DNA from: Pyrenophora tritici-repentis
Lineage: Eukaryota > Ascomycota > Dothideomycetes > Pleosporales > Pleosporaceae
Length of the DNA stretch: 64,000 bases
NCBI RefSeq assembly: GCF_003171515.1
Contig: NC_089391.1
Coordinates: 558,001-622,000 of the forward strand
Direction of reading: 5' to 3'
Shown here: in pieces, positions 1 to 64,000 of the stretch
Layout: each line of letters begins with the position of its first letter
How positions within the stretch are numbered: position 1 is the first letter of the stretch
Translations under genes and position numbers: made by a program
The notes under the pieces: model-generated
Databases searched by the model: none
What the model was told of the DNA's origin: nothing
Seen by the model: only the letters and a program-made list of their open reading frames with translations

Positions 1-1345
1 GATTGCGTCAGAATAGTCTCCTTGCCGTGGTCCTGGTAGCCTTGGATAACTAGGCGGGATTTCTCATAGGGCTTGGTTGTCTTTCCCTTGACCTCACGTA
101 CTAGGCGTGACTTGAAGATCCGGATCTTGCTGTGTAGCCTCTCGTCGTATTGCTCAAATTTAAAGACTCCACGACCTACGAGGTCGCTGATCTCTTGGTC
201 ATCAGACGCTTCAAAGGGGGCGCCTGAGGTTGTGATCACTCCATCGTTTCGTAGCTTGATAGCTAGCTCAAGATCGTCCTGCTCCTTCTTGGTGATGTAC
301 GCGTGCGCCTTCCGCTTGTTCTTTGACCCTGGAGGGCGGCCTCTCCTGCGTGGTTGCACTGCCGGTGGTACTGCTACCGGCTCATGCGGCTCATTCGGCG
401 CGTGTGGCGCATCGGGGTCGCTCCAAAGGTGGTCCGGTCTGTAGTATGGCTTGACGACAGTGGATCTGAATGTCGTTGGACCATTGACCATGTCAACAGT
501 GACGTTGTGGCCATCTGTACTGGCGATCTTGTACGGGCCATTCCAGCCATCACTCTCTCTCCATACTAAGACTTCGCTCTGGAGTGGGAGCGCGAGCATG
601 TCTGCAGTGGCTGGTCCATTGCGGGTGTTCAAGGCGTCTGCAACTTGGTGCTCTGCCGTGATCTTGCGTAGGGCTTTCGTCGCCTTTTGAATAGCCTCGC
701 TGCGCTTGACCATTGACGGGGATGGCGGTGACTCTGCAGTCATTCGTGGGTACGCTCCAAAGACCAGTAGCGTCGGGACTAGTCCATCGGGGCCAGCAGT
801 ATCGTTGACAGCCTTCACAGCCATCTGGAGAATCGCGTCGTCGGACATAGTGTCAGTGAGTTCTGCATAGAGTATGTCCCATGCGCGGCGTAGAGGTGCA
901 TGGTACCTCTCAGTTTTGCCGATAGACCAGTGCGCCTCCGTAGGTACTTGCTTGCATGTGACTCCCATGATCTTTGCTTCTGCGCGGAACTCTGTGCTTG
1001 CAAAGTTAGTGCCTGCGTCATGCGTGATAATGTCTGGTGGTCCTTGATACGTGTCGATCCATAGTATCCGCAGTGCTTGCCATGTTTCTTTAGCTGAGAT
1101 AGCGCTAAGGAACCTCGCGCCTTGAAACGCTGTTGAGGAATCGACCACATGCAGTACAGGTTTGTTGCTCAGGTACATCACATCCACCAGGATCTCATAG
1201 TTGAAGTGGTGATCATCCTTGAGAGTGAATTTGAATCGGCGCGGTGCGGAGCTGTGGAGCTGGCAGTGGTGGCAGAACTTAGTGACTTCTTCTAGGGTTC
1301 TTTCTTCGAAGTCGTTATGGCCAGCATCCTTTAAGAGCTTAACAA
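1..1345 (-). pseudogene. copia A integrase and N-terminal reverse transcriptase
   Basis: The open frame on the minus strand starts with a GAG-pre-integrase-like segment (RRFGHPAV, then CHHCQLH as the zinc-binding CxxC) near 1250-1345. The integrase core follows: an aspartate in VDVMYL, the second in THDAGTNF and the glutamate in GKTERYH. At the window edge the frame reaches the copia RT start motif SRLVIQGYQDHGK. The frame is out of register with the upstream protease: near 1390-1410 a loss of about two bases separates LTET from LRRLHRR. Function if intact: cDNA integration and reverse transcription. Probably inactive. Confidence 0.8.
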
Positions 1346-2169
1346 GTCGCGTGACAGCTGGGTGTCCAAATCGTCGATGGAGCCGTCGCAACTGTCTCTG
1401 TCAAGAACACAGTTGCTCTCTCTCTTTTGTTCAGATGGAACCAAGGATGTCCCCATTTGCGAATTACAGGGATGTGTACGTCACCCTGGACTAGCTCATC
1501 TGTGGTGTTGTTAAAGTAGACCTTTAACCTGTCCATGTCTGCAAGGCACAATAAGAATGGTGTAGGTGCGTCAAGCACCTCAAAGTTGATCGTCCCAATG
1601 TCTGTAGAGACCTGTGCAGTGCCAATAGATGATGTAGCCTCGCCCTTGCCGAATTTGATAGATGCCTTTCCTGCTGTAGACGTATCCATCCTAACTGTAG
1701 GATCTTCCCTTGTGAGTGCAAGGTACTGCTCCTTGCCAACTGTGGATACGTTGGCAGCGCCTGTATCCGGTAGGATCCCTTGGTACACAGATCTTGTGTA
1801 GCGGTCTTCAAGCAGGAACTGTGACGCTGGCGCTGATGGCGCGTCTTGGCGGTATACGTCGTCGCCAGAGATGTGGTGCAAGAACGCCTGATCTGCAAGG
1901 CATTGCTCCGTGAAAAACTGGTGTTCAAGGTATGCTTCCGCGACGTCGTCATCGTCGTCATCCTCGCAGTCTTCCTCCTCTCTCCAGCCTCTCTGATTGT
2001 ACTGGCTAGTGTGCTCGATCCCTTCGTATTCTGCAAGATGTACGGAGAAGTCCTTGGGGGCTGTGTACCTGTAAAGTATAGCGTAGAGAAGAACTGTGTA
2101 CGGGCAGCCTTGCGCTCTTCGTCTGTGTGGTTGGTAGACCAGCATCCTTCCTTCTGGCAAACAAAGCAT
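1339..2169 (-). pseudogene. copia A protease segment
   Basis: Frame containing an aspartic protease signature (LPDTGAANVS) downstream of an acidic linker with a run of aspartates. It overlaps the end of the gag frame by a -1 shift around 2060-2120. It is unclear whether this is a programmed shift or an indel, because no classic heptamer slippery site was found. It ends where the reading frame of the integrase diverges. Role in the family: processing of the Gag-Pol polyprotein. Confidence 0.7.
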
Positions 2170-3890
2170 TTCTTCCTCCAGCGTGGCTTGAATCCTCGTC
2201 CGTTGTCGTCGCGCTGCTCGCCTCCTCGATATGCTCCTCTGGATCCGCCTCTGAATCCTCCTCCACCTCGAGATCCACCTCGGATTCTTCTATTGCCGTT
2301 GTATCGGCGATCTAAGTAATATTGGTCCTCTGTGACCATCTGGGCAGTGTGTTGCCGTGCAAGGTGTGTCTCAACTGCAGAACGTAGGTCTGAGAAGAGT
2401 CCTTCACAGATTGTGGCTGGTTTGAACAGTGCCATCTCAAGCTCTGGTACTCCTCGGCAGGCATTGATGACAGTGGTACGTAGGGCATCCTCGCCCTCAA
2501 AGTTCTTGCCAAGGGCACGCTGGCATAGCTGCAGCTTGTCAAGCAGGATCTGCAGAACCTCGTGTAGTCCCTTGTCGGGGTTCTCTGTGCGGGTGCGAGC
2601 GAAGGTTGTAGTCGTCCAGTCTGTGTAGTAGTGCTGGTGATGGACGTCATGGTCGAAGTGGTTTTTGATTGCCATGTACGCATCAGCAAAGCTGTCATCT
2701 CTCTCTACAACCTGTATGTAGAATGTCTCTGCACGTCCGGTAAGGATACGGGGAAACACTGCGTGAAACTGCTCTTCTTGGATATCTACCTGCCAGCAGA
2801 TGCTGAAGAAGATCTTGATCTTATCGTCTAGGAGATCGTACGCATTCCCTGTATACTTGTTGCTATTGTCCCATAGCTTAGAGAACTGCGTGATCGTATT
2901 AGCGTCGAGTCGATCGTTGCGGGACCATCGCGGCGGTAGCGTCTTGTACGGGTCGTATGGTAGTTCGGGTGGTCTGTTAGGGACGCGGTTCGTTGGCTGT
3001 TGCGGAAATGGCGTGACTTCGCGATATGCAGTCGCTGGCGGCCGTGTCTGTAGTTGCGCACGCCCTTGTTGCGGCTGCGCGGCCTGCTCCCACAGTTGTC
3101 GATGCTGAGGCCCTTCTAGCGTACCGCTCATGTGTAGCGGCTGTTGTGGCTCTATTGTTTGGGAACGGCTCTGGACGCCTTGTCTCACTCTATACTGCTC
3201 TTGTTGCTCGCCCTGCGACGGTCGTTGTAATTGCGACGGCTGTGGTACTTGCGGTGGCTGTTGTAATTGCGGCGGTTGTTGTAATTGCGGCGGTTGTTGT
3301 ACTTGCGGTGGTTGTTGTACAGCTGGATAGACTGTGTGCTGAGTGTCCTGTTGGCGTTTATTGCTCTGCTGGCGCTGGTACGCTTCGGACTGTTGGTCGA
3401 ATTTCACGGCTCGAAACTCTGCTGGTTCCCATTCAAGAGTATTCTCTATACCTAGAATGTTGTAGAGAGAGTCCGCCACCCTGGCGTGATTGTTGCCAGT
3501 GTATACTCCCCGGTGTCGTAGCACACTCTTAAGAGACCTTAGTGTACCACGCTCAACCTTGCTAAATAGCTCCTTCGTCCATCCTTCAAAGTCCCATTTG
3601 TAGTCAATGAAGAGGTCATCGTCCCAGGCCATTGACACATTGTAGTCGTGGATAGCTTTAGCGACCCACGTTGTTGCGTGTGTCTCATTTGCGTCCGCCG
3701 GTGCGGGTACACCCCAGAGAGCTGTATTGATGACCTTGAGTGCAACTGTGTATGGACAGTTTTCCATAAGTTGTTCCGCGGTAAATTTGGCCCATGGTGA
3801 GTCTGAGAGGTGTTCTGATTGCTCATTCTGTAGTTGATTCTGAGCTTCAGCAGAGTCTGCAGAGCTTATTTCGCTTTGGTTATCCGCCAT
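1524..3890 (-). CDS. copia A Gag-like protein
   Basis: Starts at the ATG at 3890 (MADNQSEISS) and is open for 788 codons, but the true gag probably ends near 2100, after which the frame is noise opposite the protease frame. The middle is rich in Q and P with repeated LQQPPQ units. Near 2130-2200 it has an RGG-like glycine/arginine stretch followed by a cysteine knuckle (CFVCQKEGCWSTNH). Function in the family: capsid-like particle and RNA binding. It lies between the 5' LTR (4220-4411) and the protease/integrase frames. Confidence 0.72.
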   Translation of the reverse strand: MADNQSEISSADSAEAQNQLQNEQSEHLSDSPWAKFTAEQLMENCPYTVALKVINTALWGVPAPADANETHATTWVAKAIHDYNVSMAWDDDLFIDYKWDFEGWTKELFSKVERGTLRSLKSVLRHRGVYTGNNHARVADSLYNILGIENTLEWEPAEFRAVKFDQQSEAYQRQQSNKRQQDTQHTVYPAVQQPPQVQQPPQLQQPPQLQQPPQVPQPSQLQRPSQGEQQEQYRVRQGVQSRSQTIEPQQPLHMSGTLEGPQHRQLWEQAAQPQQGRAQLQTRPPATAYREVTPFPQQPTNRVPNRPPELPYDPYKTLPPRWSRNDRLDANTITQFSKLWDNSNKYTGNAYDLLDDKIKIFFSICWQVDIQEEQFHAVFPRILTGRAETFYIQVVERDDSFADAYMAIKNHFDHDVHHQHYYTDWTTTTFARTRTENPDKGLHEVLQILLDKLQLCQRALGKNFEGEDALRTTVINACRGVPELEMALFKPATICEGLFSDLRSAVETHLARQHTAQMVTEDQYYLDRRYNGNRRIRGGSRGGGGFRGGSRGAYRGGEQRDDNGRGFKPRWRKKCFVCQKEGCWSTNHTDEERKAARTQFFSTLYFTGTQPPRTSPYILQNTKGSSTLASTIREAGERRKTARMTTMTTSRKHTLNTSFSRSNALQIRRSCTTSLATTYTAKTRHQRQRHSSCLKTATQDLCTKGSYRIQALPTYPQLARSSTLHSQGKILQLGWIRLQQERHLSNSARARLHHLLALHRSLQTLGRSTLRCLTHLHHSYCALQTWTG

Positions 3891-4219
3891 CTTGCTAGCG
3901 GGTGTTGACGCGTTGTCGGTGTTGTTGTCTCGCTGGTTGGTCGTGCCAGCGCTTGTTGTTGTACGTGATCGGATCGTCCGGAGACGCTCGTACGGTTGAG
4001 TTGTATTGCGTTGCTGACGCGCTCTGTGTTCGCGGATTAAGCTAAACCAGCAGCTGTAGAGGGAGGTTAAGAGTGCTTTGTGTTATCTCTGCCTCGCTCT
4101 GTTCTTAGCACAGAATCTTCTCCCGGGAGTATAACGTCGTGCGTCAGGGAGTTCGTCGAAGATGCGGTCTGTCTCTTCTACCTTGCTGTCTGTGATCGCC
4201 TTAAGCAATCACTGATCAG

Positions 4220-4410
4220 TGTTGGAAGGTCTATAGCACTAGTGCTGAAAGGAAATAACGATAACTAGGAATGCATTCTGTTCGGTGATGGTGATTGATT
4301 TATTACGAACACAGCTGCTACGAAGGTATACCTAAGCTCTGCGCAAGGTGGGCCGAAGTCGGGCCGAAGTGTCCAGCAGCCGACGTCTCTACCGATACTC
4401 ACGATCCGAC

Positions 4411-4411
<1 letters not shown>
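4220..4411 (-). repeat. 5' LTR of copia A (192 bp)
   Basis: On the minus strand it begins TGTCGGATCG and ends CCAACA, the TG...CA form of an LTR. An almost identical 192-bp sequence stands alone at 43408-43599 between GGTGT target duplications, which fixes both ends. Confidence 0.9.
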
Positions 4412-4450
<39 letters not shown>

Positions 4451-4855
4451 CATTTAGAGTCCTTTTCAGTCAGAGACTATGCAAGACTTTGGCCTAGGCC
4501 GTTCTATATAGGTGTTTTCTATGAGTAGTTTCTTTGGGGTAGTACAGTTTGGAGGATGTTTTGCGTGCTCCTATTCTAGAGTAGATCTGGAGTAGGCGCT
4601 AGTGCTAAAGAGCAGTGTGGTAGATAGAAAGAGATGTAGCAGCGGGCTCTTATAGTAAGAAATACAGTTTTGTTAGTTTTATAGAGTAGCTCTCTCTAAG
4701 GTAGTGTTATACAGTGACTGTCTGTATTTCTGGTGGTTGCCCTAGGTGCCATTTTCTTGTTCCAATTCTAGTACTCGTAATAAAAGCTAGGGTAGCTTCT
4801 ATGCCGGTGCTGGTTTGGAATAGTAGGGGTAGGGTTACTGGGGTATGTTTGATGG
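4412..4855 (-). mobile_element. Tad1-like LINE 3' end, left part
   Basis: Starts with an ATT trinucleotide run (4412-4449), the 3' tail of a LINE on the minus strand, followed by 3' UTR sequence that matches the better-preserved copy at 10399-11232. Copia B (4856-10323) is inserted in it with TSD GATGG. The LINE resumes at 10324 and stops near 10398, where it meets the tail of the next LINE copy. Too decayed to translate. Confidence 0.7.
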
Positions 4856-5072
4856 TGTCAGATATTCACTCTCATCTGGAATACTGATGAAATAGGTAAT
4901 AATGGTGATGATATTGATTGTTGATTGTTTGTTGGTTCTGTCTACGGTTGTGGGCACACCTGGGGGGGTGCCAAGCCTTCCTGTGATCCGATTGGCTCTC
5001 TCAGATGCCGGGTCGCGCTAGTCTAACCCAGCGTCTGTACGCTCTCATCTTCAACAGTGCTATTATCTGACA
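4856..5072 (-). repeat. 3' LTR of copia B
   Basis: 217 bp, TG...CA ends. It appears identical to the 5' LTR at 10107-10323 and is flanked outside by the TSD GATGG. Confidence 0.93.
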
Positions 5073-5122
5073 CACCCCTTCAGCTTGGACGCTCTTCACG
5101 CTTGCAAGCTGGGCACTTAGTC

Positions 5123-8100
5123 CTACTCAAGGCTTACCACGAGATTTTCAAGTTTCTCTTGAATTTCTTCGAGCGGTGCCGAGTTTCTCGCCAGGATTTC
5201 CTTAGCGGGGACTAGTCCTAGTTGTTCTAGGAATTCTGGCCATTTGTTTGGTGGCAATGATTTGGTGAGACCGTCGGCGATCATATCCGCGGTAGGTATG
5301 TACTCTACGGAGATCCGGCCTGTCGACACCTCCTGTCTGATCCAGTGATTGTGTATGTCGACATGTCTGAGTTTGGTTTGAAGCTTTGAGACCTCCTCGG
5401 TGACTAGGCGAATAGTCTGTTTGTTGTCGCATTGAATAGTGATACTAGGGGTGTCAAGCTGGATGTTCAGCTCCTTGAGGAGACGGGACAGGAATAGAGC
5501 TTCCTTAGCCACTTGAGACAGGGCGAGAAGCTCGGCTTCTGTCGTTGATGTTGTAACAGTGTCTTGTTTGTTTGCTTTCCATGCGATGAGTCCATTAAAG
5601 AGCTTAATCGCGTAGCCTTGTGAGCTCTTCCTGTCTAGGGTATTGTCGGCAAAGGAGGCGTCGCTGGCTATCTGCAGTCCAGTGCCTCCTCCAAGTTGTA
5701 GCGCGAGGTGTTTTGTCGCTAGTAGATATAGAAGAACACGGTCGGCAGCGTTGTGGTGCTCTAGTCCTGGATTGGAGAGAAAGCGGGCGAGCCGCGACGT
5801 CGCAAAGGCGATGTCTGGTCTGGTAGTTACAGCTGCGAAGAGGAGTGAGCCTATCTTGCGCTGGTATTTGTTGATCTCTGATGGGCAGGCGAGCCCATCT
5901 CTAGGGAGTAGCTCGGCAGTCGCCATCGGCGTGTCGTGTCTAATGTCGGTACGGTCGGCCAGTCTACTGATCTTGTCTGCGTAGGCCGCCTGCGACAGTT
6001 GGATCGTCCTTGATTTGCGATCTCTGATGATCTCGACGCCGAGGAACCATTGTAGGTCATTTCCTCCTGTGAAGAGGTACTTCTCCTGTAGGCGGGCAAT
6101 TGCCTGCTGGGCGGATTGCTCCATGTCTTTGTGGTATGCTAGTATGATGTCGTCCACGTAGAAGAAGATAATGATGCCGCCTTTGATGAGACAGCAGGGC
6201 TCGTGCGGTACTTCTTGGAAACCGAGTTCTTTGAGAGTGCTTGTGAACTCTTTCTGCCAGAGGAGCGGGGATATGCGCAGTCCCACAGTCCGCAACAATC
6301 AATTAAGTGGGTCCTAGAAGGTTCAGATTGGATTGATTGATTACCGCTTTAAGCCTAGTAGTTACCTATAGGAGTTTAAGCCCTACCTAGATAGGTAAGT
6401 GGGTCTAGGAGAGTGACCGGATTGAATTGATTGTTGCGGAGTCTACGCAGTCCATACAATGCCTTGTTAAGCTTGAGTATAGTACCTGGCTTCTGATGGC
6501 CGCGTGGCATTCTCATGAATACTTCTCGGTCTATTGTCGCATGCACGAAGGCGTTTGTCACGTCGTACTGTTTGAGCTCTAGGTCGTACTTTGCCGCAAT
6601 TGCGGTTAGCATTCGGAACGACCGGCTTGCGAGTGTTGCCGCGTAGGTGTCTTGCGATGTGATGTTTCGCTGCTGATCACCGCGGACGACTAGTCGTGCC
6701 TTGCACTTGAGTAGTCGGTGATGCTTGTCAAGTTTGTAGGTGTATACCCACATGCAGTCCAGGATTTGTTGTCCTGTTTGCTTGATTTTCTTTATAGGGA
6801 TCTCTGTCCATGAGTTCATTTGATGGTGGCTTGCCAGATGGGACTGTTCTGCTTCTTTGAATAGTTCTCCCATTGGGTGGTCCTCAAGCTTAGTTCGGCA
6901 TGTTGGCAGAGGTGGTAGCTGACTGCGATGGGGCTTCAAGCCTTTGGCGAGCATTCTCACAATCGCAGCCTTGTCCATAGCTACTCCTCTGTATTCTCCA
7001 ACCTTTCCGGCCTGGGTACCCGCCATGAACGCTGCTGCCCATGGGGCAGTCTTAGGGGTTCCTTGTCGATCCTTCTCATCTAGCGATGCTCCTGCCATTA
7101 GCCGCGCGAGCAACGCTGCGGGTGGCGGTGTCGCCGGAGGTGTCGGGTAGCTGTCCCGGATTTTTCTCCCTTGATAGTATCCTGGCTGGTCGCCCTCGCT
7201 GTCCTGAGCGAGTGACTCCTCCGGTGGACTGTCCTCATAGAAAGACTCCGTCTCTGGTTGCTGCGCTGGTGTTGGCAGCTCAATGGTCCTCACGTGTGTC
7301 GCGATTTCTTCTAGCGTATTGTGCATGAGGTTGTCCATTAGGTCTTCGGTTTTGCCATCGAAGATTGACTGTTCGTCGAAGACAACGTCTCTAGTGCTTA
7401 TCACTTTGGCGAGTGACGGTATCCAGATTCGGTAGATGTTTGATGACCGGTATCCGACTAGGTATCCGATCCATGCCTTTGGGTCGAGGCGTTGTAGGCG
7501 CGACTTCCCTCTGTGGGTGTCGTCTGTCATGGCGAAAGCTTTGCAGCCATATGCCTTAAGATGAGTGAGGTTTGGTTTTCGGAGAGATGTGACTATTCCG
7601 TTGCTAAAAGCTACTCGTGTGAAGAAGACTTCGTATGGTGTCTTCCAGTGATTGTTGTAGTTTGGGGTTCTGTTGTAGAGATAGACTGCGGCTCGAGTGA
7701 TTTCTGGCCACAATTCCCAAGAGAGATTGGCGTCAAGTCGCATTGCGCGTGCCTTCTCCTTGTTCACACCCCCTGAGCGCTCGGCTCCACCGTTTTGTGC
7801 CTGTGTGTCTGGGGCTGAGGGCTCGACTCTGATGCCCTGTGTTGCCAGCCATCGCTCGACATCTGGCTTAACAGTTGTGATCTCGTTGTCAGACTCTATG
7901 GTCTTAACGGATATATTGTAATGGTTCTTCATAAATGAGAAGAAAGTTGTGAGCAGCCGGATAATAGACTTGGCTGTCCGGTTGTCGGTAAAGTATAAGT
8001 CCCATTGGAGGCCTGAGAAACGATCGGTAATGAGCATTTGGCTCTTCTCTTTTGTGATCGCCTGGACTTCGTATGTATGGAAGTCGATAGCAAGTCGCTC

Positions 8101-8799
8101 TCCTGGGCCTTCGTCGTTTGTTCGCGGTAGGCGTCGTATCTGTCTCTTGGACTTGGCTCTTCCGCAGGAGTCGCATTGTACTGTCGTCACCCCTTGAACT
8201 CGCACCCCCTCAGACTGCTGCACGAGATGCTCGATTGCTGCTGGTCCCGGGTGGCCGAGTCTCTTGTGCCACAGCATCGCTGAGGCCTTCTTTGGTCCTC
8301 GCTGCGTGCGTGCTGTGATGGCTTTTGTGTGGACAAATGCCTGGGCTAGAGGATTGTACTCTAATACCCACTGGCCAAAATTTTCTAAGAGGTTGCCAAT
8401 AACTTGATCGTCTGGTCCTCGTAGGTTGGTTGGGTTTGATTTGGTATCCCACCAGATTCCTCTCTGCCGTAGCAGTCGGAAGGACACTAGATTGCATACG
8501 ATCTCTGGGCAGATTGCCACATCTCGCAGCACTAGCTTTGTTGTCCTATGCTGATGTTGCAGCGTGATGTCTGTGGTCCCGTATCCCCGTATCCAAATCT
8601 TTATACTACCAGCCCATATGTAGTCTCCTAATGATGACGGGCGGTAGTTGTATATCCGATCTGGATTGTTTGTGATGTGGCACGTCGCTCCTGAATCCAG
8701 AATGAATGATCGTGCGAGAGGGTACGTGTGCTCGGCTGTCCCACTCCGTGCGATGGTAGTGAACGCGGCGTCTACGTCCGTAATCTTTCGTCCTTCTAG
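5123..8799 (-). pseudogene. copia B Pol (protease, integrase, RT, RNase H), split by a MITE
   Basis: Pol is in the same frame as gag, separated only by TGA at 8800-8802. Order: protease with SFILDSGATCHITN (about 8700); integrase zinc region (WHKRLGHPG and CDSCG); integrase core with aspartates in AIDFHTY and ESDNEI and glutamate in NGGAERSG; RT from CKARLVVRGDQQ to KALYGLR. The MITE at 6284-6445 follows, then RT resumes with FFYVDDI and ends in RNase H (SDASFAD, TTEAELLAL, CDNKQT). Removing the MITE and one 8-bp TSD (170 bp) restores one frame, so the coding region was intact until that insertion. Confidence 0.9.
6284..6445. mobile_element. 162-bp hAT-like MITE (copy 1) in copia B RT
   Basis: Flanked by the 8-bp duplication CGCAGTCC (6276-6283, 6446-6453). 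Near-terminal inverted repeats read CCGCAACAATCAATT at the left and its complement at the right. A copy of exactly the same length is at 20186-20347 with a different 8-bp duplication. No coding capacity. An 8-bp TSD and the nearby hAT elements suggest hAT transposase mobilised it (inference). Confidence 0.9.
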
Positions 8800-8805
8800 T
8801 CATTC
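8796..8805 (-). promoter_or_regulatory. candidate stop-codon readthrough site between gag and pol
   Basis: The gag stop at 8802-8800 is TGA followed immediately by CTAG, and the downstream codons stay open in the same frame through protease and integrase. UGA-CUA is an established leaky-stop context in other systems. Its use here is inference. Confidence 0.65.
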
Positions 8806-10071
8806 GATTGGTGACTGAGAGTACTCCGGCGTTGGTGTATGTGATTGTTTCAGAGCTGGCGTGCGTGTACGGGATCTGCATTGTCCGCGGATTAGCCCTT
8901 GCAGCTGTGTATCATTCTTACATTTAAACTGTACTAGTTCATTTGTAGCTTCATTTGGTGTCCACCACTCTGGCGCTAGGTCTGGATTGACATAGTAGCA
9001 TGCTCTGAGTTCATGATATTGATAACACGCTGGGCATTTCTGCCCGGAGGTAGTCCCTTCACTTTGCGCTGAGGACCGCTTCTGTGCTGGCTTTCTCATG
9101 GCTTGTGAGGTTTGTGGTTGTTTACGAGGACGTCCCCGATACTTTGTTTGCGAGGTATTCCCCGGATTCAAGTTGGTAGATGGCGCGGTGACCCCACTGC
9201 TCGGCGTCCCGCGCAGTGGCTGGTAGGATGCACCTCCAGCGAGAGTTGTATCATCATGTGTGCTTTCATCGTAAGCTGCCATAGCTGCTTTGTGCTTCCC
9301 TGATCTAAAAAGGGGATGGTGCATCATCATGTGCTCTCGGAACCGATTCATCATCTCCTTTCGGCTCATCCCAGCTGCCCATCGTCCGTTCTCTTGGAAG
9401 TTTACGGCCCAGATAGGTGCTGTTTTCTGGACGGCCACCAGAAAGTCCTTTGACATCGCATCAAGTTGTGACACTTCTGGTACGCTGTATACTTCAGCTT
9501 CCGTGGCGGCTTGGTCATATTCCGCCAGCCACGTGTCCCATTGATTTGGGGTCCTCATTGGTTTGAGGGATGCTAGGTATCTTTCTCTAGTTCGCTCCTT
9601 CTCGGTGCGATCGCTCACTCCAACTGTAAGCTTCAAGTTTATAATCCACTCGCGAAGTGTCTTGTCTGGGAGACAGCATGTGCGTAGTAGGTGCGGTGAC
9701 ACGCTTGATTGAATCAGGGTCATGATGTGCTGGAAGCTTGACTGCTCCTTTTCGTATTGGTGTCGGTCGCTTTTGTACTGCTCCATCGACATGCGATAGT
9801 ACTCGAGGTCTTCTTTAAACGCTTTCTGTCCGCTGTTCGATAGTTCGCTAAGTCTTCCTGGCTCTTCGATGCCAGAAGCTGCTTGGTAGTCAGCAAGGAT
9901 TGGGATTCTAAGGTCGGTAGGCCTCCGGAGGGGCTGAGTAGTAGTCTTTGGGTCAATCTTATCCCAAATATTGTGTGCTATGCAACGCGCTTGCAGTTGT
10001 AGCATCCAACCGGTGTAGTCTGACTGGTCGCGTAAAGTCACGGTCGCGTCGCGGGTGGTAAATGTCGTCAT
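8800..10071 (-). CDS. copia B Gag
   Basis: 423-codon ORF starting at the first ATG downstream of the 5' LTR (MTTFTTRDATV). It contains a UBN2/gag-like helical region and, near the C-terminus, a cysteine/histidine knuckle (CPACYQYHELRACYY). It ends in SPIE followed by TGA in the context GAA TGA CTA G, and the protease frame continues directly in phase, so Pol would be made as a readthrough product. Role: virus-like particle protein of a fungal retrotransposon. Confidence 0.9.
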   Translation of the reverse strand: MTTFTTRDATVTLRDQSDYTGWMLQLQARCIAHNIWDKIDPKTTTQPLRRPTDLRIPILADYQAASGIEEPGRLSELSNSGQKAFKEDLEYYRMSMEQYKSDRHQYEKEQSSFQHIMTLIQSSVSPHLLRTCCLPDKTLREWIINLKLTVGVSDRTEKERTRERYLASLKPMRTPNQWDTWLAEYDQAATEAEVYSVPEVSQLDAMSKDFLVAVQKTAPIWAVNFQENGRWAAGMSRKEMMNRFREHMMMHHPLFRSGKHKAAMAAYDESTHDDTTLAGGASYQPLRGTPSSGVTAPSTNLNPGNTSQTKYRGRPRKQPQTSQAMRKPAQKRSSAQSEGTTSGQKCPACYQYHELRACYYVNPDLAPEWWTPNEATNELVQFKCKNDTQLQGLIRGQCRSRTRTPALKQSHTPTPEYSQSPIE

Positions 10072-10106
10072 TTTGGTAGGTAGGTAAAGATAGTGAGACT
10101 CTTAAT

Positions 10107-10323
10107 TGTCAGATATTCACTCTCATCTGGAATACTGATGAAATAGGTAATAATGGTGATGATATTGATTGTTGATTGTTTGTTGGTTCTGTCTACGGTT
10201 GTGGGCACACCTGGGGGGGTGCCAAGCCTTCCTGTGATCCGATTGGCTCTCTCAGATGCCGGGTCGCGCTAGTCTAACCCAGCGTCTGTACGCTCTCATC
10301 TTCAACAGTGCTATTATCTGACA
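10107..10323 (-). repeat. 5' LTR of copia B
   Basis: 217 bp with TG...CA ends. Upstream of gag on the minus strand; flanked outside by GATGG. Confidence 0.93.
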
Positions 10324-11232
10324 GATGGCTTGTTTGAGTTCTTTTCGTTCTGTTTTATAGCGCCGGCATTCTAGTAGTAGGTGTGCTGGAGTTTGGATTT
10401 TATTATTATTATTATTATTATTATTCCATTAGAGTCCTTTTTCAGTCAGAGACTATGTAGGACTTTGGCCGAAGGCCGTTCTATCTTGGTTTTTCTAATT
10501 TACATGGTTTTCTGGTATGGTTCGCTAATATGGTTTTTGGCTTTTCTACAAAAGATAGCTTGTATCTGTTTGTTGCCAGGTGCTAAAGAGCAGTTTGATA
10601 AGTAGAAAGAGATGTAGCAGCGGGCTCTTGTGGCAAAGGAGAGGGTTGTGGTTTTAGTTTTATACAGTGTCTCTCTGTAGGTCTTCTGGTGGCTGTCCTA
10701 GGTACCATTTTCTTGTTCCTATTCTGGTGCTAGTGATAAAAGCTAGGGTTGCTTCTATACCTATACTAGTGTGGAGTAGTAGTGGTAGTGTGACTGGGCG
10801 ATGTTTGATTGTTTGTAGGAGCGTTTTTCGATGGTCTTTGTATAGATGACAGTACAGTAGTAGGTGTTCTGGCGTTTGGATGTTTTGGCAGGTGCAGCGG
10901 TTAGAGTCTCGTTTCTTAAATCTCTTTAGGTAGGAGTTGAAGTATCCGTGTCCTAGCTTAAGAGAGTAGAAAGCGCTAGAGGTTACTCTTTTCGTGTTCT
11001 GTGGCATTTGGATAGTTTTGCTGATTTTAAGAGGGTATTTGGCTGAGTAGGTAGCTTTGTTTAGAGCGGTTGCTCTTGCTTTGTATTTCTCATACTCTTG
11101 GCGTTGTTCCGTTTGTTGTATCCTTTTGATTGTCGTGCCTAGGTAGGCAATGCTCTTTGTTGTTGATCTGGGGTCCTCTTTGGTTGCTTCTTTTGCTAGG
11201 TAGTCTGCTCTTTCGTTTCCAACTATATTGTT
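10324..11232 (-). mobile_element. Tad1-like LINE fragments (3' region with RNase H and zinc knuckle)
   Basis: 10324-10398 is the remainder of the LINE split by copia B. A second copy starts at its ATT-repeat tail (10399-10426). Its ORF (minus, stop near 10660) encodes the end of RNase H (IVGNERADYLAKEA) and the C-terminal cysteine knuckle (CTCQNIQTPEHLLLYC) typical of Tad1-clade LINEs. The 5' end is truncated at about 11232, where it joins a hAT transposase reading frame on the other strand. Confidence 0.78.
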
Positions 11233-12449
11233 AAGCCAGTTGCCACGCGCTGGAACAGCTTCTGTAGCGCTTTTGAGCGCGCTGCTCTTCTCCAACACGC
11301 TGTTAATGCGTACGCTAACCACCATATCGATGCTACACGAACAGCAGACTCTTACGCTCGCACACACAACAACAAGATGTCTGACGCTCCAACTTGGATG
11401 AGATCTGATGGCCTTTCAGCTAGCGACTGGCAGGTGATCACTGAGTATATTGGAGTGCTCCGGCCGCTGAAGGAGGCCACGCTGCGGCTCGAGGGGCGTG
11501 GAAAAGCTGGCCGTTTTGGGGCAATATACGAGGTCATACCAGTGTTTGAGTACCTACTCAACGAGTACGAGGCCCGTGTTAAATCTTATGAGCACGTCGA
11601 CTACGAGGCAGCTAACGCGCCTGAGGATCACCTTGCTATCAATCTTCGTGCCGCGTGGGCAAAGCTTAACGAGTACTACTCAAAGCTTGACGACTCAGTT
11701 GTATACTACGCTGCTGTTACACTACACCCATACTACAAGCGGTACTGTGAGCGCAGCTGGCGCGACAAAAGCGACTGGCTACGCTCATCAAAACAGAATT
11801 TTCAGCAGCTTTGGGCAACGTACAAGCCCGTCGCTACCTCCCCGAAACACCGCAAAGCTCGCCTGCCAAACGCTATCGATGACGCAATTGCAGCACTTGC
11901 AGATGACGACTCCAGCGATAACGAGCTCATGGATGAGTACGAGCTTTGGAGCCGCCTTGAGCCTAAGTGGACGAGCCAGCAATTTGCTACTAACGGCCAT
12001 CCTATCCGCTATTGGCTGAGCCTACGCTCCAAGTACCCCCATCTCCACCGCTTTGCTATCGACGTTTTGACTATACCAGCAAGTAGCTGCGAGTGTGAGC
12101 GCATGTTTAGTGAGCTTGGTGATCTGTTAGAGCCTCGAAGGCGGAAGATTGGAGCTCAGTTACTTGCTGCACTTCAGTGTATACGGGCATGGATAAAAGT
12201 AGGTGTAAAAGTACCGCCTAGGACAGCTGAAAAGCGTCTGACTGATGATGAGATTGACCACATCTACAGCCTCTGTGAGTGGGATAAACCATTAGAATAG
12301 ATCTTCAAACAATCAAACACCAAATCAAACACCAAATCAAATACAAGAAAAATTATCAAATAACAAACAAATCAATCATGACTCTAGGAAAACGTCAAAC
12401 AAATAAATTATGAGCCTCATATTTGTTTGATTTGATTGTTGCCTTCTAT
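11233..12449 (+). pseudogene. hAT transposase, C-terminal half
   Basis: Open on the plus strand from about 11233 (VKPVATRWNSF) to the stop at 12300. It contains the hAT C-terminal dimerisation signature (TIPASSCECERMFSELGD at about 12070-12125) followed by LLEPRRRKI. It lacks the BED zinc finger and the first catalytic aspartates, so it is a fragment, 5'-truncated where the LINE begins. The 150 bp after the stop are AT-rich with repeated CAAATCAAAC units and end near GATTGTTGCC, probably the hAT 3' end. Confidence 0.83.
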
Positions 12450-13340
12450 GTATTAAACTTATGGTTTCCTTTCTGTACTACTAGTGCTATAGCGTCTGGA
12501 TCTGACGTGAAACCTTCTAGTAGGTAGGTTTCTGCTAATAGCGTTCTAGAGATATAGAATAGCACTCTAGGGCGGAGTTTTGGTTCGGATTGTGGGAGAA
12601 TTTGGAGGTATGCTGCGTGGCTAGTGGACCTAGTATCAGCGTAGTCGTTGTTTCTTGTTGGTGTGAGCCAAGGCTCTTGGACTGCAATTATATCAACCCT
12701 TAGTTCGACAGCTAGTTGAAGAGTAGACTCTGTAGCCTGGATACTCTTATTCAGATTCGCTTGGAGGATCTTAATGCTGTCTAACATTCTGTTGTATATT
12801 GGTTCTCCTTGTTTGTTATAGCTGCGAGGACTTCACAGTCTCTGCTATTAGCAAAGTGAGGTTCTTTGCAGTTTGAGCATTTTGGGAGTGTATGGATACA
12901 AGGCTTCCCACTTGTCGTGCAGGTGGAGCATTTATGCTGCGATGTAGGGTGGGTCCCCGCACATAGCTGGCATGCTGTTTGGTTCCGGCATTTAAGCTTT
13001 GTATGGCCAAAGCCTTGGCAGTTGTCGCATTGGGTAGTAGCTGGAATACTTCTATACTTTTCAGTGCGGAGGCTCTCTCCAAGGATAATGATCCTCGCTC
13101 CTAGTTTCTTTGCTTCAGCTTCTGTTTTAAAAGCAATAACAATAGAGCTGTTTTGCTTGTTCTTCCAGTCTTTTGTAAGCCAGTAGGAATTACCAAATAT
13201 TTGTAGTCCTTTGTTGTATGTAGGGATTTCAGTTTGAAAAGTGGTCGTACTAGTTACAACTGTGACGGTATCCGTTGGTTTCCCGAGTTTCTCACTGGTA
13301 TCGTGAATTGCTTCATGGTGTTTCTATCTCTAAGCCATCA
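12446..13340 (-). pseudogene. Tad1-like LINE 5' fragment (ORF1 zinc knuckles and endonuclease start)
   Basis: On the minus strand, 12816-13082 (frame of CQLCAGTHPTSQHKC and CSNCKEPHFANSRDC) carries CCHC knuckles of a LINE ORF1. 12446-12787 begins ORF2 with the endonuclease start (LDSIKILQANLNKS and VDIIAVQEPWL). ORF2 is cut at 12446 next to the hAT fragment. Role in the family: RNA binding and target nicking. Clearly partial. Confidence 0.82.
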
Positions 13341-13363
13341 GATTGTTGTTTGCTAGAATTTTC

Positions 13364-13710
13364 TGTCAGCCTAGCACCTCGGTTCACCTAGTATACTGTA
13401 AACTGTATCTCACGTGACTCCTCGTCACCTGCTTACTCATCTTAGTCGTGTATATAATCGCTTCTGTTGGTTGGCTTTGCACTAAGTGCGAAAAGGGAAA
13501 TAACCATAACTAGGAATGCATTCTGTTCGGTGATTATTCTTTTTGTTCTATCTCTCGGTTGCTATGAAGATATACGCGGGTTAGTACGGGTCAGACCGAA
13601 GTAGGGCCGACGCGGCCCGTGATTAACATCTGCAATCCGACAGCTTCATGTAATTCTCTCAATACAACAACCTTCTTCCTCATGTCTGCTTGATCCTCCC
13701 ATATCCAAAA
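13364..13710. repeat. solo LTR (164-bp family) containing another solo LTR
   Basis: Outer LTR starts TGTCAGCCTAGC and is flanked by TTTTC (13359-13363, 13711-13715). Its two halves match the reverse complement of the intact 164-bp LTR at 21794-21957. The LTR at 13465-13642 is inserted between them. Confidence 0.85.
13465..13642. repeat. diverged solo LTR of the copia A family
   Basis: Starts TGTTGG, ends CCGACA, 178 bp, flanked by GCTTC (13460-13464, 13643-13647). The order of its segments matches the 192-bp LTR of copia A, with extensive divergence. Confidence 0.85.
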
Positions 13711-13715
13711 TTTTC

Positions 13716-14130
13716 CATTGTTTGATCGCTTCCGACCAATTCTGCACGTCTCAGCGACACATTTCCATGTACTTAGATAGTAGCTCTGTTCGTAGTCAAT
13801 AGATCAGAGTTCTCCTAGATTTGACTTCCTTAGAGCTGTCACACGTTCAGATGACCTATCACGTAACTAAGCAGAACAACTCAGCCACAGCTACCAGCAG
13901 CCACTACAGTAACGAGAGACAACACTAAAAAACAGTTCTTGAAGCTCGAAACTTGATTTGCAATTGTTAAGAGGGACAACCTATTTTCCGACTACTCAAA
14001 AGAACTAAATTTACTGCTCTCAGCCCAGTTTTAGTGGAGCAAGTGTTTTTTGGGGGGGAGGAGGGGGGATAGACAAGGGAACACAACTTCATAAACAACC
14101 GATAACAGGTTTCTCCACCTTCCCTGCCTC
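13716..14130. other. no gene seen (downstream of the monooxygenase)
   Basis: 415 bp without a convincing ORF. It contains a G-rich run on the plus strand at about 14050-14068. Confidence 0.5.
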
Positions 14131-15910
14131 TTAGTCATTTAAGACTATGTCAAAACCTTTCCAACTCTCAAGTGCCTCCCAGCATGTTTTCTCGTATAAA
14201 ACAAAACTGCCATTATAGGTGAGTACTTGCACCTTCTTCCCAGGAATATTCCCTCCGTTGAACCAGGATTTAGTGTGCCGACTCAATCTAGGTTCAATCA
14301 AGCGCTCAAGTTCTTCCCTCCACTCGGCCTCTGCCGATTCCTTTGGTTCTATAGACTTTGCGTTCATTAATTCGAGCTTTTGAATGGTTGACAGCATTAT
14401 ATCAGCCTGACATTCAATAATGGTCGGCCCGTTTGCCCATGCCGTAGGCGCTGTCACACAATATATATTAGCTATCTCATTCATCTCGAACTAGATTATT
14501 GGCTATCACGTACCCTGAGGTGAATATATTAGGAAGGCATTGGGAAGACCGGGAACAAAGACTCCCAGGTACGTTCTAACCTCATCCTTCCACAATTCCT
14601 GTATGTCAATCCCATTTTTTGTTTGTAGGCCCATAGTGGTAAGCCTAGTTAGATATTTAGAATTAACTCTGGCAGAGAATCTAGTAACAAGAGACAAAAG
14701 TGAGTACTTACGACCCGGTAAAGCTGTCAAAACCAGTTGCTAATACCAGCACATCAAAGTTCTTCTGGGTCCCATCCTCGGTGACAAATCCGTTTCTGTT
14801 GAATTCGGAGATAGGTGAGTTTTGGATGCTAATGACTTCGACATTTGCCTGGTTTAAGCACTTATAATAGTCCTGAGCTTGAACACACCTTTTGGCGCCA
14901 AAAGGATACGGCGGCTTCAAGGGAGCGACAATGTCCATCTTTACAGGATCTGTCATTTGTGCACGGGTCTTTTTGGCCCAGAAATTGTATATCTCAAGGT
15001 TAGCCGCTTGATCGGTAAGGATATCGCTGTAATTTGATGAGGCAAAATGTGATCCTCCTTGGGACCACAACTCTTCCCAGTAAGCCTCTCGTTCCTCGAG
15101 CGTCTGATCAAAGACTTTGCCTTGTTTCTTCGCTGAAAAGTACCCTGCTGGGTCGTTGCGGCATTTTGCCAGGATTTCCTGAAGTTTAGGTTTGGTTGCC
15201 AATTTCTCTTCTTCGCTAACCCTTTTTTGAACCATCGGAAGGCAGTAGCTAGGGTTCCTCACGCAAACCAAGAGGTAATCGACTTGCTTTGATAGTTCCT
15301 GTATGACTTGGACGCCGGTAGCACCCGTACCTATCACAGCCACTCTTTTGCCATAGAGGTCGATGTTTTCGGGCCAAGATGCCGTGTGGTAGACCTGACC
15401 TGCGAAATTGCTGAGTCCTGGAAAATCCGGGCGATGAGCTCGGTGAAGAGCACCTGCAGCCAAAATTAGGTACTTGCAAGTTGCAGTACGCTGCCCTGCC
15501 TTCACGGTCCACTGTCCTTCAACAACATTGTACCGAACACTTGTGACCTCAGAATTGAAATACGTGTCTTTGCTAAGGCCCAGGATCTTGTCAAGATGGT
15601 CAAAATATCCAGCCAGCTCCTTTCGGTCAGGGAATTTGAACTCCCAATCCCAGCCTTGCTGAACCTCAGGAATATTAAGCTGATAAAAAGGGTACTCGCC
15701 GTCAACCCGAGCTCCTGGGTAGCGATTCCAGTGCCAGACTCCCCCAAGGCGAGGACCAGCTTCAAAAGCCTTAACTGTTAATCCAGCTTTCCTCAAGCGA
15801 TACAAAGATGCAATCCCGCTGAAGCCAGCGCCAACAACCACTGCATCTAAGTGCATGGATAACTTGTCTTGATAATTAGTTGACATAGGCAAATTGAAAG
15901 ATACAATCAC
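14131..15910 (-). CDS. FAD-dependent Baeyer-Villiger monooxygenase (three exons)
   Basis: Predicted flavoprotein of about 549 residues inserting oxygen next to a ketone using NADPH and O2. Exons 15910-14712, 14644-14514 and 14450-14131; introns of 67 bp (donor GTAAGT) and 63 bp (donor GTACGT) join in frame. The FAD Rossmann motif is GAGFSG near residue 28, the family fingerprint FAGQVYHTASWP fits FxGxxxHxxxWP, and the NADPH motif GTGATG follows. ATGFDSFTG and the C-terminal APTAWANGP are also typical. Start could be residue 1 or the in-frame Met at residue 9. Both flanks are transposons. It may belong with the NRPS at 26.6 kb, but that is inference. Looks intact. Confidence 0.92.
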
Positions 15911-16129
15911 TGTAGGTTTTTTATTAGTTATTAAAAATTAAACAAGAAATGCTTATGGACTAACCTTGAACCTTTTGCTTCAAGCCGATGTACTGTAGAC
16001 CGTTAGAGTGTCAAGAGAGCTCAGGTTCGATTTGGCGCAAATGATCTCGAAACTTGAAAAGACGTGGATGCGACCTGAATGTATGCGACTTAAGAGTACT
16101 GGAGCTCTGCATTTTTTTATATGATACGC

Positions 16130-16319
16130 TGTCGGATCGTGAGTATCGGTAGAGACGTCGGCTGCTTGACACTTCGGCCCGACTTCGGCCCACCTTGCGC
16201 AGAGCTTAGGTGTACCTTCGTAGCAGCTATGTTCGTAGAAAAATCAATACCAATACCAGTCACCAGAAGAACCTCGTTGTTGTTATTCACCCCGTACGAT
16301 CGTACAAGGCCTACCAACA
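16130..16319 (+). repeat. solo LTR of the copia A family
   Basis: 190 bp from TGTCGG to CCAACA, flanked by TACGC on both sides (16125-16129, 16320-16324). Orientation is opposite to that at 43408. It lies about 220 bp upstream of the monooxygenase start and may have altered its promoter. Confidence 0.9.
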
Positions 16320-16477
16320 TACGCTAAAAATGTGTTCAATCCCCGGCTACCGGAAAGAAGCAATAATGAAACGATTACCCTATCTCTCGGAACATGTTCG
16401 CTTAACTAGTGTTTCGGTTCAGCGGATGCACGGTTCTGGCTCTCATACACCCGGTAAAACCGGAAAATTAAAACAAC

Positions 16478-16632
16478 TGTCGGATCGTGAGTATCGGTAG
16501 GGACGTCGGCTGCTCAACACTTCGGCCCGACTTCGGCCCAACTTGCGCTGAGCTTAGGTATACCTTCGTAGCAGCTATGTTCGTGGACAATGAATAAGAA
16601 CAATCACCGAACAGAATGCATTCCTAGTTAAC
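16478..16632 (+). repeat. truncated LTR of the copia A family
   Basis: Begins TGTCGGATCG and follows the 192-bp LTR up to ATTCCTAGTTA, then stops; the last 35 or so bases are missing. No matching TSD found. Confidence 0.75.
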
Positions 16633-16801
16633 GTGCCCCACTATCGAGATGTGCACACCATCGAAATGCGCACCCAAAAACACACCAAAAAGCTAAGTTT
16701 TGGCAACTCGATATCTCAACAACCACCAAATTGTCACGGGGAGCGGTAGGCAGGTAAGATAGATGCACGTAATCAGTATATTCACTACGTATAGCCGAAA
16801 G

Positions 16802-16973
16802 TGATGAAGGTGGAGAAAACGTGCGTGAACTTGTTGTATTGGAGCTACGGGAGAAGGGAGAATATCTATGGTGCGCGCACGGAGCAGCTGACTAATCAGT
16901 GCCTGGCCAATCAGAGCACGGGAAGCCTGATTCACCGTGAATACTAGTGAAGGCTCTCACCGCGTCTCGACAG
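16802..16973 (+). repeat. dispersed repeat, copy 1 (inverted copy at 26108-26278)
   Basis: About 170 bp matching the reverse complement of 26108-26278 with few differences. It ends at TCTCGACA. Family unknown. Confidence 0.75.
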
Positions 16974-17046
16974 AAAGTATAGGGTCAGGTAAAGGACAGG
17001 ACGTAGCTCAAGGAGCTACTATTAGATAGGTCTCGAAGGTTTTGTT

Positions 17047-17084
17047 CACAGAATCCGGGTGCGCTAGCGCACCCGGATTCTGTG
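17047..17084. repeat. 38-bp perfect palindrome
   Basis: CACAGAATCCGGGTGCGCT followed directly by its exact reverse complement, centred on CTAG. It may be two transposon termini abutted head to head. Confidence 0.9.
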
Positions 17085-17881
17085 CAGCCAATCAGCGCCT
17101 AGTAGGTCTTGGCGCATCCTTGCCAGCCAGCGCCGTGACACAATATACTAGATATGCAAGTGGGACAGCGAAGCTTAGTAATTTGTACGAGGTACGATTA
17201 CATTAGCACCTAAACGGTATCAAATCTATCAAACTTTCAAACAAACAGTCTCCTAAAACACTATCAAACTTGTCAGATAGCAGGCGTGTCGAGCCGAAAG
17301 TGCCGACACCGCTAGCTAATAACGGGTTAGCGTCTTAGCAGAACAAAACTCTCAGCGCGCACCTTAGAACAGACACAAGAACCGATCAATCATGAACATC
17401 CATCACTTTTGTGCAATATCTTATCTAATCTGACAAAACTAAACAATTCAAATGTAACTCTAAGTGTCAGAATATGGGCATATTTTGGGTGGTGGACAAA
17501 ATCCGGGTGTTTGGAGCTGTGGATTCTGTGAATCAGTTAAATTAGTCAGCGCGCACAATCCACCGCGACCCAATTGATCGAACAGCGTTGGACAACAACA
17601 CAACACGACATCAGACCAGAACAACACAATCGATCCCCATCATATTATTATACTATTATCCCCGTCTTTGATAACCCATCACAATCTGACACTAAGTTTG
17701 TACAAACAAACCAAATTAGTGTACAAAGTTTGTTTGATTTGCTTGATGACAAGTCTGTCCCACAGAGCTTGAACAAATATCCATGAGATGATTGACGACT
17801 TTCCACATCATCAGCAAACGCTGCATCAGATGCTCCATAGAAGAGAGACTTGTCCCAGATGTAGGACGAGCTCTCTGCTAT

Positions 17882-18904
17882 CTACTGACTAGCTCTGATC
17901 GCCAGATGTCTTGTTCCATACAGGTATCGCCAGACATGCTTTACCGCCGATACGTGCTTCTGCCCAGGGTTCTGGAGATGCCGGGCCAGTACTGAGTGGG
18001 TTCGTGCCACATCCGGTCTCGTGAATGTCGAGATGTACGCCAGCGATCTGACTAGCTGCTGGTACAGCTGAGTACGCTGGTGATTTGTATCCTCTCTAGT
18101 CTGGGGCAGGGAGTTCTCCACAAGTGGAACTGCTGGATATCTCCCTCCAGACTTCTGATCTAAATCATACTTATTAACTACCTTCTCAATAAATGAGTCC
18201 TGTGTTAACCAGATCGTTCCTGCTGTCCAGTCTCTCAGAACTCTGATCCCAAGGAACCACTTGAGCTCTCCGAGCTTTCTCAGGTCGTATACCGCCTCCA
18301 GTCGTCTCTCAAATTTCTGATGATCATCAAGGTGATCCGGATGTACCAGTACCACGATATCATCAACATAGAAGAAGATGTCAGACTATCCACTATATAT
18401 ACCTTCATGCTACAACTGCAGGAAGGTCGGCCTTTTTGTAGTTCGACAGAAGACTACCAGTCTCTCGTTGGTAAACAAGCAAGGAACGCCCTTAACTGAT
18501 TTCAGACCCAACTTAATTAGCGTCTCCTTTAGGTGCTTGTACCAGAGAAGAGGCGCGTCTTTCAGCCCATAAAGAGCTCTCTTAAGTTCGAGTATCTTGC
18601 CAAGCTCTTCTATGTACGGATCTGGAGTCTTTACGTAGACTAGCTTCTCAAGAGGTGCGTTCAAAAAAGCGTTTAGCACATCATACTGATATGCTTTCAG
18701 GCCAAAGGCTGCCGTGAGAGCCATGAGGAATCTGAACACTCGTGCGGCCAGCGTGGCTGCGTACGTGTCGCCCCAGTCCTCCTGGAGGTCTCCTCTCACG
18801 ACAAGCCGAGCCTTGTACTTACACAGAAGTCCGTCTTCATCAAACTTGTACGTGAATACCCACATCAAGGGCAATCTCTGGCTATCACCCACTGTGGCTG
18901 ACAT
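17882..18904 (-). pseudogene. copia C reverse transcriptase
   Basis: Copia RT from KARLVVRGDLQED through KRALYGLKDAPLLWYK to FFYVDDIVVLVHPDH and WFLGI, split by the 70-bp element at 18379-18448 just before the catalytic YVDD. The frame continues past a TAG at about 17880 into an RNase H start (FYGASDAAFADD) and is lost near 17766. Inactive because of the insertion and truncation. Confidence 0.88.
18379..18448. mobile_element. 70-bp LTR-like element (copy 1)
   Basis: TGTCAGACTATC...GTTCGACA, flanked by the 5-bp duplication GAAGA (18374-18378, 18449-18453). It contains a CTATATATACC TATA-like box. A copy of the same length is at 41307-41376 with its own 5-bp duplication. The TG...CA ends and 5-bp TSD are those of an LTR inserted by an integrase. 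Confidence 0.85.
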
Positions 18905-20730
18905 TGTCTTAAAGCAGCCCTTTTCACGACAGCTCTTGAATTCTTTCGCTGCTGCCGCTTTAAATTCCTATCCAAAAGGGTGCTTCTCTAGGTCTTTCCA
19001 TCTCTTTGGCGGAGGTGGAAGCTCATCCCTGTGTAGCCGTGATTTCTGTGGCTCTATTTGCTGAAGTGCTTCGGCGAACGCAATAAAGTACGTGCCGAGC
19101 GTCTTCCTCTGTCTTTTTCCCGTCAAAACGTTAGACTCACTAACCTGACCGCTAATCTCCTCACGTCTTGGAGCGTTGTTCAATCATCGATCTGGTGCCT
19201 CTGCTTCGGCTGGTATAGTCTCCCAGCCTCGCGGCATCTCGACTGTTTCCAGCTCGGGCTCGTGCTCGGGCTCGGGCTCGGACTCGGGCTCAGGCATCGA
19301 TTCTGGAGTGCTCTCAGGTGTTGGCAACGTCCGAGGCGTATCCTTGGCGTGGTCTGTTCGAGCGGCTTGCTCGGACCGGCTCGGACCACTCCAGTCTCTC
19401 TGTGCCGACTGTAGGAGCGCTTCTATCTCCTGATCGGTTTCCTCTAGTGGTTCTGGAACGTCCAGTATCGTCACCACCTCTCTCAAAGTCTGTCGATCTG
19501 GGTAGACAAGCTCAGTTCCATCATTAGACATGAAGACGACGTCTCTCGTCCTGAGAACTCGTCCTAATGCTGGCATCCATACTCGGTATATATTCGTGGA
19601 GTCATATCCAACCAGCTGTCCCATCAGCGCGCGAGATTCGAGCTTCTCTCCACGCTTCAGCTTGTTGTTTAGCACGTAGGCTCGTGCTCCCACAACATTG
19701 AGGTGAGCTGCCGATGGCTTCTGTTCACGTACAACCTCGTACGGAGTCTTCCATCCGAGTGATTCGATGGGTGTTCTGTTGAGTAGATAGACTGCTACTA
19801 GGCAGCACTCATTTGAGAGCTCCATTGGTAGTCCATCAATCCTGATCGCTCTCGCTCGGATCACGATCATCTTTCCGGCCTGTTCTGATAGGCCGTTCTG
19901 CTCCTCTGTGTACTCAGCTCGGGGTTCTATAATAATACCGAGATCTTTAAGCACATAGAGCAACTCGCTATAGCCGCGCTCGTTGTCAAGCTTCACGACC
20001 ACCACGACTGCGCCGAACTGGCGTTTAATCTTAGCCAATAGACGCACCACTGTGCGCTTAAGGGTGCCTGAGCTCTTGTCTGCTAGGCAGCATACCTCAT
20101 GCCACTTGCTATACTGACACACTGCGTGAAGCATCCATAGGTCTCCATTATAGCAGCGCTCGTTTCTTTCTCTCAGCTGCACTAACACAGTCCGCAACAA
20201 TCAATTAAGTGGGTCCTAGAAGGTTCAGATTGGATTGATTGATTACCGCTTTAAGCCTAGTAGTTACCTATAGGAGTTTAAGCCCTACCTAGATAGGTAA
20301 GTGGGTCTAGGAGAGTGACCGGATTGAATTGATTGTTGCGGAGTCTATGCACTAAGTCCATTCCTATTCGGTAGAACGGCTGTTCAGCTGGCTTACTTTG
20401 AGCTCCTCTGCTTACAAACTTGTGAAGCTTTGTTTTAATACAGACGTGACAGTCTGTCCATTTAGGGGCAATTGCTTGCTCCTCAACACTGATTCCGATC
20501 ACATGATCGTTCAAGTGCCCAACTGCTTTTCGGCTGATGTGGCCGAACATCCGATGAGCCGTGTCTTGACTGACTGAGAGATCCTTCCTCGGTTCCTTTG
20601 AGGGCTTGGTATATCGAGTCGCGTACGTAGAGAGTAGATCCAGCTCAACTTTCTTGTCTTTCTCCACGTCGACGAGCCAGTGGCCGTCTCTATACCAGAG
20701 ATGGCAACAAGCCGGCCAAGCTGCTATCAA
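18905..20730 (-). pseudogene. copia C integrase and linker
   Basis: Contains the pre-integrase H..H segment (AHRMFGHISRKAVGHL), CHVCIKTK zinc ligands and an integrase core with aspartate in KLDNERG and glutamate in NGLSEQAGK. LNRTPIESLGWKTPYEV follows, then an acidic EPEPEPE linker and a segment ending HPFG. A TAG (from CAG) near 18968 and the 162-bp MITE at 20186-20347 break the frame. Confidence 0.85.
20186..20347. mobile_element. 162-bp hAT-like MITE (copy 2) in copia C integrase
   Basis: Same ends and length as the copy at 6284-6445. Flanked by the 8-bp duplication TGCACTAA (20178-20185, 20348-20355). Confidence 0.92.
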
Positions 20731-20897
20731 GCCAAATGTGGCCCCTGCTCACTAGCGGCCTAGAATATATAGGTATAGCTATACCTAGATAGAGGGGTGG
20801 CACGGTTCTCTTGTAGACCTGTGGTTGATCGACAAGGCTAGTAAGCAGGGGCCACATTTGGCTTGATAGCAGCTTGGCCGGCTTGTTGCCATCTCTG
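20696..20897. mobile_element. 202-bp foldback hAT-like MITE
   Basis: Begins CAGAGATGGCAAC and ends GTTGCCATCTCTG; the two arms are inverted repeats of about 60 bp with one mismatch seen. Flanked by the 8-bp duplication CTCTATAC (20688-20695, 20898-20905). The spacer carries a small palindrome (AGGTATAGCTATACCT). CAGAG ends and an 8-bp TSD fit the hAT superfamily. Confidence 0.9.
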
Positions 20898-20905
20898 CTC
20901 TATAC

Positions 20906-22570
20906 TGGAGTAGACAGATCACGTTCGATGCCTTCTTTTGATATAGACAGTCTCTGCCTGAGTCAAAGTTGATGCCGAGAGATCGGCTCCGTGATAGGCC
21001 AACGACGCTCGTGAAGAAGCCAGGGATGTACGCCACCCATGTAAGCTTCATCTGTCCTTCTCCTGTCGGAGTCTTGACCTGGATAGTCGTTTCTCCCCAT
21101 TCTTCGACCTGAGTGAGGGCTCCTCCAGCGTATACACAGTCTGAAGGCCCACCTTTCTTTGTCAAGATCCAGTCGGCTCCTTTCGTATTCGTGACGTGGC
21201 AGTTCGAACCTGGATCAAGTATCCATCTCGTGAGCAGTGGTGGAGCTAATAGTCCTGTGGCTGCAGCAGTTTGCAGCACCGCATTAACGTGTGGCTTATC
21301 GCGCGCTGTCTGTCCATCGTCCATACTAATCATGGACGAGCTCTGGACCTCAGCCTGCGGCTTCGTCTTCTTCTTAAGCCCCCGCTCTGTTGCTCTTAGT
21401 GCATTGGCCATCGAATTCGACGTAGGACTGTCTCTAAGCTCTGTGAACTTATCCTGAATTGCCTTGTCTAGCTTCCAGTCCTTTGTCCGAACTGACTGGT
21501 TAACGTACAGGCAGTTATCGAACTTGTGGTTTTCCCCATCAAGACACCTTGTTATCCATGGTCCTGAGCGTGTACGAGCTCCTTGGCTGTTGCCACTACT
21601 TGCTACCTCGAGTGTAGCAAAGGTTCCAAATCCTGACGCGATTGGACGTGTACGTCGGTAGTACGATCTGAACTCCGCGATCAAATCCGCGATCAGCGGA
21701 AATTCTTCATCCTTCTGTTCCTTCTTAATAAGGTCTTGTAGCTGAGTAGCTGCCCAGCTATCATCTAGGCCTCTGATTGACAGGATAAACTCTTGTTAGA
21801 TATGGGAGGACCAAGCAGACGTGAGGAAGAAGGTTGTTGTATTGAGAGAACTACATGAAGCGATTATATACAAAACTAAGATGAGTAAGCAGGTGACGAG
21901 GAGTCACGTGAGATACAGTTCACAGTGTACTAGGTGAACCGAGGTGCCAGGCTGACAACTCTTCCTGCGCTCTATTGCCAGTCGTCTCTGGCATCTTGGC
22001 CTCCGTGAGGAGTCGGGTGATTGTCACCCACTCGTCAAACCATGTATCTAAGTTTGCGGTCTTTGGTCTCGTGCAGACTACTGTGTACCGAGCTCTGAGT
22101 TGGTGGTTTCTCTCTCCAATCGATGGACAGAGGTGCTTCTTTAGCGTTCTCAGCTGGCTATAGGCGTCTGCGCAATCGAGGATTAGGTCTAGGTGTTTGA
22201 CGTCAATTGTCTGCACGATCTCTAGGCTCAGGTTTCAGAAAGCCTTCTCCTTCGTGAGCCACATGGCCTCGTCGCGATCGAATCGTCTAGCCCATGAGTT
22301 ATACGTAGCGAGCTCTGTCGCTGTTAAGTCTGGGATGTTGATCTGCTCTTCTGTAAGAGGATTTCGAAATCTCCCCACTTCAAGCTCTTTAGGTCTCTCG
22401 TCTTCCAGCATCTTCAGCCTCTCTGGCGAAAGATCTGGGTTAACGTACTCCCACAGACCATTCCGGTCTGCGGATATCTTCCTCGTGAACAGCCATTTCG
22501 ACCAATCTTCTGGCTTTCGGAGGGTAACTGACGCTCTAGCCACCTGCATTTCATGCTCTTGAGTTGCCAT
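20906..22570 (-). pseudogene. copia C Gag and protease
   Basis: Starts at MATQEHEMQ (22570). Gag carries a C-H-C knuckle-like CLDGENHKFDNC. The protease segment reads WILDPGSNCHVTN, with DPGS where most copia proteases have DSGA. A TGA (from CGA by comparison with copia D) lies near 22233 and the solo LTR 21794-21957 interrupts gag. No stop separates gag from pol, unlike copia B. Confidence 0.85.
21794..21957. repeat. 164-bp solo LTR inserted in copia C gag
   Basis: TGTTAGATATGG...GGCTGACA, flanked by ACTCT (21789-21793, 21958-21962). It defines the LTR family also present at 13364-13710. Confidence 0.92.
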
Positions 22571-22684
22571 AACTACCTAGCTAAATATGCTCCTAGTGTT
22601 GAGTGTCGTCGTATCGACAGGTTGTCTGTTAGCTGTATATCGGGTGAACGCAGCGATTTAATTAAAGGCTTCCGGGCTCATAAC

Positions 22685-22837
22685 TGTAACGGGGTGAGGA
22701 GAGGATGAGGACTGCGTTGCATTGTGTAGCTATGGAGGAACTGCAGCTATATAGGTGTGTGTGATGAGAAAGTGTGGTAGCGATAGCCGTACCCAACTCT
22801 CACCCAAGTCGGTCTTGGCAAGGCCCAAACCGTTACA
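22685..22837 (-). repeat. 5' LTR of copia C
   Basis: 153 bp, same length and ends as the LTRs of copia D (45662-45814, 48342-48494). Inserted in the pogo transposase remnant that starts at 22838. Confidence 0.92.
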
Positions 22838-23755
22838 ATCTTTCCCCCTCAATCAACCCATACCCTTCAGCCCCTGGATGTTGTAATTTTCAAACCGCTT
22901 TCAACTGCTTACTCAAAGGCGTTATCCAACTACCTTCACAACAGCCAGGGGCTGCTATCAGTTAAAAAAGGAGAGTTCTTTCCTTTTTTTTAGAACGCCT
23001 GGATGTCATCCTTCAAGAAAAACACCATCCAAAAGTCCTTCACCGCCACAGGGATCTGGCTACCTGATCCAACGCCTATACTCAAAAGATTCAGCCGCGA
23101 TACCCCTGAGCTATCAAGCTCGGATGAGAGCTCAACATCAGTACTTAGCGGGTCAGATTAGCTCAAAATCAAGTCACTGATCCGTCAAACAACAAGGGAT
23201 GAGAGAAGTAAGGAGATAAAGAAACTCAACAGGTCACTTCATCATACCTCAACCCAAAATGAGTTACTCCGGCATGAGATCAAGGGGCTCAAGAATGCCC
23301 TAGTTACAAAAAAGAAGCAAAACAAGCAGAGCCACCCCTTTGATCTCCAAAATAATCAGGATGACGATCACGGAGGAGCTGTTTTCTGGTCGCCAAGGAA
23401 ACTTCGCCAAGCCAAGGAGCGTAGGGTTGAACAAGATCGTGAAAAGGATCAATTACAACTCCAAAAAGCTCATAGATCTGAGTTGAGAGAGCAGACTAGG
23501 TTAGACAAACTCCGGGTAACTCAGGAGAAGCGCGTAGAGCGAGAGAAGAAGAAGGCAGTAAAGGAGAAGGAGCAGGTTGAAAAGACAGCTGAACGGGCGC
23601 GCCAAAAAGCTGATCGCGACTCCAAAAAAGCCATCCAACAAGCCCAAAGTAGTAAGCGCAAGACTTCACAAAGCTCTAGTAAAAGTAACAAGCGTCAAAA
23701 ACGTGTTGTTAATGCTACAGAGGTGGGGGAGTCATCAGAGGCTGCACCAGCACCT
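22838..23755 (+). pseudogene. pogo/Fot1 (Tc1-mariner) transposase, C-terminal remnant
   Basis: In one plus-strand frame: LQPLDVVIFKPLSTAYS, the conserved DDE_1 motif of pogo/Fot1 transposases, then GLLSVKKGEFF and a coiled, Lys/Glu/Arg-rich tail (KAVKEKEQVEKTAERARQK, SKRKTSQ). Two TAG codons (22991, 23159) sit where tryptophan is expected, consistent with TGG to TAG. The 5' part with the catalytic aspartates is absent, cut by the copia C LTR. The frame runs on into the LINE at about 23755. Confidence 0.82.
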
Positions 23756-25309
23756 ACACGGTTTGATAGGAGACTAACTTTCAAGAAGCACGTCGCAGAA
23801 AGGGCGGCGCAAGCCAGGAAAGTAGCGAACCATCTCCGGAGCCTCGCCAACACAGCCCACGGCCCTCCAGCAGGATCGCTACGCAAGGCAGCCATAACAT
23901 GTATCCTGCCCATACTACTATACGGAGCCGAAACATGGTACGAGGGCAGGACTAAGAACCCACGAATTGCAAGGGTTTCCCGTAAACCCACGGTCAGCAC
24001 TAGGGTAGGCTGGCACCTAACCACGATAGATCAGGCACTAGTAGCAGCCACGAAGGCAATCCTCCCTGCGTGGAGGACAACACCAAACGCAGTACTGCTA
24101 AGAGAAGCTGCGATGCCGTCGGCACAGGTGGCGCTAGAGGAGGCCAAGCTCCGCTTTGCAGTTCACCTACGCACAATAGACGACAAGCACCCACTTACTA
24201 ATAGAACTACACTGCCACTAGTCATACGAGGACGCGCAGCGGGCAACCGACGGATACCAAGATCGAAGGTTCAGCGCGTAGCACAACTGCTACCCGCCAC
24301 ACCCCGAAACGTCCTAGCCAGCCCTCACTTTTCAGACGGGTCGAGGCAGGATCCAACGCAAGGGCAAGGAAAGGACATTGCTGCCCAGAATTTCACCATC
24401 TGGTGGGAGTCTCTTGGACAAGAGACAATCACTGTCTTCTCAGACGGGTCTGAACAACAAATCAACGGTACAAGGGTGGTCACTTACGGGTACGCTATAT
24501 ACCAGGGCCAGGCCGCCGTGGCGACTGGACAAGGCTCACTAAATGCCCTTAGCCACGTCTTCGATGCGGAGGCTATAGGCGCGTGCAGAGGACTCAAACA
24601 CGCACTACAACTCTCACTGCCTAGCCAGAGGGAGATTGTACTCTGCATAGACAGCACTTCGGTAATATGGGGCATACGCGGAGCCGCCCCTACCTCCTCC
24701 CAATGGGCGTTCCTCCAAATTCATGGAGCTATGGAGGCCTACAACGTGAAAACGCGGTGGGCGCCGGGACACATGAAGATTGTTGGAAACGAGCTCGCCG
24801 ACCAGCTGGCTGACAACGAGGCCAAAGACCCGCACCAGCCATACGGCATGGCCGCCTCCCCCACAAGATCCGGTATACGAACAGTAGGCCGCCGCCTCCT
24901 CGAACACATAAGGGACACTTGGTGGAAGGATAAGAGCAGTAGGCTATCAGCATGGTACACGCAATGGCAGCTGCCATACGATACTAGGCGCACGCCCGCA
25001 GCGCTATGGCTGCCCCGAAGGGTACTCGCGAAAGTCCTTATGATACGCTCAACGCATGGCGACTTTGAATGGTACCACCGAAAATTCAACCACGAGGATA
25101 CCTCAGAATGCCCATGCGGTAGGCCCAAGACGCCAGAACACCTAGTGTTCTGCAAGAGAGCCACAACACACTTCAAGAAGTGGCCTCTACGCCCCATCGT
25201 GCCCCCTCGCACAAGACAGGAAGGCCTAGCGTACCTCGCGCAATTAATAGACCAGCCACAAGAGTTCGAGACCTTCGTGAAGGTAACGAACTCCTTCTAT
25301 GACGAGTGA
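23483..25309 (+). pseudogene. chimeric ORF: pogo transposase tail fused to LINE RNase H
   Basis: 608-codon ORF. The first 90 or so residues are the basic tail of a pogo transposase. From FDRRLTFKKHV the frame is Tad1-like LINE ORF2: RT thumb region (LLYGAETWYEGRTKNP), RNase H (TVFSDGSEQ, FDAEAIGA, CIDSTSVIW, GNELADQLAD) and a terminal cysteine knuckle (CPCGRPKTPEHLVFC). The LINE is 5'-truncated, so this fusion came from insertion into the transposase gene, apparently in frame. The same LINE family is at 42122-49110. Whether it is expressed is unknown. Confidence 0.85.
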
Positions 25310-25935
25310 TTTCTATTTTTGAATTTCACTAAGACCCGCTGAATTCCTTGGCATTGTTCAGTGTAGGATTCGCGGCAAAACGCCGCATAGATGTGTCAGA
25401 TAATAGCACTGTTGAAGATGAGAGCGTACAGACGCTGGGTTAGACTAGCGCGACCTGGCATCTGTGAGAGCCAATCGGATCACAGGAAGGCTTGGCACCC
25501 CCCCAGGTGTGCCCACAACCGTAGACAGAACCAACACACAATCAATCATCAACATCATCACCATTATTACCTATTTCATCAGTATTCCAGATGAGAGCGA
25601 ATATCTGACAAGATGCCACAACCCACACGCTCTCTCTCAAACCTTTTATTATATCTCAAATTGCCTCTTGTTACTTTTTCGTTTCTCTCTCTAAAAAGCA
25701 GTTACTGTACTGCATCGATCAAAGGTGCAAGCCACGAAATACTAGAATATTGTAGGAAAACGGCTTCAAATGGCGGGAGTCCTTTTCACGAACATGTATA
25801 TAGGCAGGACATCACTCCCCTTAGATACAAAACACCTAGGAATAGGTTCCACGAGGCAAGTGCGACAACACTATAAGACCACGGCGGGACCCGCCCGAAT
25901 ACCCTATGGGAGGTTACAGATAGGGCGTTAAACCA
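25310..25935 (+). mobile_element. LINE 3' UTR and tail, with a solo LTR
   Basis: 3' UTR of the LINE above. Near 25900-25950 it reads CTATGGGAGG...GGGCGTTAAA followed by CAATCAACATCAACATC, matching the 3' end of the minus-strand LINE near 42140-42190 (GTTAAACAATACATACATA). Confidence 0.7.
25394..25610 (+). repeat. solo LTR of copia B family
   Basis: 217 bp, the reverse complement of the copia B LTR with a few changes. Flanked by AGATG (25389-25393, 25611-25615). Confidence 0.93.
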
Positions 25936-26107
25936 CAATCAACATCAACATCAACCAGCACCTACACCAGTAACTACCTGCAGCGGCCGGAACATCAAGT
26001 TACCGAGTAAATACAAGTAGCACAAGTTGATCACAAGCATCCAATTACTACAGCACCACAAATTATTGTGATAATAGCTTTTGTGGGTGGCTCTACAGCC
26101 TCATTTT

Positions 26108-26278
26108 TGTCGAGACGCGGTGAGAGCCTTCACTAGTATTCACGGTGAATCAGGCTTCCCGTGCTCTGATTGGCCAGGCACTGATTAGTCAGCTGCTCCG
26201 TGCGCGCATCATAGATATCTCCCTCCTCCCGTAGCTCCAATACAACAGTTCACACACGTTTCTCCACCTTCATCAATT
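26108..26278 (-). repeat. dispersed repeat, copy 2 (inverted relative to 16802)
   Basis: Begins TGTCGAGACGCGG; reverse complement of 16802-16973. It lies 340 bp upstream of the NRPS start, so it is part of the likely NRPS promoter region. 26279-26621 shows no other feature. Confidence 0.72.
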
Positions 26279-26621
26279 TTGTTCGACTTTTCGTGTTGTT
26301 GGGGTTGCGCATTGCTCCGATCCGCGCATTGCGCGCACGGACACGGTAGTTACGTACCAACCTAAACAGATGCTTCGGAACGGTTCGGACCGCGGAAAAC
26401 ATAACTCGGTTACAACGATCTGAATGACTTTCGGAATTAGCAAAAACCACACAGACTTACAAATACCAAGACTACGGAAACGCTCAATAGATTCATAATT
26501 ATATAGAGTTTGCAACATGCCATGTTAGGGGGAGTAGCAAAAGAAAATCCTAACAAAAACAAAATTTTACCAAAAACAGGAATCAACTATATCAGTACCG
26601 GACTCCAGACAACATTCTGCT

Positions 26622-29600
26622 ATGACCGATAGCTCGAGTTTAAGAGAAATATGGCACTTGAACAGCGATGTACCCACAGCTGTGGAGCGGTGCGTGCACG
26701 AGCTGTTTGCAGACCAGGCAAAAGAACAGCCTCAGGCGCCGGCCATCTGTGCGTGGGACGGCGAAATGACATATGGCGAGCTGGACGAGCTATCAAGCCG
26801 ACTAGCTAGGCATCTTGTTAAGGTGGGGGTAGAGGTGGAAGACGTTGTTCCTCTCTGCTTTGAGAAGTCAATGTGGACAGTGGTAGCTATGCTCGCTGTG
26901 CTCAAGGCTGGCGGCGCGTTCGCACCCCTTGATCCCGATTACCCAGCCAGCCGGCACGATGAGGTCTTCCGTCAGACTAAGGCCAGGGTAGTGCTAGCCT
27001 CAGACCAGCACGCGACGCTTTGCAACGGTAACAACCGCATTGTCGTGGTGGTTAGTAGGGCCTCTTTAGATGGATTGACAAGCGCAAGCGACAAGACCAA
27101 CGCGATAGCAAGGCCAAGTAATATTGCGTACGTCATGTTCACTTCAGGCAGCACAGGAACACCCAAGGGAGTCGTCTTAGAACACAGAGCAATTTCGACA
27201 AGCTGTCTCACCCATGGAGAGGCGTTTGGCTTCTCGTCTAGCACTCGAAGCCTTCAGTTTGCCGCTTACACCTTTGACGCGTGTATTACGGAGATTATTA
27301 CAACTCTCTTATTTGGCGCATGTATTTGCATTCCCTCTGAGTTGGATAGACGCAACGACTTATCGAATACTTCAAATGCCTTAGGAGTAAGCTGGGCATT
27401 GCTTACGCCAACGGTTGCACGAACACTTGACCCAAAAACAGTTTCATCGCTTAGAACCTTAGTGCTTGGGGGTGAGCAGGTAAACAGTATTGACTGGGAA
27501 AGGTGGAGTCATCTTGAAAAGCAGATCAATACGTATGGTCCTACAGAGTGCAGCGTTTGGTGCACATCACACTCTAATGCCGCTGGTTTCACGTCAGGAA
27601 CGATTGGAAGGCTAATTGCTTCTATGGGTTGGGTAGTGGATTCAAACGACCACAACAAGCTTGCCCCGCTCGGGTCGGTTGGCGAGCTGCTCGTCGAAGG
27701 GCCGATCCTGGCGCGTGGATACCTGGGCGACGCAGAGAAGACGGCGGCCGCCTTCATCCAAGACCCGACCTGGCTGTTGGAGGGCTCTGGAGAGCACGTA
27801 GGCCGACACGGGAGGCTGTACAAGACCGGCGACCTAGTACACTACGATGCAGACGGCAACCTGGTGTATGTGGGACGCAAGGACGTGCAGGTCAAGGTGC
27901 GCGGGCAGCGGGTGGAGTTGGGGGAGATTGAGCATCATGTGCGCGAGTGCATGCCGGAAGTGGAGCGTATGGCAGCAGAAGTAATCATGCCAGGAAACGA
28001 CAAAGACAAGGCGACTGTGGCCGTCTTTGTGCAACAGAAAGAGGAAGAGGCTTCCGCTGGAGACGGCTCCTCTGCACGGGTTTTCTTCCCCTCCCAGGTG
28101 GACAGCCAGCTCAGCCAGCGGCTGCCTAGCTACATGGTACCCGGAGTCTACTTTGCGGTCGCGCAGCTTCCCATGACAACGTCGGGCAAGACGGACCGCA
28201 AGCGGCTGCGCGAGATCGGGTCCGCGTTCTCAGCTCAACAGCTGGCAGAGCTACTCACACGAAGCCAGGGACCGAAGCGGCAGCCGTCGACAGAGCAGGA
28301 GAGGGCGCTGCAGAAACTGTGGGCGCGGGTTCTCGACATCGACGCCGACAGCATTGGGCTGGACGACAGTTTCTTTCGCCTAGGCGGCGACTCGATTGCG
28401 GCCATGAGGCTGGTGGCCGAGGCGCGTCAGGAGGCCATTCATCTCACGGTGGCAGGCGTCTTCCAGCACCCAAAGCTCGTTGACTTGGTTGCTTGGACTG
28501 AGGCAAAAGTTCCAGCGACAGCGCAAAGCATCGCCCCCTTCTCCCTACTCGACTCTGCCTCGGATGCAGACACAATACGCATCCAGGAAGAAGTGGCCGC
28601 CATCTGCGGCATAAACAGAGATCTTATTGAGGACATCTACCCGTGCTCACCGCTTCAGGAGGGCCTAATATCGCTCACGTCAAAGCGGGCGGGTGACTAC
28701 ATCATGCAGAGTGTACTAGAGCTGTCAGTCAACACAGACGAAAGCGCTCTACGAGCGGCTTGGGAGCAGGTTGTGAAGCAATCGGTGGTGCTGCGCACGC
28801 GCATCGTGCAGCACGGCCGATTGGGTCTTCTGCAGGCTGTGGTAGCAGGCGATATACAGTGGGCGGAAGCAGACCATCTGGGAACGTACCTGGCGGAGGA
28901 CAAAGCAGCGTCCATGCAGCTGGGCGATCGTCTGGCACGCTATACTTTAGTCAAGGAGCCAGAGGGTAGAAAGCGCTGGCTTGTGTGGACAATGCACCAC
29001 GCTCTGTACGACGGCTGGTCTCTGCCTCGCATCGTGACCACCGTAAAGAAAGCATACAATGGTGGTGTTCTTGAGCAGCGGCCAGGCTTTAACACCTTCA
29101 TCCGGTACCTTAGTCAGCAAGATCAGGAGGCCACTACCAACTACTGGCAAACCACACTCGCCGGCTGCGAGGCGACAATGTTCCCGTCACTTCCCCCATC
29201 AATACATCAGCCAGTCGCAGATGCGATATTGGAGCACCAATGTCCGCCGCTCCCCAGGACAATGGCATCCGATACCACTACATCAACGCTGATCCGCGCG
29301 GCGTGGGCCATCGTAGCTGGTAATTACACCAGGTCGGATGATGTCGTGTTTGGAGTTACAGTGACGGGTCGCAATGCACCAGTAGTAGGCATTGAAGCTA
29401 TAGTGGGCCCGGCAATTGCGACGGTGCCTGTGCGGGTGCGTTTGCCAGGAGACTGGACTGTACCAGCCCTCCTTGCTGCTGTGCAGCAACAGGCAACCGA
29501 GATGATCCCATACGAGCAAACAGGATTGCAGCGGATCGCCAAGATGGGAACGGATGCGCAGCACGCCTGTGGATTCCAAACGCTGCTGGTAGTGCAGCCA

Positions 29601-29870
29601 GCTGATGAAGATCTGGAAAGCGACAAGTCACTGGGAAGGTGGCAGACCAAGCCAGAGCTGCAGGACTTCACGACGTACGCACTGATGGTGCAGTGCACGC
29701 TGGCTGCAGAGCGAGTGCTCATCACTGTTAGCTTTGATCCACGAGTCATTGAGCAGTGGCGTGTGCAGAGGATGCTGTGTCAATTTAGCTCCGTCATGCA
29801 GCAGCTGGCGAGAGCGGACTTGAGCATCAAGGTCGATGATATTCATCTGCTTACACATGAAGATAGACAA
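26622..29870 (+). other. NRPS module 1 and following condensation domain: A1-T1-C1
   Basis: A1 about 26660-28210, T1 about 28290-28490 (LGGDSI at 28382), C1 about 28610-29860 with intact MHHALYDGW. Specificity-pocket residues alignable to GrsA: D235 A236 T239 V299 G301 T322 V330 W331 K517; position 278 was not assigned. No epimerisation domain, so residue 1 should remain L (or achiral). As a starter module it has no preceding C domain. Confidence 0.88.
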
Positions 29871-32800
29871 CAGCTGTGGACATGGAACAGCGATGTACCC
29901 ACAGCTGTGGAGCGGTGCGTGCACGAGCTGTTTGCAGACCAGGCAAAAGAACAGCCTCAGGCGCCGGCCATCTGTGCGTGGGACGGCGAAATGACATATG
30001 GCGAGCTGGACGAGCTATCAAGCCGACTAGCTAGGCATCTTGTTAAGGTGGGGGTAGAGGTGGAAGACGTTGTTCCTCTCTGCTTTGAGAAGTCAATGTG
30101 GACAGTGGTAGCTATGCTCGCTGTGCTCAAGGCTGGCGGCGCGTTCGCACCCCTTGATCCCGATTACCCAGCCAGCCGGCACGATGAGGTCTTCCGTCAG
30201 ACTAAGGCCAGGGTAGTGCTAGCCTCAGACCAGCACGCGACGCTTTGCAACGGTAACAACCGCATTGTCGTGGTGGTCAGCGAAGCAGCTATCCTTCAAC
30301 TATCCAGCGATGCCAGCAGGAGAAACCTTGTCCGGGCAAAAGCACAGCCAACTAACCCTGCCTACATCATCTTTACATCCGGCAGCACAGGAATACCCAA
30401 GGGTGTGGTAATTGAGCATCGGGCGGCTTCTACAAGCTGTTTAACACATGGGAAAGCGTTTAACCTCACGAAAAACGCAAGATTCTTTCAATTTGCCTCG
30501 TACACCTTTGACGTGTGCATCACGGAGATCATAACAACTCTCTTAATGGGAGGCAGAATTTGTGTCCCCGCAGAAAGCATGAAACTAGACCGTCTTGCCG
30601 AAACAATTACCCTTCTTAACGTTAATTGGGCATATCTTACGCCAACGGTTGCACGAACACTTGACCCAAAAACAGTTTCATCGCTTAGAACCTTAGTGTT
30701 TGGGGGTGAGCAGGTAAACAGTATTGACTGGGAAAAGTGGAGTCATCTTGAAAATCGGGTTAACGCTTATGGACCTACCGAGTGTAGTGTGATATGTAAC
30801 TCTTTTTCCGGTCTAGAAGGCTTCTACACAGGTTTAATTGGTAAGGCGATCGGGTCGGTCAGCTGGGTAGTGGATCCAAACGACCACAACAAGCTTGCCC
30901 CGCTCGGGTCGGTTGGCGAGCTGCTCGTCGAAGGGCCGATCCTGGCGCGTGGATACCTGGGCGACGCAGAGAAGACGGCGGCCGCCTTCATCCAAGACCC
31001 GACCTGGCTGTTGGAGGGCTCTGGAGAGCACGTAGGCCGACACGGGAGGCTGTACAAGACCGGCGACCTAGTACACTACGATGCAGACGGCAACCTGGTG
31101 TATGTGGGACGCAAGGACGTGCAGGTCAAGGTGCGCGGGCAGCGGGTGGAGTTGGGGAGATTGAGCATCATGTGCGCGAGTGCATGCCGGAAGTGGAGCG
31201 TATGGCAGCAGAAGTAATCATGCCAGGAAACGACAAAGACAAGGCGACTGTGGCCGTCTTTGTGCAACAGAAAGAGGAAGAGGCTTCCGCTGGAGACGGC
31301 TCCTCTGCACGGGTTTTCTTCCCCTCCCAGGTGGACAGCCAGCTCAGCCAGCGGCTGCCTAGCTACATGGTACCCGGAGTCTACTTTGCGGTCGCGCAGC
31401 TTCCCATGACAACGTCGGGCAAGACGGACCGCAAGCGGCTGCGCGAGATCGGGTCCGCGTTCTCAGCTCAACAGCTGGCAGAGCTACTCACACGAAGCCA
31501 GGGACCGAAGCGGCAGCCGTCGACAGAGCAGGAGAGGGCGCTGCAGAAACTGTGGGCGCGGGTTCTCGACATCGACGCCGACAGCATTGGGCTGGACGAC
31601 AGTTTCTTCCGCCTAGGCGGCGACTCTATCACAGCTATGCAGGTCTCTTCGAGCGCTCGTGCGGCTCACATCTCTATCTCGACTCACGATATTCTCCAGC
31701 ACAAAACCATTGGCCGTTTAGTTCGCCATATATCATTAAAGCCTGCTCCTTCTCAACTAGTCATCCAGGATCCAGTAAACAGGGGCTTTGGCCTAACGCC
31801 AATCCAGGAGCTGTACTTCCGGCTAGAGAGTAGCGGTAGAGCTTGCTTTGATCAATGCTTTTTACTGGAAGTTAGTAGCTCAGTAAACATGGAATCGTTG
31901 CGTATAGCGTTTAAAACCCTTGTTCAACGGCACTCTATCCTACGAGCTCAATTTAGCCAAAGAACTGGAGGTGGGTGGCAGCAGCACATTTGCGATCGCG
32001 CTGACGACTCCTTCACCATCGAGTACGTGCAATCCACGGATCAAGATGACTTTTTACGCGCTATGCTTCAGAGTCGGAGCCAGCTAGACATTCAGAAAGG
32101 ACCAATCTTAGCAGCAGCCTTGTTTGATGAGGACCAGCGCCAATTACTATTTATCACCGTTCACCATCTAGTAATTGATCTAGTCTCGTGGCGAGTGCTT
32201 CTTGAAGAGCTGGAGGACCTGCTCATTTCGCGGGAGCTTCCTGCTGCGCCTCCTATTCCCTTTCAGGCCTGGCAGGCTCTCCAAGCTAAACACGCTAACA
32301 CGCACGGGTGTTCTGGTGGCATAATCCAAGCTGAGATGGATTCTAAACAGCTAATACTCTCCTACTGGGGCGTACAGCCCGGGACTATCTTACACAGAAG
32401 TACAGTATCAAAGGGCTTTGCACTTGATAAGTGTACAACCTCTGCCATTCTTGGATCCTGCAACAACGCATTCCAAACACGTCCTGTAGAGCTAATTCTT
32501 TCTGCTCTAATTCACTCCTTTGCTGCTGCCTTCCCGGACCGAGCCCTGCCTACTATCTTCAACGAGAGCCACGGTCGCGAGACTTGGGACAGCGGCATTG
32601 ATCTTTCGCGAACTGTGGGATGGTTTACAAGCATGTTCCCAGTTCAAGTGCCAAACTATACTAGGCATAATATGCTCAATGTCATCCGCCATACCAAAGA
32701 CAGCATGCGCCAGTTTAACGACAATGGCAGGTCATACTTTGCTTCACAGTTCACAGATAACGATACTGCCAATACATTCGCATCTATGTTCCCAGTAGAG

Positions 32801-35800
32801 GTAATGTTTAACTACCAAGGCGCATACCAGCAACTTGAGCGCAACGATTCGCTGTTTAAGAATCTGCTAATTCCGGACGGTTGCGAGCCAGCATCCTTGT
32901 TAGAGACGCCGCGGTTCGCTTTAATTGATGTGTCTGTGGTTATCGACAGAGGCTGCATACATGTAGCTGTTATAAGCGACAGTAGAGTAAAGCACCAGCA
33001 GCAGATAGCTAGCTGGATTGAGCAGTACGAGGTGGCTTTGGTGGAAATGGCTGCCATTCTTCAAAAGCGGCATCCAGAATGGACGCTAAGTGACTTACCA
33101 CTAGCCTTCCAGACCTACCAGGATCTGGATCGCTTCCAGAAAGATACGCTTGCAGGGCTTCATATTCAGCCCAGAGAAGTTGAGGACGTCTTTCCATGCT
33201 CACCTATGCAGGAAGGCATCCTTGTTAGTCAGAGCAAGGATTCAGATGCATACTGGGTGTCGCTTGTCTTTGAAGCAGTATCGACTCAGCACAGCCAGGT
33301 CAGCTGCATTCAGCTGCAGCAAGCGTGGAAGGATGTTGTTCGGCGGCACTCGCTCCTACGGACACTGCTCGTCAATAATGTGCCTGGGTGTGCGGGAACC
33401 ATGAATGTGGTGCTGAAAGATCCACAGCCGAGCATCTCGTTCTTCCAAGCAGCAGGCGACACAGTTACTCTTGAAGTGTTCCGCAATCACCGAAGCATGT
33501 CAGGACAGCAGAGCACGTTAGTCCAGCAAGAGAGTGGCCTACAGCATCACATGTCCATCTGCCAGCTTGACAATGGAAAGGTCTACCTCTGCCTAGACAT
33601 TAACCACGCTATCTTTGATGCTCACTCTCGGGGCATCGTCTTACGCGATCTGCAGACGGCATACAGTGCTAAGCTTAATCCAGATAGTGCACTGTTTAAA
33701 GACGTTGTCTCGTATCTAGCCCAGCAGGAAGAGGATACAGCGCGCGCTTACTGGGCGAAATATCTGGACGGGGTTGAGCCATGTGCATTTCCCTCAATAG
33801 CAAACGCCGACGACGGGGATTGTAGGGGTAGAACAGTACACGTTCCTGAAATTGACGTGAGCATCATCCATGCATTCTGTCATACATGGGACGTCACGCC
33901 AGCTACCATCATCCAGACAGCATGGGCTTTGGTGTTAGGCCAATACACCCGATCAATGACCCCGTGCTTTGGCATGCTCTCCTCAGGACGAGACTTTCCG
34001 ATTGCGGAGGTAGACAAGATCTTTGGCCCGCTCATCACTATACTCCCATGCAGGGTTTATCTAGGCAACGAGCAGACTGTGCTAGATGTCCTAAGAGCAG
34101 TGCAGCACGACTACACCAGCAGCTTGCCACATCAGGGCTTCTCGCTCGCTCGCGTACATAGCATGCTTGGGCTTGGAGCAGGCGCTTTATTTAACACAGT
34201 GCTATCGCTCCAGCGGATTGACGACGCAGTGGCAGTTGGCACTACTGGGGTTATTTTCCACATAGAGGAGGGAGCGGATCCTACAGAGGTAAATTGACGG
34301 ACAAGCAGTGGTCTAACTGTCTAGCTAACGCGCTTTCTCTAGTATGATGTTAATATCGGTGTCGCATATAACCGGTTGACGATGGAAATTGAGATGCAAT
34401 ATAAGACCCGTTGCATGAGCGGATCACAAGCAAAGAACGTAGCAGACAGCTTCAGTAAAGCAATCCTTAGCATAGTAGGAAGGCCGCACTCTATGCTGGG
34501 TGGTCTAGGCATCCTAGGAGATGCACAAAAGCGCCAGCTGTGGACATGGAACAGCGATATACCCACAGCTGTGGAGCGGTGCGTGCACGAGCTGTTTGCA
34601 GACCAGGCAAAAGAACAGCCTCAGGCGCCGGCCATCTGTGCGTGGGACGGCGAAATGACATATGGCGAGCTGGACGAGCTATCAAGCCGACTAGCTAGGC
34701 ATCTTGTTAAGGTGGGGTAGAGGTGGAAGACGTTGTTCCTCTCTGCTTTGAGAAGTCAATGTGGACAGTGGTAGCTATGCTCGCTGTGCTCAAGGCTGGC
34801 GGCGCGTTCGCACCCCTTGATCCCGATTACCCAGCCAGCCGGCACGATGAGGTCTTCCGTCAGACTAAGGCCAGGGTAGTGCTAGCCTCAGACCAGCACG
34901 CGACGCTTTGCAACGGTAACAACCGCATTGTCGTGGTGGTTAGTAGGGCCTCTTTAGATGGATTGACAAGCGCAAGCGACAAGACCAACGCGATAGCAAG
35001 GCCAAGTAATATTGCGTACGTCATGTTCACTTCAGGCAGCACAGGAACACCCAAGGGAGTCGTCTTAGAACACAGAGCAATTTCGACAAGCTATCTCACC
35101 CATGGAGAGGCGTTTGGCTTCTCGTCTAGCACTCGAAGCCTTCAGTTTGCCGCTTACACCTTTGACGCGTGTATTACGGAGATTATTACAACTCTCTTAT
35201 TTGGCGCATGTATTTGCATTCCCTCTGAGTTGGATAGACGCAACGACTTATCGAATACTTCAAATGCCTTAGGAGTAAGCTGGGCATTGCTTACGCCAAC
35301 GGTTGCACGAACACTTGACCCAAAAACAGTTTCATCGCTTAGAACCTTAGTGTTTGGGGGTGAGCAGGTAAACAGTATTGACTGGGAAAAGTGGAGTCAT
35401 CTTGAAAATCGGGTTAACGCTTATGGACCTACCGAGTGTAGTGTGATATGTAACTCTTTTTCCGGTCTAGAAGGCTTCTACACAGGTTTAATTGGTAAGG
35501 CGATCGGGTCGGTCAGCTGGGTAGTGGATCCAAACGACCACAACAAGCTTGCCCCGCTCGGGTCGGTTGGCGAGCTGCTCGTCGAAGGGCCGATCCTGGC
35601 GCGTGGATACCTGGGCGACGCAGAGAAGACGGCGGCCGCCTTCATCCAAGACCCGACCTGGCTGTTGGAGGGCTCTGGAGAGCACGTAGGCCGACACGGG
35701 AGGCTGTACAAGACCGGCGACCTAGTACACTACGATGCAGACGGCAACCTGGTGTATGTGGGACGCAAGGACGTGCAGGTCAAGGTGCGCGGGCAGCGGG

Positions 35801-38800
35801 TGGAGTTGGGGGAGATTGAGCATCATGTGCGCGAGTGCATGCCGGAAGTGGAGCGTATGGCAGCAGAAGTAATCATGCCAGGAAACGACAAAGACAAGGC
35901 GACTGTGGCCGTCTTTGTGCAACAGAAAGAGGAAGAGGCTTCCGCTGGAGACGGCTCCTCTGCACGGGTTTTCTTCCCCTCCCAGGTGGACAGCCAGCTC
36001 AGCCAGCGGCTGCCTAGCTACATGGTACCCGGAGTCTACTTTGCGGTCGCGCAGCTTCCCATGACAACGTCGGGCAAGACGGACCGCAAGCGGCTGCGCG
36101 AGATCGGGTCCGCGTTCTCAGCTCAACAGCTGGCAGAGCTACTCACACGAAGCCAGGGACCGAAGCGGCAGCCGTCGACAGAGCAGGAGAGGGCGCTGCA
36201 GAAACTGTGGGCGCGGGTTCTCGACATCGACGCCGACAGCATTGGGCTGGACGACAGTTTCTTCCGCCTAGGCGGCGACTCTATCACAGCTATGCAGGTC
36301 TCTTCGAGCGCTCGTGCGGCTCACATCTCTATCTCGACTCACGATATTCTCCAGCACAAAACCATTGGCCGTTTAGTTCGCCATATATCATTAAAGCCTG
36401 CTCCTTCTCAACTAGTCATCCAGGATCCAGTAAACAGGGGCTTTGGCCTAACGCCAATCCAGGAGCTGTACTTCCGGCTAGAGAGTAGCGGTAGAGCTTG
36501 CTTTGATCAATGCTTTTTACTGGAAGTTAGTAGCTCAGTAAACATGGAATCGTTGCGTATAGCGTTTAAAACCCTTGTTCAACGGCACTCTATCCTACGA
36601 GCTCAATTTAGCCAAAGAACTGGAGGTGGGTGGCAGCAGCACATTTGCGATCGCGCTGACGACTCCTTCACCATCGAGTACGTGCAATCCACGGATCAAG
36701 ATGACTTTTTACGCGCTATGCTTCAGAGTCGGAGCCAGCTAGACATTCAGAAAGGACCAATCTTAGCAGCAGCCTTGTTTGATGAGGACCAGCGCCAATT
36801 ACTATTTATCACCGTTCACCATCTAGTAATTGATCTAGTCTCGTGGCGAGTGCTTCTTGAAGAGCTGGAGGACCTGCTCATTTCGCGGGAGCTTCCTGCT
36901 GCGCCTCCTATTCCCTTTCAGGCCTGGCAGGCTCTCCAAGCTAAACACGCTAACACGCACGGGTGTTCTGGTGGCATAATCCAAGCTGAGATGGATTCTA
37001 AACAGCTAATACTCTCCTACTGGGGCGTACAGCCCGGGACTATCTTACACAGAAGTACAGTATCAAAGGGCTTTGCACTTGATAAGTGTACAACCTCTGC
37101 CATTCTTGGATCCTGCAACAACGCATTCCAAACACGTCCTGTAGAGCTAATTCTTTCTGCTCTAATTCACTCCTTTGCTGCTGCCTTCCCGGACCGAGCC
37201 CTGCCTACTATCTTCAACGAGAGCCACGGTCGCGAGACTTGGGACAGCGGCATTGATCTTTCGCGAACTGTGGGATGGTTTACAAGCATGTTCCCAGTTC
37301 AAGTGCCAAACTATACTAGGCATAATATGCTCAATGTCATCCGCCATACCAAAGACAGCATGCGCCAGTTTAACGACAATGGCAGGTCATACTTTGCTTC
37401 ACAGTTCACAGATAACGATACTGCCAATACATTCGCATCTATGTTCCCAGTAGAGGTAATGTTTAACTACCAAGGCGCATACCAGCAACTTGAGCGCAAC
37501 GATTCGCTGTTTAAGAATCTGCTAATTCCGGACGGTTGCGAGCCAGCATCCTTGTTAGAGACGCCGCGGTTCGCTTTAATTGATGTGTCTGTGGTTATCG
37601 ACAGAGGCTGCATACATGTAGCTGTTATAAGCGACAGTAGAGTAAAGCACCAGCAGCAGATAGCTAGCTGGATTGAGCAGTACGAGGTGGCTTTGGTGGA
37701 AATGGCTGCCATTCTTCAAAAGCGGCATCCAGAATGGACGCTAAGTGACTTACCACTAGCCTTCCAGACCTACCAGGATCTGGATCGCTTCCAGAAAGAT
37801 ACGCTTGCAGGGCTTCATATTCAGCCCAGAGAAGTTGAGGACGTCTTTCCATGCTCACCTATGCAGGAAGGCATCCTTGTTAGTCAGAGCAAGGATTCAG
37901 ATGCATACTGGGTGTCGCTTGTCTTTGAAGCAGTATCGACTCAGCACAGCCAGGTCAGCTGCATTCAGCTGCAGCAAGCGTGGAAGGATGTTGTTCGGCG
38001 GCACTCGCTCCTACGGACACTGCTCGTCAATAATGTGCCTGGGTGTGCGGGAACCATGAATGTGGTGCTGAAAGATCCACAGCCGAGCATCTCGTTCTTC
38101 CAAGCAGCAGGCGACACAGTTACTCTTGAAGTGTTCCGCAATCACCGAAGCATGTCAGGACAGCAGAGCACGTTAGTCCAGCAAGAGAGTGGCCTACAGC
38201 ATCACATGTCCATCTGCCAGCTTGACAATGGAAAGGTCTACCTCTGCCTAGACATTAACCACGCTATCTTTGATGCTCACTCTCGGGGCATCGTCTTACG
38301 CGATCTGCAGACGGCATACAGTGCTAAGCTTAATCCAGATAGTGCACTGTTTAAAGACGTTGTCTCGTATCTAGCCCAGCAGGAAGAGGATACAGCGCGC
38401 GCTTACTGGGCGAAATATCTGGACGGGGTTGAGCCATGTGCATTTCCCTCAATAGCAAACGCCGACGACGGGGATTGTAGGGGTAGAACAGTACACGTTC
38501 CTGAAATTGACGTGAGCATCATCCATGCATTCTGTCATACATGGGACGTCACGCCAGCTACCATCATCCAGACAGCATGGGCTTTGGTGTTAGGCCAATA
38601 CACCCGATCAATGACCCCGTGCTTTGGCATGCTCTCCTCAGGACGAGACTTTCCGATTGCGGAGGTAGACAAGATCTTTGGCCCGCTCATCACTATACTC
38701 CCATGCAGGGTTTATCTAGGCAACGAGCAGACTGTGCTAGATGTCCTAAGAGCAGTGCAGCACGACTACACCAGCAGCTTGCCACATCAGGGCTTCTCGC

Positions 38801-41073
38801 TCGCTCGCGTACATAGCATGCTTGGGCTTGGAGCAGGCGCTTTATTTAACACAATGCTATCGCTCCAGCGGATTGACGACGCAGTGGCAGTTGGCACTAC
38901 TGGGGTTATTTTCCACATAGAGGAGGGAGCGGATCCTACAGAGGTAAATTGACGGACAAGCAGTGGTCTAACTGTCTAGCTAACGCGCTTTCTCTAGTAT
39001 GATGTTAATATCGGTGTCGCATATAACCGGTTGACGATGGAAATTGAGATGCAATATAAGACCCGTTGCATGAGCGGATCACAAGCAAAGAACGTAGCAG
39101 ACAGCTTCAGTAAAGCAATCCTTAGCATAGTAGGAAGGCCGCACTCTATGCTGGGTGGTCTAGGCATCCTAGGAGATGCACAAAAGCGCCAGCTGTGGAC
39201 ATGGAACAGCGATATACCCACAGCTGTGGAGCGGTGCGTGCACGAGCTGTTTGCAGACCAGGCAAAAGAACAGCCTCAGGCGCCGGCCATCTGTGCGTGG
39301 GACGGCGAAATGACATATGGCGAGCTGGACGAGCTATCAAGCCGACTAGCTAGGCATCTTGTTAAGGTGGGGGTAGAGGTGGAAGACGTTGTTCCTCTCT
39401 GCTTTGAGAAGTCAATGTGGACAGTGGTAGCTATGCTCGCTGTGCTCAAGGCTGGCGGCGCGTTCGCACCCCTTGATCCCGATTACCCAGCCAGCCGGCA
39501 CGATGAGGTCTTCCGTCAGACTAAGGCCAGGGTAGTGCTAGCCTCAGACCAGCACGCGACGCTTTGCAACGGTAACAACCGCATTGTCGTGGTGGTTAGT
39601 AGGGCCTCTTTAGATGGATTGACAAGCGCAAGCGACAAGACCAACGCGATAGCAAGGCCAAGTAATATTGCGTACGTCATGTTCACTTCAGGCAGCACAG
39701 GAACACCCAAGGGAGTCGTCTTAGAACACAGAGCAATTTCGACAAGCTGTCTCACCCATGGAGAGGCGTTTGGCTTCTCGTCTAGCACTCGAAGCCTTCA
39801 GTTTGCCGCTTACACCTTTGACGCGTGTATTACGGAGATTATTACAACTCTCTTATTTGGCGCATGTATTTGCATTCCCTCTGAGTTGGATAGACGCAAC
39901 GACTTATCGAATACTTCAAATGCCTTAGGAGTAAGCTGGGCATTGCTTACGCCAACGGTTGCACGAACACTTGACCCAAAAACAGTTTCATCGCTTAGAA
40001 CCTTAGTGCTTGGGGGTGAGCAGGTAAACAGTATTGACTGGGAAAGGTGGAGTCATCTTGAAAAGCAGATCAATACGTATGGTCCTACAGAGTGCAGCGT
40101 TTGGTGCACATCACACTCTAATGCCGCTGGTTTCACGTCAGGAACGATTGGAAGGCTAATTGCTTCTATGGGTTGGGTAGTGGATTCAAACGACCACAAC
40201 AAGCTTGCCCCGCTCGGGTCGGTTGGCGAGCTGCTCGTCGAAGGGCCGATCCTGGCGCGTGGATACCTGGGCGACGCAGAGAAGACGGCGGCCGCCTTCA
40301 TCCAAGACCCGACCTGGCTGTTGGAGGGCTCTGGAGAGCACGTAGGCCGACACGGGAGGCTGTACAAGACCGGCGACCTAGTACACTACGATGCAGACGG
40401 CAACCTGGTGTATGTGGGACGCAAGGACGTGCAGGTCAAGGTGCGCGGGCAGCGGGTGGAGTTGGGGGAGATTGAGCATCATGTGCGCGAGTGCATGCCG
40501 GAAGTGGAGCGTATGGCAGCAGAAGTAATCATGCCAGGAAACGACAAAGACAAGGCGACTGTGGCCGTCTTTGTGCAACAGAAAGAGGAAGAGGCTTCCG
40601 CTGGAGACGGCTCCTCTGCACGGGTTTTCTTCCCCTCCCAGGTGGACAGCCAGCTCAGCCAGCGGCTGCCTAGCTACATGGTACCCGGAGTCTACTTTGC
40701 GGTCGCGCAGCTTCCCATGACAACGTCGGGCAAGACGGACCGCAAGCGGCTGCGCGAGATCGGGTCCGCGTTCTCAGCTCAACAGCTGGCAGAGCTACTC
40801 ACACGAAGCCAGGGACTGAAGCGGCAGCCGTCGACAGAGCAGGAGAGGGCGCTGCAGAAACTGTGGGCGCGGGTGCTCGACATCGACGCCGACAGCATTG
40901 GGCTGGACGACAGTTTCTTTCGCCTAGGCGGCGACTCGATTGCGGCCATGAGGCTGGTGGCCGAGGCGCGTCAGGAGGCCATTCACTGCACTTTCGTCGA
41001 TATCTTTCATAACCCTTCGTTGCGTGCATTAGCACACAGGATCATTCATCCGGTTAATCACAACCACACATAG
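26622..41073 (+). CDS. four-module nonribosomal peptide synthetase (two frameshifts, two introns)
   Basis: Giant cytosolic enzyme of about 4,800 residues assembling a short peptide. Order: A1-T1-C1-A2-T2-E1-C2-A3-T3-E2-C3-A4-T4. Start: MTDSSSLREI at 26622, directly before the A domain. Introns 34289-34342 and 38944-38997 (GTAAAT...CTAG) keep frame. All A domains have FTSGSTG, YGPTE, YKTGDL and GKTDRK; all T domains have LGGDSI. E domains after T2 and T3 predict D-residues at positions 2 and 3. One G is missing near 31156 (A2) and near 34716 (A3), so the sequence as given cannot make a full protein; assembly error or real mutation. It ends 30 or so residues after T4 with no release domain. Product unknown. 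Confidence 0.93.
29871..34520 (+). other. NRPS module 2 and following condensation domain: A2-T2-E1-C2
   Basis: A2 about 29875-31440 with the one-base loss near 31156, T2 LGGDSI at 31613, E1 about 31780-33110 (HHLVIDLVSW), C2 about 33160-34510. Pocket residues: D V T, V299 G301 A322 V330 I331 K517. In C2 the catalytic motif reads NHAIFDA instead of HHxxxDG; the second His and the Asp remain. An intron (34289-34342) lies near the end of C2. Confidence 0.86.
30691..39990 (+). repeat. tandem duplication inside the NRPS (unit about 4655 bp)
   Basis: Sequence from the middle of A2 to the middle of A3 is repeated from the middle of A3 to the middle of A4 with a constant offset of 4654-4655 bases, including the intron. 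Only isolated differences were seen, for example G/A at about 34199/38854 (Val/Met) and Tyr versus Cys in ISTSxLTHG. Very recent duplication or ongoing gene conversion. Confidence 0.93.
34521..39175 (+). other. NRPS module 3 and following condensation domain: hybrid A3-T3-E2-C3
   Basis: A3 about 34540-36100. Up to about 35290 it equals A4 (SRASLDGL..., FDACITEI, VSWALL) and from 35353 it equals A2 (VFGGEQ, VNAYGPTECSVICNS). The pocket is therefore mixed: D A T with V299 G301 A322 V330 I331 K517. T3, E2 and C3 repeat T2, E1 and C2 almost base for base. A one-base loss near 34716 (GGGG versus GGGGG) breaks the frame at its start. Confidence 0.88.
39176..41073 (+). other. NRPS module 4: A4-T4 (C-terminus)
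   Basis: A4 about 39190-40760, indistinguishable from A1 in its pocket (D A T, V G, T322, V330 W331, K517). T4 LGGDSI near 40926. The last 25 or so residues (CTFVDIFHNPSLRALAHR) differ from T1 and end in NHNHT then TAG. No terminal condensation, thioesterase or reductase domain follows within 1 kb. Confidence 0.87.
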
Positions 41074-41306
41074 TCACTATCCTCTGTCAATTATACATTC
41101 AGTAGTTCCCAGGGCATTTACGCGCATGGAAACTAAATTTAATCAGTACAATAATGCAGCTTGGATGAAACGTACAACAGTTTCTGAGATAAAAATTCAA
41201 GGTAATTTTGTTCACTGTTTGCGCTGCGACATTGGGACAGATACTCAACATGTGAACGACATGATCATTTATAATAGTGCTATTAAGAACAACCATACCA
41301 CCAAAC

Positions 41307-41376
41307 TGTCAGACCATCAACTATATATACCTTCATGCTATTGTAGCAAGAAGGTCGGCCTTTTTGTTATCTGACA
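41307..41376. mobile_element. 70-bp LTR-like element (copy 2)
   Basis: TGTCAGACCATC...TATCTGACA, flanked by CAAAC (41302-41306, 41377-41381). Same length and the same CTATATATACC box as copy 1 at 18379. Here the termini form a clean inverted repeat (TGTCAGA/TCTGACA). Confidence 0.88.
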
Positions 41377-41756
41377 CAAACATTATTACATGTTGACTTC
41401 TAATCAAAGTATTAACTCGCTTACACATGCTCAGAACGTGAAATAGCGCCAAAAGTATCAAGTACATTACTGTAAGTGCTCGAAAGGTAGTTAATGCGCG
41501 CAGCTATTTACTAATAGTACCTTGCCCTTTCTTCCTAGCCTAAATGCGCTTCAATATCTTCTGGTTTTCGACCCAAACCGTCTACGGGTTGGACTTTTTG
41601 ACTTTTTCTTTTGTGCATCCCATTTGCCTGCATCAACATGTCGCTCTGATAGCTATTCGATGACTTTGCTAATATCGATATGAACTCGATCGGAACTCCA
41701 GTGGGATTATTTGTCGCTTCTGAGAGGCCTCCATCCCATAATTGAGTTGGTGTGAC

Positions 41757-42071
41757 TTATTTGCTTTCTTTGCTCATTTTCTGTATTACATCCTTCAGCA
41801 CCAGGCTTGATAGGTGCTCAGAGACACCATTCGCGATGATTAATATCCCTTCTTCATTCTCCACTATTATGCTGTTGTCGGCCCCTCTTCCAAAGGTTTG
41901 ATTTCCCCACCTGAACGACTGTCGGTCATTGGGTAGCTCTAATGTTTTTCTTGCCTTTTTCTTTCTCTCAACACAATTCGAAACGGTCTCCAATTGCACC
42001 TGAACTCCATTCACCTGTTGTCCAAAATCCAAACTAAATTTATCGTACCTACCTATCTTTCTTGTTCCCAT
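41757..42071 (-). CDS. small hypothetical protein (104 aa), uncertain
   Basis: ATG-started ORF (MGTRKIGRYD) with 104 codons, no recognised domain, signal peptide or membrane segment. It reads FRWGNQTFGRGAD and ends KMSKESK. It could be part of a longer spliced gene or a transposon remnant. Confidence 0.3.
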   Translation of the reverse strand: MGTRKIGRYDKFSLDFGQQVNGVQVQLETVSNCVERKKKARKTLELPNDRQSFRWGNQTFGRGADNSIIVENEEGILIIANGVSEHLSSLVLKDVIQKMSKESK

Positions 42072-42493
42072 GTTGCACTGATTCTCTCGGGGATAGTGGG
42101 TGCTGCAAGAATTGAAGGATTGAACTGAGGTGGTATTGTGTATGTATGTATGTATTGTTTAACGTCCTATGAAAGCCTCCCAGGGGGCATGAAAGACGGG
42201 TAGCGCCCTGTATGGTACTCAGGTGCTCCTATTCTTTGGGTGTTGGCAGTGTGTGCAGTCTGGTAGGGTAATTTCCGCCAGTTGAAAAGACTCTATCTAG
42301 GTTCCGGGCTGTGGGGCTGTGGATGTGTTGAGCAATAAAGCAGAGCTCTTGTTCTAGGGCTAGTAGGCCTAGGGCGTTAGCGTTGAAGCTGGGGGAGGAG
42401 GTGTAGAGGTGGTAAATGAGCGAGGGACTGATGACATAGACATAAGCGGCTAAAGGCCGCCTAGTACTGTGTTTTGTAATGCCGAAACTAAAA

Positions 42494-43402
42494 TTATCGC
42501 CGGCAGATTGTTGTGAAGTACTTGGTGAGCTCCAAAAGTGACTCGAAGTGTTCAGGCTCAGTGAGTAGAGCCTTAAGGTACCTGACGGCCTCTTTCATAT
42601 TGCTTGGGGGGCTGGATGGTCGGAGCGGCCATCTGCTAAAAGAGCGTCTTGTCTTTCTGCAGAAGAGCATGTGCTCAGGTGTTTTGAGTCGCCCGCAAGA
42701 ACAATTCAATTCTGCTGTGTCGTGTCTGAATTTGATGTGGTACCATGCAAAGTCCCCATGTCGTGACCGGATGGCCAGCAGATGCGCGAGAACAGGGCGC
42801 GGAAGCGTCAGTTCGATTGGTGTCTTTGTGGTTTGGTAGGGTAGTTCCCATTGCCGGTACCAGGCCGACATTTGGGTCCGAGTTTAGTCCCACCAGCGCT
42901 GCCTGGCAGCGTTGAGCAAGGACTTAGCGATTGAACGCACCCCAGATGCTGTCGGTTCCGCGGCCATGCCGTAAGGCTGGCTGGGTGCTTTTGCTTCGGC
43001 ATCGGCAAGGCGGTCTGCTGCCTCATTCCCAATAATCCCGGTGTGGCCTGGCGACCAGCGTACTTGTATGTTAAAGACTGCCATTGCTGCCTGGCACTCA
43101 AGGAATGCCCATTGCGACGATGTGGGGGCGTTGCCCCGTATACCCCAGATAACTGACGTTGAGTCAATACACATCCATAGCCTGCGGTGGCCATGGGGGG
43201 CTAGTCTGATGGCGTGCTGGAGACCTCTCCAAGCACCCACTGCTTCGGCATCGAATACATGGGATTGGGGATTAAGCGATCCCCTCCCTATGGCAATCTG
43301 AGTCTGGGCCTGGTATATCGCGTAGCCGTAGGTGACGAAGCGTTCGCCGTCAGTGCGCTGTTCTGATCCATCAGAGAAGATGGTGACGTCCTGGTTAGTA
43401 AG
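42494..43402 (-). pseudogene. LINE B RNase H and C-terminal zinc knuckle
   Basis: RNase H motifs: FSDGSEQ, FDAEAVGAW, CIDSTSVIW, SPGHTGIIGNEAADRL. After WWD there is a TAA, then QMSAWYRQW and the C-x-C...H...C knuckle. The corresponding plus-strand LINE at 24900 has WWKDKSS at the stop position. Confidence 0.85.
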
Positions 43403-43407
43403 GGTGT

Positions 43408-43599
43408 TGTTGGAAGGTCTATAGCACTAGTGCTGAAAGGAAATAACGATAACTAGGAATGCATTCTGTTCGGTGATGGTGATTGATTGTCTACGAACAT
43501 AGCTGCTACGAAGGTATACCTAAGCTCTGCGCAAGGTGGGCCGAAGTCGGGCCGAAGTGTCCAGCAGCCGACGTCTCTACCGATACTCACGATCCGACA
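43408..43599. repeat. 192-bp solo LTR (copia A family) in LINE B
   Basis: TGTTGG...CCGACA flanked by GGTGT (43403-43407, 43600-43604). Nearly identical to the copia A 5' LTR at 4220-4411. Confidence 0.95.
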
Positions 43600-43604
43600 G
43601 GTGT

Positions 43605-45661
43605 CCCACCACTTCGTAAATAATTTGGCGGCCTCAGCCTTGGCTATACCGTTTGTTGGGTCAGTGCGGCACCCTAGAGAGTAGTGCGGCGCTATGAGGG
43701 TGTGTCTGGGAATGGTAGGAAGAATCAACCCAAGTCGCTGGACTTTGGAGTGTGGCTTCTGCAAACCTCCAGCTCCCCTGCCCTTCGGTATCACCGAGAT
43801 CTTGATCCTGGCTGTAAGTGGGTGGTTCTTATCGACTACTTGCAGATGCAGAGCGAATCTCAGCTTTGCTTCTTCTAGCATAATGAGTGCTGATGGTAAG
43901 CCGGCGTCTCGAAAGAGTGCCCATCCTGGATAGGTTTTCCAGGCAGGGAGGATAGCGCGAGCCGCGATGGTGAGTGTCTGGTTGAGGGCTTTGAGGTGCC
44001 AGCTAATCCTAGTGCTGACTACGGGCGGTTGGTCCGATCGGTTGGTCAGAGGGTTCTTGGTGCGGCCTTCAAACCATGCTTCTGCTCCGTAGAGGAGACA
44101 TGGCATTATGCAGGTAGTGACTGCTTTGCGGAGGGCTGAGGCTGGGGGGCCATTAACTGTGTTGGCAAGACTACGGATGTGATGGGCAACTTTGCGGGCT
44201 GTCGCTGCTCTCGTTTCAACGTGTCTTTTGAAGTTGAGCTTTCGATCAAACCAGACCCCCAGCCATCGGCAGGCGGGTTGGACTCCGTCGTCCTGATCTG
44301 TAATTGGTGTAATGGTGAGGGAGTCGTCCACAACACAGGGCGGGGAATAGTTATCCCATTGCCTAGTGAGGTGCATCATTTCCAACTTTTCTGGTGCGAA
44401 GGCAACCTTGTTTGCTGCACCCCACTCGTTGATAGCTCTGACATCTTCTGCCAGCAGGCGAACGTTTTCATCCAGAGAGTTCGAGGCCCGGTATATGCAG
44501 ACGTCGTCAGCATACCCGAAGCGGCGGGTTGTGTCCTGGTTTAGATGCTCTGCTAGGTATAGTGTGTAGAGGACTGGGGACAGTGGTGATCCTTGGGGTG
44601 TTCCGCAGGCCACGGTGTAGCACTGGGTGGTTGCCTTGCCTAATCTAACCCTGACTTTGCGATCTGTGAGGAAACTGTTGACAAATTTGAGCACTAGGTC
44701 TGGCCAGCCCTGCTTTGCCATGCGGACGAGTAGCCGGTTCTTAAGAAGTGCGTCAAAGGCTCCTTGAACGTCCATAGTAACCATAGTCACCTTCTTGCCC
44801 AATGCCCAAGCTCTTTGTGTATCGTGTGTGAAGGAGGCCAGCAGGTCCATTGCAGAGCGTTTCGGGAGCGCGCCTACATGCTGGGGGCTGAGTATCTCGT
44901 GAGTCATTGCGGTCCAGGCCAGCCGTCTTGCTACAACCCGTTCAAGTCCTTTGCCTAGGCAGGATAGGAGGGCTATTGGACGCATGGATCTTGGGGAGGT
45001 GCGGTCCTTCTTGCCGACCTTTGGTATCATGGCGACTTCGGCCGTTTTCCAGGCTGTGGGGAAGTAGCAGAGCTCAAGGCACTTCTGAAAGATAGAGCGG
45101 ATGTGGGTCCTGACCTGAGCCCAGCAGGTCTTGAGAAGCCGGACGGTGATTCGATCGGTGCCTGGCGAGGTGCTGGACACCCCAATAGTGCTTCTCTCGA
45201 CTTCTTCCATAGGGATGTGGGTGTCCCATGGCAGTGTACCCGCCGGTGTTTCGGTAGGCCATACTGGCTCCGGCAGGTCGTCCTCAGCGCTGAACCGGTC
45301 CAGGATTTCCACCCGCAGGGCTTCGGCTTTTTCTAGTGGGTCTGAGATGGTTTGGTTGTTCACGATAAGTGGGATGTCCTGCTGTCCTGGGGTAAGTTTA
45401 TGCCAACCTAGCAGGCTATATAACTCCTCATCTGTAGTGATATTGTTAATCCGGTTCGCCCAGTACTCCTTCTTCGCTTTCCGCACGACGGCAAGGAACT
45501 CCCTGGTTTCGATTGGGACCGTCCCTGGTTCTGCTAAGTTCCTGGCAGCCCGGTGCCGGCTGTGGGCTTCTACGCAATCTTCTGTCCACCATGGTGCTGA
45601 GTGACCTTTTGCCCTGTCTGGTGTGCCAGCGCCCTTGAGCGCGGCCCATAGGGTTCTTTCT
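43605..45661 (-). pseudogene. LINE B reverse transcriptase
   Basis: Non-LTR RT: PIALLSCLGKGLERVVARRL, FTHDTQRAW, VTMDVQGAFDA, GTPQGSPLSPVLY, FGYADDVCIY and WLGVWFDRKLNFKRHV. The catalytic FADD-type motif is YADD. The thumb ends LLYGAEAWFEGRTKNP. Cut on the 5' side by copia D. Confidence 0.9.
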
Positions 45662-45814
45662 TGTAACGGTTTGGGACTTGCCAAGACCGACTTGGGTGAG
45701 AGTTGGGTACGGCCATCGCTACCACACTTTCTCATCGCACACACCTATATAGCTGCAGTTCCTCCATAGCTACACAATGCAACGCAGTCCTCCTCCTCTC
45801 CTCACACCGTTACA

Positions 45815-45832
45815 GTTATGAGCCCGGAAGCC
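45815..45832 (+). promoter_or_regulatory. primer-binding site (half initiator Met-tRNA type)
   Basis: GTTATGAGCCCGG directly after the 5' LTR is complementary to the anticodon arm of initiator Met tRNA (GGGCTCATAAC). The same sequence abuts the copia C LTR at about 22672-22684. Drosophila copia and Ty5 are known to prime from this internal tRNA site. Confidence 0.75.
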
Positions 45833-45928
45833 TTTAATTAAATCGCTGCGTTCACCCGATATACAGCTAACAGACAAGCTGTCGATACGACGACACTCAA
45901 CACTAGGAGCATATTTAGCTAGGTAGTT

Positions 45929-46980
45929 ATGGCAACTCAAGAGCACGAAATGCAGGTGACGAGAGCGTCAGTTACCCTCCGAAAGCCAGACGATTGGTCG
46001 AAATGGCTGTTCACGAGGAAGATATCCGCAGACCGGAATGGTCTGTGGAGTACGTTAACCCAGATCTTTCGCCAGAGAGGCTGAAGATGCTAGAAGACGA
46101 GAGACCTAAAGAGCTCGAAGTAAGGAGATTTCGAAATCCTCTTACAGACGAGCAGATCGATATCCCAGACTTGACAGCGACAGAGCTCGCTACGTACAAC
46201 TCATGGGCTAGACGATTCGATCGCGACGAGGCCAGGTGGCTCACGAAGGAGAAGGCTCTCCGAAACCTAAGCCTAGAGATCGTGCAGACAATTGACGTCA
46301 AACACCTAGACCTAATCCTCGATTGCGCAGACGCCTATAGCCAGCTGAGAACGCTAAAGAAGCACCTCTGTCCATCGATTGGAGAGAGGAACCACCAACT
46401 TAGAGCTCGGTACACAGCAGTCTGCACGAGACCAAAGACCGCAAACTTAGATACATGGTTTGACGAGTGGGTGACGATCACCCGACTCCTCACGGAGGCC
46501 AAGATGCCAGAGACGACTGGCAACAGAGCGCAGGAAGAGTTTATCCTGTCGATTAGAGGCCTGGACGATAGCTGGGCAGCTACTCAGCTACAGGACCTTA
46601 TTAAGAAGGAACAGAAAGATGAAGAATTTCCGCTGATCGCGGATTTGATCGCGGAGTTCAGATCGTACTACCGACGTACACGGCCAATCGCGTCAGGACT
46701 TGGAACCTTTGCTACACTCGAGGTAGCAAGTAGTGGCAACAGCCAAGGAGCTCGTACACGCTCAGGACCATGGATACCAAGGTGTCTTGATGGGGAAAAC
46801 CACAAGTTCGATAACTGCCCGTACGTTAACCAGTCAGTTCGGACAAAGGGCTGGAAGCCAGACAAGGCAATTCAGGATAAGTTCACAGAGCTTAGAGACA
46901 GTCCTACGTCGAATTCGATGGCCAATGCACTAAGAGCAACAGAGCGGGGCTTAAGAAGAAGACAAAGCCGCAGGCTGAGG
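45929..46980 (+). pseudogene. copia D Gag
   Basis: Starts ATG at 45929 (MATQEHEMQ). Two one-base G losses relative to copia C break the frame: near 46047 (GTGGAG versus GTGGGAG) and near 46946 (GCGGGGC versus GCGGGGGC). The middle is nearly identical to copia C gag, including the CLDGENHKFDNCPYVN knuckle. Confidence 0.85.
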
Positions 46981-46994
46981 TCCAGAGCTCGTCC

Positions 46995-48308
46995 ATGATT
47001 AGTATAGACGATGGACAGCCAGCGCGCAATAAGCCACACGTTAATGCGGTGCTGCAGACTGCAGCAGCTACAGGACTGTCAGCTCCACCGCTGCTCACGA
47101 GATGGATGCCAGCATTAGGACGAGTCCTTAGGACGAGAGACGTCGCCTTTATGTCTAGTGATGGGACTGAGCCTGTTTACCCAGATCGACAGATTCTGAG
47201 AGAGGTGGTGACGACACTAGACGTTCCAGAACCAGTAGAGGAAACCGACCAGGAGATCGAATTGCTCCTGCAGTCAGCGCAGGAAGACTGGAGTGGCCTA
47301 AGCTGGCCCGAGCAAGCCGCTCGAACAGAGCAAGCCAAAGATACGTCTCACGCGTTGTCAACACCTGAGAGCACTCTAGGACCGACGACTCGGCCTGAGC
47401 CCGAGCCCGAGCCCGAACCGGAAGCAGTCGAGAAAGACGAACCGGAAGCAGTCGAGAGAGACGAACCGGAAGCAGTTGAGAGAGACGAGCCGGAAGCAGT
47501 CGAGAGAGACGAGCTGGAAACAGTCGAGATGCCGCGAGGCTGGGAGCAGATGCCAGTCGAAGCAGAGGCACCAGATCGACGAACGAACAACGCTCCAAGA
47601 CGTGAGGAGACTAGCGGTCAGGTTAGTGAGTCTAACGTTCTGACGGGAAAAAGACAGAGGAAGACGCTCGGCACGTACTTTGTTGCGTTCGCCAAAGCAC
47701 TCCAGCAAACAGAGCCACAGAAATCACGGCTACACAGGGATGAGCTTCCGCCTCCGCCAAAGAGATGGAAAGACCTAGAGAAGCACCCTTTTGGACAGGA
47801 ATTCAAAGCAGCAGCAGCGAAAGAGTTCAAGAGCCGTCGAAAGAAGGGCTGCTTTAAAACAACGTTAGCCTCAGTAGTTGATAGCCAGAGATCCGTTACG
47901 AAGTCAACAACTGAGGCTGAGCTGATAGCTCTATCAGCAACCGGAGGAGAGATGGAATGGTGGACCTAGGTCTTCCAGCATATCAAGTTCGACCCGGAGA
48001 TTCAACCAACGATCTACTGCGACAACGAGCAGACGGTCGGGATCGTTAAGAAAGAAGACGAACGGCTTCACACGAAGCTAAGACATGTAGACACCCATCA
48101 AATGTGGGTAAGACAAGAGGTACAGGAAGGAAGGCTCTGTGTAGAGTGGTGCCCTACAGCAGAGATGCCTGCAGATGGACTCACAAAGTCCCTCGTAAGG
48201 CAGAAACACGCCGAGTTTGTGAGACAGCTAGGGCTTGAAAATGTTCGCCAGCTTCTTACTACTCATGTAAACACACCAGAACCAACCGAGCTATGGCACT
48301 GGCACTAG
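46995..48308 (+). pseudogene. copia D linker and RNase H remnant
   Basis: Joins the protease start (LLTRW) directly to the end of integrase (MPALGRVLRTRDV), continues through an acidic linker with a 24-bp repeat (EPEAVERD units, about 47420-47520), then skips RT and resumes at STTEAELIALS. A TAG (WT then stop, near 47969) interrupts RNase H, which continues CDNEQTVGI to ADGLTKSL. Confidence 0.82.
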
Positions 48309-49129
48309 TCAGCTTTGTTGATCACGGCAGCTGGGGGGGAGTGTAACGGTTTGGGACTTGCCAAGACCGACTTGGGTGAGAGTTGGGTACGGCCATCGCT
48401 ACCACACTTTCTCATCGCACACACCTATATAGCTGCAGTTCCTCCATAGCTACACAATGCAACGCAGTCCTCCTCCTCTCCTCACACCGTTACATTTCTA
48501 AGCTGGCAATAGATGACTCAATGTCTGCTTTCGTGTTGATAGGGCTGATTGGGTGTGCTTGGAGGTGAAGTTCAACTAGAGCGTTAAACTGGTGCAGGCG
48601 TCTTGTTGGCACCCTGTAGTGGAATTGGTCTAGAGGTTGGCGCCCTCTAGCGGGGATTGTGGTGAGTAAGGTAAAGTGGTCAGAGCCACAGTGTAGGTCC
48701 TCTGCTACTTCAGTTGTGGCAAAGGGGATATTCGAGAAGGTAAGGTCTATGACATGCCCAGCCTGGTGTGTGGCTTCGCCCGGCTCTCCAATGAAGCTCA
48801 TGTTGTTGTTAATTGACCACTGATTCAGTTCAATGCCCCCGTTGCGGGCGTCTGTGCCAGGCTCAAAGGCTGGGTGGCGGGCGTTGAAGTCCCCCCTACA
48901 ATAGATAAGGGTGGGGGAGTGCAGTTAGTGATGTATTGTAAGACTCCAGTGCTGGCAGGTTAGCGGTAAGCGTTAAGAATTGAGTAGCCGTTCACCTTAA
49001 CCCAGAGCAGGTCTCGGTTAATTTTTGGGAAGATGACTTCAGACTCAAGTCTATAGTCTTTACGGACATAGGTCATAACCCGAGGGCGGAGTGCTCTTCT
49101 AGTTTTAGGGTCATTATGGCCCCAGTTAG

Positions 49130-52100
49130 CACACCTGAGATCAATCAAGCTAGCTTGATAGCTTGATTGGAAGATTGATGCCAAGCCAATTCAATCAATC
49201 CAGCCAAACCTCATACAAAAACGCAATCAATCCAGCTGAGCTTTTCCGTGAGCTTGATTCAGATTGATAGCTTGATTGCCTTAAGTATATAGTAGATTTC
49301 GGTGATGAGGCAGCCCATGAGGCAGCTTAGATAGCTGTAAAAGCTCTATACTGAGCTTTTTTTGGTGTTTTAGTTACGCCGTGTAACATTGAGTAATATC
49401 CGATAGCTCCGTGTAACTAGCAGCCAGCGCGTCGTCTCATATAGTATACTCCATCTCCATCTCCATCACCCACAATACTATATACTTTTGGTGTTGCAGA
49501 TCTATCGCCGTATACCTCACCTCATCGTCGCCCTCATGCCGCCCAAAAAACGCGTCTCTGATAGCGCTCCCTCGCCTAGAAAGCGCGCGCGCGGCACTGC
49601 GAGCCAGCCCGTCGCGATCGACTCGCAGTTATATCAATCTCAGCCATCTGCTCTATCTCCGCCGCCTCCATATACACATACTTTCGAGTCGCGATTACGC
49701 GAGTCGCAGCCCGAAGACGCTATCGTCGCGCCCGCCGAGGGCAGTGAGCAAGCTACGCTCGCTCCGTCTTCTGAAGCCGCCGACAACGCTGTAGATGAGG
49801 CTTTTGACGCCCATCTCGAAGACAATTATAATGGCATAGATTAGGGTCGCCTTAAGCTGTATACGAAGCCTATCACGACGCACTAACACAAGCGGAGTTA
49901 GATCTATTGCCACGGCTATCGCGTCGCTCTTCTCAAAGATCCAACCCGCGTATTCTTTATCTGCCACTGGTGTTTCAAGCACAAGCTCACGGATATTGGT
50001 ATTAGGTTATACAATACAAGCGCAGCAGTCTCGTCAGCCGCGCGCCACCTTAGCGAGCAGAAACTAGGCCATAGGCTAGTAGCACTAGGCAAGACTCTAG
50101 TTGCTAGTGTTTACAACGCGCTCACCACTGCGAGAGTCCCTATCTCACAGGCAGTAGCTAATTAGATTAATGGGTTTAGCAAGCAGCGCTTTAGGTTTGC
50201 CGCAGTAGACTGGCTCGTCGCGAACAACCACCCCATCTCTGAGTTCGAAACACCAGCTTTTCGACGCCTAATTGCTATCGCCAACCCACTTGCAGAAGCA
50301 GCGCTCTAGAAGAACCACAAGAGCGTCTCCTAATACGTTATACGACTGTTTGACTGGCTCAGGCCCTGCGTCGTCTACGAGCTGTCACAATCGCTTAGCA
50401 AGATCTATATAAGCTTTGACAGATGGACGACGAAAGGCGGCAAGCGCGGGTTTCTCGGTATCGTCGCCTACTACGTCAACTCAGATGGCAAGCTCCGAGA
50501 CCTGCCTATCGCGCTGCCTCAGCTCACAGGCGCTTACTCCGGCGATCGATTAGCTAAGGTTGTATTATCAATCTTAGAGCAGTTTAGCATAAGCGAGCGT
50601 ACACTCGGTTACTTCGTCCTCGACAATGCCTCTAATAACGACACCGCTGTCGCTGCGATTGCCCACGAGCTTAACTTCAATCCTATACACCGACGCCTCC
50701 GCTGTGGCCCTCATACGATTAATCTGATTGGGCAGAGACTGCTCTGGGGCAGAGATGCAGACTTATACAACAACGAGGGAGTTGACGAGCTCACTAACGA
50801 GGCAGCGTTTATAAAGGAGTGGCGAAAGCACGGGCCTTTAGGCGTACTTCTCGATATTATCAACTATATCTACACACCGCAGCAGTACAATCTTTTTAAG
50901 AAGGCGCAGCGTACAGCTTACCGTGAGCTACCTCACGACGCAGACGACAAGCTCACGATACTATAGCCAATAAAGCCAGTAGTCACACGCTGGAACTCAT
51001 ACTTCGACTGTTTTGAGCGAGCTATAAAGCTCGCGCCGGCCATCAACGCGTACGCGAACACCCACATACAAAATACAGCAAAAGAGGATATCTACGCCGA
51101 CTCACGGGGCAAAAATCGGCCTGCTGCTCCACAGTAGATGAGATTAGACGGCCTCACAGCTGCTAATTAGGCTATTATTACCGACTATATAGAGGTTCTT
51201 AGGCCACTCAAAGAGTGTACAAAGCGCTTTAAGGGACGTAGCGAGTATAGCTTTAGCGCGATCGCTGAGGTGATCCCAACGTTTGAGTTTCTACTCACTT
51301 AATTAGAAGCTCGCCTCCTCTACTACGATTGCGTAGTCCATAACGCTCACGACAAGGCACCCGAAGATCACCTTCCTATCAATCTACGCGCAGCGCTACT
51401 CAAAGCGAACGAGTACTACGCCAAACTTAACGACTCGCCAGCTTACTACGCTGCTACAATACTCTATCCTCGCTACAAACACTACTGCGATCAAGCGTGG
51501 GCTGAGAAGCCTAACTGGCTGGCGCTTAATAATCTCAATTTCCAGGCACTGTGGGCGGATTACAAGTCGCTGCCGTTACCGAGGCCTTGCTACACACGCG
51601 CACCGAAGAAACCGGGCAATATTGACGACGCGATTGACGGCATTATTGATCCCACACGCGGCAATACTGAGGAGGATGAGTATGAGCAGTGGAAGCGCGA
51701 GCCAATCGTTGGCAAGGGCACCGATCCTATACAATACTGGTTCGGGCTGCGCGATCAATATCCCAACCTTAGTAAGATGGCGCTTACTATACTCTCTATA
51801 CCCGCTTCAAGCTGTGAGTGTGAGCGCGTCTTCAGTGAGCTCGGAGATCTACTAGAGCCTCGCCGACGCTGTATATCACCTGAGCTACTAGCAGCACTAC
51901 ACTCAGTACGACGATGGAGACGGGCAGGTTTTGGTGGCGGCGACAACGACGATATGGGCCAATCAAAGCTTACCGACGAGCAGATGGACGTTTTGTACGA
52001 GCTTAGCCAGTGGGTGGGCGAAGACGACGATCTAGATACATGGGACGACGGCTGAGACTCAACACCAAAAAATATATACAACTTTCCTATTTGGGAATCA

Positions 52101-52233
52101 AGCACCCAAGCTACCAATCAAGCTGACAACTTTCCGCCAAGCCAATTCAATCAATCCAGCCAAATCTCATACAAACAGCCAATCAATCAAGCCGGGGGCT
52201 GTCAGCTTGCTTGATTGATTGATCTCAGGTGTG
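49130..52233 (+). mobile_element. hAT element C, decayed with RIP-like stops
   Basis: hAT transposase from MPPKKRVSDS (49536) to the dimerisation motif SIPASSCECERVFSELGD (about 51790-51845) and a stop at 52055. Many in-frame TAG codons occupy positions where the intact relative (element D) has Trp or Gln. Near-terminal sequences CACACCTGAGATCAATCAAGC (49130) and its approximate inverse (52206-52233) may be the element ends; the left and right flanks also share a 40-bp repeat (49172, 52136). Confidence 0.78.
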
Positions 52234-54706
52234 ATCATTCCAATAGGTGCCTCGCCGTCGACACTAAAGCCAGCTCTTTGCCATCCCCGTACGCACTGTA
52301 TTGCTGCTAGAAGCTGAGGTTTTATACAGCGTCGCCGCGGCTCCAGCAGATCGCCTAGCTCACTAAACATGCGCTCACAGTCACAGCTTGACGCTGGGAT
52401 AGAGAGCACGTCAAGCGCAAGCTTGCTGAGGCTAGGGTAGCGATCGCGCACTGCTACCCAGTATTTGATGGGGTTGTTTGCGTACTCTGTGCCTCGCTCT
52501 GCCGCTGGCTCGCTGCGCTTCCACCTCGTATACTCGTCCTCCGCCGCGCTGGCCTCGTCGCTGGAGCTGGGGTTAATGAGCGCGTCGATCGCCTCGTCCA
52601 TGTCGTTAGAGATTACCCTTAATGGCCTCACTGCGCGCGGCAACGTGTCGTACTGCGCCCAGAGCGCGCGAAAGCTGCTGTTGTTAGTCGCGATCCAGTC
52701 AGGCTTGTCACTCCACACTTTGTCAAGGTAGTGCTTATAGTACGGGTGAAGTATTGTGGCAGCGTAGTACGCTGGCGAGTCGTCTAGCTTGCTGTAGTAG
52801 TCGTCGGCCTTCGCCCAGGCAGCGCGCAGGTTGGTTGCAAGGTGATCTTCGGGCGCCTCGGGGTGCGCGTTATAGTCGACTGCGGCGTACGAGTTAACGC
52901 GCTGCTCATAGTACGAGAGCAGGTACTCAAACACTGGTATAACCTCAGCGATAGACCCAGAGCCACCGCTTTTACCGCGTCCCTCAAGGCGCTCTGTCGC
53001 TGTCTTCAGCGGCTTCAGCACATCCATGTACTCTGTTATCACCGCCCAGTCAGCAGCTCCGAGGCCGTCAGATCGCATCCACGACTGCGCGACAGGCTGC
53101 TTGTTGCCACGACTCTCAGCCCACGTGTCCTCATCTCGCACTCGCCGTATATGGTGAAGGGAGTATGCGTTAATAGCGGACTGCAGCTTAACAGCGCGCT
53201 CAAAGCATGAGTAGTAAGAGTTCCAGCGTGTGACGACAGGCTTAACAGGCTCTAGTACTTTGCGCTCTTCAGCCAACGCGTCAGCAGGCAGCTCCTTGTG
53301 CGCGAGGCGCTGAAAGTCCTCAAAAAGCTTGTGTTGCTGCGGCGTTTTAATATAGCTGATGACGCTGAGCAGCACGCCTAACGGGCCAACACGCCTCCAC
53401 TCCTCCATGAAGTCGTGCTCGTCGTGAAGTTCGCGTGCGTCGTTATCAAAGGCGTCGCCATCCTTGCCCCAGAGGAGCGTTTGGCCAACAAGGTTGAGCG
53501 TGTGAGGACCGCAGCGGAGGCGTCGATGAGCAGCGTTAAAGCCGTACTTGTGTGCTAATACTTCAACAGTACAATCGTTGTTGCTCGCGTTATCAAGCAC
53601 GAAGTAGCCAATTGATTGCGCGTTAATGCCAAAATCCTGGAGCGTCTCTATAACGACTTCAGCCATCATCTCCCACTGTGAGCACCACTTAGCTGTGGCA
53701 GCGCGATAGGCACGTCTCGCAGCTCTGCCTTGTTATCAACGTAGTGCGCAACGACGCCCAAGAAGCCACGTTTGCCACCCTTTGTCGTCCACCCGTCAAA
53801 GCTAATGTGGATTTTACTGAGCGCCCGCGACAGCTGCTGGACGACACGCGGCTTCAGGTAGTCGTACAGGCGCACGACAAAGCGAGTAACACTTACATGA
53901 GACGCCCAAAGCGCTGCCTCAGCCTGCGGGTTAGCAGCTGCAATGAGGCGCCGGAATGCAGGGCTCTCAAACTCAGAGAGTGGGTGGTTGTTCTCAACAA
54001 GCCAGCTTACAGCCTCCATTCGAAAGCGCTGAGTATTGAAACCGAGGAGCTCGTTAGCAGCAGTTTGCGACACCTTGCCGCTGTTTTGCTTAAGCATGCG
54101 CTCTAACCAGCTAACCTTGGTGCTGGCAGCAGTCTTGCCAGGTGGGCTCTGGCCATGGCCGCGTTTCTGCTCCTCCAGGTGTCGCGCCGCAGCCGTGGTT
54201 GAGCGCGTTGTCTCGTATATCCCGCTCATCGGAGTCATCTTATGGTCGTAGCAGTAACGGCACACAAAGAAGAGTTTGCTTGGATCTCTCAGCAACGCGA
54301 CGCGCCAGCCGTAGCGATAGATCCAGCTTTTGCGCGACGACTGCGACGAAGCTGGGCGTACGTAACGCGGTAAAAGGCTGAAGTCGAGGCCTTCAAAATC
54401 GTCCATCAGGCTCGCGTCAAACTCCTCATATGTAGCCACCTCATCAGCTGCCGACGACGCTGCTGTTGCCTGCTCGCTGCCCTCAGTGGGTGCGACAACA
54501 GTGTCTTCAGGCCGCGCCTTACGCAGCCGCGACTCAAAATTTAAGGCCTGAGACGCCTCGCTAATAGCTCTACGAGGCGACTGACGCGGTTGCGATAGCT
54601 GGCTCTCAAAGAGTATAGGCTGGCTGGCGAAGCCGCTGGCAGCGGGCCTTCTGGCTCGTTTGCTTGGGGTGGCAGCAGCGTCGTCGACGCGTCTTTTGGG
54701 CGGCAT
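52167..54706 (-). pseudogene. hAT element D transposase, one frameshift from intact
   Basis: Two abutting minus-strand frames. 54706-53666 (346 codons): MPPKRRVDD, BED-like zinc finger (SWIYRYGW, CRYCYDH, HLEEQKRGH) and the first catalytic region (HISFDGWTTKGGKRG). 53669-52167 (500 codons): YFVLDNASNND, RRLRCGPHTLNL, TRWNSYYSCF and the dimerisation motif SIPASSCDCERMFSELGD. They join if one G is restored in the GGG run near 53682. The C-terminal 20 codons run into the flanking repeat and may not be native. Domestic function unlikely. Confidence 0.85.
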
Positions 54707-55150
54707 AGTGGCGACAGTACGATAACGACGATGGGAGCAAAAAGGTAGGGTAATATAGGCTCTATCAGTAGCACTAGGACTGGAACATGTGTGAATCGTG
54801 TTGGTTTACTGTGCTACCGGAACTGAGATCTATATCTCTGCCAGCTACTGTTGTGGGCGCTAAGCCCTGTACGCACTAGCCTGTGAGTGTAAGAAGATGG
54901 GATGGAACCTAGGTCATATACCCTAAGGCCCACACGGTGGCTGATAGGCTCAATTGGGTGGCTATTAGATGGGCAGATAGCCTCAACGCCTCCGCTGCCT
55001 TGCTGCATCAATCTAATCAAGCTGATCAATCAAGCTTCGTCTTTTAAGCTTGATTGCTAACCAATCTCTATGCGAGAGGCTTGATTGATGGAACCGTTGG
55101 CTTGATTGTAGATTGATCAAGCGCTTGTAAGCCGCTTGATTGTTGACAAG
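54707..55150. repeat. hAT D 5' flank with subterminal GCTTGATTG repeats
   Basis: From about 55010 to 55145 the motif GCTTGATTG or its complement occurs repeatedly in both orientations, as in subterminal transposase-binding regions of hAT elements. Confidence 0.55.
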
Positions 55151-55154
55151 TCTG

Positions 55155-55624
55155 CTGGATTGCAGCAAACTGTCTACGCTTAGCACGAGTATGTATTGAA
55201 GATGGCTATCAATACGCTCTTACGCGCCAAACTTTCGGAAGACCTCTGATAGATCGTCAGACGATTCGACTCAAACTGGCTAACGTCGGCTTACAAAATC
55301 ACAAGCAGCTACGCACTACTCGAGTCGCTTATAGAAATGCGCCAAAATCTATCAACCAACACCGGACTGGTGCATGACGGTATTGGAGGTTTATGTGCAA
55401 TTATGAAAGTAGCTGCGGCAAGAGCCTTTGAGCTAGCTGTTCGTGAAAGCCAGCAGATCATGGGTGCAGCGGCTTATACGCGAACTAGACCAAGACTGAG
55501 AGTCGAACGACTTAGCCGCGACATGAGAGCGCTCGTAATCAGCGACGAGAGCGAAGAGATATTGAGCGAGATGTCGGTGCTGGAAAAACAAAAGGATTTG
55601 GACAAATGCAAGTCGCTTTCGTAG
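55155..55624 (+). pseudogene. acyl-CoA dehydrogenase C-terminal remnant
   Basis: First frame: RLARVCIEDGYQYALTRQTF then GRPLIDRQTIRLKLA, typical of the acyl-CoA dehydrogenase helical domain. After a frameshift near 55280 a second frame continues with SSYALLESLIE and ARAFELAVRESQQIMGAAAY, and ends with RLSRDMRALVISDESEEIL. The N-terminal and FAD-binding parts are missing, cut by the hAT D end. Role of the family: FAD-dependent fatty acyl-CoA oxidation. Non-functional here. Confidence 0.8.
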
Positions 55625-55826
55625 GTTATGAATCTATTTGTCAGCCAAGAATCCTACTTGACATCCACACCGATGCCTTGCAATTGACTGAAAGCGGTAA
55701 CGCGGGCAGCAAGAGCCTATGCTGACAAGATCGCTCGAGAGTGACATCGGTTTAGTTGCATTCACTGTCATTCCATTCGAACCGCGTTGAACTGAAGATC
55801 TGTTTGAGATTCTTTAGTTTAAATTA

Positions 55827-56601
55827 ATGGCTTTGGATGACCGGTACGAGAATTCAATAGTTGGTAATATATCAATTACCCGGCACCAGCTAATTGAAGT
55901 TCTATGTACAAAGTCATGTCTCTGCACAGCCACTAAATCGCAACAACGTCATAACGTAGGCGGCAAGCGAGTCGGACAGGTAGTTATAGAACGATTGAAA
56001 CTTGCATCAACATGTGAACGGTCTGTAGGAACTGTATTCCAGCTACCTAGTCCAGATGCTATTTACAGTCAAGATGAAGAAAGAAGGTAAGACGCGAGCG
56101 GCGAGCCCGCTTTGTTTGGGTTGGCGCACGGCCCTCTCGTTGCCGGGGAAGCGACTAGGCTCGCAGCCTAGTCATGTGACTTAGGGCTCAGCCCGTTACA
56201 CAACAAAACAATCGGCAGCATCGTCAACACGAAACATGTGGCTATCGGATATCAACACGTTAAAGTACAGCGACTTTAGAATCAACCCGCATTTACGAGA
56301 AGGTAATAAAATTAACGTGCGATCCCGAAGGTTCGCAGGGAAATGTGCCTCGTCACACGGTGTCTCGTTACGCAGTGTCACGGTAACCACCGTGGTCCCC
56401 TTGACACTCCTGCCTCTGACCCATGCGCTCCTGCTCTTAACCCGTACGCTCCTATCGCAACAGCGCAATGTACTATCCTCGACAGTATGCTACTGCCCCG
56501 ACATCTGTATGACGTCACACAAGCTTCCTTCCGCTATATATCTTTCTCTGGTGAAACTCTCCATTTCTTTTCTTCACGCAACGTCTTGTATTTACACTTG
56601 A
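55827..56601 (+). pseudogene. unknown ORF interrupted by a solo LTR
   Basis: ORF from MALDDRYENS (55827) reaches the LTR at 56013. With the LTR and one TSD removed it continues in the same frame as the ORF at 56236-56601. No domain recognised; the 3' half is Leu/Thr rich and may be non-coding. Function unknown. Confidence 0.35.
56013..56200 (-). repeat. 188-bp solo LTR
   Basis: TGTGAACGG...CCCGTTACA, flanked by CAACA (56008-56012, 56201-56205). A second copy is at 61165-61352. Confidence 0.92.
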
Positions 56602-56689
56602 GTACTGTACGTAGCACACAAATCAAACTTCTTCATAAGTTCTGAGATTACTGCTCCTTGCCTCTCGTGACACGCAGTGGCTAACGTTA

Positions 56690-57750
56690 TTATTCTTGGG
56701 AAGGGCTTTCTACATGCGATCCATAATCATTCTCGTTTTGAGGTCCACCTTGATGACTTCGACGCGTAACTTGATAAGTTTTTCCAGAATGGTCCGAGTC
56801 AACGTCTACGAAGTTAGACAGAGAGCTTCGGTTGCGGGTTCTTTGGTAGCCGCCCTGGTAGCCGCCCCGGTAGCCGCCCCGGTAGCCGCCCCGGTAGCCG
56901 CCCCGGTAGCCACCCTGGTAGCCGCCTTGGTAGCCCTCCTGGTAGCCGCCCCAGATTTGGTCCGAGTAATCGCGTTTGTGCTCTGCATGATAGTTCTGCC
57001 GGCATTCACGTAGATCTGGAGTCTTCCAAGAAAGTTGTCTTTCTGCAAAGTCCGTTGCCCTCTTATCAGCATTTAATGGGCTAGACTGTGATTTTGATGT
57101 ATCCGAGTGCCTGTCATTGTCTTGAGGTGGCGTATCAAGATAAACGCGCTTGTTTCGCACTTCTTCAGGACCGCATCTGTAATAACTCGTCAGAAGCTAA
57201 CGCCAATGTCTCCTTGTAGGGCCAAATACCGAGTAGGCTCGGAGCTAAAACGTTCCTCAGTGCTACTATCACGACTATGCTTTTGGACTTCCTCAGGGGC
57301 GATCTGTTCCCAAAGTTGTATACCGTTAGGCTCTAGTGATTGGACAAGTGTAGTAGTAGCAAGGGATATAGACGACTGTGATTTTGATGTATCCGAGTGC
57401 CTGTCATTGTCTTGGAGTGGCGTATCAAGATAAACGCGCTTGTTTCGCACTTCTTCAGGACCGCATCTGTAATAACTCGTCAGAAGCTAACGCCAATGTC
57501 TCCTTGTAGGGCCAAATACCGAGTAGGCTCGGAGCTAAAACGTTCCTCAGTGCTACTATCACGACTATGCTTTTGGACTTCCTCAGGGGCGGTCTGTTCC
57601 CAAAGTTGTATACCGTTAGGCTCTAGTGATTGGACAAGTGTAGTAGTAGCAAGGGATATAGACTTTGCCCAGCATATCCAGGCATTGTTGCTCATAGTGT
57701 GAGGATTCATGTGAAAATGTTGAACGTGGATGACAAGTTGTTGGTTCATT
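56690..57750 (-). CDS. hypothetical protein with GGYR repeats; locus has a 290-bp tandem duplication
   Basis: Minus-strand reading frames. The last (56690-57160 frame) contains VRNKRVYLDTPPQDNDRHSD and a low-complexity block of GGYR/GGYQ tetrapeptides encoded by 12-bp repeats (about 56850-56955). Upstream, a segment with LEPNGIQLWEQ and EEVQKHSRDSS occurs twice because about 290 bp (57083-57372) is repeated at 57373-57662. Stops between segments imply introns or decay; I could not settle exons. Arg/Gly/Tyr repeats resemble RNA-binding or disordered tails, but no function is assigned. Confidence 0.4.
57083..57662. repeat. 290-bp tandem duplication
   Basis: 57083 onward and 57373 onward are nearly identical for the full unit; differences include GAGGTGG versus GGAGTGG and ATCTG versus GTCTG. 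Confidence 0.9.
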
Positions 57751-59068
57751 GATGGGCCCTACCGAGGTGGGCAAAGAATATAACTAACGTCCGTCCCTAT
57801 GTGCCGAAAAACACGGTGTGCCGAAAGTAACCAATGGGATCGCAAGGGTCGTAGAGAAGTCCATGATCCTTGCGATCCGATTCGTCGTTTTCGGCACACG
57901 GTGCTTTTGACCTGGTACAGTTTCAGTGCGCGGCTCCGACAAAACTACGCAGTTGTTTTAATGGGGCTCTAGCCTATCCTGAACCCAGCGTTAGGCATAA
58001 TGATCCCCCACTTCTAGGCACTACTTTCATCGGAAAGTCAGGTTGCAGATCAGTCGGGCTTATCCCGTACCGCATGTGAAGCGATAGCATATCCGAACAC
58101 CTCCGGTAACCAGCATAAGCCGCGTTTCTAATTTCGGTTGTCACCTCGCACGGGACATCGATTCGCCCTGTATACGTTTGCTTAGAAGATGCTTAGACTC
58201 CATAGATATCTCACTTTAATTGGCTCAAGGCTTAGCAAGAGATCAAAAGTCGCCTGCTTACAGAAACTGGAAGCTGCAACTGCATGAGAGTGTACTGTTA
58301 TGGTGATGTGTGCGCATTGACTGATTGTGCGCATTGGGTGCACGGACATGGTACAGTAGGCCCGTACGGAGCACGGGCAATTTCATTGAAATTCTGCTAC
58401 AGCAGCCGTTGGGCCCGAGTAGTTCCTGCAGTTTTTTCTGTCGATTGATTCTATCGGCTCTATCGGCTCTGTCGATTCGGTCGGTTCGGTCGGTTCTAAA
58501 ACAGGAAAAGAAGTGATCGATCATCGTCAGACTTCTAGTGTTCTGCTTCCGCTGTACCGAGGCCGATAGGTACCGTACCTGTGAGGTATCTCACTGTGTG
58601 ACCTGGACGCAAAGGGTGCATGTATCGATGGATGGTCAGGGTGCAGGTCATCCGAGGGTCAAAATGAACTCGGCTGACCTGGGAGGCAATCCTCAGGTAA
58701 GAAGCTAGCTATTGATCCGGCCTATCCGTAGTATTTCGGAAACTACGTTAACCATTGGCCACGCTGAACATATGCCTATGATACTGGAGTTTTACTGATA
58801 ATATAACTGATGTTGTTGCAGAAGTTAGGTTCTGCCTTCTTCAGATCAAAAACTTCGATTTTTAGCTACCGAAAACGCACCTTCCAATCTCCTTCAATTG
58901 CCAAGAGACCGAGAGACCATCCCTGGTTTAGTACTGTGTCACCGTAATTTCCCTGACTCAGCTTCTGAAGGATTTATGCCGGATTTCTAGACCATCCAGA
59001 AATTACTTATCGAATAAACTCTAAACCAGGATCTTTTTTTTTACGACTGATGCACAAAACCCTTCGGA
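57751..59068. other. intergenic region upstream of the permease
   Basis: No convincing gene. It contains an 84-bp foldback (57816-57899) with GTGTGCCGAAA/TTTCGGCACAC ends and an internal GGATCGCAAGG inverted pair, plus a short TCGGTTCGG repeat (about 58445-58498). The last few hundred bases are the presumed permease promoter and 5' UTR. Confidence 0.55.
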
Positions 59069-60794
59069 ATGGCTATAGATGCCGACGATGAGCGACCTCT
59101 CCTCGCACCATCGACCTCGTCCACTCCATCAACAAGCCCAAAACCTCTATTTCAGAACGAGGAAGCATCGCATGGAACGACCGATGAAGGCATTTTCCGC
59201 TCGATAGAAGATGATGTTCTTCCCGAAACCTCCGTCTTAGGCCGCACAATCAGCTGGCCTAGCGCCTATATTCTCGTTATCTCCAGCGTCATTGGAAGCG
59301 GCATCTTCGCGACACCTGGCGTAATTGTAAAGTCTGTTGGCAGCATTGGTCTCAGTTTGACTTTGTGGGTGGTTGGTGCCATCATCGCTGCCTGCTCACT
59401 TGCAGTCTCACTGGAATACGGGAGTATGCTTCCAAGATCTGGAGGGAACAAAGTCTATCTAGAATTTACGTATAGGCGACCCAGGTTTTTAGCTAGTACT
59501 TTGATCGCGGTGCGGGCTGTGCTTTTGGGATTAACGGCAAGTAATTGCATCGTTTTTGCGCAGTATACATTGTTTGCTTTCGACATTAAGGCTACGGATT
59601 TTGCGCGCAAGAGTTTGGCTGTTGGATTGCTGACGGCTATCGTAATTGTACATGGGTGTTTTCTTAAGACTGGAATCTGGATTCAGAACTTTCTGGGATG
59701 TATCAAAGTTGGTTTGGTCGTGTTTATGATTTTTGTGGGTCTCTTTGTAGTTTTCAAGCCGGAAGGTGAGGGTGACAGACGAAGCCATTTTCCAAAAGGA
59801 GATGACCTTTGGAAGGATACCGAGTGGGGCTGGGGTGTCATTTCGACAACGCTGTTCAAGGTATTCTACTCATATGCAGGACTCAGCAACATCAACAACG
59901 TCATGAACGAGGTGAAGAACCCGATCAGAACACTAAAGTCGGTGTCGGTCTCTGCGCTAGTTACAGCAAGTGTCTTGTACTTGCTGGTCAACATTGCATA
60001 TTTCACCGTGGTACCGCTTGACGAGATTAGAGAGAGCAAAGAATTGATTGCGGCACTCTTTTTTGAGCGAAGCTTCGGACCAAACCTTGGAAAAACAATT
60101 CTACCCCTGGCCGTAGCGCTCTCTAGTGCGGGAAATGTTATGGTTGTTACGTTCGCTTTGGTAAGATGTTGGTACTGTGTCGTTTTGGTATGTACTGACT
60201 TTGATAAAGGCTCGATTGAACCAAGAGATTGCACGGCAAGGCTTTCTTCCCTTCTCCAAAGTCCTATCTTCGTCCAAACCTTTCAATGCACCGATAGGAG
60301 GGCTTATTGTTCACTATATTCCCTCTTTGTTGGTTATTGTGCTTCCCCCATCAACTGATGTCTACTCGTTCATTCTAGAAGTCGAAGAATATCCTGGAAC
60401 CGTCTTTTCTCTGGCAACTTCAATCGGTCTACTTTGGCTACGATACAAGCGACCAGATTTAAAAAGGCCGTTCAAAGCTTGGAAGACAGCAGTTGTATTC
60501 AGCACACTCCTTAGTGTGGCACTATTGGCAGCTCCTTTCTTCCCGCCAAGGGAAGGTACTGAAAATGGAGGGATATGGTATGCGACATATGCAGTGGTTG
60601 CAACCAGCATGTAAGTTATTTTCCAAAATGTCAAAATAAAAATGGCTAATTATTTCAGTATTATACTCGGAGTTTTATATTGGTACGTATGGACGAGACT
60701 AATTCCCAGGTTAAAAGGTTATAGATTGGAGGAGAAAACAGACATTCTAGACGACGGAACAACTGTGACAACCCTTGTACATGTACCAAGGTAG
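59069..60794 (+). CDS. amino-acid permease (APC superfamily, LAT/MUP1-like), three exons
   Basis: Predicted plasma-membrane amino-acid transporter of 542 residues. Exons 59069-60160, 60210-60610 and 60659-60794; introns of 49 and 48 bp (donors GTAAGA, GTAAGT) keep frame and join FAL to ARLNQEIARQGFLPFSK and TS to IIILG. The N-terminus is soluble, Ser/Thr/Pro rich and acidic. The first membrane segment contains the family signature SSVIGSGIFATPG (residues about 75-90). About twelve hydrophobic segments follow, with SYAGLSNINNVMNEVKNP as the conserved loop. Methionine-permease-like proteins are the closest match by memory; the substrate is not determinable. Intact. A solo LTR begins 130 bp after the stop. 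Confidence 0.9.
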
Positions 60795-60924
60795 TGTTCT
60801 GGAAGTTATAGACACTTCTTTGCGCTTCTGAACGATGCAATAAATGTCATGGATATAGTAATAGACAATGCCTAGATTTCTGATTTAACTTTGTCAAGCA
60901 CTATAATATTCATCTTGTAGATCA

Positions 60925-61122
60925 TGTAAGGGGCTGCGCAAAGTATGCCGGTGCCTGGTAACAGGATTGTATTCGATGAAGAAGAAAGCTATCTGCAGTG
61001 CAACGATATCTATATACGTTTGGCTTGTTGTTCACGTAGCTTCTCGAAGCATCTAAAGTGCCGAGGAAGCTCCGAAGGTTCCACCGAGGATCACCATAGC
61101 ATCTGGGCTCTAGCCCGTTACA
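60925..61122 (-). repeat. 198-bp solo LTR downstream of the permease
   Basis: TGTAAGGGGC...CCCGTTACA flanked by GATCA (60920-60924, 61123-61127). Ends resemble the 188-bp family but the body differs. Confidence 0.85.
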
Positions 61123-61164
61123 GATCACACGGCGCGTGTTGTGCAATATGTGGTTCATAATGTC

Positions 61165-61352
61165 TGTGAACGGTCTGTAGGGACTGTATTCCAGCTACCT
61201 AGTCCAGATGCTATTTACAGTCAAGATGAAGAAAGAAGGTAAGACGCAAGCGGCGAGCCTGCTTTGTTTGGGTTGGCGCACGGCCCTCACGTTGCCGGGG
61301 AAGCGACTAGGCTAGCAGCCTAGTCATGTGACTCGAGGCTCAGCCCGTTACA
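61165..61352 (-). repeat. 188-bp solo LTR (second copy)
   Basis: Same sequence as 56013-56200 with few changes; flanked by ATGTC (61160-61164, 61353-61357). Confidence 0.93.
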
Positions 61353-61357
61353 ATGTC

Positions 61358-61565
61358 TACGGAATATCACAACGGAGTAAAAAGCATATTCGATGCAGTC
61401 TAGTGGCAAAATACTAGCATGCTGTCGAGTACGCAGCTAGAATAGCAGGAAAAGACCAAGAGATCAACGTATACGCAGACAACCAAGCTGCAATCTATAG
61501 GCTCAAAACCCTATCAGATAACCCAGGACAACATTGGCTACTAAGATGCCTCAGAGCAGACTTGC
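61358..61565 (+). pseudogene. LINE RNase H fragment
   Basis: Readable as EYAARIAGKDQEINVYADNQ followed by AAIYRLKTLSDNPGQ, an RNase H segment of a LINE different from the Tad1-like copies above. No start or end; ends at the hAT repeats. Confidence 0.55.
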
Positions 61566-61800
61566 TATCAGTCAGTCTACTCAGTTCAGACTGACTGAAC
61601 TGACTGAATCTTGGCAGTCAGTTCAGTCAGTCTTCGTTCCGTCCGGATATCAGTTCAGTCAGTCCGGAGGCCTCTAGATAACAGTTCAGTCAGTCCAGAG
61701 ACCTCTAGATAACAGTTCAGTCAGTCCAGAGACCTCTGGACTGACTGAACTGACTGAATTGGACTGAATTGGACTGAATCTAGCTCTTTGAAGCCGTGTT
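61566..61800. repeat. subterminal repeat cluster of hAT element E
   Basis: About ten copies of AGTTCAGTCAGTC or its complement within 230 bp, partly arranged as inverted pairs, plus a 35-bp near-tandem unit (CCGGAGGCCTCTAGATAAC and its relatives). Confidence 0.8.
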
Positions 61801-62024
61801 TTGCAGTCACGATAGCAACTTCTAGTGTTGCTTAGAACACGACTTGTCGCTGCAACTAAGACAGACGCTAGTCTTGAATAGAAAAACGCTTGTCTCGTTT
61901 GGGTTAGAGATAATACCCGAGCCAATTAGACTCTGCTAATTACGCTAGGGCCACATGGCAGCCTTGACGCGTCGCGCCCACTCTAGCAAACTAATGCTAC
62001 AACACTCTAGCCACAAACAATTTA

Positions 62025-63751
62025 GTGTACTTTATGTCTACTCCTTCGAGCTCAAGCCTCCGCCGCCTTGTCGAACGCGATAAGTGCAGTTCTCCTCTAC
62101 CGTCGCTATCGAACGCGCCCACTGTTGGGGATACTGCGAGCGAGGCTCAGCCCAACAAGCCCGTGGCTATACATGCAGACTTACCTGACGACGATAACTA
62201 TTATGTTGGGCTTGATTTTAAGCGCGTACCGTACCTCGAGCGACGCCAAGCAGAGCGTAGTCGCGGCGCAGTAAGGAGCTGGATCTACCGCCACGGCTGG
62301 GGCGTATGGCACCGCAAGCACAAGAAGAATTACTGGCTTTGCCAGATCTGCCACAAGCAACGGCGGCAACAGGAGGCCTACTACGAGGCTGATAGCACTA
62401 CAAACGCCGGTCGACACCTCTCAAGCAACAGGCCTGGGCACTCACTTGGACCTAACGGACCTATACCAATTGCTAGCCGGGAGGCCAACATTATAGGCGC
62501 GCTCGCAAAATCACAAGTCTACATAATGAGGTCTAGAGGTGTAGAGGTCTCCCAGGAGGTTGCTAATGAGATAGCGGCAAGCTTTTCATCCTCTCGGTTT
62601 CAAGACGCGCTAAAGGACTGGGTAATTGCTGACAACCAGAGCCTACGCGTAATAGAGACGCCGCAGTTTCGAAATATGATCGCGGCCGCAAGTCCCTAGC
62701 GGAAGCTCTCCTTTGGCGTAGCCACTAGACGCTCCGCGATCATATTATTGCTGAGTACAACGCGTACGTACTAGCCGTTGCCGCCTACCTTCGCGAAGCC
62801 TGGTCGCTCATACACGTTTCCTTTGACAACTGGACCTCAACTGGCGGACGGTACGCTTTCACCGGCCTCTGCGTACACTACCTTAACGGCGAGGGCAAGC
62901 TAGTTGACCACTTGCTCGGGTTACCTAAGCTCCACGGGGCGCACACTGGCAATAATATTGCCTCAGTAGCGGCGACAATACTGCGGCTATTTGGTGTTGA
63001 CGACACAAGCGTCGGATACTTTGTGCTTGACAACGCAAGCAACAACGATACTGCGGTTAAGTCTTTAGCAGAGGAGTTCAACTTTACTGCAAGCGAGCGG
63101 CGGCTGCGCTGCTGCTGCTGCCACATCCTCAACCTAGGCGCGCAGTTAGTAATTTAGGGTAAAGATCGTAGCGCGTACGAGAACGACGCCGCTCACCTTG
63201 ACGACGAGGAAAAGTACATGGATGAGTGGCGCAAGTACGGCCCTATTGGGGTCCTTTTTGACGTAATCGCGTCTATCTGCACGCCGCAAACTCGACAGCT
63301 ATTAGAGCGCCTACAGCGTGACGAGGCAGAGGCGATAGGCGTTACAGCTAATATCCGGCAACTTGTTAAGCCTGTTAAGACGCGCTGGAATAGCTATTTC
63401 GACACTTTTGTGCGCGCAGCCGAGCTACATGGTCCTATCGACAGCTATATTGAGTTCAAACTCAAGGAGCACAGTGCCGCAACAGCACCATCACGACGCC
63501 GGAAGAACCGCGAGCTGCTGCCTGCTGCGCAGCCGCGACTATATGTACGCGAGGGTGGCCTAAGCGGCAAGGACTGGGCGACGATTACGGAGTATATCCA
63601 ACTCCTCGAGCCATTTGCGGAAGCTACACGGCTGCTTGAAGGCCGCGGCTGACACGGCCGGCACGGCGCTATATGGGAGGTTTTAGTAACGTTTGAATGG
63701 CTTCTTGACCAGCTTGAGGCTCTCAAAGACCGCCTTAAGGACATTAATTAC
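62025..63751 (+). pseudogene. hAT element E transposase, decayed
   Basis: N-terminus MSTPSSSSLRR (62034), BED-type zinc finger (SWIYRHGWGVW, CQICHKQ, TNAGRHL) and catalytic-region pieces (HVSFDNWTSTGGRY, YFVLDNASNND, RRLRCCCCHILNL, TRWNSYFDTF). Stops at 62698, 63156 and 63650; the one at 63156 (TAG) replaces the Trp of LLWGKD in element D. The LTR at 63752 cuts off the dimerisation domain. Confidence 0.82.
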
Positions 63752-63907
63752 TGTAACGGTAGGATTGAGGAAGAGTGGGGTTGCATTGTTGGTGTAGCTA
63801 CGAAGGTGGGCAGCTATATATATGAATGTGGGATGTACGAAGTGTGGTAGCGAGAGTAGTACCCAACTTGTACCAGAATATGTCTTGGCAGGACCCAAAC
63901 CGTTACA
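63752..63907 (-). repeat. copia C/D-family LTR at the window's right side
   Basis: TGTAACGG...CCCAAACCGTTACA, about 156 bp, diverged from the 153-bp LTR. Left flank ATTAC does not match right flank CACCC, so it is more likely one end of an element continuing beyond the window than a solo LTR. 63908-64000 shows nothing else. Confidence 0.75.
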
Positions 63908-64000
63908 CACCCTCTCAGATACGGCTCTCAGCAAGTAGCTGACCATGAATAGAGATGTGAAAATGACGGAAATGAAAAAAAATACTCTAGTTCCACGCTG

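What the first reader, a model, noticed from the sequence alone, without database searches (positions are those of the whole stretch)
34521..36100. Chimeric adenylation domain made by unequal crossover in an NRPS
The N-terminal half of A3 matches A4 (and A1), while its C-terminal half matches A2, with the switch inside a stretch identical in all copies at 35290-35352. This is the product expected if a three-module gene (A1, A2, A4) recombined unequally between the middles of A2 and A4, which also explains the 4655-bp duplication of T-E-C. The join falls between the pocket residues 235/236/239 and 322/330/331, so A3 has a mixed code (D A T with A V I) unlike either parent. This is a snapshot of natural module gain with a possible new substrate specificity.
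Basis: partly seen in the sequence, partly recalled or inferred. Interest (0 to 1): 0.92.

Follow-up and report, generated by a model that had tools for sequence, protein, structure and literature searches.

The report
Recombinant half-and-half adenylation domain in NRPS
In a wheat leaf-spot fungus, a peptide-making enzyme gene has gained a module whose amino-acid-selecting domain is stitched from the front of one neighbour and the back of another; the stitch is real, the process is of a known kind, and the gene may not be working.

Summary
A3 matches A4 up to 35,289 and A2 from 35,353; 189 of 190 informative sites fit one switch. The two 4.65-kb units differ by 2 substitutions and 2 one-base length differences. 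Unequal crossover in a three-module ancestor is the simplest cause. Corrections: (1) A2 already carried a 119-bp A1/A4-type patch across the A4-A5 spacer, so the type seam in A3 is 35,408/35,409, just before motif A5. (3) The mixed code DATLVGAVI occurs exactly in 1 of 84 other aligned domains. (4) The assembled frame is broken in A2 and A3 and no condensation-type release domain was found after A4-T, so 'new specificity' is untested; similar breaks in the paralogue look partly like residual assembly error. Domain swapping in this species' NRPSs was published in 2013 (PMC3538342). A precise new example of a known process.

The parts
26697..28301 (+). A1 adenylation domain (core type X; code DATLVGTVW)
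   Evidence: tblastn and Pfam PF00501; code
28287..28541 (+). T1 carrier domain
28602..29906 (+). C1 condensation domain
   Evidence: PF00668
29922..31534 (+). A2 adenylation domain (core type Y, DVTYVGAVI), back-half parent; assembled frame interrupted once near 31.15 kb
30636..30754 (+). 119-bp A1/A4-type patch inside A2 (A3 coordinates 35290-35408), where the exchange fell
   Evidence: 98.3% to A4, against 60.3% on its left and 56.6% on its right
31520..31756 (+). T2 carrier domain
31772..33091 (+). E domain, first copy
   Evidence: condensation superfamily stretch
33152..34570 (+). C2 condensation domain, first copy
34289..34342 (+). 54-bp intron, first copy (GT...AG)
   Evidence: identical to second copy
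34586..36189 (+). A3 hybrid adenylation domain (DATLVGAVI); assembled frame interrupted once near 34.71 kb
35290..35352 (+). interval of the A4-to-A2 switch in A3 (63 bp identical in all four copies)
35408..35409 (+). type seam X to Y in A3, about 7 bp before motif A5 (NAYGPTE at 35416)
36175..36411 (+). T3 carrier domain
36427..37746 (+). E domain, second copy
37807..39225 (+). C2 condensation domain, second copy
38944..38997 (+). 54-bp intron, second copy
   Evidence: spliced out in public protein P0245
39241..40845 (+). A4 adenylation domain (type X, DATLVGTVW), front-half parent
40831..41073 (+). terminal T domain and stop; no condensation domain listed after it in the window

Best explanation
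The gene had three modules, A1-T-C1 / A2-T-E-C2 / A4-T. An earlier short gene conversion put about 119 bp of A1/A4-type sequence into the A4-A5 spacer of A2 (inferred from the patch). Two copies of the gene then paired out of register, A4 on one with A2 on the other, and exchanged within that patch (35,290-35,352). The product has an extra T-E-C2 unit and a hybrid A3: up to about residue 299 from A4, from residue 300 on from A2, so that pocket residues 235-299 come from A4, 301 is the same in all copies, and 322-331 come from A2. The junction sequence and the identity of the units are shown; the exchange mechanism, the order of events and any change of substrate are inferred. If translated whole, A3 would keep a native C-A linker and Asub-T interface and select with a DATLVG/AVI pocket.
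For: 189 of 190 informative sites fit one switch. Diagnostic sites outside the core point to A4 in front and not A4 behind. The units differ by 4 changes in 4.65 kb, introns included. A2's front core has no other copy above 74% among the 7 matches found in the genome, so A2 is unlikely to be the late recipient. A3/A4 differences cluster as expected: 1 substitution in 767 bp up to 35,352, then 2 in the next 56 bp, which are A2's (if the 3 were spread evenly the chance is about 0.013, my arithmetic). The same kind of hybrid exists in the paralogous array (c19 against c03 and c18: 281 informative sites, seam 35,409|35,415, 2 exceptions, 2 sites like neither parent). dN/dS between the two loci is 0.15-0.26 in the 6 comparisons of corresponding pieces, so both loci were long under purifying selection.
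Against: The 63-bp tract is much shorter than the other long A2/A4 identical tracts in the domain (356, 275 and 352 bp), so a single exchange there was a priori less likely than one in a flank. No three-module allele was found. A1 and A4 are near identical over the whole A domain although their T domains diverge, and flanks are homogenised in the array too, so gene conversion is active and could mimic part of this.
Confidence: 0.7

Rival explanations
1. Two steps: a plain duplication of the A2 module by exchange in the long identical flanks, then gene conversion of the front half of the new A domain by A4 or A1.
For: Identical flank tracts of 356, 275 and 352 bp offer far more room for exchange than 63 bp; A1 and A4 are themselves almost identical over the A domain while their T domains diverge, so conversion happens here.
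Against: Needs one more event.
Confidence: 0.16
2. Polarity reversed: the A3-type hybrid is the older domain (compare c19), and A2 is a copy of it that received a new front core.
For: A2 and A3 share the X-to-Y seam at 35,408/35,409, and c19 in the paralogous array has its seam at 35,410-35,414.
Against: A donor for A2's front core was not found in the genome (best 74% of 7 matches) and would have had to act after a duplication with only 2 substitutions in 4.65 kb; the A3/A4 differences cluster to the right of the switch.
Confidence: 0.08
3. Assembly artefact: a mis-join in a repeat.
For: Tandem near-identical units; one-base frame breaks that may be residual read error in repeats.
Against: The units carry substitutions of their own (34,199/38,854 and 35,093/39,749). 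An overlap error would be expected to switch in the long identical flanks, not in a 63-bp island (inference). The M4 genome paper reports PacBio reads, Illumina data and optical mapping (PMC5913888, passages).
Confidence: 0.06

Closest known systems
Acore subdomain exchange in bacterial NRPSs (Baunach et al. 2021, PMC8097286; section 6 and passages read)
   Same: Recombination inside the Acore, native C-A linker and Asub-T interface kept, many possible breakpoints
   Different: Fungal gene; here the exchange also added a module and split the pocket between two resident parents
A-domain recombination hotspots between motifs A2-A4 and from close to A5 (Calcott et al. 2020, PMC7486941; passages read)
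   Same: The divergent core here starts at 34,941, before motif A3, and the type seam at 35,408/35,409 lies just before A5; one boundary tested in the paper, A322, is at that motif
   Different: The paper surveyed three bacterial genera; its own partial A-domain swaps gave no visible product
[quoted passage not shown] tritici-repentis NRPSs PTRG_10433/10437 (PMC3538342; passages and section 25 part 1 read)
   Same: Same species; [quoted passage not shown] the C3 array here is probably this locus (inference)
   Different: What I read describes whole domains and modules, not a breakpoint inside an A domain, and I could not match this window's locus to a gene named there
McyB/McyC hybrid A domain of microcystin synthetase (as described in a passage of PMC8097286)
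   Same: Part of one resident A domain recombined into another, giving a hybrid A domain
   Different: Cyanobacterial; linked there to relaxed specificity and product diversity; no module gain mentioned in the passage

Membership tests
Natural A-domain (Acore) subdomain recombination | Breakpoints inside Acore between homologous A domains | tested here: met
Natural A-domain (Acore) subdomain recombination | C-A linker and Asub-T interface stay native | tested here: met
   A3's front flank and preceding C domain are as in A4; from 35,353 through T-E-C as in A2
Natural A-domain (Acore) subdomain recombination | Altered substrate or product | not testable with these tools
   only the code could be read
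Tandem module duplication by unequal crossover | Direct repeats of one period with a hybrid at the junction | tested here: met
Tandem module duplication by unequal crossover | Pre-duplication (three-module) allele | tested here: inconclusive
   protein searches see only proteins of 0.55-1.75 times the query length and list 120 hits each; the only close one is from this assembly; its 17 member sequences could not be read
Working fungal NRPS | Continuous coding frame apart from introns | tested here: not met
   assembled frame interrupted in A2 and in A3; may be assembly error
Working fungal NRPS | Terminal release domain (terminal C, TE or R) | tested here: inconclusive
   no PF00668 match after window 39,195 among the 82 listed (90 of 93 candidates scored) and the last frame ends at T; TE and reductase families were not searched

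The most novel reading that the evidence does not exclude
P. tritici-repentis keeps a recombining reserve of A domains: within each of two paralogous NRPS loci the flanks of most A domains are homogenised to near identity while the substrate-pocket cores stay different, so that exchanges repeatedly fall at the edge of motif A5 and make half-pocket hybrids (A3 here, c19 in the C3 array). This would be a eukaryotic counterpart of bacterial Acore shuffling, caught at under 0.1% divergence and coupled to module gain.
Probability: 0.25. Interest if true: 0.65.

Novelty: new member of a known kind. Interest (0 to 1): 0.45.

Why it matters
It is an unusually clean record of one recombination event that both adds an NRPS module and makes a chimeric A domain, with both parents still beside it and under 0.1% divergence between the units. 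Whether an A-domain pocket can be split and still work is a live question in NRPS engineering (partial swaps failed in PMC7486941, passages); natural hybrids with nearly the same boundary in two loci are test cases. It also suggests that the sub-domain exchange described in bacteria occurs in a fungus whose NRPS content is reported to differ between isolates (PMC3538342).

Tried and rejected
Looked for an orthologue or three-module ancestor among public proteins (120 hits listed of 4,139, 441 and 6,030): the best listed identities are 69%, 71% and 75%, apart from P0245 (98% over 40% of the query). G000 is stated to have no relatives held, so no other fungal genome was searched. Of 189 A-domain cores found in 240 public proteins, 84 at 48% identity or more were aligned and sorted by nearest type in front and back core; many got the flag HYB, but differences of a few percent at 50-70% identity carry no signal and I do not use them. 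A1 as the front parent: disfavoured by the single site 34,559. RIP: only 2 substitutions separate the units, so no test was possible; PMC5913888 and PMC3538342 (passages) say RIP is weak in this species. The pan-genome paper PMC9594970 was searched for NRPS terms in its main text: none of the NRPS terms occurs. PMC7232245 (passages) reports NRPS expansion in Pyrenophora but nothing on this hybrid in what I saw. No structure was predicted, since a model would not show activity. No substrates were assigned to the codes.
Full report
What is there. The window is bases 558,001-622,000 of contig C2 of a 40.9-Mb, 41-contig genome. The contig lengths 5,077,074 (C2) and 3,658,030 (C3) equal the longest-contig lengths listed for two NCBI proteins of Pyrenophora tritici-repentis, one of them named PtrM4_078100, and a 699-aa protein of that species matches contig C10 at 100%. 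The organism is therefore taken as P. tritici-repentis, isolate M4, the wheat tan spot fungus. The M4 paper gives the same 40.9 Mb but 50 contigs with a largest of 7 Mb (PMC5913888, passages), against 41 contigs and a C1 of 9.9 Mb here, so this is presumably a later, scaffolded version. On the plus strand, 26,622-41,073, lies an NRPS with domains A1-T-C1-A2-T-E-C2-A3-T-E-C2-A4-T. The stops at 34,297 and 38,952 lie inside two identical 54-bp introns; NCBI protein P0245 splices out the second. Two further frame changes, in A2 near 31.15 kb and in A3 near 34.71 kb, are one-base length differences against the other copies.

The observation. All of it checks. A3 equals A1/A4 up to 35,289, all copies are identical at 35,290-35,352, and A3 equals A2 from 35,353. 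With A4 and A2 as parents, 190 informative sites give one switch and 1 exception; with A1 and A2, 189 sites and 1 exception. The exception lies at about 35,806-35,808, at A2's length difference, and is an alignment effect. The two units differ at 4 places in 4.65 kb: 2 substitutions and the 2 length differences.

A correction to the geometry. A2 is not a pure second type. Its segment at A3 coordinates 35,290-35,408 is 98.3% identical to A4, while the segments to the left (34,941-35,289) and right (35,409-35,530) are 60.3% and 56.6%. A2 thus holds a 119-bp A1/A4-type patch in the A4-A5 spacer, most simply an older gene conversion. The exchange fell in that patch. In terms of sequence type, A3 changes from X to Y at 35,408/35,409, directly before motif A5 at 35,416. 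Pocket residues 235-299 come from A4, 301 is the same in all, and 322-331 come from A2 (position numbering recalled from the literature).

The wider picture. The same genome has a paralogous array on C3 (1,124-1,162 and 1,194-1,229 kb) with 19 A domains, the tenth of which is split by 32.8 kb; of 5 long ORFs scanned in that stretch, 2 are Tc5-like transposases, 1 Copia-type gag, 1 hAT-like and 1 without a match. In the 110-column identity tables the flanks of the window's four A domains are 98-100% alike, as are those of 16 of the 19 array domains (c01, c16 and c17 differ); between the loci the front flank is 75-77% and the back flank mostly 81-96% (75% at one window for c03/c10). The divergent core begins at 34,941 in the window and 34,945 in the array, and ends at 35,530 and 35,774. 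The last A domain of the array, c19, is also a hybrid: front as c03/c10 (the type of A1/A4), back as the majority type. Against c03 and c18: 281 informative sites, seam 35,409|35,415, 2 exceptions and 2 sites like neither parent; against c10 and c11 278 sites and 2 exceptions; against c03 and c12 280 sites and 3 exceptions. Among the 23 A domains in those tables only A3 and c19 change type between front and back core; finer mosaics such as A2's patch were not looked for elsewhere. c01, c16 and c17 are diverged but join the common sequence at 36,087, 36,003 and 36,003, close to motif A10.

Is it working? Against: two interrupted frames and no condensation domain listed after A4-T. For: dN/dS between the loci is 0.15-0.26 in the 6 comparisons of corresponding pieces (C1, E, C2, A front flank, X core front and back); comparisons between unlike core types gave 0.09-0.49 or were saturated. 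The frame interruptions may not be real. In the 8 T-E-C units of the array there are 9 one-base length differences and only 4 substitutions, and 7 of the 9 lie beside runs of the same base. In 13 majority-type A domains there are 8 one-base and 1 longer length differences against 82 substitutions; the 8 sit in 4 copies, and only 1 of the 8 lies beside a run. In 7 C domains there is 1 against 3; two visibly broken C copies (after c01 and c14) and the diverged one after c16 were left out of that count. The excess in T-E-C and the clustering in few copies fit residual read error in repeats; the A-domain counts are less clear. Other NRPS genes of the genome have long open frames (6,042, 5,820, 5,146 and 4,701 aa), though shorter and stop-containing pieces lie beside the second. 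On the other side, P0245 starts inside A3 past the break and stands for 17 member sequences; if these come from other isolates, the A3 break could be shared and real.

Specificity. A1 and A4 read DATLVGTVW, A2 DVTYVGAVI, A3 DATLVGAVI, c19 DATLVGGVL. Among 84 other aligned cores (some of the same species), 1 has exactly A3's code and 8 have DATLVG in front. So the mixed code occurs elsewhere and need not mean a new substrate.

What is known. Recombination in bacterial NRPSs mainly hits Acore and leaves linker and Asub-T interface intact (PMC8097286, passages and section 6). Hotspots lie between A2 and A4 and from near A5 (PMC7486941, passages). Tandem duplication and recombination of whole modules in fungi is described (PMC2823734, passages and section 31). 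[quoted passage not shown]). Seven paper searches listed no paper that, by its title and abstract start, treats a within-A-domain hybrid in this species; only the papers named here were opened.

Noticed in passing
G000:C3:1226651-1228254 (L011): c19, the last A domain of the paralogous array, is a separate half-core hybrid with its seam just before motif A5.
   Followed up: yes
G000:C3:1161774-1194532 (L005-L008): A 32.8-kb stretch with Tc5-like, Copia-like and hAT-like genes splits an A domain of a giant 19-A-domain NRPS array.
   Followed up: partly
G000:C3:1124153-1125751 and 1216896-1221779: A domains c01, c16 and c17 are strongly diverged but join the shared sequence close to motif A10, as if whole A domains had been swapped there.
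   Followed up: partly
G000:C3:1143386-1150836 and 1204331-1213864: One-base length differences cluster in a few near-identical repeat copies, a hint of residual assembly error in repeats.
   Followed up: partly
window 43453-45744 (-), 6376-8532 (-), 19184-20200 (-), 52167-53669 (-): The NRPS sits among transposable-element genes (RVT_1, Copia-type RVT_2, retroviral integrase-like and hAT dimerisation domains).
   Followed up: no
window 45662-45823 and 48342-48503: Two copies of a 162-nt direct repeat, 98% identical, 2,680 bp apart.
   Followed up: no
G000, best match C2:594160-598191: A P. tritici-repentis protein named HC-toxin synthetase (P0166) matches this genome at 46% over nearly its whole length at best, with shorter pieces up to 63%, so NRPS content may differ between isolates.
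   Followed up: no
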